64,000 nucleotides of DNA from Owenia fusiformis. Taxonomy: Eukaryota; Annelida; Polychaeta; Sabellida; Oweniidae. How positions within the stretch are numbered: the first letter of the stretch is position 1; every line of letters starts with the position of its first letter. Position numbers and translations under genes: made by a program. The notes under the pieces are model-generated. The model searched no databases. It was given only the letters and a program-made list of their open reading frames with translations, and was not told the origin of the DNA. The DNA lies in NCBI GenBank assembly GCA_903813345.2, contig CAIIXF020000002.1, forward strand, positions 15,138,467 to 15,202,466, written 5' to 3'. Shown piece after piece: positions 1 through 64,000 of this stretch.

Positions 1-340
1 ACATGGGTCAGCTGAATTCCCCGGAATTTTCTTTGAAGTCAGGATTCTTAAGCTGTTGATTCTAGCGATAGAGAGCTATACTTTCAAACTCTAACATGGT
101 AGCTCTCGACGTGAGTAAATTGTGTATATTTCTATTTAATTGTCAAAAACTGGCTAAAATTAGAAATGCTCTGGTTTCAAAATCTTTTTAGAGCATGAAA
201 GTTAAGAGGTATGTGTCATTCATTGCAAATTAGAAATGCTGAATTGAATGTTAACTGGACTAATGTTAGTTGAAGCCTACCTTATCTTATTTGAGCAGTA
301 TTTTGTAGGCTGTACTTGGTTGACATATATCTCCCTCTTG
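1..340. other. No feature seen
   Basis: AT-rich sequence with no open frame or repeat that I could support. Confidence 0.5.
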
Positions 341-348
341 TCAATGAT

Positions 349-1812
349 TACATCTTCTGTAGTCTCTGAGGCAGGGATCTTCCCCATGGGTTGGTAGTCT
401 GAAAGTAACCAATAAACATAGATACACTATTAGTCTCTGAGGCAGGGATCTTCCCCATAGGTTGGTAGTCTGAAAGTAACCAATAAACATAGATACACTT
501 TTAGTCTGAGGCAGGGATCTTCCCCATGGGTTGGTAGTCTGAAAGTAACCAATAAACATAGATTCACTAATATTAGTCTTAGGCAGGGATCTTCCCCATG
601 GGTTGGTAGTCTGAAAGTAACCAATAAACATAGATACACTTTTAGTCTGAGGCAGGGATCTTCCCCATGGGTTGGTAGTCTGAAAGTAACCAATAAACAT
701 AGATACACTTTTAGTCTGAGGCAGGGATCTTCCCCATGGGTTGGTTGTCTGAAAGTAACCAATAAACATAGATACACTTTTAGTCTGAGGCAGGGATCTT
801 CCCCATGGGTTGGTAGTCTGAAAGTAACCAATAAACATAGATACACTTTTAGTCTGAGGCAGGGATCTTCCCCATGGGTTGGTAGTCTGAAAGTAACCAA
901 TAAACATAGATACACTATTAGTCTGAGGCAGGGATCTTCCCCATGGGTTGGTAGTCTGAAAGTAACCAATAAACATAGATACACTTTTAGTCTGAGGCAG
1001 GGATCTTCCCCATGGGTTGGTAGTCTGAAAGTAACCAATAAACATAGATACACTTTTAGTCTGAGGCACGGATCTTCCCAATGGGTTGGTAGTCTGAAAG
1101 TAACCAATAAACATAGATACACTTTTAGTCTGAGGCAGGGATCTTCCCCATGGGTTGGTAGTCTGAAAGTAACCAATAAACATAGATACACTTTTAGTCT
1201 GAGGCAGGGATCTTCCCCATGGGTTGGTAGTCTGAAAGTAACCAATAAACATAGATACACTTTTAGTCTGAGGCAGGGATCTTCCCCATGGGTTGGTAGT
1301 CTGAAAGTAACCAATAAACATAGATACACTATTAGTCTCTGAGGCAGGATCTTCCCCATGGGTTGGTAGTCTGAAAGTAACCAATAAACATAGATACACT
1401 ATTAGTCTGAGGCAGGGATCTTCCCCATGGGTTGGTAGTCTGAAAGTAACCAATAAACATACTGTAGATACACTTTTAGTCTGAGGCAGGGATCTTCCCA
1501 TAGGTTGGTAGTCTGAAAGTAACCAATAAACATAGATATACTAATGGTCTCTAAGGCAGGGATCTTCCCCATGGGTTGTTAGTCTGAAAGTAACCAATAA
1601 ACATAGATACACTATTAGTCTGAGGCAGGGATCTTCCCCATGGGTTGTTAGTCTGAAAGTAACCAATAAACATAGATATACTAATGGTCTCTGAGGCAGG
1701 GATCTTCCCCATGGGTTGGTAATCTGAAAGTAACCAATAAACATAGATATACTAATGGTCTCTGAGGCAGGGATCTTCCCCATGGGTTGGTACTCAGAGA
1801 GTAAACAATAAA
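349..1812. repeat. 69-bp minisatellite, about 21 units
   Basis: Unit contains GGCAGGGATCTTCCCCATGG, then GAAAGTAACCAATAAACATA. The period is 23 codons, so long but meaningless frames stay open. Confidence 0.95.
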
Positions 1813-1989
1813 CAAGTTTGAAGAAAAAATGGTGCAGTGTGAGACTCACAATCCTTGATTTTCAAACACCTGTTATATTTAAAATTCAAATTTAAAATGC
1901 AATGTATTGGTTTCATACGTCCCGAGGAGTTGGACCCCTGTGTTTAAGTGTGAGTTTAACAATAATGTATGCTATAAAAATGGTCTTGC

Positions 1990-3660
1990 AAGAGACAGAA
2001 TATCTCTGAATCCCATTGAACAGAAATGACTGGCATTTTTACAAACGAATAGCAAATATCATAAAACAACACACCAGAAAGGCCACCATTTTCAAAATGG
2101 TTGCTCACTGCCAAGTTGTCATCAGAAGAAATAATATGCTTTTAAGTAGCCACCTATAAAATTTTTGAAAAATCGCAGACATACATGTACTTGTAAAATA
2201 ACACACATAAAAATGGTGGCCATTTTTCAAAATGGCCGACTACTCCCCAAAGTTTTACTAGACAATGTGCCATGCTTAAAGTATTCACATATCAAATATG
2301 AACAAAATCGCTCCACTACTTTTCGAGTTAAAGTAAAAAATGTAAAAATGACAGCCATTTTTAAAATGGCCACCTATACTATCCGTAGTGTCATAAGACA
2401 GTATGCAAGGCTCATGAGTATTCACATATCAAATATGAACAAAATCACTTCAGGTTGCTCATTGGTACAGATAGATTTAGTGAAAAACAATGGATACTTA
2501 CCAAGGTTGCCTCTAAGAAAATTATCCAACTTAAAAATTGTATTGCTGTTGGTAAACAGAACAATATTAGTATTTACTATTTAGCTGATTCCATTCTCTG
2601 ATTCTTGAAAAAGATTGTTTTTTTATGTAACGTAACAACACTCTCTGTAATTTGTATATAATTTGTTGATTTTAATAAAAAAAATAAAATAAAAAAAAAT
2701 TAAACAGACATATTTACCTGTCCCAAATATTTAAAAAAAAACAAAAAAAAGAAAAAACTTCACTACTTTTCAAGTTATAGTAGAAAATGTAAAAATCTAC
2801 CCAAAGTGTCATTAGCCAGTGTGCCATGCTTATAGTATTCACATATAAAATATGAAACATACCAAATATGAACAAAATCGCTCCACTACTTTTTAAGTTA
2901 TAGTAAAAAACGTTAAAATCAGGCCATTTTTCAAAATGGCCACCTTCTACCAAAAGCGTCATTAGACAGTGTGCCATGCTTTTTGTATTCACATACCGAA
3001 TATAAACAAAATCGCTCTACTACTTTTCGAGTTATAGTAAATTACGTTAAAATGGCGGTCATTTTTCAAAATGGCCACCTTCTACCAAAAGTGTCATTAG
3101 ACAGTGTGCGTGCTTATAGTATTCACATACCAAATATGAACAAAATCACTCCACTACTTTTCGAGTTATAATAAAATATGTTAAAATGGCGGCCATTTTG
3201 AAAAATGGCCGCCTTCTACTAAAAGTGTCTTGAGACAGTGTGCAATGCTAATAGTATTCACATACCAAATATGAACAAAATCGCTCCACTATTTTTTGAG
3301 TTATAGCAAAAATCGTAAAATTACGAGTAAAGGCCGCCATTTTTCAAGATGGCTGCCATTGTGCTTCTTTAATATCTACATTTGTAGCATTATTAATGTC
3401 CTTTATAATTTTTTTACATTTAAAACATATTGCTATTCCAGTTTTACATATATTGCACCTAAATTACTGTAAAATCGGCACTAAAATGGCCATTTTGAAA
3501 ATCGCTTTCGAGCAGAACTTCTACCCCCATTGGGTATATGTGTGCAAAATATGAACAAAATCGGGCCAATGGTATTTGAGTTATTGCCCGGACGGACAGA
3601 CGGACGGACGGACGGAGGCGTTCACTATATCCCTCCGAACTTCGTTCGATTGGATAATTA
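1990..3660. mobile_element. GGAC-tail repeat family, copy 1
   Basis: Contains tandem units of about 135 bp with AATATGAACAAAATCGCTCC and palindromic AAAATGGCGGCCATTTT, ending in a GGAC tract (3590-3615) and TATCCCTCCGAACTTCGTTC. Closely related to 45695-46937. The start boundary is approximate. Confidence 0.7.
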
Positions 3661-4279
3661 GACATCAATAGTTTGTTATTCCATTAATGTGAGTGAGGAA
3701 TATAACAGTGAATATTAAATTATTTAATTCTATTTTCGGTGAATATCTGTGACACTTTCCATGAAGCCTGAAGAGCTAATGGAATATCATCTTGTGAAAG
3801 ATTCACATCAATAGAATTAAACATTTGTATAACATTTATATAATTAATAGTGACAACTCCCTTGAATCCCCTATACTGGTGTGCCTCAGTTAGGAAATGT
3901 TACTGAAAATGCAACTGACCTACATGAGGAATCCTAACATAGCCTTGTCTAACCATACTTAATCAGCTGCCAACTTGCAATGTAATTACATAGACAGAAG
4001 TTAGTTACTATATTAGAGCTTATACTATGTGTTCATATTAAATTAATATTGCCTTATGTTATTGTTAATTTAAAGAGATCATCATATCACATGGACTGCT
4101 CTTGGAAACATTTTTTCAACTTTCACTACCTCCATTCTACTAATTCTACAGTGTACATAAGGCTGTGTATTAAGTACAAACCATGCAATGTTCATGGTCA
4201 TCGTGTTTTTAACATCACGGCGCAGTACTATGCATGCAGTTTGAAACACAGACAAACTGCCCGCACATCTACACTACAT
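3661..4279. other. No feature seen
   Basis: Unique AT-rich sequence between the GGAC-tail element and the 158-bp duplication. The short open frame at 4049-4309 has no recognisable content. Confidence 0.5.
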
Positions 4280-4533
4280 AATGCAAGTTGGAGTCTCACA
4301 TCATTTTAAGACATTTATTCTGCATTGTTTTATAGTTTCATATGTCCATTCGATGGGGATCATATGATTCTACCATGTAATAGCGAAAACTATGTCAGAT
4401 GAAAGTAGATTTTAAAATATAAGCAGATTAATCAACCATGCAAGTTGAAGTCTCACGTCATTTTAAGACATTTATTCTGCATTGTTTTATAGTTTCATAC
4501 GTCCATCCCATGGCAATTATATGATTCTACCAT
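4280..4533. repeat. Tandem duplication of ~158 bp, second copy split by the Transib-like element
   Basis: 4280-4437 is repeated at 4438-4533 and continues after the element at 8180-8246. The uninterrupted first copy reads TTCTACCATGTAATAGC at the equivalent point and so serves as an empty site. Confidence 0.8.
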
Positions 4534-7500
4534 CACGCCTTACCATCGCGTAAGCAGGCGTCACCGTACAGCGTCAAAAAATAGCGGAGTACAGTTTTCT
4601 GTACGGTAACGCAAATTAACTGCTTTGAAGCAAAAACTATGACAAGGGTTTTAAAAAATTAATTTGATGAAAACTAATACGATTTCATGTGAAATAAAAA
4701 CAGCATTCTCTTAGAAATGGTTTTAACTTTCTGATTATGATAAACGTTTTACGAGCACTGTTCGGATTTTTTCTGAGTGAATCGGCCCACATAATCGACC
4801 AGAGTGAAAAAAGGTTGTTTTTTCACATTTTGTTTGGTTATTATTTTCCCTACCGTCTGAGAGTATGGATTATTTTTATGAGAATATGTATTTGTTACTT
4901 ACACATTTTAGAACGGGCGAAGATTCAGCAAACAACCATTCAATATGTATTTTTAAAAAAGATCAAAGGACGGGTGTCATTAAGGCCCCATTTTAGCCCC
5001 CAAAGATATCTGATAATAATGCATATCATATTGAAGAAAAATCATTTGTGCTTTATAAAAATACAATTTCAGCGAATTTTGACCTTTGATGTTCACACAA
5101 CAGTCATTTAAAGATCATATACCATTTTTGGTGTTTTTACAAAAAATTCTTTATTTATTGTTGTCTAAGTAAATAGTATATACATATTAACCAATTTAAA
5201 TATATTAAAATGTAATATATGAAATACTGAAGAAAAGGTACGATTAAAACTATGTTCATGGAAAAGCACATAGGGCAATATTGACAAAATGCAAATGCTA
5301 TTTTGGTAGGTTCTGGGCTAGCAATGAGTACATTTCAACTGTGACTGTAATGGATTACTATTGACTTTTATCAACATCACAGGGCAACATTTAAGCAACT
5401 TAAATACAAGGAAAATCAAAGATTTCCTCTCATTTCTAAAAAGAGGAACAAAAGCATGAATTCAAGGAAAATAAGTGATGGCCTGTGCCAAAATATATAA
5501 CATATGAGAAAGTTGTGGCACAGTAAAGGATGTGTATAGGATATCATATGATTTTAAATGATTTTATGTTTATCTCCGAGTTGATATCAATATCTTGCCA
5601 AGTTAGCATAGCGAATTAGCGCAGATATTGATATCAATGAGTTGGATTAACACAATATCATGAAAATTCATAGGATGTTCTATTTTCCCCATAGTTCCCC
5701 TCTAAAACTAAACAAAGCATATCAAAACAACATCCATTCATTCATTCATCCCCGTGATGTCATGAAATCACTATGTAACAAAACACATCATATTGGTGGT
5801 GGTTTTCAAATCCCTGCCAAAAGGTGATATCTGTGAAATATTTTCCGTATTCCACAGATATCACTTTTTCCACGCATTTGCAAAATACCAAAAATATGTT
5901 TTCATGTTACCTAACAGAGCGGAACAGAGTTCAACTATGGGATAAAGAATAAAAAATAGGTACATAATTGAATTACCACTCCAAAAATATTAAATATGAG
6001 GGTTTAAAGAAAGAATATTGAATATGAGATTCAAAAAGACAAGTGGCCTCATGGCTCACATTACCAAAACCCCAGATCCTCGATGTCATATATACTTGTA
6101 TACTGTATATCAATGTTATTTACTGGGAGGATTAAATATGGAGTGTATAGCAATGGTCAGTACGATATTTCCAGATGGATTTTTTTTCCCTAGAAGCGGA
6201 ACCCAAACTCAGTCATGACATAGAAGCTAACTTTTGCAATTAATAGAAACTTGTTTTTTAGTATATTTTTGTGTTCTATATTTGAGATGAAATAATATGA
6301 GATTCATTTCTACAAGAAGATGGAACGAATGTGAACTTGTATATTGAACTATACTCCTTTTCTGAATAAACAGAACAACATTTTATCCAAGCCAATTAAC
6401 CAAGGCCAATGAGTGTAATTTATGCCCAGTTAAACTAACACAATAACAACTTTTTGTCTGGACTCACTTATTATGTAAGAATGAATTGTATTACTGTTTA
6501 CTGCATTAAATGTCAAGTATACTATCTGTATTTAATTTCAAATGCCTATCTCACTTATCGAAGGTATACAAGAAATGTTATTTTGAAACAAATTCAGCAC
6601 AACCAAAACCATGTCCACATAATATGACAAATCCAAGATGGCTGCCACAATTTTAGATCCATGCACATGTGAAGAAGTTAGAAATACACATGGTCCACAA
6701 GTTCCATCCCCAATAAAATGGGAAGTTTAAGGTTCTCACACATATCAACTCTATTCCTATATACTTTATATTTGTGGTAAGGCTTGTGATCTAGGTAAAC
6801 TTAGCATGTTCATGTACCTCCTTTCCTCTGAAACTAAAAACAGAAATAGTGACTTCAATTGAGAAAAATGTATATTATGGGCTCCACATACATTCAGAGT
6901 GGCTGTCCGGCTTAAGTTAGATACTACTGATAATCTGAGATTGAAAATTATGTCAAGTTTAGTCCTCAGCCTCTCATAACGGATAACTTCGAGGTAATTG
7001 TGTTGTTGCTGCAAAAACCTCTATTTCTTCATCACAAATCTACCATCTTTTGCATCTGTCAAAACCCTTCATTTCATGTTAATTTTCAGACTTTTGCTTG
7101 TGCCATCATTAAATATATATATTCAACTTGTTATTCAGAATAATTTAAGAACTTTTCATGAATTTTTTTATTTTCACACTTTTGAAAAAATGACTAAGTC
7201 AGAGAATGATCAGGAGTATGATCATTTGTTCATATATAGTGCATGGGCGCTACAGTTCAACGATATCTTCCACAGCTAATGGAAGGTTACTGGAAATGTA
7301 TGATACGGTAAAGATCATGAAGCCAAAAACTCTCTTCTTGCTATGTTATTGATGTTTTAAAACAAGGGATGTCACAAGTAAATCTCATCTTGCACGTGTG
7401 ACTTTTTAGGATGAAAGATGCAATATCTTGCATGGGGTAAAGATGGCTGTGAAGGCTATCTTTGTTAGTCATATGAGAAAAGCCTGGTTTTGTTCAAATG

Positions 7501-8179
7501 ATACCAAAGCATTACGTCAACTTTCAAATAGTTAATTCCATGAAAACTAAAAATATCGAAATTAATACTTCCTGTCCGCCATCTTAAATGCGAAGTTTAC
7601 GGCTGTAACCTTCGCTTGATACTTACCAGTGATAATGTACATGTAGATCTGACGCTTCTATACCTCTTGTTCGAACAGTAAGCTTAGAGCACTTCATAAA
7701 ATCTAAGGAAGCGTCACCGTACAGCTGATGCGTCACCGTACAGTTCTGATCTTTTTTAAATAAATACATTGAATGATTATTTGCCGAATATTCATCTGTT
7801 CTAAAATGTGTAGATAACAAATACATATTCTCATAAAAATAATCCATACTCTCAGACGACAGGGAAAATAATAACCAAACGAAAAGTGAAAAAAACACCA
7901 TTTTTCTCTCGAGTCGATTATGTGGGCCGATCCAGTCAGAAAAAATCTGAGCAGTGCTCGAAAAACTTTTATCATAATTAGAAAGTTAAAACCATTCCTA
8001 AGAGAATCCTGTTTTCATTACACTCGAAATTGTATTTATTTTCATGTAATTAATCTTTTTAAAACCCTCATTATAGTTTTTGCTTCAACTCAGTTAATTT
8101 TCGTCACCGTACAGAAAACTGTACTACTGTATTTTTTGACGCTGTACGGTGACGCCTGCTTACGCGATGGTTAGGCGTG
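4534..8179. mobile_element. 3.65-kb foldback DNA transposon, Transib-like by TSD
   Basis: Inverted arms of about 433 bp (4534-4966 and 7747-8179) begin CACGCCTTACCATCGCGTAA and are flanked by a perfect 5-bp duplication ACCAT (4529-4533 and 8180-8184). The motif GCGTCACCGTACAG recurs near both ends. A 5-bp TSD with a CAC start suits the Transib superfamily, though the bases after CAC do not match its usual consensus. The interior has no transposase-like frame, so it is non-autonomous. Frames inside the two arms are mirror copies, not genes. Confidence 0.75.
5818..5870. repeat. Short hairpin inside the Transib-like element
   Basis: GTGATATCTGTG is mirrored by CCACAGATATCAC across a short loop. 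A second, smaller palindrome with TTGATATCAATATC lies at about 5581-5640. Confidence 0.6.
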
Positions 8180-8283
8180 ACCATGTGATAGCAAAAACTG
8201 TATATGTCAGATGAAAGTAGATTTTAAAATATAAGCAGATTAATAAAAAAAATTGTCATCGGTTTTTCAAATGCTGACACATA

Positions 8284-9158
8284 CACTCCCCTCCATAAGT
8301 TTGGCAACCTTTTTTCCCCATTGAACTACGTGTTAAAGCCTCCTTACCTTTGAATTTTTATTTACTTAACCGGCGATGAAATAACTTATGATATTGATGG
8401 AAACGTAACTTGACCTTATTTCCAATACCTCCAAATTTTCTCAATTTTTTTCCTCAATTACAATAGGTCAAAAATTGATGATAGATTTGATGAATTTTTG
8501 AAAATCGTCATTCCCATGTAATCCAATGGGAAATGGAGGGTTCGGGGCAAATCAGAAATCAGGATATCTTTTCAGTAAAAGATTCAGCAAAAAATATTTT
8601 TATATAGAAAATTGAATTGTCTAACTTTTTAAAACACTAAGTGTTTAGTTTATTTGATGAATATAAAAGTTACAGTGCTCCAAAGTCATTTTTGAAAATA
8701 ATTTTTGGCCTCCTGTGTTATTTCAATGGGAGAGTTTTTTTGAAAAACAACTTTGACTTTAAAGCCCTATAACTTTGTTGAACCTGAAGAAACATATCAA
8801 TTTTTTGTAAAATAAAGTTAGCAAATTCAATTGCCTGCCTAACTCGTATTTTTTGCAAGGACTCGGATGGATGGATATTCTGTCATATGACTTGCGGCAC
8901 ACCTACCATTTCCCATTGGTTAACATGGGAATGTCGATTTTCAAAAATTCATCAAATTTATCATCAATTTTCGACCTATTGTAATTGAGAAAAAAAATTG
9001 AGAAAATTTGGAGGTATTGGAATTAAAGTCAAATTACGTTTCCATTAATAGTATAAGTATTTCAATCGCAGGTTAAGTAAATAAAAATTCAAAGGTAAAG
9101 AGGCTTTAACACGTAGTTCAATGAGGAAAAAAGGTTGCCAAACTTATGGAGGGGAGTG
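8284..9158. mobile_element. 875-bp Tc1/mariner-type foldback element
   Basis: Ends read CACTCCCCTCCATAAGTTTG and its inverse, flanked by TA. Inverted arms extend about 250 bp (8284-8538 and 8905-9158). No transposase frame. TA target and terminal CACTCC are typical of mariner-derived MITEs. Confidence 0.75.
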
Positions 9159-9852
9159 TAAGTTGATGTCGCACTTTTCACAGAAGTATACGTGCAAACA
9201 CAAGGGCTGATCCAGAGAGCCCAAAAATTCTGTAGGGCCTCAAAAAATGGGCCTCTTTAGCCATTATTTTGACTTTAGAGGCCTTCTAGGCTAAATTATC
9301 CAAAAATTTGGGCCTAATTTTTTTCCAAGCAAGTGCGGAGAATTTGGGCCCCTTGATAGCTTCTGGATTCGCCAGTGTGGATTATAAAATTGATCAGTTT
9401 GTCAGATTCATTAGTTCACTAGAATCTAAAACAAAAAAGAAAAGTGATGTTGGATCCGGATGGGCCAATTGAATGCAGTTACATGAAATAGCGTGTTCTG
9501 AATGGCTGGAATTGGGCACACCTTGCCTTTCTGTGTGTGAATTAAATTATACGAACCAACAGCTGCTAAATGAAATAAATGAAACAAACAGCTGCAGTCA
9601 ACCATATATAAATTAAATGAACATACATGAAGGTGTGTTATTAAAATTGGTTCTTTTGGTTTTATAATAAATTCAATTAGACAAATGAAGAATAATATGA
9701 GATGATAATAAAGTGCATTAATATAAACCATGCTCCAAGAATACTACATTTATGAAGGAGATTTGCCACTTTTTCATATAAATTGGCAATTAGTTGTTTG
9801 TATGATACTTTTGTGAACTAATGGAATATACCCGCACATATAAAATAAAATA
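9159..9852. other. No gene seen
   Basis: AT-rich. A stretch at about 9210-9370 with repeated GGGCCT motifs may be old repeat debris. Confidence 0.4.
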
Positions 9853-10740
9853 AAGGACACCACAGTCCTGTGCTCACACAGTGAATTGTGACCACACTAT
9901 GTTTGGGAAGGAGTAACTTTATACAGAAAAATCCTCTTTTTGTCCAAATTAAATGAGTTAGTTACCAAGTCGTTAAAGGGGCAACATGGACTGTAGAGAG
10001 AAAATTCGAAAATTTTCATTTTTTCTGGGCTATCAAATCAATATTTGGCTTAACATCTTCTTTGACGTACCTATTTCCTTAAAATGTATGGATAAACTAT
10101 CAATTTCAGCATTAAGAAGTGTAAATTCAGTTCAAAGTTTCTATAAAGGGAGTCCCACTTATGGATTTTTAAGATTCACCACGTTTCAAGAGGAATATCA
10201 GCTGAAATAATGTTCATCCTGGGGGTTTCTTTGTAGATAATAAAAATATATGTTAGTCTTGATGAAATATCCAAACTTAGATATATTTTGACATATATAC
10301 AGTTGAATGGCCCCCCTGCACTAATTGTTGCACCTTTAAGTTACTCAGATTTAAAACTTACGAACACTTTAAGGAGTTCAAATCTGACCTTAGATTTGAA
10401 CTTCTGAGTGCTTGTAACAAAAATGTTAATAGATAGTCAATTGGTAATATGTGTAGAACCTTTAGAGGACTGTTCATCCTGACTTTCAAAGTATTGATCT
10501 TGAACTTTGAGAAACTTATATAGCAAGTTTGTGACTGAGTTTGACGACATTGACCTAGAAAATTTTACTTTTTCAGAGTTCAATAGGTCTTTTGTGATTA
10601 AAGCTGACCGTTTGAATCCAAAATATCAATCTGAAAAATCAACTTTTTTTACCTTTCAAAGGTCACTGAAGGTCAACTTAAGGTCAAATCTCAAATCTAA
10701 TGTCAGGTTTTAACTCCTGAGAATTTGTAGAAGATTTTTT
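9853..10740. mobile_element. GGACC/TCCTGTGCTCACACAG repeat family, copy A, interrupted
   Basis: Starts GGACACCACAGTCCTGTGCT and shares much of its length with 40105-41000. It is interrupted at 9973-10339 by a TTAA-flanked MITE, and its right end runs into a 318-bp tandem repeat instead of the usual terminus. Confidence 0.5.
9973..10339. mobile_element. TTAA-flanked MITE nested in copy A
   Basis: Bounded by TTAAAGGGGCAACA on the left and TTGCACCTTTAA on the right, with TTAA on both sides as for piggyBac or Kolobok targets. Its start resembles 14230-14260 in EXOSC9 intron 1. Confidence 0.55.
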
Positions 10741-11455
10741 TAAAAAATGGTCCAACTCAATAAGACTGTGCCCTCTAATTTGAGGTCTATCCACCATGTT
10801 ATTTTTTCATAATCAACATGGCAGAGAAGCATCAAAATATAAGAGGTTACAGATTTTATAAGCCAATTCACAAGCAATCCAGGATATACAAATGTCATTT
10901 GTGTGCAATATGAATTAATATTTTTCTGTATATTATTGCAAAATAGTCTTTAGATTTCTTATTTTTTAGGTTGAACTGGTTGCTATGAAGCAGTATAACA
11001 CAATATATAGAATATCTAATGTCAGGTTTTAACTCCTGAGAATTTGTAGAAGATTTTTTAAAAAAATGGTCCAACTCAATAAGACTGTGCCCTCTAATTT
11101 GAGGTCTATCCACCATGTTATTTTTTCATAATCAACATGGCAGAGAAGCATCAAAATATAAGAGGTTACAGATTTTATAAGCCAATTCACAAGCAATCCA
11201 GGATATACAAATGTCATTTGTGTGCAATATGAATATATTTTTCTGTATATTATTGCAAAATAGTCTTTAGATTTCTTATTTTTTAGGTTGAACTGGTTGC
11301 TATGAAGCAGTATAACACACTATATAGAATATCTAATGTCAGGTTTTAACTCCTGAGAATTTGTAGAAGATTTTTTAAAAAAATGGTCCAACTCAATAAG
11401 ACTGTGCCCTCTAATTTGAGGTCTATCCACCATGTTATTTTTTCATAATCAACAT
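10695..11455. repeat. 318-bp tandem repeat, 2.4 copies
   Basis: Units start ATCTAATGTCAGG at 10695, 11014 and 11331 and are nearly identical. A related sequence recurs in intron 1 near 14450-14640 and, inverted, near 15370-15550. Confidence 0.85.
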
Positions 11456-12178
11456 GTTGCATTCACAACTTAGATTTGCATGATTGGATAACTTGGGAAC
11501 AAAAATGAAATGAAATTTACAATCAATGTTGTACAAGTACAATTGTACATGTATCCAATCAAAAATGTATATGATTATGAAGAATATAGTTTGGAGTAGG
11601 GAAATTACTAGTGGTTACTGTTGGTTATTTGGTTTCCTGTATAAAAAAGCCTTTTCTCCCATCCTGGCCCATCTCAGCGCCATCTAGTGTTTGATAAATG
11701 AATAGAGGTTAATTCCCGATAGGGTAAGTACACAGCCAGCACCATCTATCTAATAATAGAATGAAGTCCGGTAACTTAGAAAAAAGTAAATTCAAAATAA
11801 TTTTTTCTCATGCCAGTGGCTTTGATCAGTGATATTCTATGTTTATTTAACTATCATATTTTTGTAACTTGTCAGAGAATTTTTTTTTACATTTCTTGGC
11901 GATCAATAAATAGATATGAGGTCATGTCCATGAGCAGAGTTTTGGCCCAAAAAAGTAAAAAATTTGCGCTTCAAGCTCAATATCTGCATTTTGCAAGCGA
12001 TTCTGACCATGTTTTTAAGTATCAAAATAATGTATTGAGACTCAACTGAAGTTAAAAAATAAGGTGAAATATACACCAACACAGTGATTATGACCAAACA
12101 AAAACGGGAGCCCAAACCGGAAGTCAAAAGAGTAACCGCACTTTCAGCCTAATATTGAATAATGAAGATTGATAGTGG
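11456..12178. other. No gene seen
   Basis: AT-rich sequence upstream of the 211-bp MITE. Short frames show no family resemblance. Confidence 0.45.
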
Positions 12179-12183
12179 TCACT

Positions 12184-12394
12184 CCAGGCCCGTAGCCAGG
12201 ATTTGCCAAGGGGGGGGGTTCAGTTTTCAAAAATTTCCAGGGGAGGTTCACATTTGACAATTTTGGCCCAAATAAGGCTAAAATCACTTGAGAAGTGCTC
12301 AAAATGGGGAAAAACTGCATGATTTTGAAAAAATTTTTGGCCAGGGGGGGGGGGTTCGTCCGAACCCTGCGAACCCCCCCTGGCTACGGGCCTG
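12184..12394. mobile_element. 211-bp MITE with CCAGGCCCGTAGCC ends
   Basis: Left CAGGCCCGTAGCCAGG is mirrored by CCTGGCTACGGGCCTG, flanked by the 5-bp repeat TCACT (12179-12183 and 12395-12399). G-rich and C-rich subterminal tracts. Confidence 0.75.
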
Positions 12395-12874
12395 TCACTG
12401 TGGGTAAGTACTAGTCTATCAGGAAATATTTCCAAGTTTGATTAGAAATAGAATTTCTGGAGATAGCGGAGTGATTTTTGAGACTATGTAGAGCAGAATA
12501 ATTTCCTGAAACAGGTAGCTTTTTGGTGGTAGCTCTCTCCAGATTCATTTATCTCGAAATCTATGTGGTCACCATATCCACAGTCAGAGAGAATGTTCTG
12601 GCGAAAGGAGATTCTGGGATTTCAAATTTGGGAAGTTTGGGAAACCAGAATGTGTTACCTTTTTTAATTCCCGAATCTCTCCAAAATTAGCTCATCTTGG
12701 TGACTGTAAATTGCACAGCTCTATTCAATGGAGTCTTGTCATATTCAATCAGCCTCAATTTTAAAGTGTATATTTTATTTTTAACGTGATTTCATCGTTT
12801 TTTGTCGACTGGTAAGAATCCGCTGGGCAAATGGCAAGATGGATGACTTTTGACCTGACCTTGACCGATGGCGG

Positions 12875-12983
12875 TGACGTCATCAATTTTATCTCGACGT
12901 TGATTGGTTAAATGATGATTGTTTGGGAAATTTGAATTCAGTTCTCGTAACCTCTCGTGACCTCCCGAATAGGTCACGTGACC
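12875..12983. promoter_or_regulatory. Cluster of CRE, CCAAT and E-box palindromes
   Basis: Perfect CRE TGACGTCA at 12875-12882, an inverted CCAAT box (ATTGG) at 12903-12907, and the 12-bp palindrome GGTCACGTGACC (USF/TFE type) at 12972-12983. They lie 750-860 bp upstream of the EXOSC9 ATG, so they may mark a distal promoter, an untranslated first exon or a divergent transcript. No recognisable gene leaves in the other direction. Confidence 0.4.
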
Positions 12984-13599
12984 TTGTGCCAGAAGTCCGA
13001 CTTTTTTGTCAGTCGACCTGTTCAAAGTACATTTAGTAATAATTATCGCTTTTCAGAACAATTTAGGAAACAATATTTTCTATCTACGTTGATTACAAAG
13101 CATCTAAGGTACGTAAATTTATATGAACAACTGAGTCAATAGGGATAAACAGCCCAACGAGAGTCGGCGGTCTTGAAAAATACTTGGATCTGGTTGCCAG
13201 TCCTGTTATTGATATCATTCCCGTTCGAAGAACGTATTAGATGTCCGTGACCATATCATCATATTTTCATGGCTAGCCAGACATCTAATGGACACTGGGA
13301 ACTTCTAGCTAGCTGAGCTGAGCTAGAACTGTGCCGATGAGAAAATTATGAGATAAAACAAATGGGATTTTAATTGCAACCTTCACCCGAAATGAAAGTG
13401 AATGACATGTCACATAAGGAAACCAGAAATCACACACTTTTTGTAAGGATCACTGAGCATAATGGAAAACTTCTGATGATATATAATGTATATTACCCTT
13501 TGGTATCCGGAGGTCTGTTGTATCTCTCGCCTCTGCCATATTTGGCGAATTATTTGGACGGTAAGTCAACAAAATCTGCTAAATAGTCCAGAACATGAT

Positions 13600-13736
13600 A
13601 AATTATTTCGTTTCCGGTTCAAAATGCCCGGATGTTTACATTACCTCGTTTTCGAATAAGGCGGAAGTAAAAACATGTGAAGTTTAAAATAAAATTTGAT
13701 ATATATAATTTAGCTACGCCTGGTACATTCATAATA
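13600..13736 (+). promoter_or_regulatory. Probable EXOSC9 core promoter / 5' UTR
   Basis: The bases before the start codon contain two ETS-like motifs (TTTCCGG near 13611 and GCGGAAGT at 13661), the usual signature of housekeeping promoters without TATA. Inferred from motif and position only. Confidence 0.4.
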
Positions 13737-13802
13737 ATGAGGGACAATCCGTTGTCCATATGTGAAAGAGAATTTATCCTCGCTGCTGTTGAAATTCAAA
13801 AG
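13737..13802 (+). CDS. EXOSC9: EXOSC9 coding exon 1
   Basis: Encodes 22 residues beginning MRDNPLSICEREF, the typical N-terminus of the family, which fixes the start ATG. It ends AAG|GTACGC, phase 0. The 5' UTR boundary is not resolved. Confidence 0.93.
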
Positions 13803-16800
13803 GTACGCTTTTATTGTTGTTTAAGGTTCAGCTGGAAAGTAACATTTTGGTAAAAAAATGCTATACCTGCACATGTTATTTTCTGGTACAAAATTAAGTA
13901 TGAAGTCATGTGTGTATTTCCTTGCTTTTTTCAGGAAAGTATCATTACACTGTTTACTTTTAGAATATCTGGAAACGGGTCAATGGAAGCGTCTGTGTTG
14001 TCTGGAAACTTTGAAAGAAAATTTGGAAAAATAGAAAGTGTGAAATATCAGAATTTCCTGGAGTTCCCATTGCACCCCTACCAGATATTCTAAAAGAAGA
14101 CAATGTAATGATACTTTTCTGAAAAAAGCAAGGAAATTGACACATGCCTTCATACTTTATTTTGTACCAGAAAATAACATGTGCAGGTATAGCAATTTTT
14201 TACCAAAATGTTACTTTCCAGCTGTACCTTAAAGGGGCAACAAGGACTGTAGAAAGAAAATTAGTTTTTTTGATTTTTTCTGACTCTGACTCTGAGCATA
14301 CAAACCTGAACATGTTATTTTCTGGCACAAAATAAAGTATGAAGGCATGTGTTAATTTCCTTGCTTTTTTCAGGAAGGTATCATTACATAGTCTACTTTT
14401 AGTAAACCTGGAAACAGGTCAATGGTAGAGTTTCACTGCTTCATTTCGTCAGTGGAACGGCAAAAATAAGAAATTGGGAGACCATTGTGCAATAATATAT
14501 GGAAAAGTATATTCATAACGTACATGAATGACATTTGTATATTTCAGATTTTTTAGTTTTTTGTGCAATAAGCCTGTGCCGTCTTGTAATTTGAAGAGTT
14601 TCAGCCATGTTAATCTTATTGAAAATAACATGGCAGAGAATAGTTCAACAAGTTAAACCCAATACCACGGCTTTCATTTATCAATCTGAATGTTCTTGTT
14701 GCCGTGATTGGGTTTAACTTCCGTGCTATGCTTTCATTTGTTGCAAATTCTCTCTATCAGTTATTAAGGATGCAGTACTGGGTCGGTTTTCACATCTGTT
14801 TGCGCAGGTTTGACTTCCGGTTTGAGAAAGCTAGCTCCCAAGAACCTCATTTTCGCATTTAGTCTTATTCAAAAATTATAGTTTATTTCGATAATGGTGT
14901 TTCCAGAAAAGAATTAAATTGCAAACATTTTATCAAGCATATTTTATCCCTTTCACTTTTATGGGAAAACTTGTTCTTGAGTCGCAATTAGTGGATACGA
15001 AAACCAGGGTTCGAAAGGTGCCAGCTCTATTGAAAACTCAAAAAAGTAAAAAGATTCATTTTGGGTAGGTAAAATAATTTTTTATTTTGTAATTACCAGA
15101 TGGTCAATCCTCTTCATATTGCACTTGGACGATGATAACATCATAGTGATACATTGTAACAAATATGAGCAAAATCTAATGTCTGGAACTTTTTCTACAC
15201 TGACCTGGTACTGCATCCTTAATTAAACGCGCATGAAATTACATGCGCTGCCATAGACCACCATTGAATATTTTGCATCAAGGGCCGAATAGGCACGGAA
15301 GTTAAACCTAGGGCGGGCCACAAGATATGTCAGATAGGAAATAAGGCCCAGACTAGGTTTAACGTGTTGAACTAGGCAGAGAAACATCCAAATATAAGAG
15401 GCCACATACTTTATAAGTCAAACTAGAAGCAATCCAAGATATACAAATGTCAATCTCATTCATGTACATTATGAATATACTTTTCCATATATTATTTCAC
15501 AATGGTCTCCCAATTTCTTATTTTTGCCGTTCTACTGACGAAATGAAGCAGTGAAATGGACTCTAGCTCCTGTGTTGTCTGGAAACTTTGAAAGAAAATT
15601 TGGAAAATAGAAAGCGTGAAATATCAGAACTTCCTGGAGTTCCAGATTTACCAGATATACTAAAAGAAGACAATGAGTGACAAATTTAGGGGGAGTGGGC
15701 CACTACTCACACCCCCGCAAAAGAATTGGAAAGTTTGGAAGTTGCATTTGTTGATTTTAAACGCTTCAAAAGTGCCGAGAAATCACCAAGTAGACATAAT
15801 GAAATCATAAAAATTTCAGGAACCCTACCCCAAAAACTAAAGCATTCATTTACTCAAACAAATTCAAAGTGCTCAGAATCAATTAGACAGCATCTTGAAT
15901 TTGTAAAATTTTCCTGTGCTGCCCCCTTGCTCCCCTAAGAATAAAATGATTGAAAAAATCTGAATTTCTAAATTGATTCTATTGATTAAAACACTTGAAA
16001 GTGTCCAGAAATCACTGAATATGATCTTGAACTGGTAAAAGTTCTTGTGTAAACATTTATGTCCTTCTAGCACCCCCTCTCCCTATTCCAATGTTTCTCC
16101 AAATTGCTCATACAATATTAAGTCTAAAAAAACTACAAAAACAATAAAATACTACAAAATAGGCTGAGTGGCCCTAATAAAGGAAGGAACCGACCCCCCT
16201 CTGACTTACGCGATTTGATTTACCCAGCAATAAATTCAAAAAGTGCAAAACATTCTCCAATGTTCGGATAAATTCCGAGATTAATCATTACCATGATGAA
16301 ATTCATTCGAATCGGACCGCCGATCGTATGAATTCACGGCACATGGACTCTGTGCAATCATGCAATGTGAAATGACCATTTCACAAGATGCGGAGCATTG
16401 AGTGTTAATTTTAGGAAACAACGCCTGAAAGGAATGGTCACTTCACATTACAATGCATTCAGTCTTGGGCTTAAATTCTTTTCACAAATTGCAAAATATT
16501 TTCTATAAAATCATCTGAACGATACAAAATTACTAAAAGCACATGTTTTCAATGAAATCTTTTGGATGGGTCAAGCTGGCAAAGTTTCAATTTCAATCTG
16601 TAGAGTCCAGTCATCATCAAAAATCTAAGTGTACTTTACTGCAGTTGAGATTATAGTGATTTTTTAATACAAAATTTTGACATTCGGTCTTTCTGTTTTT
16701 TCAGAGAATTGATGGCAGAGAGCCTTACGACTTAAGAAAGATCAAGATAACATTTGGATTGGACTATGGATGTTGTCATGTTGAACTCGGGAAAACAAGG

Positions 16801-19800
16801 TATGCTAGAATATATTTTATTATTACTGCTCAGTGGTTAAGTCTGGCGGTAGAGAAAAGTAGTCACATGGTCATCAATTCATCTTGTGGAGGTGTTTTAG
16901 AATTCATTAAGTTAATGAGTGAAACAAAATAAAAGTGCAAGGTAAAATGTATGTATCTTATTCATAATTTACAAGCATTAAGGATTGATGCCTAAAATTG
17001 TTTGAGGAAAAACAAAGTTAATTTTGTAAATCTAGAAGTTGTTACGACAATTTTGGAAGTGAAAAATCCAGTTTTGGCCCTTGAATTGGAAAAAGTAACT
17101 GATGATTTAAAACTGATTGTTGGGAGGTTAATGAAATTAATGTAATTGTTCCACAAGTGTTGATTATTTGACAATCATATTTTTCTTCAGGGTTATGGCT
17201 CAGGTGTCCTGTGAGATTGCAGCCCCAAAACAGACACGCCTCAATGAAGGCACCATGTTCATCAATGTAGAACTTTCTCCAATGGCTGCACCACAGTTTG
17301 AAACTAGGTAGGTAATTCATCAAACATAAAATAAGTTTTTCTTTTGCATTTTATGTATAAGGAATGTGACAAAGGTGATAATTTCATAGCTCGACATCCC
17401 TACATATCCTTTGGAACAAATATCTGTGCCCGCAGAAGTATCAGTGTCCCCCTTGTACCTTTTACATAAAAATATAACAACTGTCCATGGATTTTCATGT
17501 ACTGATTTTGCATTATTTTTTGATCGGATCTGACTTAAGATTTGAAATTTGACCTTCATTGACCCTCCCAGGGTCATAAAAAAGTCAAAAATGTCTTTTT
17601 TCAACTTGCTTCAAATTGACCAAATTTTTTTTCAATCAAATTGACCAAATTTTTTTTCAAAATCATTTTCAAGTTATAAGATGTTTTGAGAATCCACCTT
17701 CAATGACATTTTCAGGGTCAAAAAAGGTATTTTTCAACTTGCTTCAAATTGTAATAATAATATTGTGAGCAACTAGGTGGTGACATTTTGTCATGTTAAT
17801 GCCTTGTTCTTCAATAATGTTGACAGATTTTACTCATGTGCATAACTCATTGAATCTCAACACTTCTTGCTATACAGGAGCCAAGACCTGAACACAGAGA
17901 TAACACGCCTCTTAGAGCGTAGCATCAAGAATTCCCGCTGTGTAGACTTAGAGTCACTCTGCATCATGGCAGGAGAGAAGGTAAGTGACATGTTTTGTGG
18001 AAAATTGTTTGAGAAAGTTGGATATCCATTTCACACCATTTCAATACTTATAGGTATTATTGCAAGAATTACTGATATTTTGACATTTATTAGGTTCATG
18101 AAGTGCTGTGCGGGTGGATTGCGCCTGCTGGCATACGAAAATGCACCCTTGTTTTTTAACTTATTTGACATTTCTGTCACTACTTGCACGTTTGATTCAG
18201 TTGAAAACACATGAACTGAGTAGTTTAAGATCCTCCACTTAAAATACACAATTTTATACCTGACAAAATTTGTGGTACTTTTATTTATTTTTAGTAGGAT
18301 TGTCTTTTCATAACTCGATTCCACTATGTTTTGCTCTATCACTTCGTACAGGGTGATATGAGACTCAAGTATTTCAGTGTAAAATATAAAGGTTGTTTGT
18401 ATTTATTTATAGATGGCATAATATTTGTAAGATTATGTAGCACTAAATCTGTTTGATAAGTTAATTCTACCAATTTTAGAGTATGGTTATGAGGTATTTG
18501 TGCAACCTAAATGCTTTGATATTATAGGAAAGTTACAATTGCGATTCATAAATCAACTTTTGCATGTTAAAACACAAACTTCAAATCTGGCAATACTTGG
18601 TGAGTTTGGAAGGTATATTATAAGAATGAAAGTTCAGAAAATAAAATATAGTTGTCGACTGTGCAAATATCAATTAGATCATTTCATGAGAATATCTGGA
18701 TCAACCTTTGAATGCAGTGGGGTGAAATGAATAATCAAATACAAGGTAACAATTATTAGCAAAACCGTTGGAGGAAATATTCAACTGATACTATACAATT
18801 ACTGGATGATCAGGAGCTGGATATGGCAGAATACCTATTCGAGAAAGAAATATTGGGTGAGGCCAATATTTTTTCAAGGATAAGTATTCTGGCCATATCC
18901 AGCTCCTGATCATCCAGTATTTGTTTTATTATGCACCTTCTCAATCAATCTTTTGAATGTGCCAGGATGTACTTACATTTTTAGAACTTTTGATTTTTCT
19001 AAAAACTAATAGCTATACACAGAAAAAGCATTGTCTTGTCCCGTGATTTAATTTACATTTATTTGAGGCATTCTTGCAGAATTATGCGTAATGTTTGAAT
19101 GATAAGGGTAAACGTGTTTGATTAAATACACTTTTTTCTTTTGTTTGCCACAGTTTCTGATGTTAGCTTTTAGTAGAACTCGAGTTATTGAGAAATAAAA
19201 CTCTTAAGAGGGGAATGTTGCAAAAACATTGAAAAAATATAAGTCAGTTGCAAAAAATATTGGTCAGTTTCAAAAAAATATTGGGCAGTTAAAAAAGCCA
19301 GATATGGCCAAATTACCAGCAGCTTAGAACCAATCAGATTTCAGTATCTAGACAAGATGCATAATGAAATTTGATATTTTCGGATTCACATATGGTAAAT
19401 CTAATGATTTTCTTCACATTCTCTGATAATTTTTGCAATTCATTTCCAAATATTTGCTCCCAACTGGCTAAATATTTGGTACAAGGATACTAATGATTTC
19501 ACCCTAATATGCATATTTCTGTTTACTGTATCAATATTTCTGTTTACTGTATTCAAGGTATGGGAGTTGAGAGTTGATGTACATGTGTTGAACCATGAGG
19601 GGAATATTTTGGACTGTGCCAACATTGCTGCTATAGCTGCCCTAGCACACTTCAGGTATGTCCACTATAGATTAACAGTTAAGCAATTAACTCTTGTGTA
19701 GCTGCATTCATAATTGAACATTTTACCTATAAACATTCATAGCTCGAAACCTGTCTAATCCAAACACTGCTTAGACTGGTTAGAGGTTGTCAGTTCACCC

Positions 19801-22800
19801 ACAGATGCTCACCCCTCATGTCCACATCAGCAATGCACTGTATCAGTACTCAGCATGGCAATATACAGCTGGACACATTCAAGGTCTAAGATTTTGATCT
19901 TGTCAAATCATAATAGAGATGTACACATACCATGACAGTGGCATAAACTTAGGGGTTGCATTAACCCTTGAATTATTAAAATAAATAAAAATTTTATTTT
20001 TCTCAAAAAAATTTTACCGTCAGTGTGTAAATTGATGTCACTGAGCATCAGAAACTCCATGAAACTATATGTTTTCTGAAAGCTAGAGTCCAATGGAAAA
20101 GTAAATTAATCTTTTTTTTATGTGTCAACAAATAATTATGTAACATTTTGTAATCACATGTCAACTGCATAAATGGTGTGAACTACCCCCCCCCCCACCT
20201 CATTCACATAGTCACCACTCTGAATTGTCACTTTTACAAGGCATATCACTAATACGCATTGCTCCTCCATCACAAACTCATCAGCATCTATTATATGCCT
20301 TTGAGTGACATATTGGAGTAATAACTGATTAAAATTTTTTTTTTCTTCCTTCTTAAGTTCAAGTTCACATGTTAAAATGAGGCTAAGATTGGTTCTGGTT
20401 GCTAGGGGATTCCCCATTGAACCAGGAAGAGGGCCTCAAAAGCGCAGTTGATAATTTAAGGGTTAAGACATGAATTGATGTATGTCCAACCATGCAGTTG
20501 AGAGTCATTAGGGGTGTGGGATTGTGAATCATTCCAAAACTTACAACATCAACTCCTTGTGTCAATACAGAATACTATGAATTACAATGATAAATCCTGT
20601 TTCTTCTGAATGCATAAATTTTTGATCAGATTTCAGGACAGGATTAAACTTTTATAAAAAATTTGGTAGTTGAAGTACATGTGCTTGTATGTATGAAAAT
20701 ATTGAAATCAGTCAATCAGAAAATAAGCACAAGAATTATGAGTTATATTACAAGAATGTAGCCTTGCCCAAGTCGGTATTTTTTTTACTTATCTGATCTT
20801 GAATTATTACGGCCTTGTACAATCCAATACATCTCCGCTGATATTATTCTAAGTTATTCAGCGGTTTCGAGATTTCCATAATACCTACGCTGTCAGGGGT
20901 ATCGCGAAACCTTATTGATTGACAAGATCGCATAGACATGACGTGTGACTTCAGGCTGATTGACCAATCAAAACGTTATCAGATTGACATGCATAAACAA
21001 AGCAAACTATCCGTCTACGACTTGAAATTCAATGATTCGGCCGAGTGTTTCTTTAGAGATTCAATATAACTAGGATAAATTAAATCATTCGATTCAATGT
21101 TGATTTAAAACTGAATTCGCGATGAAAATGCACGAAGACCTAGCCATGATGTTGTCGATCTGATTCAGCGATTGAATCTCAGCCTAGATGTTTGATCATT
21201 TGAATTCAGCGATCGTTTCAATGTTTCTTGTTGAAATCTTCTCACCTCCGGGTATCCGATCGATGCTCTGGCATCCACTTAACTCTGATTGATATTTATC
21301 TGATAAAATATTTGTATTTTCATGATGAAATCGTGCAAGATTTGTTCGTGAAAAGTCCCGGTGAAAAGTGTACTTGTTTTTGACCCTGCATAATAATGAG
21401 CTAACGCGTCAGGGCTGTCGTTGATTGGTCCAATTTTGACCTGTCATCTCTTGGTTTTTAAGAAATATGGATGTGAAAAAGGTCTTATTTTGGTGACAGT
21501 TGTGGGACTTTTATTCTACTTTATTTCCTCTTACATTTCCTTTTCTCTCTTTCTAGGAGGCCAGATGTCACAGTGTGTGGAGAGGAGATAACTGTGGTAA
21601 GAGACTTAAGTTCCATATACTTATTTAAAATTGTGTTCAAATGTTGACAGTTATGGAAAGCTGTTTGATGAGGCCTATATAGATGTAGAATGTGAAATCA
21701 AATCAGGTTCATAAATAAATAAATTGGACACACAATATCCAATGATATTGTCCAGGCTTTATACTGTTAATGCTCATCTATTTTTCATACAGGAATAATA
21801 TTTAACTAAAGCAGTTTATTACAAATCACTAACATGATGAGGTAAACATGTACAGGGCTTTCAGTAACGCGTCCTTAACATTAGGAGGGGCCAGATTTTG
21901 ATGAAGGGGCTTAAAAAAATTAATGATCCGTCCCTTGGACGCAAAGTCCTGCATTTTCATTAACAAAATTGATAGACTTGGAAAAAGATCTTACCTTCAG
22001 TCTTTTATTTGGTCAAAATTCGCTAAATATACGAAGGACATTATTCTATTTCTAAAAGAAATACAATATTTTCTTTCGAAGTTTCTTTTCTGGAAGCTGA
22101 TATCTGATCTAAATAGTACGAGGCCTGTGATAGGACAATCACTATTTGCTACAATACCAAGCGGTAATCGGTACGAGTCCTATAATTGGCTGTGATTATT
22201 AATCGCACATGCATCTAATAATTTTGACTAATCAAATTGCTGGATTTGTTGCGCATGCGCATAAAACGGAACTAATAAATGGAACGTCACAGAGATTGCG
22301 CCAAGTGCAAGTTGCTTCAAAATACAAAAGAAATGTGAATTCAATGGTTGAATATTAGTTATCTCTTTCAAGTGAAGGTACCTGTATCATTTAGTGACCT
22401 ACTAGATGTTTGGGGGAACTCATTTTTTGAAAATCAATCCGTCCCAGGGACGCACTCTTGTACAAACCTACTGAAAGCACTGATGTATGAACCGTCACAA
22501 AATATAAGTCTCACTATTTTGAATCTATTCATCTTGCAACCAACAGAGCAGTGAGAGGCTAATAAATCTAATGAATTCCCATGATTTGTGGAAAATAGCT
22601 TGGGCATATGGCTCAGACTGATTCAAATGTTTTGATTATAACACATCTGTGTAGTAGACTATGTTTTTATAAAAAATATGTTGTTACTCTAAAAATATAC
22701 TTGTTTTGTTTCATATGTAAATCTTTATCCAGTAAGCATATACGATACAAAACATTTTGAATTAAATCAGAAGATCATGTGATAAAAAAGAAACATAATA

Positions 22801-25800
22801 TGACCTGCATGCCTATTTTAGCCAGAAATCACAACTAGGTGCATTAGTATCCAATTAACTCCTTGCCTCATCATTGCAATTTTTATGACTTATTAGAGAG
22901 CGTGTAGATGCACATTTATGACTTTAAAGTGTTTGTTGCCAATATGTGTTTAAATCTGAAGGGGTATCATGATGTTGGAGCATCACCATTGTCATCTGCA
23001 TTAACAAGGAAAGTTTCAGCTTCTTCTGATATAGGGAAACATTTGCCTTAATTCAGTATCTGTCACCATGGTAACAAATACATACACTGTACACTTGTAA
23101 CTTGTTACTTATTTGTTGCTTTTTTCCAGCATCCTGCTGATGAGAGGGACCCTGTTCCATTGAGCATTCTACACATGCCTCTGTGTGTCACATTTGCCTT
23201 CTTTCATAATGGGTAAGTACATTCTACACATTCCTCTGTGTGTCACATTTGCCTTCTTTCATAATGGGTAAGCACATTCTACACATTCCTCTGTGTGTCA
23301 CATTTGCCTTCTTTCATAATGGGTAACTGCATTCTACACATGGCTCTGTGTGTCACATTTGCCTTCTTTCATAATGGGTAAGTTAATTCTATACATGCCT
23401 CTGTGTGTCACATTTGCCTTCTTTCATAATGGGTAAGTCCATTCTACACATTCCTCTGTGTGTCACATTTGCCTTCTTTCATAATGGGTAAGTACATTCT
23501 ACACATGGCTCTGTGTGTCACATTTGCCTTCTTTCATAATGGGTAAGTACATTCTACACATGGCTCTGTGTGTCACATTTGCCTTCTTTCATAATGGGTA
23601 AGTACATTCTACACATTCCTCTGTGTGTCACATTTGCCTTCTTTCATAATGGGTAAGTACATTCTACACATGCCTCTGTGTGTCACATTTGCCTTCTTTC
23701 ATAATGGGTAAGTACTATTGGTGTCAATTAACCGCTTGAGCATTAACCGGTTAACCGGGGGTTTTTACCGGTTAAAGTCGGTAAACCGGCGGGAAATTTG
23801 AACTGATAATTTCAAATGAAATCTTCATTTTCGATCTTGAAAGTTGAAAAAAATTGGAAAAATGATATATCGGCGTTTATTTTTTACGTTCGTCAAGCTT
23901 TACTCTATTCTATGCAAGTAAGAGCGGGAAAGCAATGTGGCAGGGATTAAAGTTGCTGATTGGGTGTTTGTAAGGAATTATCGGACCTATCACATGTATG
24001 AGTAGCTCACATGAAACTGACGCTTGAAAAACAAACAGATTAAAATGCAAAGTAAGCGCGGGAAAGCAATGTGGCAGGGATGTTGCTGATTGGATGTTTG
24101 TAAGGAGTTATGGGACTTATGACATGTATGAGTAGCTTACGTGAAACTGACACCATAAAACCAAATGGATTAGCATGCAAAATAAGCGCGGGAAATAACA
24201 GAATTATACACGGTCAACTAACCACCCATAAAAACACAGACCGGTCAAGGCATTATCGGCGGTTAACCGGTTAACCGGTTAATACTTGACACCTCTAGTA
24301 AGTACATTTTACACATGCCTCTGTGTGTCACATTTGCCTTCTTTCATAATGGGTAAGTACATTCTACACATGCCCCTGTGTGTCACATTTGCCTTCTTTC
24401 ATAATGGGTAAGTACATTCTACACATTCCTCTGTGTGTCACATTTGCCTTCTTTCATAATGGGTAAGTACATTCTACACATGCCTCTGTGTGTCACATTT
24501 GCCTTCTTTCATAATGGGTAAGTACATTCTACACATGCCTCTGTGTGTCACATTTGCCTTCTTTCATAATGGGTAAGTACATTCTACACAAGGTCAAAAA
24601 GGTATTTTTTATCTTGTTTCATCTAGGTGGTGACATTCTGTCATGTTAATGCCTTGTTGTGTTTTGTCATTGTAGAAAATGTCTGATACTCGATCCAAAT
24701 GAAAGAGAAGAGCGTGTCATGGATGGGAAGATGGTGGTCTCTATGAACAAACATAGGGAGATATGTACATTACAGATATCTGGTCAGATGCTCTTAGAGA
24801 AAGACCAGGTTTGTTATAACATATCAATGGCAGGTCAAAGCCATCCTCCTAGGCTATTTCAACTCCCTAAGTTTTAACTCTTCCCTTGTCAAGTCCCAAT
24901 TTGTGCAATACTAGCAATGCGCACATAGGTAGTGACATCTATTAATCCCATTCAAACATCAACTTTAATGAAGGTATTCTTGTAAAAGATGCCACCTATG
25001 ACCATGATATAGTATGGGAGTAATGATTTGTCAAGTGTACAACTTTAGGACAACTGAATTATTTCATGTCACACTTCTTAGTTTACACGATTTGTTGTAT
25101 TTGGATGAATCTATTGAATTACCCCTGTAATGGAATTTCTAATAGTTTTTTTGTCATACTTAGTTACATATTGTTTTTGTAGATCTTCCGTTGTACCAAC
25201 ATGGCCGTGAAGAAGGTGATAGTGCTCACTGAACTGATACAACTGTCTTTAGAGAATGACTCTAATGCTAGGTATGATATCGTCTTGCATTTTGTCCCCC
25301 CCCCCCACTAGTACACAATCCATGAAGTAGATGCGAGCTCGAGAGACTTAATGCAAGTATTTCACCCTCTTGATCTTACCCAATGAAAAGCTGAGACTGG
25401 TAGGGGTAGTATGAAAACATTGTATAAAACTACCTTATATTAGCTGTCAATTAAGGGGGTAGAGGGTAAAATACTTAAACATTTAAAACATTTGAGTTTA
25501 GAGACTTTGAATATTTTCAGCAAACTAATAAAAGCTATGAATTTCAATAACTGTAGGGCTGCTGGGGAAAAGTTTGGATTTGCAGAGTCTGTAGAAACCA
25601 ACGAGATTACAACTGAATACAAAGAAGAGTCAGAGGTTGACATGTCAGACATTGATGACCAGGTTGTTATGGCAACACAAAACGGCAACAGTGAAGATGG
25701 CAGTATAGAGGAGCTTGAGTTAGATATGGAGACTAAAGTTACAATTATGGTAATGAATTTAAATGTGAATGAATTTAATTTAACATTATTTTTTTTAAGT

Positions 25801-28800
25801 TAATCATTGTGTACAGATGACTAAGTGTGACAGATGCCTAAATGAGACAGATGACTAAGTGTGACAGTGACTAAGTGTGACAGATCTAAGTGTGACAGAT
25901 GACTAAATGTGACATGTGACTGGGCAGACCTTCACTCAATAGAGGGCTTTCTATATACATGGATAAAAGACGACAGTAGTAGTTTTGGTCTGGGTGGTAT
26001 GCCACTTATTTAAATTGAGAAACTGAAAAAACTAATTTAATAAATATTTCTAGTTGGATTTATGGAAAATCTTGCAATTGTGTTCATTAAATCATTGGAC
26101 ATTGATCAAAGGAAATAACAGAATATTAAAGTTCTTCCAGTAAAATGTATAAAGTAAATCATACACAGTGTATATATTATCAAATATGAAAAAAATCTTA
26201 ACAGGTAAATATGCAAATATCCTAAAATCTAAATAAAAATGAGACCTTGAAAGCTGAACAGCAAAGTTTTAAGTTAGCCTCAGTCTATTGATCTTTGCTA
26301 GGCAGCATTTTTTCAAAAGAAAAAAAGATGGATCTAGCCAATATATCTGATTCTTTAATTTAGCAAAAGATGGTGGGGTCTATTGGGAATGACTTTTGAA
26401 ATGACACTACCTACCAGATACCAGAGAATGTAATGTTGTAAAGGTATGTCAAAGATAATGTGGAAATCACTCAAGTGATGTCCTCGAACATCTATATATA
26501 TAATAATAATTATCATGTTAATTTTAGTTTGAGGGAACAGGTATGATAGGACAGGGTGGTGCTAATACATGGGACATGGATGAAGATATGGAATCAGACC
26601 TCACTGAACACAAGCAAAAGCCACAAGCAAACTCACGCTCAGCTACTATAGCTAAGCACATAGGTACATTTCCCTTTATTACTTTGGAAACTACTAAGCC
26701 ACAAGCAAACTCACGCTCAGCTACTATAGCTAAACACATAGGTACACTTCCTTTTATTACTTTGGAAACTACTAAGCCACTAGCAAACTCACGCTCAGCT
26801 ACTATAGCTAAGCACATAGGTACAATTCCCTTTATTGTTTTGGAAACTACAAAGCCACAAGCAAACTCACGCTCAGCTACTATAGCTAAGCACATAGGTA
26901 CAATTCCCTTTATTGTTTTGGAAACTACAAAGCCACAAGCAAACTCACGCTCAGCTACTATAGCTAAGCACATAGGTACAATTCCCTCTATTGTTTTGGA
27001 AACTACAAAGCCACAAGCAAACTCACGCTCAGCTACTATAGCTAAGCACATAGGTACAATTCCCTTTATTGTTTTGGAAACTACAAAGCCACGAGCAATC
27101 TCACGCTCAGCTTCTATAGCTAAACACATAGGTACACTTCCCTTTATTAGTTTGGAAACTACAGGGTAGTCCAAAAATGAGTATTCCTTTATATTCTAGG
27201 TCTATTTTATACCTGTACATGTATATGATTATCACTTGATTTCCAATCACTGAATGAAAACAATATTGATAAAACTACACTATATTGCTTCCACTATATG
27301 GGCAATGGCCTTTATAGATAAACATTCACAATACCCCTAACTACTTGGATTATGTGGTAGTAGTAGTAGAAAAGTAGCTAAAAATTATCTGCCATTTTTA
27401 TTATGAACTCGTGTGCTCATTGCTTTAGGGTGTGCAGTCGATACTTAACCACTTTAAATGGCCGCAACCATCTTTCCTGCCTGGTCACAGTGTTATGACA
27501 GACTTAGTTGTCTTTCAAATCTCTCTTGCATAATTTTGAAAATACCCTAAAAGCCTGTTCCTTTTTATCACACTTATTTCCCGGACAGAGTGCTTTCATT
27601 AATGTGTTTATTTCACATATTTAAGGAGGAGACTTGAGCGGTGAGAGTGAAGAAGAAGATACAGTTATGTTACAACAAGAAGATATAGGACTTCAATCTA
27701 AACCAATTATCAGGTATTGTTATTGTAACATTCAAACATTATGGGATTTATTGTAACATTCTGATTTTTGTATAATCAGGCACATTAAAACATTCTCAAG
27801 TACATTGTAACATTCTTACACTCATTATCATGTAAATCGTGACATTCTCACATTATCATGTACATTATAACATTCTCACATTATCATGTACATCATAACA
27901 TTCTCACATTATCATGTACATCGTAACATTCTCACATTATCATGTACATTGTAACATTCTCACATTATCATGTACATCATAACATTCTCACATAGTCATG
28001 TACATCGTAACATTCTCACATTATCATGTACATCATAACATTCTCACATTATCATGTACATCATAACATTCTCACATAATCATGTACATCATAACATTCT
28101 CACATTATCATGTCAAATCATAACATTCTCACATAGTCATGTACATCGTAACATTCTCACATTATCATGTACATCATAACATTCTCACATAGTCATGTAC
28201 ATCATAACATTCTCACATTATCATGTACATTGTAACATTCTCACATTATCATGTACATCATAACATTCTCACATAATCATGTACATCATAACATTCTTAC
28301 ATTATCATGTACATCGTAACATTCTCACATTATCATGTACATCATAACATTCTCACATTATCATGTACATCATAACATTCTCACATTATCATGTACATCA
28401 TAACATTCTCACATTATCATGTACATCATAACATTCTCACATTATCATGTACATCATAACATTCTCACATTATCATGTACATCATAACATTCTCACATTA
28501 TCATGTACATCATAACATTCTCACATTATCATGTACATCATAACATTCTCACATTATCATGTACATCATAACATTCTCACATTATCATGTACATCATAAC
28601 ATTCTCACATTATCATGTACATCGTAACATTCTCACATTATCATGTACATCATAACATTCTCACATTATCATGTACACCGTAACATTCTCACATTATCAT
28701 GTACATCGTAACATTCTCACATTATCATGTACATCATAACATTCTCACATTATCATGTACATCGTAACATTCTCACATTATCATGTACATCGTAACATTC

Positions 28801-29498
28801 TCACATTATCATGTACATCGTAACATTCTCACATTATCATGTACATCGTAACATTCTCACATTATCATGTACATCGTAACATTCTCACATTATCATGTAC
28901 ATCATAACATTCTCACATTATCATGTACATCGTAACATTCTCACATTATCATGTACATCATAACATTCTCACATTATCATGTACATCGTAACATTCTCAC
29001 ATTATCATGTACATCATAACATTCTCACATTATCATGTACATCGTAACATTCTCACATTATCATGTACATCGTAACATTCTCACATTATCATGTACATCA
29101 TAACATTCTCACATTATCATGTACATCATAACATTCTCACATTATCATGTACATCGTAACATTCTCACATTATCATGTACACCGTAACATTCTCACATTA
29201 TCATGTACATCATAACATTCTCACATTATCATGTACATCGTAATATTTTCACAATCATTTACATTGTAACATTCGTACATTATCATAATCATGTACGTAC
29301 ATTGTAACTTTTTCACATTATCATATACATTGTAATATACAATCATTTACATTGTAACATTTTCACATTATCATGTAGATCCTCATTATATATCTATATA
29401 TTTGCAGTAGTGAAGAGCCAACAGGAAATGAAATAGACCTGACTGCAGCACTCGCTAAACCCAGGGGAAAGAAGAAAAAATCAAAACATAAACATTGA
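13737..29498 (+). CDS. EXOSC9: EXOSC9 (exosome component 9, Rrp45), 13 coding exons, complete
   Basis: Spliced gene; exons 13737-13802, 16705-16799, 17191-17307, 17878-17980, 19558-19655, 21557-21596, 23130-23212, 24676-24808, 25183-25271, 25557-25749, 26528-26663 (shortest form), 27626-27713 and 29408-29498. All junctions are GT/AG and keep frame, giving 443 aa, close to the roughly 440 aa of animal EXOSC9. Family landmarks seen: RIDGRE (23-28), DYGCC (42-46), VMAQVSCE after residue 54, VWELRVDVH (from 128), HFRRPDV, DERDPVPLSI, DPNEREERVMDG (207-218), MNKHREIC (224-231), EKFGFAES (279-286), then an acidic patch SGESEEED (389-396) and a lysine-rich tail (434-443) that may serve nuclear import. 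Known role: a catalytically inactive RNase PH-fold subunit of the nine-subunit exosome ring, pairing with EXOSC4, in nuclear and cytoplasmic RNA decay. Odd: two 5' splice sites lie in tandem-repeat arrays. Confidence 0.96.
13824..14237. mobile_element. Foldback element in EXOSC9 intron 1, TTAA ends
   Basis: TTAAGGTTCAGCTGGAAAG is mirrored by CTTTCCAGCTGTACCTTAA, with arms of about 150 bp. It begins 21 bp after the intron 1 donor. Confidence 0.7.
14238..15680. mobile_element. Composite of nested and inverted repeats in EXOSC9 intron 1
   Basis: 14450-14640 is inverted near 15370-15550. The stretch TGTTGTCTGGAAACTTTG and its 100-bp context at 13996-14105 recur in the same orientation at about 15570-15668. 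Inside sits a TTAA-bounded MITE (14764-15222). No coding potential. Confidence 0.6.
14764..15222. mobile_element. 459-bp TTAA-flanked MITE
   Basis: TTAAGGATGCAGTACTGGGT is mirrored by GACCTGGTACTGCATCCTTAA-type sequence. TTAA lies at both borders. Confidence 0.65.
15681..16704. other. Rest of EXOSC9 intron 1
   Basis: No gene. A weak inverted repeat with AATGTGAAATGACCATT (16364) and AATGGTCACTTCACATT (16433) is visible. Confidence 0.5.
16705..16799 (+). CDS. EXOSC9: EXOSC9 coding exon 2
   Basis: Acceptor TTTTTTCAG, then RIDGREPYDLRKIKI and GLDYGCCHVELGKT, the first strands of RNase PH domain 1. Donor AG|GTATGC, phase 2. Confidence 0.95.
17191..17307 (+). CDS. EXOSC9: EXOSC9 coding exon 3
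   Basis: Acceptor TTTTCTTCAG. Encodes VMAQVSCEIAAPKQTR and the NVELSPMAAPQFE stretch conserved in Rrp45. Donor AG|GTAGGT, phase 2. Confidence 0.95.
17773..17808 (+). repeat. 36-bp segment shared by introns 3 and 7, copy 1
   Basis: CTAGGTGGTGACATT, then TGTCATGTTAATGCC, 70 bp before the exon 4 acceptor. It recurs with one mismatch at 24623-24658, just before the exon 8 acceptor. Similarity extends upstream (GGTCAAAAAAGGTATTTTT). Confidence 0.8.
17878..17980 (+). CDS. EXOSC9: EXOSC9 coding exon 4
   Basis: Acceptor TATACAG. Encodes a helical stretch ending VDLESLCIMAGEK, matching the family's TESLC-AGEK motif. Donor AAG|GTAAGT, phase 0. Confidence 0.95.
18801..18918. repeat. Long hairpin in EXOSC9 intron 4
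   Basis: ACTGGATGATCAGGAGCTGG is perfectly mirrored by CCAGCTCCTGATCATCCAGT, with the match continuing inward. Nearby TTATTATGCACCTT (about 18927) and AAGATGCATAATGA (about 19356) may be ends of a related MITE. Confidence 0.7.
19558..19655 (+). CDS. EXOSC9: EXOSC9 coding exon 5
   Basis: Acceptor ends CAAG, less usual than CAG. Encodes VWELRVDVHVLNHEGN and IAAIAALAHF, the core of RNase PH domain 1. Donor CAG|GTATGT, phase 2. Confidence 0.95.
19656..21556. other. EXOSC9 intron 5
   Basis: 1.9-kb intron. Contains a C run at about 20187 and a CpG-richer block at about 20810-21440 that may be an old transposon. No clear ends or coding content seen. Confidence 0.5.
21557..21596 (+). CDS. EXOSC9: EXOSC9 coding exon 6 (40 bp)
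   Basis: Very short exon encoding RPDVTVCGEEITV between a strong CT-rich acceptor (TTTCTAG) and donor GTG|GTAAGA. It fits exactly between the HFR of exon 5 and the HPADERDP of exon 7. Confidence 0.92.
21597..23129. other. EXOSC9 intron 6
   Basis: No gene. The motif CCGTCCCTTGGACGC (21927) and a similar CCGTCCCAGGGACGC (22439) suggest repeat debris. No boundaries defined. Confidence 0.45.
23130..23212 (+). CDS. EXOSC9: EXOSC9 coding exon 7 (donor repeated downstream)
   Basis: Acceptor TTTTTTCCAG. Encodes HPADERDPVPLSILHMPLCV and TFAFFHNG. The first donor AATGG|GTAAGT (phase 2) joins in frame to KCLILDPNERE of exon 8. The last 48 bp of this exon plus the donor are the first unit of the 55-bp tandem array that follows. 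Confidence 0.93.
23165..24590 (+). repeat. 55-bp array repeating exon 7 end plus 5' splice site
   Basis: Each unit holds CTCTGTGTGTCACATTTGCC, then TTCTTTCATAATGG and GTAAGT. Donors start at 23213 (true exon end), 23268, 23323, 23378, 23433, 23488, 23543, 23598, 23653, 23708, 24353, 24408, 24463, 24518 and 24573, with one more at 24298 created by a hAT insertion. Most keep GTAAGT; 23268 reads GTAAGC and 23323 GTAACT. The unit is not a multiple of three, and an in-frame TAA follows the exon at once if the first donor is skipped. Confidence 0.95.
23716..24297. mobile_element. 582-bp non-autonomous hAT element inserted on a splice donor
   Basis: Ends TATTGGTGTCAA and TTGACACCTCTA with AACCGGTTAACCGG subterminal motifs. 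The 8-bp target duplication GTAAGTAC (23708-23715 and 24298-24305) is itself the donor sequence of the 55-bp unit. The interior is a roughly 130-bp direct duplication (about 23918-24050 and 24050-24190). No transposase. Confidence 0.85.
24623..24658 (+). repeat. 36-bp segment shared by introns 3 and 7, copy 2
   Basis: Ends 17 bp before the exon 8 acceptor and begins right after the 55-bp array. TTAAT within it could act as a branch point. Confidence 0.8.
24676..24808 (+). CDS. EXOSC9: EXOSC9 coding exon 8
   Basis: Acceptor TCATTGTAG. Encodes KCLILDPNEREERVMDG and MNKHREICTLQISG, strongly conserved in RNase PH domain 2. Donor CAG|GTTTGT, phase 0. Confidence 0.95.
25183..25271 (+). CDS. EXOSC9: EXOSC9 coding exon 9
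   Basis: Acceptor TTTTTGTAG. Encodes IFRCTNMAVKKV and LTELIQLSLENDSNA, the final helix of the RNase PH fold. Donor AG|GTATGA, phase 2. Confidence 0.94.
25557..25749 (+). CDS. EXOSC9: EXOSC9 coding exon 10
   Basis: Encodes GEKFGFAES, an invariant Rrp45 landmark, then an acidic linker. The acceptor chosen (CTGTAG at 25556) keeps the family's spacing but has a weak pyrimidine tract. A stronger TATTTTCAG lies 36 bp upstream in the same frame. Donor ATG|GTAATG, phase 0. Confidence 0.9.
25801..25922. repeat. Degenerate ~17-bp repeat after exon 10
   Basis: Several irregular copies of GATGACTAAGTGTGACA in EXOSC9 intron 10. Confidence 0.7.
26528..26663 (+). CDS. EXOSC9: EXOSC9 coding exon 11, variable 3' end (to 27131)
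   Basis: Acceptor ATTTTAG. Encodes FEGTGMIGQGGANTWDMDED, matching the family's conserved G-x-G-x-x-x-W-x-D-x-x-D patch, then enters a 26-residue tandem repeat. Equivalent phase-1 donors (ATAG|GTAC) follow residue AKHI in each of seven repeats, at 26664, 26742, 26820, 26898, 26976, 27054 and 27132. Each joins in frame to exon 12. The first gives the family's normal length (443 aa) and the last gives 599 aa. Confidence 0.8.
26621..27166 (+). repeat. 78-bp in-frame coding array, 7 units, each with a donor
   Basis: The unit encodes ANSRSATIAKHIGT plus a PFI-LETTKPQ stretch, 26 codons. All seven units stay open. Each has ATAG|GTAC after AKHI at the same phase. Copies differ mainly in the bases just after the donor. 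Confidence 0.93.
27626..27713 (+). CDS. EXOSC9: EXOSC9 coding exon 12
   Basis: Encodes GGDLSGESEEEDTVML, the acidic patch near the EXOSC9 C-terminus. The acceptor is a NAGNAG site (AAGGAG), so one glycine may be optional. Donor CAG|GTATTG, phase 2; a 28-bp minisatellite starts within about 15 bp of it. Confidence 0.88.
27726..29370. repeat. 28-bp minisatellite filling EXOSC9 intron 12
   Basis: More than 50 units of CATAACATTCTCACATTATC plus ATGTACAT, with C-A-T-A / C-G-T-A as the main variant. It occupies nearly the whole intron between exons 12 and 13. Confidence 0.95.
29408..29498 (+). CDS. EXOSC9: EXOSC9 coding exon 13, C-terminus
   Basis: Acceptor ATTTGCAG. Encodes SSEEPTGNEIDLTAALAKP, then a basic GKKKKSKHKH tail and TGA. 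The lysine-rich ending matches the family. Confidence 0.9.
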
Positions 29499-29776
29499 GA
29501 ACTCATTAATTATGATGTCATATCAGTTATCAGTCTGCCTTTGGATTATACTATATCTAGTAAAATTGGCCTTTACCTGGTGCCAAATCTGATATCACAA
29601 TTTCAATGAATACCATTCAAGTTTGGCCTAGGACTTCTAGAATTTATTCCAAGTTAACATCAATGGATTGTACAGGATGGCCAATGCCAGACATACTTTT
29701 GTTAGATTTGTTCCAGTGAAAGTATAGACATTGGGTTACATGTTAAAAACACTGTACTGTGTAAACCTCCTGTTGA

Positions 29777-29782
29777 AATAAA
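29777..29782 (+). terminator. Candidate EXOSC9 polyadenylation signal
   Basis: AATAAA, 279 bp after the stop codon, in AT-rich sequence. A foldback MITE follows at 29853. The cleavage site was not determined. Confidence 0.45.
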
Positions 29783-29852
29783 TTATTTTTGCATTTACAG
29801 TAAAATTCACTTTTATGTCATGGGATGCACTAAGTCGCACACTGCCCTCTAT

Positions 29853-30045
29853 CATGGGCGTAGCGCCCGGTACGCTGGGTATGCACAGGTGTACCAGATG
29901 GTTGCAAATTCGCTTCAAATACAACCAAATTTCACAATTTTCCTGGGGGCAACCCCCAGACCCCCCTGAATGCTGTTTTTGATTCACTCAACTCTTGTTC
30001 CTGTGGTGGTGGCGTACTACTTAGAAAAATAGCGCTACGCTCATG
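29853..30045. mobile_element. 193-bp MITE with CATGGGCGTAGCGC ends
   Basis: CATGGGCGTAGCGC is mirrored by GCGCTACGCTCATG. It lies just after the EXOSC9 poly(A) signal. Confidence 0.65.
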
Positions 30046-30111
30046 GCTATACAATGGCTCTATTGATCTAGAAGAGTTAATATATGGGGTAAACTGGAGA
30101 GCAAACTGATA

Positions 30112-30776
30112 TCAGAGAAGGAGCCTTGGTTGTGAAAGTGGCAATGCATAGGACCTATAACACTATACCAGGGAAGGGGCCTTAGTTGTGAAAGTGGCAA
30201 TGCATTGGACCTATAACACTATACCAGGGAAGGGGCCTTAGTTGTGAAAGTGGCAATGCATAGGACCTATAACACTATACCAGGGAAGGGGCCTTAGTTG
30301 TGAAAGTGGCAATGCATTGGACCTATAACACTATACCAGGGAAGGGGCCTTAGTTGTGAAAGTGGCAATGCATTGGACCTATAACACTATACCAGGGAAG
30401 GGGCCTTAGTTGTGAAAGTGGCAATGCATAGGACCTATAACACTATTCCAGGGAAGGGGCCTTAGTTGTGAAAGTAGCAATGCATTGGACCTATAACACT
30501 ATACCAAGGAAGGGGCCTTAGTTGTGAAAGTGGCAATGCATTGGACCTATAACACTATACCAAGGAAGGGGCTTTAGTTGTGAAAGTGGCAATGCATAGG
30601 ACCTATAACACTATACCAGGGAAGGGGCCTTAGTTGTGAAAGTGGCAATGCATAGGACCTATAACACTATACAAGGGAAGGGGCCTTAGTTGTGAAAGTG
30701 GCAATGCATAGGACCTATAACACAATACCAGGGAAGGGGCCTTAGTTGTGAAAGTGGCAATGCATTGGACCTTTAA
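30112..30776. repeat. 56-bp minisatellite, about 12 units
   Basis: Unit contains GGACCTATAACACTATACCA, then GGGAAGGGGCCTTAGTTGTG. Confidence 0.93.
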
Positions 30777-31225
30777 CAGAGAGTGGTGGGGGACAAACAT
30801 TCACAGAAATATAGATTTCAACAAAAACAGTTGTATGTTTTAGTTTTTATTTCTTTTTATTTTGATCGCCTTACTGTTGTATGAATTGAGTTCATCTCTA
30901 GTCACAATGATGAATTTATGGAAATATAAGATCAGTATATGTATATATTATATACATCTTTAATTGCTTTATACAGTAATGCATGTATCTTCAAATGTAA
31001 TTCAAGGAAAGGTTTCCCACCATCTCAATGTTCTCCTCAGAATTCGTTTCTCAAGTGGATGCAAAGTTCTAATTCTTACAATTCTATCCAAAATTGGGGA
31101 ATAAAAGAATGCCAATTTTTCAAAATTTTCTTCATTTTCAAGTACCGTACGTGCTGTCCCTACTTAAAATTCTCAGGATATATGATCTGAGGCCTCATCA
31201 TGGATCTTCCACAAAATTTGAGTTT

Positions 31226-31340
31226 GTGATTTGAACAGTTACGCTGGTGCAACCGTGATTTGAACAGTTGGGCTGGTGCAACCGTGATTTGAACAGTTGG
31301 GCTGGTGCAACCGTGATTTGAACAGTTGCGCTGGCACAAC
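31226..31340. repeat. 29-bp minisatellite, about 4 units
   Basis: Unit GTGATTTGAACAGTTGGGCT plus GGTGCAACC. Confidence 0.9.
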
Positions 31341-31994
31341 TCTGCCTTGTGTCATTTCTACCATTTGCACTTTGGCTAAAAGGCGGCAATTTTGAAAATG
31401 TGTTATTTAACCTTTTTTTTTTGCTGTAACTGTAGAAGTAGTAGAAAATTTTGTAAAAATTGCTGTTCGATGGGATTTGCTATGATTTGGCGTTGTTATC
31501 TGATTTTGGATTGACACAATTAAAATAGATAACAAATGCTTCAAAGATGGGTATTATTTGTGATTTGATTTGTGGCAGTGTAAAATCTGATACAATCTTT
31601 TGGTCAGTTGCGTCCACAATATCCTTTAATCTGTATCACCGTTGCATTGCACTCAATTAATTTTAAAAATCTTGTGTGTGATTCACAAAAACTTGCACTG
31701 TGTTGTGGTGTGATTGCAAATTTGCATGGTGATTGGTCGATGATGAGGCCTCTGATCACTTCATATAAAGTTCGACTGAAAAAAGGTATTGCATATTTTA
31801 TTATAAGGGCATTCTGAGGAAAGGTCATTGACTTCAATCAACAATACAATGGCTGTGAGACTGAATGCTTGAGGAGATGCTCTACTTTCATAGTTAGGCA
31901 TATGATTTATAAGTGAATGTGTATGAACATTTTACTGAAAAACCAATAACCAACAACTTCTCAATATTTTTGGACGTGTGGATATATCACAATA

Positions 31995-32490
31995 TACTCC
32001 CCCTTCAAAAGTTTGGCAACCCAGACTCAAGAATTTAATTCCTATAAAGCTTTCAATTTCCCTTTGTTGATTATATCACGAGAAAGGCCAAGATATAAAT
32101 GATATCCATGACCCTAGATGGTCAATTGGGGCTGCCACAATATTTTCAAATCAGAAGTCCTGGATATTTCCCTGATTCAAGCGTGATATTCTCCTTCCTC
32201 AAGATTCTGAATTTCCTTTACCTTTCTGAGGAAATTCTAAACCTGACTAAAAACAGTGGCAACACTGTCAATTTAAACTACCAGTAAATGCTTTGGCCTT
32301 ACATGATGTAACTTTATCATGTTTGCTAGTACACTAAACAAAATGGCATACAGAACTTAACTATATAGTAGAAATATAATATATTCTCACCAGAATACAC
32401 ATTTTGCTTGAAAATGGTACAAGATGTAGGATAAATAGTATTAGATACACCCCTCTCCAAATGTTTGGTAATAAGATAAATCTTTTTGGA
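31995..32490. mobile_element. Possible mariner-type end fragments
   Basis: TATACTCCCCCTTCAAAAGT (about 31995) and TACACCCCTCTCCAAATG (about 32445) each resemble the end of the element at 8284, both in direct orientation. No full element is delimited. The sequence between them shows no gene. Confidence 0.35.
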
Positions 32491-32554
32491 TCACATGTCA
32501 AAGATTGATCATTTCTGAGCTATTTCAATATATATGGTACCTAAAAGGAGAAGG

Positions 32555-33545
32555 GGCGTGTATGCAAATGGTAAATGAAAATGTCCTCATCAGACTTATA
32601 GAAGGGGGGTGTATGCAAATGGTAAATGAAAATGTCCTCATCAGACTTATAGAATGGGGTGTATGCAAATGGTAAATGAAAATGTCCTCATCAGACTTAT
32701 AGAAGGGGGTGTATGCAAATGGTAAATGAAAATGTCCTCATCAGACTTATAGAAGGGGGTGTATGCAAATGGTAAATGAAAATGTCCTCATCAGACTTAT
32801 AGAAGGGGGGTGTATGCAAAGGGTAAATTTCCTCATCAGACTTATAGAAGGGGGGTGTATGCAAATGGTAAATGTCCTCATCCGACTTATAGAAGGGGGT
32901 GTATGCAAATGGTAAATGTCCTCATCAGACTTATAGAAGGGGGGTGTATGCAAATGGTAAATGTCCTCATCAGACTTATAGAAGGGGGGTGTATGCAAAT
33001 GGTAAATGAAAATGTCCTCATCAGACTTATAGAAGGGGGGTGTATGCAAATGGTAAATGAAAATGTCCTCATCAGACTTATAGAAGGGGGTGTATGCAAA
33101 TGGTAAATGAAAATGTCCTCATCAGACTTATAGAAGGGGGGTGTATGCAAATGGTAAATGAAAATGTCCTCATCAGACTTATAGAAGGGGGTGTATGCAA
33201 ATGGTAAATGAAAATGTCCTCATCAGACTTATAGAAGGGGGGTGTATGCAAAGGGTAAATTTCCTCATCAGACTTATAGAAGGGGGGTGTATGCAAATGG
33301 TAAATGTCCTCATCCGACTTATAGAAGGGGGTGTATGCAAATGGTAAATGTCCTCATCAGACTTATAGAAGGGGGGTGTATGCAAATGGTAAATGTCCTC
33401 ATCAGACTTATAGAAGGGGGGTGTATGCAAATGGTAAATGAAAATGTCCTCATCAGACTTATAGAAGGGGGGTGTATGCAAATGGTAAATGTCCTCATCA
33501 GACTTATAGAAGGGGGGTGTATGCAAATGGTAAATGTCCTCATCA
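32555..33545. repeat. 44/50-bp minisatellite with higher-order structure
   Basis: Unit GTGTATGCAAATGGTAAATG plus TCCTCATCAGACTTATAGAA and a G run; long units carry an extra AAAATG. A block near 32810 recurs near 33242, including the rare variants AAGGGTAAATTTCC and CATCCGAC. Confidence 0.93.
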
Positions 33546-35504
33546 TGATAACACAGAGGTGTGAGTGTCGCCCATTTCTAAGTGGCATTACTAAGTGGTA
33601 ATTAATATTTAAATTTTTCTTGGGAGATTCAGAAGAAACTGTGTCATGGTGAAGAATTGCATTATAGATCTCAAATCTACCTTTTGTTTATATCCTGTTG
33701 ATACAATGCTAGGCACTTTAGTTAGAAACCATTCTTATTAACAAATAAGTGTATTTTGATGAAAATATATATTCATTCAAAGCATCACATACAATTTTAA
33801 ATTTCACAAAATCATAAATATATAATAACATTCATTGATTCTCACAAAAATTGGCCATATTTCATCACCCATCTGTTCTTATTCATATTTTCCATTCAGC
33901 TTAGATCTGAATTCATTCAAGTTTCTACAGATGTCAAAATACAAATGTTTTAATAGACTTGAATTCTAAAATTGATATTCTTAAAATAATTAATTTTAAT
34001 TCCCAATAGTTAAAATATAAAAGTAAATAAGATTTCAAATGAGGGTCAACCAAGATGCAGTGTTCATGTAAATGTGTTTTGTGAACACCTTCCTCAAAGG
34101 CGTTTGCTTCTTACAAAGGTGAACAATGATATGGCTTACCTTAATGCCGTAGGAAATTGTACAATAGACTGCAATATCTCATTGATTAAAAGTCAATTTT
34201 TAAATTCAATAAAAAAGATGTGTGGACCCTATATCTAAATATTAAGTACCCTTGCAGAATATATTTTACAATCAGAACATTACAATCCACATTTTCTAAT
34301 TCAAAGAATTATTCATTTTATTTTTTATTCAGAGTTGAATCTCCAAAAACTACAATTTTTGACATACGATTTTATTAAAATCACAATGTTTATGTCATGT
34401 TTGTCAAAATCTATAGTTTTTGAGATGTTTAATGTACAGAGTGTGTTCTCAATCTATTATCATTTAAGTTCCTGTTATCCAAGTTATCAAAGATCATATG
34501 AGAGTTATCCTTTAATTAGTGTTATCCTGTATTATACAGGGCTGATTCGTAAACTACACATATGTTGTGATATTTAGTGTATCTATAATATATCTACTTT
34601 ATTTACAAGATTTACAAAATACATCCAGTACAGCAAGCAGTATCTAAAATGTAAGTTTTTATCATATAAGTCACAATGAACTGAGTAGGCATCTTTGAAC
34701 ATTAAATTTCCAGAATTAAAATATCCAATATATTGCTGAAAATATGCACTTGGTGCATGATTCAGTTTGGTGAATTATGGTTGCTGGTTTGCAAGACCCA
34801 ACTCTATGGATATTAAGTGGAAGTGCTATTTATGTTTTGAACATTGTTAAGGAGCTTGAATTAGTTTTGTCAAGGAATAATGTCATTATTTCAGATGCAA
34901 AAATGTCATCAATTATATTACAGATTGCCCCCCAACCCATATCAAACAACATGACATGATTCACCCAACATTATTAGATATATATTAGAGATTTTTTCAA
35001 ATAAAAAGTCAGGTCATTTTAAAAATCAAAGTACACTCTCAAAATGTAATTGACCTAACCCCCCCCCTAAACATGATGATATTAGGGTAGTATACATCAA
35101 TATTGACACTCTCCTTAGCTCTTGCTAAGAATTCCTGGAGATGATGTCATTGGAGTGTATGTATGGTGCTATATGGGATGCATACAATCGGTAATAAGTG
35201 ACCTCTATATTTTATAACTGAACAAATATATACAATTGGATAAATGAGGTACATGCACTTGTAATACTAACATCATGTTCAGGGTATCTGTACTGACTTA
35301 AGCGTTCACTTGTTATTGTACACCCAGCAGTATAAAGTGATATGCCCCAGACATTTGCTGTATGCCTTGACTGAAATTTGCTATAAAACAAATGTAAAGG
35401 GCATAGCCAGGATTTAAAACATTTTTCTGTAAAATTTTGAAGAAGCAGAGCACACACATTCTAGAGCCTTTTGGCAGTTACGATACAGGCTGCTGCTATG
35501 TTGC
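33546..35504. other. AT-rich intergenic sequence, possible UBL3 3' UTR
   Basis: No open frame of interest. If the UBL3 3' UTR is long, its end could lie here; several TTTATT sites exist but none is decisive. Confidence 0.35.
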
Positions 35505-35975
35505 CTGTACATGCCTCAATTATATAACCTCTGCATGCCTCAATTATACAACCTGAGCATGCCTCAATTATACAACCTGTGCATGCCTCAATTATACAAC
35601 CTGAGCATGCCTCAATTATACAACCTGAGCATGCCTCAATTATACAACCTTTGCATGTTTCAATGATACTACCTTTGCATGTTTCAATGATACTACTTCT
35701 GCATGCCTCAATTATACATCCTGTGCATGCCTCAATTATACAACCGTTGCATGTTTCAATGATACTACCTTTGCATGTTTCAATGATACTACTTCTGCAT
35801 GCCTCAATTATACATCCTGTGCATGCCTCAATTATACAACCTTTGCATGTTTCAATGATACTACTTCTGCATGCCTCAATTATACATCCTGTGCATGCCT
35901 CAATTATACAACCTTTGCATGTTTCAATGATACTACCTTTGCATGTTTCAATGATACTACCTTTGCATGTTTCTA
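35505..35975. repeat. 24-bp minisatellite, about 20 units
   Basis: Two alternating unit types, GCATGCCTCAATTATACAAC and GCATGTTTCAATGATACTAC. Frames stay open because 24 is a multiple of three. It is probably in the 3' flank or UTR of UBL3. Confidence 0.93.
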
Positions 35976-37088
35976 GATTCCATGAAATGTGCAGTTTTGC
36001 ATATTGCATCGATTGGAACATTGTTCTTATTTCAGAAAATTACATCTTGTTCAATTATAAAATATAGACTTTAGATTTTAAGTATATAACATGAATATTG
36101 ATGAAATGGATTTCTTTTTTCAATGAATTCAATGAATCTACATCTGTAAGGTTCTAATACAGCTGCAGAACATCTGTGAATTTCACTCAGCTGAAGTACA
36201 TCTGTAAAATTATAATACACATGTAGTATATCTATCTGTTCATTAGTTTGTATAATTTAATTATATCCCAGCTGGGGCTCAGTCAAAGTCCCACATAAAA
36301 TCTACTTTATACATGCTTCAAAATATAAATGTTTATGTTTGTTTCAATATTCGCCATGAGCTCTAATATTCATTCTCTCAAGCTAAAACCCCTCTATTAT
36401 ATTGAACTAGTCTGAGTTGTTCATGCAAAGCTCAGTGATTTGGGTGAGTTAATTACTGCAGCAAGGGGTGATAGCTTGGAGATATTAACTAATCAGAGCC
36501 TTTCAATGGTCCATTATGATCCAGAACATTCTGTACAACCAGCCTTCTGCACCAGGCATGTTCAAGATGCTGTTTTCACACTAATCCCATGTGACCTATA
36601 GCTCAATAATGATTGATCATTTCCTCACGCAGGCAACAGTATAATGTTCAGTTTTTAACACTGCGCATGCACTTTCTTAGTTTATTTTATTACTATCAAT
36701 GATGATACATCAAATCATTATGATCATCTTTTCGCTGAATACTTCTATGTTGTTGAGTAAGAATATTTCCATGTATAACTAAATTGAAATTGTGATGTAC
36801 GATTCTACATTGGTGTCTGTGATAAATCAGAATATCAATGGGCGAGTATATTTTGACACCTCTGTATTGAAGATCCTTTCCTCAAAAAGGTATCAAATAG
36901 AGATATCCTTTCCGATAAACTATTACAAATTTTGAGTGCAGAATTGCATTAGATTGAAAGGCTATGTATGTAGCTTCTAACTGAATCTATAGTTTTTGTG
37001 TTTTGGTGGGTTGTTTGTGTGAACTACAGTATCTCATATAGGTGTCTCACAACGAAGACTGGTGTCTCGAAGTTTTGCTGTATGTTTT
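35976..37088 (-). other. Probable UBL3 3' UTR
   Basis: Directly downstream of the UBL3 stop codon on the - strand. AT-rich, with several candidate AATAAA sites on that strand (TTTATT as written, for example near 36682). The end was not determined. Confidence 0.45.
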
Positions 37089-37150
37089 TCACAAAATAGT
37101 ACAGCAGTTACTACAAGTGCTCTCACCACTTTTGTCCTTTTTCAATTGTC
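37089..37150 (-). CDS. UBL3: UBL3 coding exon 5 with CaaX terminus
   Basis: - strand acceptor TATTTTTCAG. Encodes GQLKKDKSGESTCSNCCTIL and stop. SGES plus Cys-Cys-x-x-Leu is the UBL3 lipidation tail. Cysteines at four positions near the end could also be palmitoylated. Confidence 0.93.
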
Positions 37151-40100
37151 CTGAAAAATACAACAGAAAAATTAATTACTAAAGAAATATATAAGTTAAA
37201 CATGAACAAAACAAAGTTTTTTTTAAGCTGATATGATCTTAATTTATTTTTTCAGTCATTACTATGTAACAACAAAAATGTAAGATCTGGACTCCCATAA
37301 TACATATATTGCCATTATTACAGATATTGCCTAAAATCTACTAGTTTCAAGCTAATTTAATCATAACTGCTTCAATATAATAACTGTAACGACAGGTATG
37401 CCTCATCAAGAGAAATCATGGCCTTCAATTAGCTTCTCTCTAGAAGACAGAAAGGTGTGATGAGTGTCAGAATGGGTATGTCTTATGCTGATGCAAAACC
37501 AATGACTCAAGAAGGACATAACAATACAATGACATGTCACGGTGGAGAAATATTTCAATTAAATTAATACATTTTTACTTATAACATCAAACTGGTTTGT
37601 GACTTTTAATAACTGAATGAATTACCAGCAATTAGAGACATTTGGGGAGAAAATGGGAATTGGAAATGAGGAAAACTGTAGCAAGATAGTCACGTTCTAC
37701 AATTATTATATGATGTTAAATAATTATTTCATGACAAAAGTATGAATTTTCATATCACACTTCCCGTTCTATCAGTCTAAAAGTGTTGGCATTTAACTCA
37801 TTTTTATGAACAAGATCAATAATAAAATCAATAAGTAAGACAGTTTGTTAAATTCCAGCATGACTGGGTTTCTGATAGAAGAATGTTTGTTTTCTTGATT
37901 TTACCTATATCCTTCAAATTTCAAATTAATATTTGGCTTCTATGAAGGGAGAGATTACACCTAAGTGATATGCGGAACATTATGAATGTCTATAGAATGT
38001 GTTCAACAGTTTTTCTTTAATAATTTTAATATTTATATGCCTTCTTCAAGTAAACTCACTTGTGAATACACTCGTACTGATCTTTGAGAAAAGCAAACCA
38101 TATGATTATATTATTACAGATAATACAAACCAATGAATTCAAATAAAGATATCTCCCATGTTTCTATGAAATAGTGTCTAATATGATTTGGATCACATCT
38201 GGGGTTGGGAAAACACAACTGATTAACACTAGATAACGGCAACTCCGCGGAGTAGCAAATCCCAACGAACAAAATATCAATTACCGAATTCCAATCAATT
38301 ATACTCATTACTTTGGTTGAAAATGAAAAAATTAAATTTTAGAATTGCAAATTCCTGCAAAGCAGCCATTTTGAATTTTCTGAGGTACAAATCTGAAAAA
38401 TAATACCATAATTGTGATCTACTCCAAAATTCCTTCAATTTGAGTATAATATAGCCATACTTTGAAGGGATCGAAAAATTATTGCGAAATCGTACATTAG
38501 ACGGCCATTTTGAATTTTACGAGGCTCGAATCAGAAAAAAGATACAATATTTGCAATCTACTCTTAATTGCCTTTCATTTGAGTATAATAAAGCTATACT
38601 TCAGAAAGATCTAAAAATTAGCGAAAATTTCTGTTTTCCTGTCCCCCCATACATGGCCCCTGGGGGTCAGGATGAAAAACACGGAATATGTGTGAAATAG
38701 ATAAATGTTGTGAATACACTACCAAAATTTCAAACAATAATATTAATTACTTTGGTTTAGAATGAAAAATTTATGATTTTTGCGAAAAAGTCCCGTCATT
38801 TTTAAAGCGGCGGCCATCTTGAAAAAAATTTTTTTTGCATAAAACTATTCACCAATATACATCTTTCCACTAAATATGAAGAAAATCTGTCGACTAGTAT
38901 TTGAGTTATCTTCCGGACAGACGGACGGACTGACTGACTGACTGACGGACTGACGGACAGACGGACAGACGGACGGACGGAGGGCTTCACTATATCCCTA
39001 ACGAACTTCGTTCGTTGGGATAATTATGCTCCTAATTTCAAGGATATGTTTTGAAATATAAGAAAGGGTGGTGAAAACATGAAATTACAACTAGGAAAAA
39101 GCTGTAAAGTCAAAACAGAAGAATGTATTTGTTAATTTCTTTGATTCATAGAAATATCAGTTGGTAGAAATGACAGATGAGTTAGACACTGATAAAATGG
39201 AGAATTATAAATACATCCAGTTTCATAATTTCTCATGTTTCAGCTTCATGAGTCTATTAATTATCAAACACCAACAAGCGTATCAAATACCAATTACATT
39301 TTCTGAAAGGCCTCATCACATCTCAATGCTATACACCTAGAGTGGCAGTTGTTTTTATATCAAAGGAAATCATTGTTTTATTAATGGCTGGGCCTTCTGG
39401 GAATACATTTGCTCCAATGTAATAATGATAATAGACTCATCAAGTTCATTAATCTTTGGAAATCAACCTTTTTGCTTGTTCTTGTTAAAACAACAATTTC
39501 CCCAAATCTTTATATATTTTCTTCTTAGAATAGGCCTATAATATGACATAGAAATCAATTAAAATATTGGTCAGATGACACAGATGCCCAAAGAAAGGTC
39601 TTGTGTAAAGGGGTATGATGACATGAAAGACATGATGATGCAGAACTTATCAGACAGACCTGATGACATTGAGGTCCAATGAGTTTAAGCCCTGATAACC
39701 CAGTTGCATAATGAGACAGGGACCTGATGACAAAGTATAGAAAATACAGTAGAACTCTATTTCTGTTCAAGCAACTGTCATTCATGAGTTGGCATCCCAT
39801 TGAAATGGGTAGCATACAACTCCCATGTTAGCCCCCATAGAAGTAGACTACGAGGACAGCTGTGGGATCAACTTACCTTGATTATTTGGTTCAGGGAGGT
39901 TCTCCCTTGCCACTAAGTGCATTACTGTTGTTTTTCCTAGTGGTAATTGCAAAGCTGGAAATAGAAATGTCATTCAAATTATAAATTACTTTCATTTGGA
40001 AATAAAATGTCCTTCAAATATGGTCAAATAGAGAATGGCTGTGCTTCAATCTTGTTGGCTAAGAAACTCTTATGGAATACAATTAATTTAATGGCCTTTA

Positions 40101-43100
40101 ATAAAAAATAGGACCCACGGTCCTGTGCTCACACAGTTTGGAACCTTCAGAGGGAATGTATATCCTGACTTTCAAACAAAAATATTGATTTGGATTTGTA
40201 GTCTTGAACTTTGAGAAACTTAGTTACCAAAATTTACATTCAAAAATCAATTTGAAAAATTAACTTTTTTGACCTTTCAAATGTCACTGAAAGTCAAGTA
40301 AAGGTCAAATCCTAAAACTAATGTCAGATTTGAACTCCTGGTAAAATGTAGATGATTTTCAAAAAAAAATTTGGTCAAATTGAAGCAAGTTGAAAAATAA
40401 CTTATTCTTACTGTTTTTTGACATCAAATATCTCAAAAACGGTAAAAATTTGATGCTGACATATATCAAGCAATATATAGGGAATGCTTAAATCTAGTTA
40501 TGATGTAATTCACTGCAAGAAATGATCAAGTATAAGGCAAACTTTGAGAAACTTGTCAATCACAAAACCTGCCATTGACTATACATGGGAAAGTTTCCTG
40601 AAAATGACTAAAGTCCTACTTTTTGTCAAATTTTATAAACACCAAAAACTGTAATTCCAAGAGCTTTGAACTCTTCAGAGGACATAAGTTGCATATACAG
40701 CAACTACTACAAGTTATTTGAAAGTTCTACTTCAACAAAGTGTCTAGTATTTACAGAAAATTTGACTTTTTGACGTCAAAATCAGCAATTTCTCGGAAAA
40801 CGGGTGAACTTGGGAAATGGCGATGTTAGGTCAAATAGGCATTATGGATATGCATAAAATGACTGTGGATATGACTCAATCCGAATAGCAGTTTTAATTT
40901 GTGCGGCCAATGTTGACGGATGGACGGACCAACGGACAGACGGACCAACGGGCGGACGGACGTCTTGTCAATCCCATAGGCTCATAGTGTGAGCCAAAAA
41001 TAATAAATAAATATAAAATACACTTGGCATTACGCTATTATGTGAATCTTGGTCTTTACATATGACCAATTGTCTGCAGGTGAACTTCTGTTGGAGTAGG
41101 ACACTTCAAAAGCTTTTAATTCTTAGAAATCAAATTTTTGAACATCAATATTTAATGAAACTAAATGAGTAAGCAAGTAAGCAATGTTTACAAATGCATT
41201 CATTAGCCATGTTTATTCAAGAGAAAATATCAGAAGCTATATTCCTCACATCAATTAGGAACTCAGTATTACCTGAGAAAAACTTGAGTAATATGGACTA
41301 ACTGGGCATATTGCTGGTTAATAATTCATGAAGCTACCTAACACATATAGCCTGGTAATGGACTCTCCTGTGTGTGACATAGACCTCTAGTCAATATAAA
41401 TGTACATGTTTCTATCGTTTGAATCCATAAAGGATGACTTATTCTGGATAATATACACAGCAGAGTATATGCACTGACCTGACCATCACCTGTGATAGTC
41501 ACTCCTATGGTTTCCATGAGTTACATTGACCAAGTAAGTTACAGGTGAGTTATCACTTACAGGTAAATGCTACCAGGTGAACAATATGTAATTTTGCACT
41601 TCTGATTGCTTATACATGTACAATGTAGCAATACTCTAGCTGCATTGCTGGCCACAATGGGACCATTAAAACAATGAGTTTCCCTATGAGTTTTTCTATT
41701 GTTCCAAGTATTCTCTTTGCTCCAAGATATAAGGCGATCCTTCCTCCTTCACAATTGTAACTAGTAAAGTAGCCTTGGAGTTTTGTACTTTTTTGTACTA
41801 AGTATTGATTTAGATAGTACATATAAGGTAAACACTTGGTGGCCAAGAGTCCATCCTTCAAGTTTGGGCTTCATTGCTATCTCAGCTCTGGGCTTCATTG
41901 CTATCTCAGCTCTGGGCTTCATTGCTGTCTCAGCTCTGGGCTTCATTGCTATCTCAGCTCTGCCCTTCAAGCAAGGCTGGGTTCTTCTATCTTGAGACTT
42001 CTTGAATCAGTTCCTAAAGGGATCTGAATAGGTTTTAACTTCAGAATTTATGTGACAAATAAATATCTTTGGGTTACTTGAACTAATATGCAGAGAGCAT
42101 GTTAAATTGATTGAATGCATCAAAATCAAGATGACAAGTTTTTAAATAGACTTTGTAAGATTGGTACTGTGCTCACATATAAATTAAAAAATTGATCCCT
42201 TTATTTCATCATCTTTTAGATATCAAATCACATTCTTCTTTTAAATGATCTTGGATTAATCAAACATTCTTGTTGAACCCCACATTTCCAATCTAATCAT
42301 GAAATGCCACATGTTAATCTATTATTTTTCTGCTTCTATAACCACACATAATAACAGACATGAGCTACATTTTGAAAATTGTCAGAATAGCATGCAAATT
42401 TGGTATAACCAAGAGCAGTAATCGTGAGTAATATAATGACTCATGATGTCACAATTGGCATGGGGAGTAGTTAATTGCAAACTCAAGAAATGATGCCACA
42501 AAAAGATTCCCATTTGAGTCATATAATACGGCATTAATAATCCTAAATATATCAATGAAGGAATCAACTTAATAGCACAGTGTATCAGAAATTCAAGCCC
42601 TCTTTGCAGAAAAAACCTTGAAAAATATGAGAATCATTAAAATCAACTCTTACTTTTATATATTGTATGTCTATCTTCTCTTTTACTCATGGTTTTAAAG
42701 AGGGGAATGGAGAGAAAGGGGTACACATACTACATGTACTATATAAAAAGGTTAAAATTCCATTCCCTTTTCTACATTCCTTCATTTCCTGTCAAGTAAG
42801 AGTGATGATTCCTTGTTGATTTTTTCTATTCTTCAACACCACTGGACTTCGATAACATTTCATTTAGCTTGAACATGAAGAAACCATCATAAAACACTTA
42901 ACGTAATTCACTCACAGTCTTTGTCAGCTGGATGGCTTCTTTCAAATGATTACGAAGAATCATAGAATATCTCTATTTACACAATGGATTTTTATGTTAT
43001 AAGAGCATGTAATTTTTCATGAGTCATGTTTTCAATTTAATTATCACTAATAATCTTGTCAGAAGATAATGTGTTTAAGACATATTATCTGGAAGGCAGC

Positions 43101-46100
43101 AGAGGTGCAGTAACTATGAAGGAAAGAACATGCATGCTGATCTACATTGCTTCCATATTGGTATGACTGGTGGAACTGTTTTGCAAATAATCTGCTGCCT
43201 ATTCAAGGTATTAATACAAACATATATTTCAAAACTTGAATTACATTAATTTCTCTTTAAGTAAAAGATTTTGTTTAGCCAAAACTGTCAGTCTTGAAAA
43301 AAAAGTTGCTCAAAATCAGTCAAGACCATGGTTTTCTCATATTCAAAACATCACAAAGGGTTTCAAGTTGGCACAAGTCTTTCAAAAGCTCAAATGGATC
43401 CAACATCCAGTAAGTTATATGTAAGGGAAAGAATATTAAGAAAATCAAAGCCACAAACTGGGATTTACTTACCTCCTAAAGTAACATTTCCATGTAGAAA
43501 TCTACCCTGGTATATCAACCGAAGAATATTAGTTGACGGGAGATGCTCCCCTTCCCATTCTGAAAGCAGGAAAACAACATCATTAAAAATCACTTATTCA
43601 TATAACCTGAGGCCATGATCCATGTTATTACCATAGATGAAGCAATATATATCAATGACACAATTCTACTTTTTGAAAAGGATATGTATTGCTGCCACAT
43701 GGCATTTCAAGGCCACTTTGGGATTTTCCAGTTTCACTATTACTATATAGTGTATACCTTAAATGAAGTCTTTAGATCTCAACCGCTGTATGTACTTACT
43801 TCACTCTTATTAAGGGAGTTGCATATTTGGAGGGGGGGGGGTGTGGGTGGGGGTTTGGAGTAAAAAAGCTAAAGACTAGGATTTTCCTTATATTAATTAC
43901 TTTTTTATTATAAGTTAAAAAAAATATAAGGCCAATTTTAACATGTTTATTAGCAACTGCATTTACAACTTAAATGATAGAAACAAACAAAATATAATAT
44001 AGCAGTTTGATCGCAATTCATTCTATTCTTATTCTACAATGAAGACAAGCTCTTTAAAACGAAGAGGTCAACTCAACCTGGAGATTAGCTGTCATTTGGC
44101 AGTGGGCTGATGATAGAATAAGAGCACTTCTTTGCATAAAGAAGATGCCTCTTCGAGTATATTACAAACAAATTCTATCACAGAAGACTCACTTTAATTC
44201 AGATGAGAGGCTTAACCCTTTGTAAAAGTAATCAAATTTATCTCTCTATATACAAATGATAAACATCTTAATTGGTCATTTTCATTTGAGCAGAGGTCCT
44301 CTTCCCAAAATATACCAAAATAATCAAAAAGTCAAATCAGATGAATGAACATCGCCAAATAGATCAACGCCATCTATATCACGATGATCCTGAGAGTAGG
44401 AAATACAATAAAGGCATTAACATGCAAAATGTTACCACATGCCATTCATAACAGATGCCAACTTCCAAAACGCTGAACACCAGCAGCCGTCCATAAAAAG
44501 AGTTGGAGACTATAAGAATATGTCACAAGTTGTGGTGGTGACATAAAAACTATAAGAGGTACAGCTTCATGCAATTGAGTCACTGATACCTACAGGAAAT
44601 TAAAGTCATCGTAGCAAATAAACTCATATTAATCAGTAAAAAGCATGCTATTATATAATCTGCATTCACTTACAATTATAAGAAACCATACAGGAAATCA
44701 CATTTTACTTTGATGTGCATGTTTTAATTGGTAACAGATCAGATCAGGTTATAGTTCATTTTACTACTTGTAGGGAAGGCAATTAAACTGTGACGTAATA
44801 TTGTAACGCAAAACCAAGCCATTTGCTTTCAATGAACATCTGAAATAATTTTTTAAAATACCAATCAATTAAAATACTAGACTGATTCTAAGAACTCAAA
44901 AGGTGTCCTGAAAGGTTAAGAATTAGATGAAGGTAGTTCTACTAATAATGTTGATTAAAAGTCAATTGACATTTTGCGATCAGAATTTGAGCATTTATTA
45001 TTATAGATATTGTTGCCATGTAGTCCTTCTTATTGGTATGATGTCACATAAAAATAATATCAAACATGATGGAGAGACAGATTGACAGATCCGTGGCAGT
45101 TTTGAGCTGAAACAAACAATTGTTTCTTTTATGCAAACTATGGGTCAGCTTTTTACCAGGTATGTTGATTTGATTAATCATGAGTATCCTTACGTAGATG
45201 AAGTCTTGATGAAATTTCTACAAAACATCAATACCTAAAAGCACCCCCCATATTTTCAGAATGGGGGGGGGGGCTAAACTGCTATCTTAATCATGTCAGA
45301 AAGATCTTACACTTGGCATTAGAATGAATGTTGATCTAGTCAAATCGAATACGTTCATGAAAAATTAATCAATATATTGTGAATACATATGAAATGGGTG
45401 CCAAAACTAATTCCAAATTCCTGATAAATTAATGGCAATAAAATCTATTGATACAAAAAATTCAAAATTCCTAGAATTCTATGCATCAATGAAGACAACA
45501 GATTCCTTAATAAACTTGGGTGAAAACAGCGTACTATACTTTACAAGTCATTACAAAACAAGACATGTAAATAATTCAGCAAAAGTCTGCAATAAACTAT
45601 GGTAACTGTTTTATTAGAACTCAATTATCCTAAATATATCGATCTGATTCAGAATAATTATAAAATAAGATAGGTGTTTTGCATTCTATGTATAACCAGA
45701 ACAACGGCAACGCCAAAGCGTAGCGAATCCCATCGAACAGAGATAGCTGGTATTTTTACAAACGAATAGCAAATATCATAAAACAACACACCAGAAAGGC
45801 CACCATTTTCAAAATGGTTGCTCACTTGCCAAGGTGTCATCAGAAGAAATAATATGCTTTTAAGTAGCCACCTCTAAAATTTTTGAAAAATCGCACACGT
45901 ACTTGTAAAATAACACACATAAAAATGGTGGCCATTTTTCAAAATGGCCGACTACTCCCCAAAGTTTTATTAGACAATGTGCCATGCTTACAGTATTCAC
46001 ATATCAAATATGAACAAAATCGCTCCACTACTTTTCGAGTTCTAGTAAAATACGTTAAAATGGTGGCCATTTTTCAAATTTTTTTTCAAAATGGCCGCCT

Positions 46101-49057
46101 TCTCACAAAAATGTCACAGGACAGTGTGCCATGCTTATAGTATTCACATACCAAATATGAACAAAATCGCTCCACTACTTTTCGAGTTATAGTAAAATAC
46201 GTTAAAATGGGGGCCATTTTTCAAAATTTTTTTCAAAATGGCCGCCTTCTCACAAAAATGTCATAGGACAGTGTGCCATGCTTATAGTATTCACATACCA
46301 AATATGAACAAAATCGCTCCACTACTTTTCGAGTTATAGTAAAATACGTTAAAATGGCGGCCATTTTTCAAAATGGCCGCCTTCTACCAAAAGTGTCTTT
46401 AGACAGTGTGCAATGCTTATAGTATTCACATACCAAATATGAACAAAATTGCTCCACTATTTTTGGAGTTACAGCAAAAATCGTAAAGTGACAAGTAAAG
46501 GCCGCCATTTTTCAAGATGGCTGCCATGCGCTTCTTTAATATCTACATTTGTAGCATTATTAATGTCCTTTATAATTTTTTTACATTTAAAACATATTGC
46601 TATTACAGTTTTACATATTGCACCTAAATTACTGTAAAATCGGCACTAAAATGGCCGCCATTTTGAAATGAGCGGCCATTTTGAAAATCGGCTTTCGAGC
46701 AGAACTTCTACCCCCATAGGGTATATGTGTACAAAATATGAACAAAATCAGGCCAACGGTATTTGAGTTATTGCCCGGACGGACGGACGGACGGACGGAC
46801 GTACGTACGGACGGACGGACGGACGTACGTACGGACGGACGGACGGACGGACGTACGGACGGACGGACGGACGTACGTACGGACGGACGGACGGAGGCGT
46901 TCCCTATATCCCTCCGAACTTCGTTCGATGGGATAATAAAAATACATGCTACATCAAACATGCTGGGGAGGATTTGGCAATACATGGACCATTCAACATC
47001 AATTTATTACATAACTGACAACACCATTATGATTATTGCAGTGACATTTATATTGGTTCCATTCCACGCTTACCCTGCTTACTTTTAGAGCCACTTTCTG
47101 ATATTACAGTCATGGCTGCGTTAATATATAAGATTTTAATCAGCAAATTACAGAATGATCATTAAATTATTTAGATATATTACATTGTACACAAGGCAAG
47201 TATCTAACCTAAAGTATAAGTGAGACAATTGATATTCTTAGATGGTATCCAACCATTAACAGTTATAGAAGAACAAAGTTACTTTCTTAAGGGGAATAGG
47301 TAAATGATGATGATTTTGTTACTGGAAATGTTGAATTTACAGGAAAACAGTATGAATGGAAAATCAATATTTTATTATGAGAGAGTGGGGGAATAAAATC
47401 ATCATAAAATGAACCCATTTTTCTACAACTGTTATTCGAAAACCTTCTCTTAGAGCCTTCAGTTGAGGCAAATCTACCATTAAAACACCAACCTTCTCTT
47501 AGAGCCTTCAGTTGAGGCAAATCTACCATTAAAACACCAACCTTCTCTTAGAGCCTTCAGTTGAGGCAAATCTACCATAAAAACACCAACCTTCTCTTAG
47601 AGCCTTCAGTTGAGGCAAATCTACCATTAAAACACCAACCTTCTCTTAGAGCCTTCAGTTGAGGCAAATCTACCATTAAAACACCAACCTTCTCTTAGAG
47701 CCTTCAGTTGAGGCAAATCTACCATTAAAACACCAACCTTCTCTTAGAGCCTTAAGTTGAGGCAAATCTACCATTAAAACACCAACCTTCTCTTAGAGCC
47801 TTCAGTTGAGGCAAATCTACCATTAAAACACTAACCATCTCTTAGAGCCTTCAGTTGTGGCAAATCTACCCCTTAAAACACCAACCTTCTCTTAGAGCCT
47901 TCAGTTGAGGCAAATCTACCCCTTAAAACACCAACCTTCTCTTAGAGCCTTCAGTTGAGGCAAATCTACCATTAAAACACCAACCTTCTCTTAGAGCCTT
48001 CAGTTGAGGCAAATCTACCATTAAAACACCAACCTTCTCTTAGAGCCTTCAGTTGAGGCAAATCTACCATTAAAACACCAACCTTCTCTTAGAACCTTCG
48101 GTTGAGGCAAATCTACCATTAAAACACCAACCATCTCTAAGAGCCTTCAGTTGTGGCAAATCTACCCCTTAAAACACCAACCTTCTCTTAGAGCTTTCAG
48201 TTGAGGCGAATCTACCATTAAAACACCAACCTTCTCTTAGAGCCTTCAGTTGAGGCAAATCTACCATTAAAACACCAACCTTCTCTTAGAGCCTTCAGTT
48301 GAGGCAAATCTACCATTAAAACACCAACCTTCTCTTAGAGCCTTCAGTTGAGGCAAATCTACTATTAAAACACCAACCTTCTCTTAGAGCCTTCAGTTGA
48401 GGCAAATCTACCATTAAAACACCAACCTTCTCTTAGAGCCTTCAGTTGAGGCAAATATACCATTAAAACACCAACCTTCTCTTAGAGCCTTCAGTTGAGG
48501 CAAATCTACCTTTAAAACACCAACCTTCTCTTAGAGCCTTCAGTTGAGGCAAATCTACCATTTAAACACCAACCTTCTCTTAGAGCCTTCAGTTGAGGCA
48601 AATCTACCATTAAAACACCAACCTTCTCTTAGAGCCTTCAGCTGAGGCAAATTTACCATTAAAACACCAACCTTCTCTTAGAGCCTTCAGTTGAGGCAAA
48701 TCTACCATTAAAACACCAACCTTTTCTTTAGAGCTTCAGTTGAGGCAAATGTACCATTAAAACCATTAGTAAAATATACAACCTCTTTACTAATCATCGT
48801 GCTTGGTACTGAAGCACTTAATTGAGATTTTGAATACTACAAAGCCCATACTTTTAAAACGAGCAAGTGTTCATGGCTTAACCATTCTCCATTTTTTCAA
48901 CTTTAAATCTAGCTTTACGAGTAAAATATCAAGCAAATAACAACCTACCTTCTGGCCAGTTGTCGTATACATGCTGCGTTATATCTGCCGCAGAATCTGT
49001 TATTGCAAACAAAAATTCTTTTGTTTTTCCCGTTACTAGAATTAGTCTTAGGTTTAT
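37089..49057 (-). CDS. UBL3: UBL3 (membrane-anchored ubiquitin-fold protein), partial: N-terminal exon not found
   Basis: Four exons read 49057-48949, 43559-43473, 39954-39877 and 37150-37089, with GT/AG borders and consistent phases (0,1,1,1). Together they encode 111 residues against about 117 for the whole animal protein, so only about the first 9 residues are missing. Landmarks seen: INLRLILVTGKTKEFLF, HVYDNWPEEWE, NILRLIYQGRFLHGNVTLG, LGKTTVMHLVARENLPEPN and a C-terminal CCTIL. The last four residues, CTIL, form a CaaX box whose final Leu favours geranylgeranylation. Known role: a ubiquitin-fold protein anchored to membranes by its lipidated C-terminus, implicated in protein sorting to extracellular vesicles. 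The first exon should lie on the - strand above 49057; I saw no convincing ATG exon up to 64000, so intron 1 is probably longer than 15 kb. Confidence 0.94.
38238..39025. mobile_element. GGAC-tail repeat family, divergent copy in UBL3 intron
   Basis: Begins ATAACGGCAACTCCGCGGAG and AATCCCAACGAAC, ends with GGAC/TGAC tracts (38915-38980), then CGAACTTCGTTCGTTGGGAT. The start and end are partly complementary (CCCAACGAAC/GTTCGTTGGG). Confidence 0.65.
39877..39954 (-). CDS. UBL3: UBL3 coding exon 4
   Basis: - strand acceptor ATTTCCAG. Encodes LQLPLGKTTVMHLVARENLP and EPNNQ, the last strand of the ubiquitin fold. Donor CAAG|GTAAGT. Confidence 0.95.
40105..41000. mobile_element. GGACC/TCCTGTGCTCACACAG repeat family, copy B
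   Basis: GTCCTGTGCTCACACAG at the left is partly mirrored by CATAGTGTGAGCC at the right, preceded by a GGAC-rich tract (40915-40965). Its inner part matches 10450-10740. Confidence 0.6.
41001..43472. other. UBL3 intron, mostly featureless
   Basis: Apart from the 24-bp repeat at 41866, I see no gene or delimited element. Confidence 0.5.
41866..41962. repeat. 24-bp repeat, 4 units, UBL3 intron
   Basis: GGGCTTCATTGCTATCTCAG plus CTCT. Confidence 0.9.
43473..43559 (-). CDS. UBL3: UBL3 coding exon 3
   Basis: - strand acceptor CTTTCAG. Encodes WEGEHLPSTNILRLIYQGRF and LHGNVTLG, conserved across animal UBL3. Donor GGAG|GTAAGT. Confidence 0.95.
43560..45694. other. UBL3 intron, featureless
   Basis: AT-rich with G runs at about 43831 and 45265. 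No gene or delimited element seen. Confidence 0.5.
45695..46937. mobile_element. GGAC-tail repeat family, copy 2 in UBL3 intron
   Basis: Starts ACAACGGCAACGCC and AATCCCATCGAAC, has three to four 135-bp internal units, a long GGAC/GTAC tract (46776-46895), and ends GTTCGATGGGATAAT, complementary to the start. Confidence 0.75.
47441..48766. repeat. 49-bp minisatellite, about 27 units, near UBL3 exon 2 donor
   Basis: Unit ACCTTCTCTTAGAGCCTTCA plus GTTGAGGCAAATCTACC. It lies 180 bp inside the intron after exon 2 on the transcribed strand. Confidence 0.95.
48949..49057 (-). CDS. UBL3: UBL3 coding exon 2
   Basis: - strand acceptor TTTTCAG, then INLRLILVTGKTKEFLF and QHVYDNWPE, donor AAG|GTAGGT. 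This is the N-terminal half of the ubiquitin fold. A 49-bp minisatellite begins about 180 bp into the following intron. Confidence 0.95.
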
Positions 49058-51452
49058 CTGAAAATAGAATAATACAATGTGATCAATTAGAACTCAAGAA
49101 TTATAGCCTTAGACAGTAAAAACAGTGTACATTCACATACAGATCAATGGAGTGAACCCTGTGATGGGGTATGGGTTGATATGTTAAAGGAGAATTGGCT
49201 CTAAAACTTTATGATATCTTGCTTACAAGTTGGGGGATAGTGTCTCATGCTAAAAGTAAATTGTATGCTTAAACCCCCTCCCACCCTCTAGAATTTAAAA
49301 ATGTTGATTTGTCAATTCACATAAAAATCAACACTCACTAAAAAATCTTGATTTACCTACTTTCCCCCAAAATTTCATGTTGTTCTTCAAATGTTGACAT
49401 TTGCAAACCATTCCTCATTCAACTTGATGTGGCGTATTAAACACAATGGTTTTGAGTTTACAACATTCTTTATGCATCTACAGTATTTGTATGTGGTATT
49501 ATGATTTATTTTCATATTTTTGAAAACTGCCTCCCAGTATTTGAATTTTCAATCTTAAAACAATAATTACATAATTTTAATAAACTAAACAAACACACAA
49601 ATATAAAACAAACAATCAAATACAAAGCAAAGTAACATATAACCAAATACAAACAAATCCACTCATTCATCAGAATTCATAGCATGACTCTAAAGATGTG
49701 TTATAGCTTCCCCTTAGCTTAGATAGTCTAGGAGATGAAGTTCTCCTCTATTAAGATGCAAAATGAAATTCATGATATGTTAGATTTTCAATCCATAAAA
49801 AATAAAGTAAATTGAGTTCAGCCAATATATTGATACCTTGATCCTAAAGTCAAGCATTTGATGAAGCTCTTTAAAAGATGCAAAATAAACTCTAAAAGTG
49901 TAATAAATATATTGACAAGCTCAAGTAAGTGCTTGCATTATAAATACATATTGTATTGAAACCATGTTCCTCAATAGAAGAAATAGAAGCCAGTTTGTCT
50001 ATGAAATGAATAGTAAATACATTTTCACTTCTACTTGAAACTTAAGCACATGGATTCTATTAAGAATCATAGAATTCACAGACAATGGCTACAATATGCC
50101 ACTTTAAACTTGTACACAGAAACCTGCTATGTTAATAGGGAAATCTTGAGCTGATTTTTCTGAAAGGAAAGTGAACTTTATCGGTGTATTTTACCACGGG
50201 CATTGAATTGAAGAATTATAATTAACTACCTATATGGACGTGATGGACCTTACTCAGCAAGCATTGAAATACCTTTGATGAACAAATCATTAAGAGTAGC
50301 TTATTTAGCGTAATTTCTACCACGTTTGATTAAGAATTCAGATTGTAGAGAATTTCTACATAAGTGACAGTGTGCTTTAAGTACATGTCAGTTATTCAGT
50401 TTTTTCTATTTTACTGAAGGTTGTATTATTAAACGATGATCTGTGACACTTCATTCCATGGTACTCTGTCACATGATCTGTGACACTTCATTCCATGGTA
50501 CTCTGTCACATGATCTGTGACACTTCATTCCATGGTACTCTGTCACATGATCTGTGACACTTCATTCCATGGTACTCTGTCACATGATCTGTGACACTTC
50601 ATTCCATGGTACTCTGTCACCTGTAGACAATTAATCAAATGGGACAAATGAAAGGGCCAAGAAGATAATATGTTTTCTTTGATATATCAAACATTACATT
50701 ACTTGAGAGTAGGTTTGTATTAAGTTATTCACTGTATCTTTGTTTGACTATACAGCAAAGACGAAGAAATAAGATGACATGATTCAACACATTATGGGAG
50801 AAGATGACACGACTAAATGGGAATATATAAGATAATTATTATTAAATATATGTATGGGAATGTGTAGAAGTAGAACACCTCTGTTAGGTCCAAAGACCAA
50901 CTGACTCAATGATAAATGACCCTTCATAAGTGGAACACCTCCCAAATGGAACACTTTTTAGAGAGACCAAAGGTTTAACTGTATCTGTATACACAAGGAA
51001 ATCTAATTAAAATAAATGTTTATTGAAAACTTGCATGTATTCAATTCTATTATATGATTGTATAAAATCTAATCCATACCAATAATCAAACAAACTTCAT
51101 TTCATTTCAATGCCCAACTTCCTTCTTACAATGACTCACACCTGTGTTGACCCCATTGCTTAAAACATAACCCAGATATTAGCAATTCATTCTATTTCTC
51201 TTTAAACATGGATCAATTACTGATTTTATGGCATTTCTATATAATCAGAGATCATTTGCATCATGTTTCTCTATTATTTCCTTGATAAGTCCACTCTTTG
51301 TTCCATTTCAAAACATTAATTATGTTTTCTTATCTATAAACCAGAGGCCATTGGATTCTCTCTTATATTTGACCCATTGTTGGAAAGATTCATAGAATTT
51401 TATTAAGCCTGTATGTCAAATTGAAGCATTTAATATACTCTGCTTGGATTGC
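49058..51452. other. UBL3 intron 1, proximal part
   Basis: AT-rich. Only the 37-bp repeat at 50438-50620 stands out. No N-terminal UBL3 exon found. Confidence 0.5.
50438..50620. repeat. 37-bp repeat, 5 units
   Basis: GATCTGTGACACTTCATTCC plus ATGGTACTCTGTCACAT, essentially identical copies. Each is partly palindromic (GTGACA / TGTCAC). Confidence 0.95.
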
Positions 51453-51458
51453 TCTATT

Positions 51459-52192
51459 AGTAGTAGTTACAGCGCTTGAGCAGACCCACTGTGTGCGTGT
51501 GCGATGCCGATGCTGATGCCGGAAGTCGGCCATTTTGAATCCTGTCTGGGCAAGTTGATGACATCATAGCGGAAGTTCAGCCATTTTAACTTTGTCTGGG
51601 CAGGTTGATGACATCATCGCAGGAAACGGAAGTTTAGCCATTTTGGATTTAGTCTGGGCAAGTTCATGACATCATAGCGGAAACTCAACCATTTTAACTT
51701 GGTCTGGGCAAGTTTATAACATCATAGCGGAAGTTCATCTATTTTAACTTTGCCTGGGCAAGTGGATGACATCATAGCAGTAAACGTGAAAGTAGCCATA
51801 TTGTTGACACCATACAGTCTTGCCTGAGCGAGACGATCGGGCAACCCTAAGTTTCGAGTTCAGGCGGATTAACCCTAACCCTAAACTTGAAATTACAATT
51901 CATTATTTATTCAACCAGCCAGTTTATCAATCAAGAATAAATATATTTTGCATATAGTATGATCTCCATAAATTGATAAAGAAGAATGTCCAGACAAGTT
52001 GTTAGAAAGATCTGCACAGTCCATCAATCAGCTGATTGTCCGAACTTGCCAACTTTAGAATCAAAACAATAATATGCGCACGCACTGTTTCATTGACACC
52101 AATAAAATGTACATAGAACTCTCCGCCACCACCACCACAGCCACCACCACCACTATAAAACCACATTCAATTGTAACAAGTGATCATTTGAC
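51459..52192 (+). repeat. Left TIR of the mini-Polinton
   Basis: Built of about six degenerate copies of a roughly 50-bp subrepeat carrying CTGGGCAAGTTGATGACATC and GCGGAAGTT cores, then a unique part with two telomere-type CCCTAA units (51873-51884), a CCACCA tract and an inward TATAAAA (52154-52160). Confidence 0.85.
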
Positions 52193-52318
52193 CTGGGTAA
52201 GTTTATAACATCATAGCGGAAGTTCATCTATTTTAACTTTGCCTGGGCAAGTGGATGACATCATAGCAGTAAACGTGAAAGTAGCCATATTGTTGACACC
52301 ATACAGTCTTGCCTGAGC
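52193..52318 (+). repeat. 126-bp internal duplication of left TIR
   Basis: Direct copy of 51704-51829, with about one difference (CTGGGTAAG for CTGGGCAAG). It abuts the inner edge of the left TIR and is absent from the right side. Confidence 0.85.
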
Positions 52319-52847
52319 TAGGTCATTTCACTCCAAATTTAAGTGTGTTTGGTTTATATATACCTTTATCGATTTCTTGGCAACCTTCATACATATACAT
52401 GTACATATGCAATAGTTTATTTTAAGCACTGTAGTAACGCTTGGTTTTAGACCTGATGTAGACGAATGAATAAAACTCCGAAGTTCAAGTCATGATTTCA
52501 CTAGAATTCATGACAAAATATGTGTATATGATTATTACTGATAAAATATATCATTGATATTAATATACCTTGATTGACAAATAGGAATTAAATACAGGAT
52601 ATATTTCAAACCTTCAGATTGTGTTGCTCTGGTAAGTTACTTCATTGATTTTGGTAATCAGGTAAAACTTCTCTACATTAGTGTAACGGGATGTCAAGGT
52701 TAGGACTTCATCTAGGTATTAATCATCAAGGCAGGACACATTTTGTTTTAATCTTATTTATTGTTGCAAAGTCAATCAAATTATATATACAGTATATACA
52801 ATACTTTATAATTTTTAACTAATCACAATATGTGTATCTATATCTAT

Positions 52848-54374
52848 TTACAGACAGTCATTTTCATTACAATTACAGTCCTCACTTCCACTGGCACTAG
52901 CATCTGAATCATCAGAGGTAGGCTCATTAAAGTTCATTTCACTAGCATTTTTGAAAAATTTATTCAACAAATGTTTCCTCAAAGACACTGCTGCAGTGAT
53001 GGATTCTTCTCTGGAATAACCTCCTTGATAATGAAGATCTTGTGCAGTGCGCATCAATTTCTTATATGTATCATCTTGCAATAGCCTATGGACATACAGC
53101 ATTAAATCAGCAACTTCCTTTCTAAATCGTTTGCTGACACGTGAAATAAACTGATTATATAAAAGCGTTAATGCCTCAGATTTAGTATATCCATCAGCCA
53201 AATAGTTGTTCACTTTATCTTCATCTTGGTACTCTGCTTCCTCATTATTAAGAATAGAAACGATCAATTTATGCCAAAGTTCTTTACCATTAGACTTCTT
53301 GACAGTTAAGCTAGATTCTGCGTCATCACTATCATCACTAGACATATCAATGTCATTTACATCGCCAATAGTTTTACTAGTCACAACACCACCATCATTG
53401 TCATCACTCGACATAGCATTATCAGATACACCACCACCATTTTTGTCACCAGCTCCACTTTGAGGAAGAAACAAGTCTCTAGTCTTCGATCCTTGGTGCT
53501 TCGAGGACACAACAGGAGTATCACGATTTCTTGGATATACTGGTTGTCCAGGTGGTCTGGAATATTTTGCCTTGGCACCCCCAGTCTGAACAACATAATT
53601 TCCCCCATAAAGTGAGTTATTTGTATCATTCATTTGCTCCTCTTTCTCATCAAAGGTAAGTTTTCCATTAAGTCTGTCCTTTTCAGTCGTATCCTGTTTT
53701 AGATCTATTAACAGGGATGAAAATGGTTCTTCCTTCATTTGCTCGAATTTATTTAGAAGTGTATTTGGACGTTTAGGGTACATCTGGCGAGAGAGTGACA
53801 TCAGTTGGACCCTGTCCCGTGGATTCTTAAACATGACAATGTAGTGACAGTTTAATGTCATTGTCCTCGTTTCTTTACCATGATGATATAAATTTTGCAA
53901 TAGTGCAATGACAGACAGTGAACGATGATGGCTACCTTTGGTGAATAAATCAGCCACTTTAGGATCTCTAGTGATGCTCCCCATAACATCATCTAAGATA
54001 AGTAGATTAACAATCGAAGGATCAAATAATTTCTCTAAATTGTTGGGAACACCTTTGATGAATTCGACTCCTGGTAGTTTATCTGACAGCTCATCATACA
54101 TGGGTTGCCATTCTGAATAAACCCACATTATCCTATCTGGTGGCGGCGTCATGTTGTCATTTATCCTCAACAAAATGTTTTTGACATATGTTGTCTTGCC
54201 ACATCCAGACGGACCTGCTAAAACCATCGTATAGGGGTGTTTAAGGACAAGTTTACGCTCTCCATCTGACATCATAGCGCTGACCGAACCAGGTACACCA
54301 TGAGCAGTCCTCATATGGCGTTTATTACTATCTTTCCTCGAAAATCGTTTTGGACATTCTGAGCACTTGTACAT
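52848..54374 (-). CDS. C2H2-fused A32/FtsK-like packaging ATPase of the mini-Polinton, 508 aa
   Basis: The N-terminus carries one C2H2 zinc finger (C4, C7, H20, H25). A P-loop ATPase domain follows: Walker A GPSGCGKT at 54-61, Walker B LLILDD at 124-129 and a polar sensor Q160-N161, then a conserved block with GKETRT and FKNPRDR. This order resembles the A32-like/FtsK-HerA ATPases that pump DNA into capsids in Polintons and related viruses. After about residue 230 comes a low-complexity Asp/Ser linker (about 310-360), then a helical region (about 370-460) and an acidic tail. The frame is intact with no stops. At 508 aa it is about twice the usual Polinton ATPase, because of the zinc finger and long C-terminus. 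It is transcribed in the same direction as the small gene upstream. No capsid gene is present, so packaging itself is unproven. Confidence 0.8.
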   Translation of the reverse strand: MYKCSECPKRFSRKDSNKRHMRTAHGVPGSVSAMMSDGERKLVLKHPYTMVLAGPSGCGKTTYVKNILLRINDNMTPPPDRIMWVYSEWQPMYDELSDKLPGVEFIKGVPNNLEKLFDPSIVNLLILDDVMGSITRDPKVADLFTKGSHHRSLSVIALLQNLYHHGKETRTMTLNCHYIVMFKNPRDRVQLMSLSRQMYPKRPNTLLNKFEQMKEEPFSSLLIDLKQDTTEKDRLNGKLTFDEKEEQMNDTNNSLYGGNYVVQTGGAKAKYSRPPGQPVYPRNRDTPVVSSKHQGSKTRDLFLPQSGAGDKNGGGVSDNAMSSDDNDGGVVTSKTIGDVNDIDMSSDDSDDAESSLTVKKSNGKELWHKLIVSILNNEEAEYQDEDKVNNYLADGYTKSEALTLLYNQFISRVSKRFRKEVADLMLYVHRLLQDDTYKKLMRTAQDLHYQGGYSREESITAAVSLRKHLLNKFFKNASEMNFNEPTSDDSDASASGSEDCNCNENDCL

Positions 54375-54439
54375 GATGTTTATCGTACAATGTCTTGTTA
54401 TGAACTGACTTCTCTAATTAAACACAACGTATATATAAA

Positions 54440-54505
54440 TATATTGCGGTGGTGGCGATGGTGGAAGTGGTGGCGGTGGTGGTGGTGGTGGTGGTGGTGG
54501 TGATG
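54440..54505. repeat. GGT-rich microsatellite between the element genes
   Basis: Impure then pure GGT triplets in the 157-bp gap between the two - strand genes. A related CCACCA tract occurs in both TIRs. Confidence 0.8.
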
Positions 54506-54531
54506 TAACTGGAATAGCCACTGGATTATTT

Positions 54532-54858
54532 TTATTTGTTGACGCAGTCCATTATATCATTTTTGTTATGGCAGCCACACCTTTTTAGTTTTGGTTTCTT
54601 TACTTCAGTAGAATCTGAAGCTCTCTTCAGTCCTCGTCCCTTCTGAGCATTATCTCTTTGATAATTGTATGCATCAGATTTTGCTCGTTCAACAGTGGCC
54701 TGGCTGGGAGACACGAGAGTAATATTTTCTCCTCTGCCATTTTGAATTGCTACATCTGGAACAACTATGAATCTTCTACCTGCTCCTACTTGATTATTTT
54801 TTCCTTCCATGAAGGCTAACCATTTATCTTGGCTTGTGTCTATGGGAACTAGTTTCAT
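54532..54858 (-). CDS. Small basic protein of the mini-Polinton, 108 aa, function unknown
   Basis: Intact frame from ATG to stop, beginning MKLVPIDTSQDKWLAFMEG. The C-terminal third is rich in Lys/Arg and ends with a Cys/His cluster (CGCHNKNDIMDC). It lies 157 bp upstream of the ATPase on the same strand and about 130 bp downstream of a TATAAAA in the right TIR, so it is probably the first gene of the element. I do not recognise the family; a DNA-binding or minor virion-like role is only a guess. Confidence 0.55.
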   Translation of the reverse strand: MKLVPIDTSQDKWLAFMEGKNNQVGAGRRFIVVPDVAIQNGRGENITLVSPSQATVERAKSDAYNYQRDNAQKGRGLKRASDSTEVKKPKLKRCGCHNKNDIMDCVNK

Positions 54859-54957
54859 CTTTATAGCCTAGTTCTCCCCTTTTATACAATGTACACTTTA
54901 ATTCACTTTGTTCAAACCTAATCGTCAAACATACAAGTGACTCCACCAACGTCTGAA

Positions 54958-55739
54958 GTCAAATGATCACTTGTTATAATTGAATCTGGTTTTATAGTGG
55001 TGGTGGTGGCTGTGGTGGTGGTGGCTGTGGTGGTGGTGGCGGAGAGTTCTATGTACATTTTATTGGTGTCAATGAAACAGTGCGTGCGCATATTCCTGTT
55101 TTGATTCTAAAGTTGGCAAGTTCGGACAATCAGCTGATTGATGGACTGTGCAGATCTTTCTAACAACTTGTCTGGACATTCTTCTTTATCAATTTATGGA
55201 GATCATACTATATGCAAAATATATTTATTCTTGATTGATAAACTGGCTGGTTGAATAAATAATGAATTGTAATTTCAAGTTTGGTGTTATTGACAACTTG
55301 TTATAGTACATGATTAGGGTTAGGGTTAATCCGCCTGGACTCGAAACTTAGGGTTGCCCGATCGTCTTGCTCAGACAAGACTGCGTGAGGTCATCAATAT
55401 GGCTACTTTCACGTTTCCAGCTATGATGATGTCATCCACTTGCCCAGGCAAAGTTAAAATAGATGAACTTCCGCTATTATGTTATAATCTTGCCCAGACC
55501 AAGTTAAAATGGTTGAGCTTCCGCTATGATGTCATGAACTTGCCCAGACTAAATCCAAAATGGCTAAACTTCCGTTTCCTGCGATGATGTCATCAACCTG
55601 CCCAGACAAAGTTAAAATGGCTGAACTTCCGCTATGATGTCATCAACTTGCCCAGACGGGATTCAAAATGGCTGACTTCCGGCATCAGCATCGGCATCGC
55701 ACACGCACACAGTGGGTCTGCTCAAGCGCTGTAACTACT
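54958..55739 (-). repeat. Right TIR of the mini-Polinton
   Basis: Reverse complement of the left TIR, with small indels (about 50 bp longer). It carries the matching TTAGGG pair (55314-55325) and a - strand TATAAAA (54990-54996). Confidence 0.85.
54990..54996 (-). promoter_or_regulatory. TATA box in right TIR, facing the two element genes
   Basis: - strand TATAAAA, about 130 bp upstream of the 108-aa gene. The mirrored copy in the left TIR (52154-52160) faces inward too. Confidence 0.45.
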
Positions 55740-55922
55740 TCTATTGTAGCAAAAGACCACTGGACCGATTTTATAATACTAGAACCTAAAAGTGCCCCAC
55801 CATGTTTCTGCCATCCTTTTCAGATTATAAACTCCTTTTAAGGGCATGGAACAATAACTCCACCTTGAAATTCTGCAAATTAGTCAGAAGTTATTCAAAA
55901 AAGTAAACTATAAACTTATATC

Positions 55923-56633
55923 CAGGGTCTGACCTTAACCTTTTTTGCCAGTAGCAAGGATTTGCTACCTTCTCCCAAAACAAGGAGCAAATTGCCATAT
56001 TCAGGTAGCAACAAAAATGCTCCAAGAAAACATTATCAGGTGGCAAATTGCTCCTCAAATTCTACTCATGTGTTATAACGAATCCCAGGTTATTTCTCGC
56101 CTTTTTGCACTGAATGAAACGACCATTTTTTACGTTCAAGAGTCGTCTGAGAACAATTTGTGTTTTTTTCAGACAGAAATCCGCATGTTTTCATTGAAAA
56201 CAGGAGAATGAATCATCTAATCCTAATAAAGGTAGTATAATCAATTGGGGGGGAAACAAATTATAGCGTATTCGTCGATGAAACATGTTATCGTGCAGGT
56301 GACATTTTTTCAGCAAGATATTCTGTTTCGCTAAAGCGAGTAAAGTCCAATCAGTGATGTTGTCTTGTTTTGTTTCATTTTGGGATCTGTATCAACCAAT
56401 CAGCGTTGAGGTTGTATATCGCTATCGTTATCGCGATGAAAAATGAAAAAATATCGGGAGTGGTAAGTTCCATTGATTCTATGCGATAGAAGGGTTGAAA
56501 TACATGAGATTCATTGCTTAAATTTGAGGTAGCAAGCATTTGCTCCCAGCCACGAAGTTTTTGGAGCAAAATGTGAAAACAGGTAGCAAATTTGCTCCTT
56601 GTTACCACTAATATCGAACCCTGATATCATTAA
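55923..56633. mobile_element. 711-bp MITE with CAGGGT ends
   Basis: CAGGGTCTGACCTTAACC at the left and AATATCGAACCCTG at the right, with GGTAGCAA/TTGCTACC subterminal repeats. Flanked by ATATC on both sides (55918-55922 and 56634-56638). It lies just outside the mini-Polinton. Confidence 0.65.
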
Positions 56634-56638
56634 TAATC

Positions 56639-59600
56639 TAAATGATTTGACACAATATTCTCATTTTCTCATACTATTCTTAATTACACATGTAAAACGA
56701 CATCGACACACTAATAAATATGGTCACCAATGGCAGCCTTATAAATAACCCAAAATGCTTAAACTTATTCACATTTTGGCACTGGCCTTGTACCTACCTA
56801 GTTTATAATGCACTATTAATATTTGGGATGCTCCCTTAGTCTTAAATAAGACAAATTAATATTGAATGGGTGTGTCATATTTCAAACATCACCACAGATC
56901 AGACAATTTATTGAACAATAATTGTGGCCAGTCCCAATAACAGATTACTCACTTACTATTAGCTATTTTATTGATTCTTAATATATGGATTACTTGAGTA
57001 ACGACACGATGGCCATTGGTGAAACCATATGTACATATGAATATATGTATATGAATAAGTGCCCCATCTTGAATAGGCAACCCATTAATAAATATCAAGG
57101 AATATGGACTAATGACCAAAGATCAAATATTGTACCAAGAAGTAACATTAATATAATTTTTAAAAATATCAAATTCTGAGCAATATTTCACACTAAACTG
57201 TGTAGTTCTTCTTCATATGAGCATTTATCAAAGCAGCCATGAAAAGGAACTGTAAAACCAGAATCCTAGTTACATAGAAAATTGAATTTGTTGACCTAAT
57301 TATGTAAGCACTAAAGATGGAGTCAATATTATGTATATAGCCTAATATGTTAAATGCCACAGTTCTTCTTCATTGAACTTTATTACACTAACAAGCTTTG
57401 AAGTTGAGCTAATGCTAACTTGAAGTGACTGTAAAACACATATAAACACAGCATAAAAACATGGTCTTAAAATGTGATACTTCATTCATGATAGATTATC
57501 CTCAAGAGACTACTTAGTATTTACATTATGTTTTTACACATTCTGAGCCACGCTGAATATCACAAATGACACCACACACCTAACATTTTAGACTACATGT
57601 ATATAATAAAACTTAGTTTTCAGGGATTTCTCTGAAATAATTAGAAGAAACAGGCAAAATGAACTTAAGGTATTTACAAATGAATATTTTAACACATTGC
57701 AAAACTTTGATTTTGAAACAACTCGAGAAAATGTTATTTGCTATTGAAAGTCCATGGTCATGCTTACCCCTAGTTATTTTCTCTCTTATGAATGTTTGTC
57801 GTCAGAGAGATTTATTAATTAAATAAGGCTTTATCTATGACGCCACAATTCAGTATTTAGTAACCACATCATGATCTTCTACTAAAATGTATCTTGGTCG
57901 GATATGTAATACATTTAATAACATCTCATCATATAGAGTAAAACATAGTGAACACCTCTCTCGAATACCCCTTTTGGCATATACTCCACTGACTTCTGTA
58001 TAAAATTGCCACTCTGAAATGATCGCCTTTTGAAGTGAACATATGTTTTGTGGCTCTATAGGTATTCACTAAATACAGGTTTTACTGTACTGTAAAAAAT
58101 ACAGAATTACAATCTTTATCCTCTGAAAATGATTTTGAAGCAACTAAAGTGTTATATACAAACAATATAAGATATAATGTGTTGGCCTAAGGTAACCCAT
58201 AACACCACTGACCTTTCAGAAGCAGACATATTGCCAAAGTCAACATTTAGATCCAGTCATTACAACATTCTCCTATTTAATCATGTTTACCTCATTCTCC
58301 CCTGTAGGTTAAAGCCCTTTCAGCCAATTAGAATATTTTACTCCTACATACCCTGAACCCCAGAGGCTAGAAGCAATAATCACTGCCATCTGATTAGAAA
58401 AGACAATTTTTTTGCAATTTTCATGTAATAATCTCAAACTAACTGCCATGACTAATGAGGTTTCAATAAGACATATTATGCAAGTTACTAAATGGAGGTG
58501 GAAAATTTTGTGTGTGTAATGCTGAATGTTGACCTATCTAATATGATGGGATAAGGCTTGATCCAAAATAATAAATCGTAAATGAAATACTCTTTAAAGA
58601 AGTTAAATCCAAGTTCATAATAACCCCTTATAAAATGCTGGTCTGTACTAATGTCTTTAAGCTTAATTTTTTCCGATTGACTGATATCAGACCAAGTCCC
58701 AAACGCTTTCAAAATTCTTTCAGGCTGATAAACCAACAGTGATTGATAAAAATATCTCCAGGTAGAGTGGACATGATGCTCATTATATAATGGATCCAAA
58801 AACATTTTCATGAATCATACTCTGAATCAGTTCCAACATATTGGAAATAACTACAAAGCTCATCACAATTATAAAATTCAATTAATTCAATCACAGAAAT
58901 TATCATTACATTTGCACTAAATATTTTATCATGTCAGTCATTATAACAACCATAATTGTATTAGTTGAGCCAATAAATTGGGACCTGAATTACCATCCAT
59001 GATGAGACATTTTCACACATTCAAGTTTCACTTCATTCAACAATTCATCTTGGATACATTTCATACTGAGACCTGATATAAGACAACTGATGCTGTATTA
59101 TGGTTCAACTGCCAGTTACTATACCTCTATCACAAAAATCTTAGATAAACAGAATGCTGTTGGTACCTGTATGTCATCCTACTGTATGAAACGGGAAAGC
59201 CAAGTGCTGAAGTGTTGTATTTATCATGTGTTTATGCAGCATAACTAAGCAACAAACTGACAAACAAACCACAGCAAAGACATTTCTCTGACTTTCCACT
59301 TTGGATTATTCCACTTCAACATACCTTTAGGTCCAAAGGCTAAACAGTAATAACTTTGTAGACAAATATCTCATGTTAAATGTGAAATTAAGCTAACTGG
59401 AGAGTACAAAAATGACACTCAGGTAAATAAAGACTAGATATTCAAAGTGTTTGAGGACTTGGATCAAGACTACTAACATGCCTTTCAAGGGTGAAGATGA
59501 AACAATTAAGCCAACGAGACTAATTTCCTTATGCGGAAGAAAAAAGGAAGTATATAGAATAAAGCTTATACAGGTAATCAATTGCCTGCCAACACATATA

Positions 59601-62600
59601 GCCTTTATGACAACACAATGCCCAGTTGCAGACATATTAATACAGAGATAACAATAACAGCTCAATAACTAGCCTGCTTCTATCAGTATAACAGCATTCT
59701 GATTTATCAGAGTCCCTCTTTACCTAACGCTTTTGAGAGACTCTGATATATCGTGAGGCAGAACATGTTCCTAGCCAGTGCATTCTCCAAGTAAATCAGT
59801 GTATATGGAGGAATAAATTAGTGCCTAAGAATGCACCATTCTGTTTTCCCCTTTGTAATCTTTAATTCAATGAATTCATTATGTGGAAAACTTTATTTAT
59901 CTTGATGGTTCTTGTTTTTATATTGAAAATTAATAACCTGTATGATAATGTTGACATACTTCTTTTTTCTTATTATTTTCAAATTTAGAATTTTAAACAA
60001 GAATTATCATGCAAATGTCAACACTTGGATTATTTGGGAGGGAATTGTGTTTGGTCACACTCATTAGGCTTTGTCTGATTATGTAATCATGCAACTGCAG
60101 GTAATGCCTTCCCATAATACTCATGGTCAATAGAACTCTGTAAATAATTTGATTGGTCCGTACATTTTAGGGTTAAAGGAAACATTTATTACAGTCAGTA
60201 TCCCACAGTCTGAACTATTCCAAAAGGATAGTAAAGGCTGTGGATCCCACAATGGTATAACAGCTATCTTGCACTATATATTGAGAGACAATGTAGACAA
60301 GTGCCTACCCTTTTCAATAATTTGATTTTCCTTCATTAAAATATGGCTATAGTCACAGATAATTGAAAAACTTGAGACAGGAAAACCCCCAGAATAAGTA
60401 TCAATTTTACCATATCTTATCAGAATCATTCTTCCATGAAAGCAAATGACACCTACTTAAATAGAAACTAAAAATGTATTTGTTCTATGCAGAGGGCAGT
60501 TATCACTCTTAATTTCTAGACCTAAGGGTAAATGTAGCTCCATGTATTGGAATTGCCAGCTTCATTGGTTTCATTTTAACTTCAACATACCACTAAAGAG
60601 ACACTGAAAATATTGAATATGTATCTGTTCAACTGGACCAATGACTATTTAATAAACCAATCAAGAGTGATAGCTTACAAATCGGGGTTCTATTTTATAA
60701 ATAAATAATCTTAAAGCATACCATTTTTTCAATTTTTTCATCTTGCACTTAATGTCTCAGTTTTAGAAGAGAACAATTTAGAATACCAAGAAATCTTGAC
60801 ATATTTTCAAACTATATTCCACTCACAGAATTATTATCTTAACTTAAAAAAGAATAAATAAATATGAAAAATGTGAATTGATTGATTTTCATATTGCATT
60901 TCTTCAGTTATAAGATATACCATGATGGATCAAGATGAAAGTCTTAGGCAAAATGGAATCATATCAGTTATTTATCACTATATAATGCTTCTTCATCATC
61001 AACTAGCAACAAATAATTAAAATCAATAATTCAGAGAGAAAATGAAACACAGTCACATACAGCTGGAAATTCTCCAGTAAGTGACAACAATAGCTGAATA
61101 TTCAATCATGATAATCTTCACAATGTATATCATTTATAATATTCCAAATGGTGCGGGTGGTTTTCACACCTTTTCATTTTTAACACTGTAAATAAAAAGT
61201 CATTATAAAAGAAATTATAGGTGCTTTGAATTCACTATTAACCATTATAATGAACTGGTCAAGTGCTTGTACTAAACCAGTCAACTATTACAAGCTCAAT
61301 TTAGGGAGTATAAAATGCTTAACATTGTTGACCAAGTCTAAAGTACAAAGACCCAGTTTAGAATATATAATACCTGATTTAGCCCCCCCCCCCAAATAGT
61401 CTGACCTCTTATTCTCTCTGTAACAGACAGGTTCAGAAAAAAGAGAAAGGTAAGTGATGGAATCTATGTAGTATCTGATTTAGAATATAAGAGTAAAATG
61501 GTGGTTGAGACAAACACATTGTGTGGGGAAGAGCATTGAATACCTGGACTATACAAAGTTACACCTGTTCTTTTGCTTTCAAGAGACTAGGATTAAAAAA
61601 TAAATTCCTCACATTCTCGTAATTCAATTCAGTTGTGATTTCTTTACTTTATCTAGATTAATACCCAAAGGAAAAGAAAATGTCCCCCTGATTCGATTCA
61701 TTATCTTTAATTTGACTAATATTGAAAGATCAATGATAATCATCATCAAATTTCATGATGACAAGAGATATACATTTTTTGTTGGGGACTGTTTATTTAC
61801 CTCGACTGACTAAACTGGACTTTAACCTATTCTGGATAAGCTAAATATTTGGTTAGCCTGGTTTGTACAGCTTTATTTTATTTATCATGTACTTGAGAGA
61901 TTATCTATGTATGACTGTAGATGACACCAGTTAAACCCCATCAACCTTTCTATGATATTCAGTGTTTGAATATCATTTTTATTCTAATCGTTCAAAGGAG
62001 ATACAGAATTATTGGTTATTGAGAATCTGAGCATTTCTGATCTCCATTATCATGCTATTAAAACAGCAGATTCTTGCAGATTGTTCATCATCGAGTTTAA
62101 TCATAAATGTGAACCAGGTCTCCTCTGATGTAACACCAGTATCTAATTGCATGTATTGTTCACTCTTCTACCAAGGGTATCATTACAATAAACCAGACAA
62201 ATAGAACCCCACGATGACAATGACCTTATAGAAGAGGAATTTAGAAATAAAGAATGATAAAATAGAATTTTCATTCATTTTCATTATGCATGATAGGCAA
62301 CCCCTCATATATGCATGATGCAGCGCTCTCCCCACATTGAAGTGTCTAAGGCCTCATAACACAAAAATGCTTCTCGAATATTTCTATACACTCCTTAAAA
62401 ACATAAAATCCTTAATATAACTTTTATAGACTTATTTTATCATTACATGATTACATTAAAGTCACAACTACTCACTAAGACTAACTAAAAACTACTTCTA
62501 TATTTACAAATGTACAATGTACAAAATATATACATATGAACTCCAAATCACAATGCAAAGACTCCTCATGTAACTGAACCTAACAATATCTCATCCAGAT

Positions 62601-62787
62601 ATGCACAGTCAACTGAACCTAACAGAATGCCAAAAGAAAAATTTAAGATCCTAATATTCCACTTAAAATTCCAAAACCTAAAGTATTCTAAAAAAAATTA
62701 CAAAATTTGAAAACAAAATATTCCACAAAAAATTACAAAATTTGAAATGTGACCACAGCATTATGCACGACTGGCTATCAGATTTCA
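56639..62787. other. UBL3 intron 1 or upstream sequence, featureless
   Basis: Six kb of unique AT-rich sequence with no exon, RNA gene or transposon end that I could support. It may hold distal regulatory DNA or, less likely, an unrecognised short first exon. Confidence 0.45.
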
Positions 62788-64000
62788 TTTGTAGTTGGAG
62801 TAAGTTGTTAAAATACATTTGTAGTTGGAGTAAGTTGTTAAAATATATTTGGAGTTGGAGTAAGTTGTTAAAATATATTTGTAGTTGGAGTAAGTTGTTA
62901 AAATACATTTGTAGTTGGAGTAAGTTGTTAAAATATATTTGTAGTTGGAGTAAGTTGTTAAAATACATTTGTAGTTGGAGTAAGTTGTTAAAATATATTT
63001 GTAGTTGGAGTAAGTTGTTAAAATATATTTGTAGTTGGAGTAAGTTGTTAAAATACATTTGTAGTTGGAGTAAGTTGTTAAAATATATTTGTAGTTGGAG
63101 TAAGTTGTTAAAATATATTTGTAGTTGGAGTAAGTTGTTAAAATATATTTGTAGTTGGAGTAAGTTGTTAAAATACATTTGTTGTTGGAGTAAGTTGTTA
63201 AAATACATTTGTAGTTGGAGTAAGTTGTTAAAATATATTTGTAGTTGGAGTAAGTTGTTAAAATATATTTGTAGTTGGAGTAAGTTGTTAAAATACATTT
63301 GTTGTTGGAGTAAGTTGTTAAAATACATTTGTTGTTGGAGTAAGTTGTTAAAATACATTTGTTGTTGGAGTAAGTTGTTAAAATACATTTGTAGTTGGAG
63401 TAAGTTGTTAAAATACATTTGTTGTTGGAGTAAGTTGTTAAAATATATTTGTTGTTGGAGTAAGTTGTTAAAATATATTTGTTGTTGGAGTAAGTTGTTA
63501 AAATATATTTGTTGTTGGAGTAAGTTGTTAAAATACATTTGTTGTTGGAGTAAGTTGTTAAAATACATTTGTTGTTGGAGTAAGTTGTTAAAATATATTT
63601 GTAGTTGGAGTAAGTTGTTAAAATACATTTGTTGTTGGAGTACGTTGTTAAAATACATTTGTTGTTGGAGTAAGTTGTTAAAATATATTTGTTGTTGGAG
63701 TAAGTTGTTAAAATATATTTGTTGTTGGAGTAAGTTGTTAAAATACATTTGTTGTTGGAGTAAGTTGTTAAAATACATTTGTTGTTGGAGTAAGTTGTTA
63801 AAATACATTTGTTGTTGGAGTAAGTTGTTAAAATACATTTGTTGTTGGAGTAAGTTGTTAAAATATATTTGTAGTTGGAGTAAGTTGTTAAAATACATTT
63901 GTTGTTGGAGTAAGTTGTTAAAATATATTTGTTGTTGGAGTAAGTTGTTAAAATACATTTGTTGTTGGAGTAAGTTGTTAAAATACATTTGTAGTTGGAG
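62788..64000. repeat. 30-bp minisatellite, about 40 units, runs off the window
   Basis: GTAGTTGGAGTAAGTTGTTA plus AAATACATTT, with two biallelic positions (GTAG/GTTG and ACATTT/ATATTT). Period divisible by three, so a long - strand frame stays open. Confidence 0.95.

What the first reader, a model, noticed from the sequence alone, without database searches (positions are those of the whole stretch)
23165..24590. A 5' splice site amplified into a 15-16-copy tandem array
The end of EXOSC9 exon 7 plus its GTAAGT donor has been copied head to tail with a strict 55-bp period. The spliceosome meets 15 near-identical donors, each with the same upstream exonic context, and only the first gives the normal protein. 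This tests how donor choice works when local sequence cannot discriminate. It may also be a route by which minisatellites capture exon borders.
Basis: partly seen in the sequence, partly recalled or inferred. Interest (0 to 1): 0.88.

Follow-up and report, generated by a model that had tools for sequence, protein, structure and literature searches.

The report
Two splice-donor minisatellites in one gene
In an invertebrate's EXOSC9 gene, two exon ends together with their splice signals have been copied head to tail into arrays, a known but little-studied kind of repeat that was described before in lancelets and that tests how cells choose between identical splice sites.

Summary
The last 48 nt of EXOSC9 exon 7 plus 7 nt of intron (…AATGG|GTAAGTA) form 15 complete 55-bp units plus an 11-nt stub at 23165-24590. 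The border is sound: first donor to acceptor 24675 gives a gapless match to human RRP45. Each of the other 15 donors gives an immediate stop.

At 26617-27163, 78 bp x 7 very likely spans the exon-11 donor (ATAG|GTACA). It is in phase, so any of its 7 donors gives an intact 443-599 aa frame.

Repeats over exon borders are not new: amphioxus 'mirages' are the same kind, with splicing reported as normal. The likely mechanism is exon definition: human minigenes with two identical donors 52 nt apart used only the upstream one.

New here: two such arrays in one gene, one frame-breaking and one frame-neutral, in a genome that is probably not a lancelet's. The four decoys nearest the true donor are the four weakest of 14. 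No RNA data.

The parts
13737..29498 (+). EXOSC9/RRP45 orthologue, 13 coding exons (13737-13802, 16705-16799, 17191-17307, 17878-17980, 19558-19655, 21557-21596, 23130-23212, 24676-24808, 25183-25271, 25557-25749, 26528-26663, 27626-27713, 29408-29498), 443 aa
   Evidence: frame open ATG to TGA; human RRP45, E 1.6e-129, residues 1-364; Pfam RNase_PH and RNase_PH_C. Exons 11 (end), 12 and 13 rest on open frame and splice sites only
23130..23212 (+). exon 7, 83 nt; its last 48 nt (23165-23212) are the exonic part of array unit 1
23165..23714 (+). array 1, units 1-10 (55 bp each), donors at 23213+55i
23716..24297 (.). non-autonomous hAT-like element inserted at unit 10's donor, 582 bp, ends TATTGGTGTCAA / TTGACACCTCTA; a second copy lies about 9.0-8.3 kb before the window start (in L009), with its own 8-bp duplication TTGGAAAC
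24298..24305 (+). target-site duplication GTAAGTAC (first copy 23708-23715); makes a 16th, context-poor donor (CTA|GTAAGT)
24305..24590 (+). array 1, units 11-15 plus 11-nt stub CATTCTACACA; donors at 24353+55i
24664..24675 (+). common acceptor of intron 7 (ttgtcattgtag), exon 8 from 24676
26617..27163 (+). array 2: 78 bp x 7, last 47 nt of exon 11 plus 31 nt of intron, donors at 26664+78i (ATAG|GTACA), in frame

Best explanation
Both arrays are 'mirage'-type minisatellites: an exon end and its 5' splice site were tandemly duplicated and then grew by ordinary minisatellite turnover. Shown: the structures, the gene model, and the coding consequence of each donor. Inferred: exon 7 is spliced from the first donor at 23213. 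Both flanking introns are long (1533 and 1463 nt), so the exon should be recognised across itself, and the donor nearest the upstream acceptor (83-nt exon) wins. The other copies are then removed as intron, and any slip to a later donor puts a stop after residue 201 and would feed mRNA decay. In array 2 the same choice is not policed by frame: any of 7 donors, or splicing from one unit's donor to the AG of a later unit, keeps the frame and adds or removes 26-residue blocks.
For: Unit structure and 16 donors. Exonic part of array 1 conserved in human RRP45, so that exon is older than the array. Consequence of each donor: 1 of 16 in array 1 and 7 of 7 in array 2 give a full-length frame. The exon-11 border very likely lies in array 2: similarity to human RRP45 runs to about residue 364, shortly before the array, and the first GT after that is the donor of unit 1. 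Within the array, 8 GTs are in phase with exon 12: the 7 unit donors and one poor site, TTA|GTTTGG at 27150, also inside the array. Introns are 2902, 391, 570, 1577, 1901, 1533, 1463, 374, 285, 778, 962 and 1694 nt, all above the 250-nt line used in PMC9225289. In that paper's human minigenes, two identical CAG/guaagu donors 52 nt apart gave only upstream use (passages). Amphioxus mirages reportedly do not disturb splicing (passages).
Against: No transcript evidence for this species. From the last donor, intron 7 would be only 103 nt, and the last three donors give introns under 250 nt, so intron definition, which favours the most downstream donor (Reed and Maniatis as told in PMC9225289), is possible. 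In the same human data, before donors were matched for strength, about 60% of events preferred the downstream donor, and after matching the upstream preference was about 60%, not absolute. For array 2 the repeated exonic part does not align to human RRP45, so which donor is ancestral is open, and a much shorter exon 11 ending at CAG|GTATGA (26541, in phase) is not excluded by frame, only by the similarity to human that it would remove.
Confidence: 0.72

Rival explanations
1. The array is a regulatory poison switch: a fixed share of transcripts uses later donors or retains array units, giving the stop after residue 201 and lowering EXOSC9 level, like other decay-coupled alternative splicing.
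For: All 15 alternative donors lead to the same stop; 10 of the 14 unit decoys keep GTAAGTA unchanged.
Against: A stop right after the donor follows from the sequence GGGTAA alone, so 15 equal outcomes are one fact and not 15. Amphioxus mirages are described as not giving aberrant mRNA (passage).
Confidence: 0.1
2. Array 2 is a coding repeat: exon 11 runs through several units and the protein carries 26-residue repeats.
For: All 7 units are open in frame and every unit donor is in phase with exon 12.
Against: Of the 5 variable columns in the exonic part (1, 9, 15, 29, 40), three change the residue (Q to L or R, N to I, T to S) and two are silent, so there is no sign of purifying selection; the numbers are tiny. 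The opposite strand is open over the array too. An open short unit is not rare by chance.
Confidence: 0.2
3. Assembly artefact: the array was inflated or invented by the assembler.
For: Only one assembly is held; no reads could be seen.
Against: Units carry a mixed pattern of variants, and a transposon with a clean 8-bp duplication sits inside the array. Each block is under 600 bp. 95.8% of the assembly is in 12 contigs of 32-62 Mb.
Confidence: 0.03
4. Chance overlap: this stretch is rich in minisatellites, and two of them fell on exon ends without any bias. This rivals only the idea of a capture bias, not the structure itself.
For: 11 of 11 high-identity TRF rows (90% or more, 4.9 or more copies; the two halves of array 1 count as two) in 104 kb of context start within the 64-kb window, against 2 in 220 kb of 22 other stretches.
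Against: Random placement of founding units in the gene gives two or more donor captures in 0.3% (3 arrays) or 0.5% (5 arrays) of trials, and 1.2-1.8% if acceptors count too. Those tests were made after seeing the arrays.
Confidence: 0.4

Closest known systems
Amphioxus 'mirages' (Adh3, troponin C, globins BflGb6 and BflGb9, PGBD5)
   Same: [quoted passage not shown] proposed as a source of new introns (passages).
   Different: Here two arrays lie in one gene, both on 5' splice sites, one frame-breaking and one frame-neutral; array 1 holds a transposon that copied the donor. The host is probably not a lancelet (inferred). Amphioxus RNA data exist; none here.
Duplicated identical 5' splice sites in human minigenes (PMC9225289; abstract and passages)
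   Same: Identical strong donors about 52-55 nt apart with long flanking introns.
   Different: Two donors in an engineered gene against 16 in a natural one.
UBC dual-specific splice sites (PMC10809524; abstract only)
   Same: A tandem array whose units carry AG|GT in register, so splicing can drop whole units in frame, as in array 2.
   Different: In UBC the units are the protein itself; here all but the first unit are presumably intronic.
Intron gain by tandem duplication of AGGT segments (Rogers model, as told in PMC3087553)
   Same: Tandem duplication of splice signals gives raw material for new introns.
   Different: No new intron is shown here; the arrays extend existing introns.

Membership tests
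mirage (minisatellite over an exon-intron border) | tandem repeat whose unit spans an exon-intron boundary of a real gene | tested here: met
   exon 7. Exon 11; likely but less firmly, since the repeated exonic part has no match in human
mirage (minisatellite over an exon-intron border) | units carry splice signals | tested here: met
   array 1: 15 of 15 units have GT, 13 of 15 GTAAGT; array 2: 7 of 7 AG|GT
mirage (minisatellite over an exon-intron border) | length differs between alleles or somatically | not testable with these tools
   one assembly only; one locus found
mirage (minisatellite over an exon-intron border) | normal mRNA splicing despite the copies | not testable with these tools
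   no RNA data held
hAT-type DNA transposon (the insert) | 8-bp target duplication and exact ends shared between copies | tested here: met
   GTAAGTAC and TTGGAAAC duplications at two copies whose ends coincide; assignment to hAT from end sequence and 8-bp duplication is recalled
hAT-type DNA transposon (the insert) | transposase of the hAT family | not tested
   582 bp; no protein-family search of the insert was made

The most novel reading that the evidence does not exclude
Decoy disarmament: selection has weakened only the decoys that could compete. The four copies next to the true donor, which would give exons of 138, 193, 248 and 303 nt, are exactly the four weakest of the 14 unit decoys. 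The ten further ones, giving exons of 358 nt or more, beyond usual exon-definition reach (recalled), keep an unchanged donor. The frame-neutral array 2 shows no such weakening by the same energy measure. If so, a genome has written out the reach of exon definition in its own sequence.
Probability: 0.15. Interest if true: 0.8.

Novelty: new member of a known kind. Interest (0 to 1): 0.5.

Why it matters
Donor choice among identical sites is mostly studied in engineered genes (recalled). This gene offers a natural series of 16 donors, most at 55-nt steps, where errors are readable by frame, next to a second series of 7 where errors are silent. It also suggests that border-spanning minisatellites occur outside lancelets, where they were proposed as a route to new introns.

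Tried and rejected
Exon 7 border elsewhere: rejected, since the joined frame aligns to human RRP45 through the junction. Other high-identity arrays in the window: the 49-bp array (47441-48763) lies about 190 nt past an exon on the minus strand (48949-49057) that encodes a ubiquitin-like protein (Pfam Rad60-SLD_2; 'UBL3' is recalled), so it is in the following intron and not on that border. The 28-bp array is inside intron 12. For the 69-, 56-, 45-, 37- and 30-bp arrays no coding border was recognised by eye among the flanking frames; they were not searched by homology, so border arrays among them are not excluded. Enrichment of GTAAGT in array units: 3 of 13 rows, two of them halves of array 1, against 0.37 expected; too few to argue from.

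Clustered variation in array 1: 9 of 55 columns vary and a 36-column stretch never does (P 0.0005 by column shuffle, 15 of 15 units). Controls by the same test, units that passed the cut in brackets: 56 bp 0.56 (12), 28 bp 1.0 (51 of about 53), 49 bp 0.15 (23 of about 27), 69 bp 0.02 (17 of about 21), 30 bp 0.72 (40 in the window). For array 2 the cut dropped 2 of 7 units and gave 0.08; with all 7 units it is 0.98. The 37-bp array does not vary. Columns are not independent events in an array, so this is a hint only. One search read the 28- and 49-bp arrays out of register and is superseded for those two. First passes of the gene model had some exon ends or starts off; one search is final. The frame outcomes are wrong for that reason; its donor energies, exon and intron lengths do not depend on it.

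They covered minisatellites, VNTRs, mirages, splice donors, donor competition and intron gain; one was for Owenia. I saw no paper on border repeats in this gene or in an annelid among the listed results; an earthworm metallothionein paper with intronic minisatellites was listed (passages only). This says nothing about papers outside that library.

Full report
Observation. TRF gives 10.0 copies at 23165-23715 and 5.3 at 24298-24590; copies step by 55 except for one step of 645. That gap is a 582-bp element at 23716-24297, flanked by GTAAGTAC on both sides. A second copy of the element lies about 9.0-8.3 kb before the window start, with coinciding ends and its own 8-bp duplication, TTGGAAAC. Ends of this form and 8-bp duplications point to a non-autonomous hAT element (recalled). 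The element landed on a donor and so copied it: 15 unit donors plus one made by the duplication, 16 in all.

Gene. Thirteen exons on the + strand join to a 443-aa frame from ATG to TGA. It matches human RRP45/EXOSC9 over residues 1-364 (E 1.6e-129) and carries both RNase PH domains. The last exons have no such support beyond open frame and splice sites. The exon 7/8 junction falls in a gapless stretch (…VTFAFFHNG|KCLILDPNEREERVMDG…). The part of exon 7 inside the repeat unit is conserved in human, so the exon was there first and the minisatellite grew from it.

Consequences. Splicing each of the 16 donors to the common acceptor in silico gives the full protein for 1 of 16; the other 15 of 15 stop after residue 201 at the TAA within GGGTAA. 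U1 pairing energies (kcal/mol) are -11.7 for donors 1, 6-10 and 12-16. They are -9.2, -6.2, -10.3 and -10.3 for donors 2-5, and -7.0 for donor 11, the target-duplication copy.

Second array. The same gene holds a 78-bp x 7 array at 26617-27163. Similarity to human RRP45 runs to about residue 364, shortly before the array, and the next GT is the donor of unit 1, ATAG|GTACA, so the exon 11 border very likely lies in the array. All 7 unit donors are in phase with exon 12, giving 443, 469, 495, 521, 547, 573 or 599 residues. One more in-phase GT (27150, TTA|GTTTGG) lies in the last unit, and three lie in exon 11 before the array; of these CAG|GTATGA at 26541 is a good-looking donor that would leave a 13-nt exon and drop the part that resembles human. 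Each unit also carries AG|GT, so unit-to-unit splicing would be frame-neutral too. One gene thus has a frame-breaking and a frame-neutral donor array.

Mechanism. Introns 6 and 7 are 1533 and 1463 nt, and the shortest of the 12 introns is 285 nt. In human data, donors of near-equal strength between long introns tend to be chosen upstream, and between short introns downstream. Minigenes with two identical CAG/guaagu donors 52 nt apart used the upstream one exclusively (PMC9225289: abstract and passages). On that rule 23213 wins. Against it: without matching for strength about 60% of human events preferred the downstream donor, and here the last donor leaves an intron of only 103 nt, which intron definition would prefer. 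When the array was small, the intron would have been in that short range unless it held other sequence; growth past about 250 nt may thus have made it safer. This is inference.

Decoys. The private variants of array 1 are unevenly placed: 7 of 9 are in units 2-5 and 2 of 9 in units 6-15 (binomial 0.002; variants were counted against unit 1, which equals the consensus). All five changes in donor positions +5 to +7 are in units 2-5. The four nearest decoys are the four weakest of 14 (1 in 1001; 0.0037 if the target-duplication donor is counted as a fifth weak one). Selection against competitors within exon-definition reach would do this. So would mutation that is stronger at one end of the array, as known from other minisatellites (recalled): the non-donor private variants are split 2 to 2, and the contrast between donor and non-donor changes is not significant (Fisher 0.17). 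Also against selection: the last five donors, nearest the acceptor, are untouched. In array 2 all 7 donors have the same energy, -5.5, though they differ at +6, which this measure does not see. The test was chosen after seeing the data.

Is border capture biased? If founding units of the three high-identity arrays in the gene were dropped at random, two or more would cover a donor in 0.3% of trials, and a donor or acceptor in 1.2%; with five arrays 0.5% and 1.8%. This is suggestive and post hoc. The window as a whole is unusually rich: 11 high-identity TRF rows in 104 kb of context (array 1 counted twice), all starting in the window, against 2 in 220 kb (22 other stretches of 10 kb, hand-picked round coordinates). 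Whether other genes of this genome carry border arrays could not be tested: the genome search was unreachable.

What is known. 'Mirages' were described in amphioxus Adh3 and then in globins, with length variation between haplotypes and RT-PCR results that suggest regular splicing (PMC3087553: abstract and passages), and were noted for troponin C and PGBD5 (PMC3902484: one passage). The original Adh3 paper is not held and was not read. Array 1 meets the structural definition and array 2 very likely does; instability and normal splicing are untested.

Host. The assembly has 498.26 Mb in 525 contigs. The 12 contigs C1-C12, 31.9-62.2 Mb, hold 95.8%. Owenia fusiformis is reported with 505.8 Mb and 12 chromosome-scale scaffolds (PMC9977687: passages), which makes this annelid a fair guess. 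I could not test it with a marker gene. Lancelets have more chromosomes (recalled), so this is probably not amphioxus.

Verdict. A real, cleanly built example of a known kind of structure.

Noticed in passing
window 1-64000: Dense cluster of homogeneous minisatellites (69x21, 28x53, 56x12, 45x21, 49x27, 37x5, 30x57 and others), far denser than in 22 other 10-kb stretches of the same assembly.
   Followed up: partly
24590-24675 and 17713-17808: The 3' end of intron 7 shares an interspersed repeat with intron 3 (39 nt at 95%), with several places about 0.5-1.2 kb before the window start, and with 44401-44438.
   Followed up: partly
48949-49057 (minus strand): Exon of a ubiquitin-like gene (Pfam Rad60-SLD_2); probably UBL3 (recalled). 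The 49-bp x 27 array lies in the following intron.
   Followed up: partly
52848-54413 (minus strand): 521-aa open frame with a visible P-loop (GPSGCGKTT) and a C2H2-like start; resembles packaging ATPases of large DNA transposons or their viral kin (recalled, no search).
   Followed up: no
62786 to about 64502: 30-bp x 57 array whose unit contains GAGTAAGT, a donor-like motif; no exon recognised beside it by eye.
   Followed up: no
L013 2772-3014: 36-bp x 7 array in a Thr/Pro-rich open frame on the minus strand, perhaps a coding repeat.
   Followed up: no
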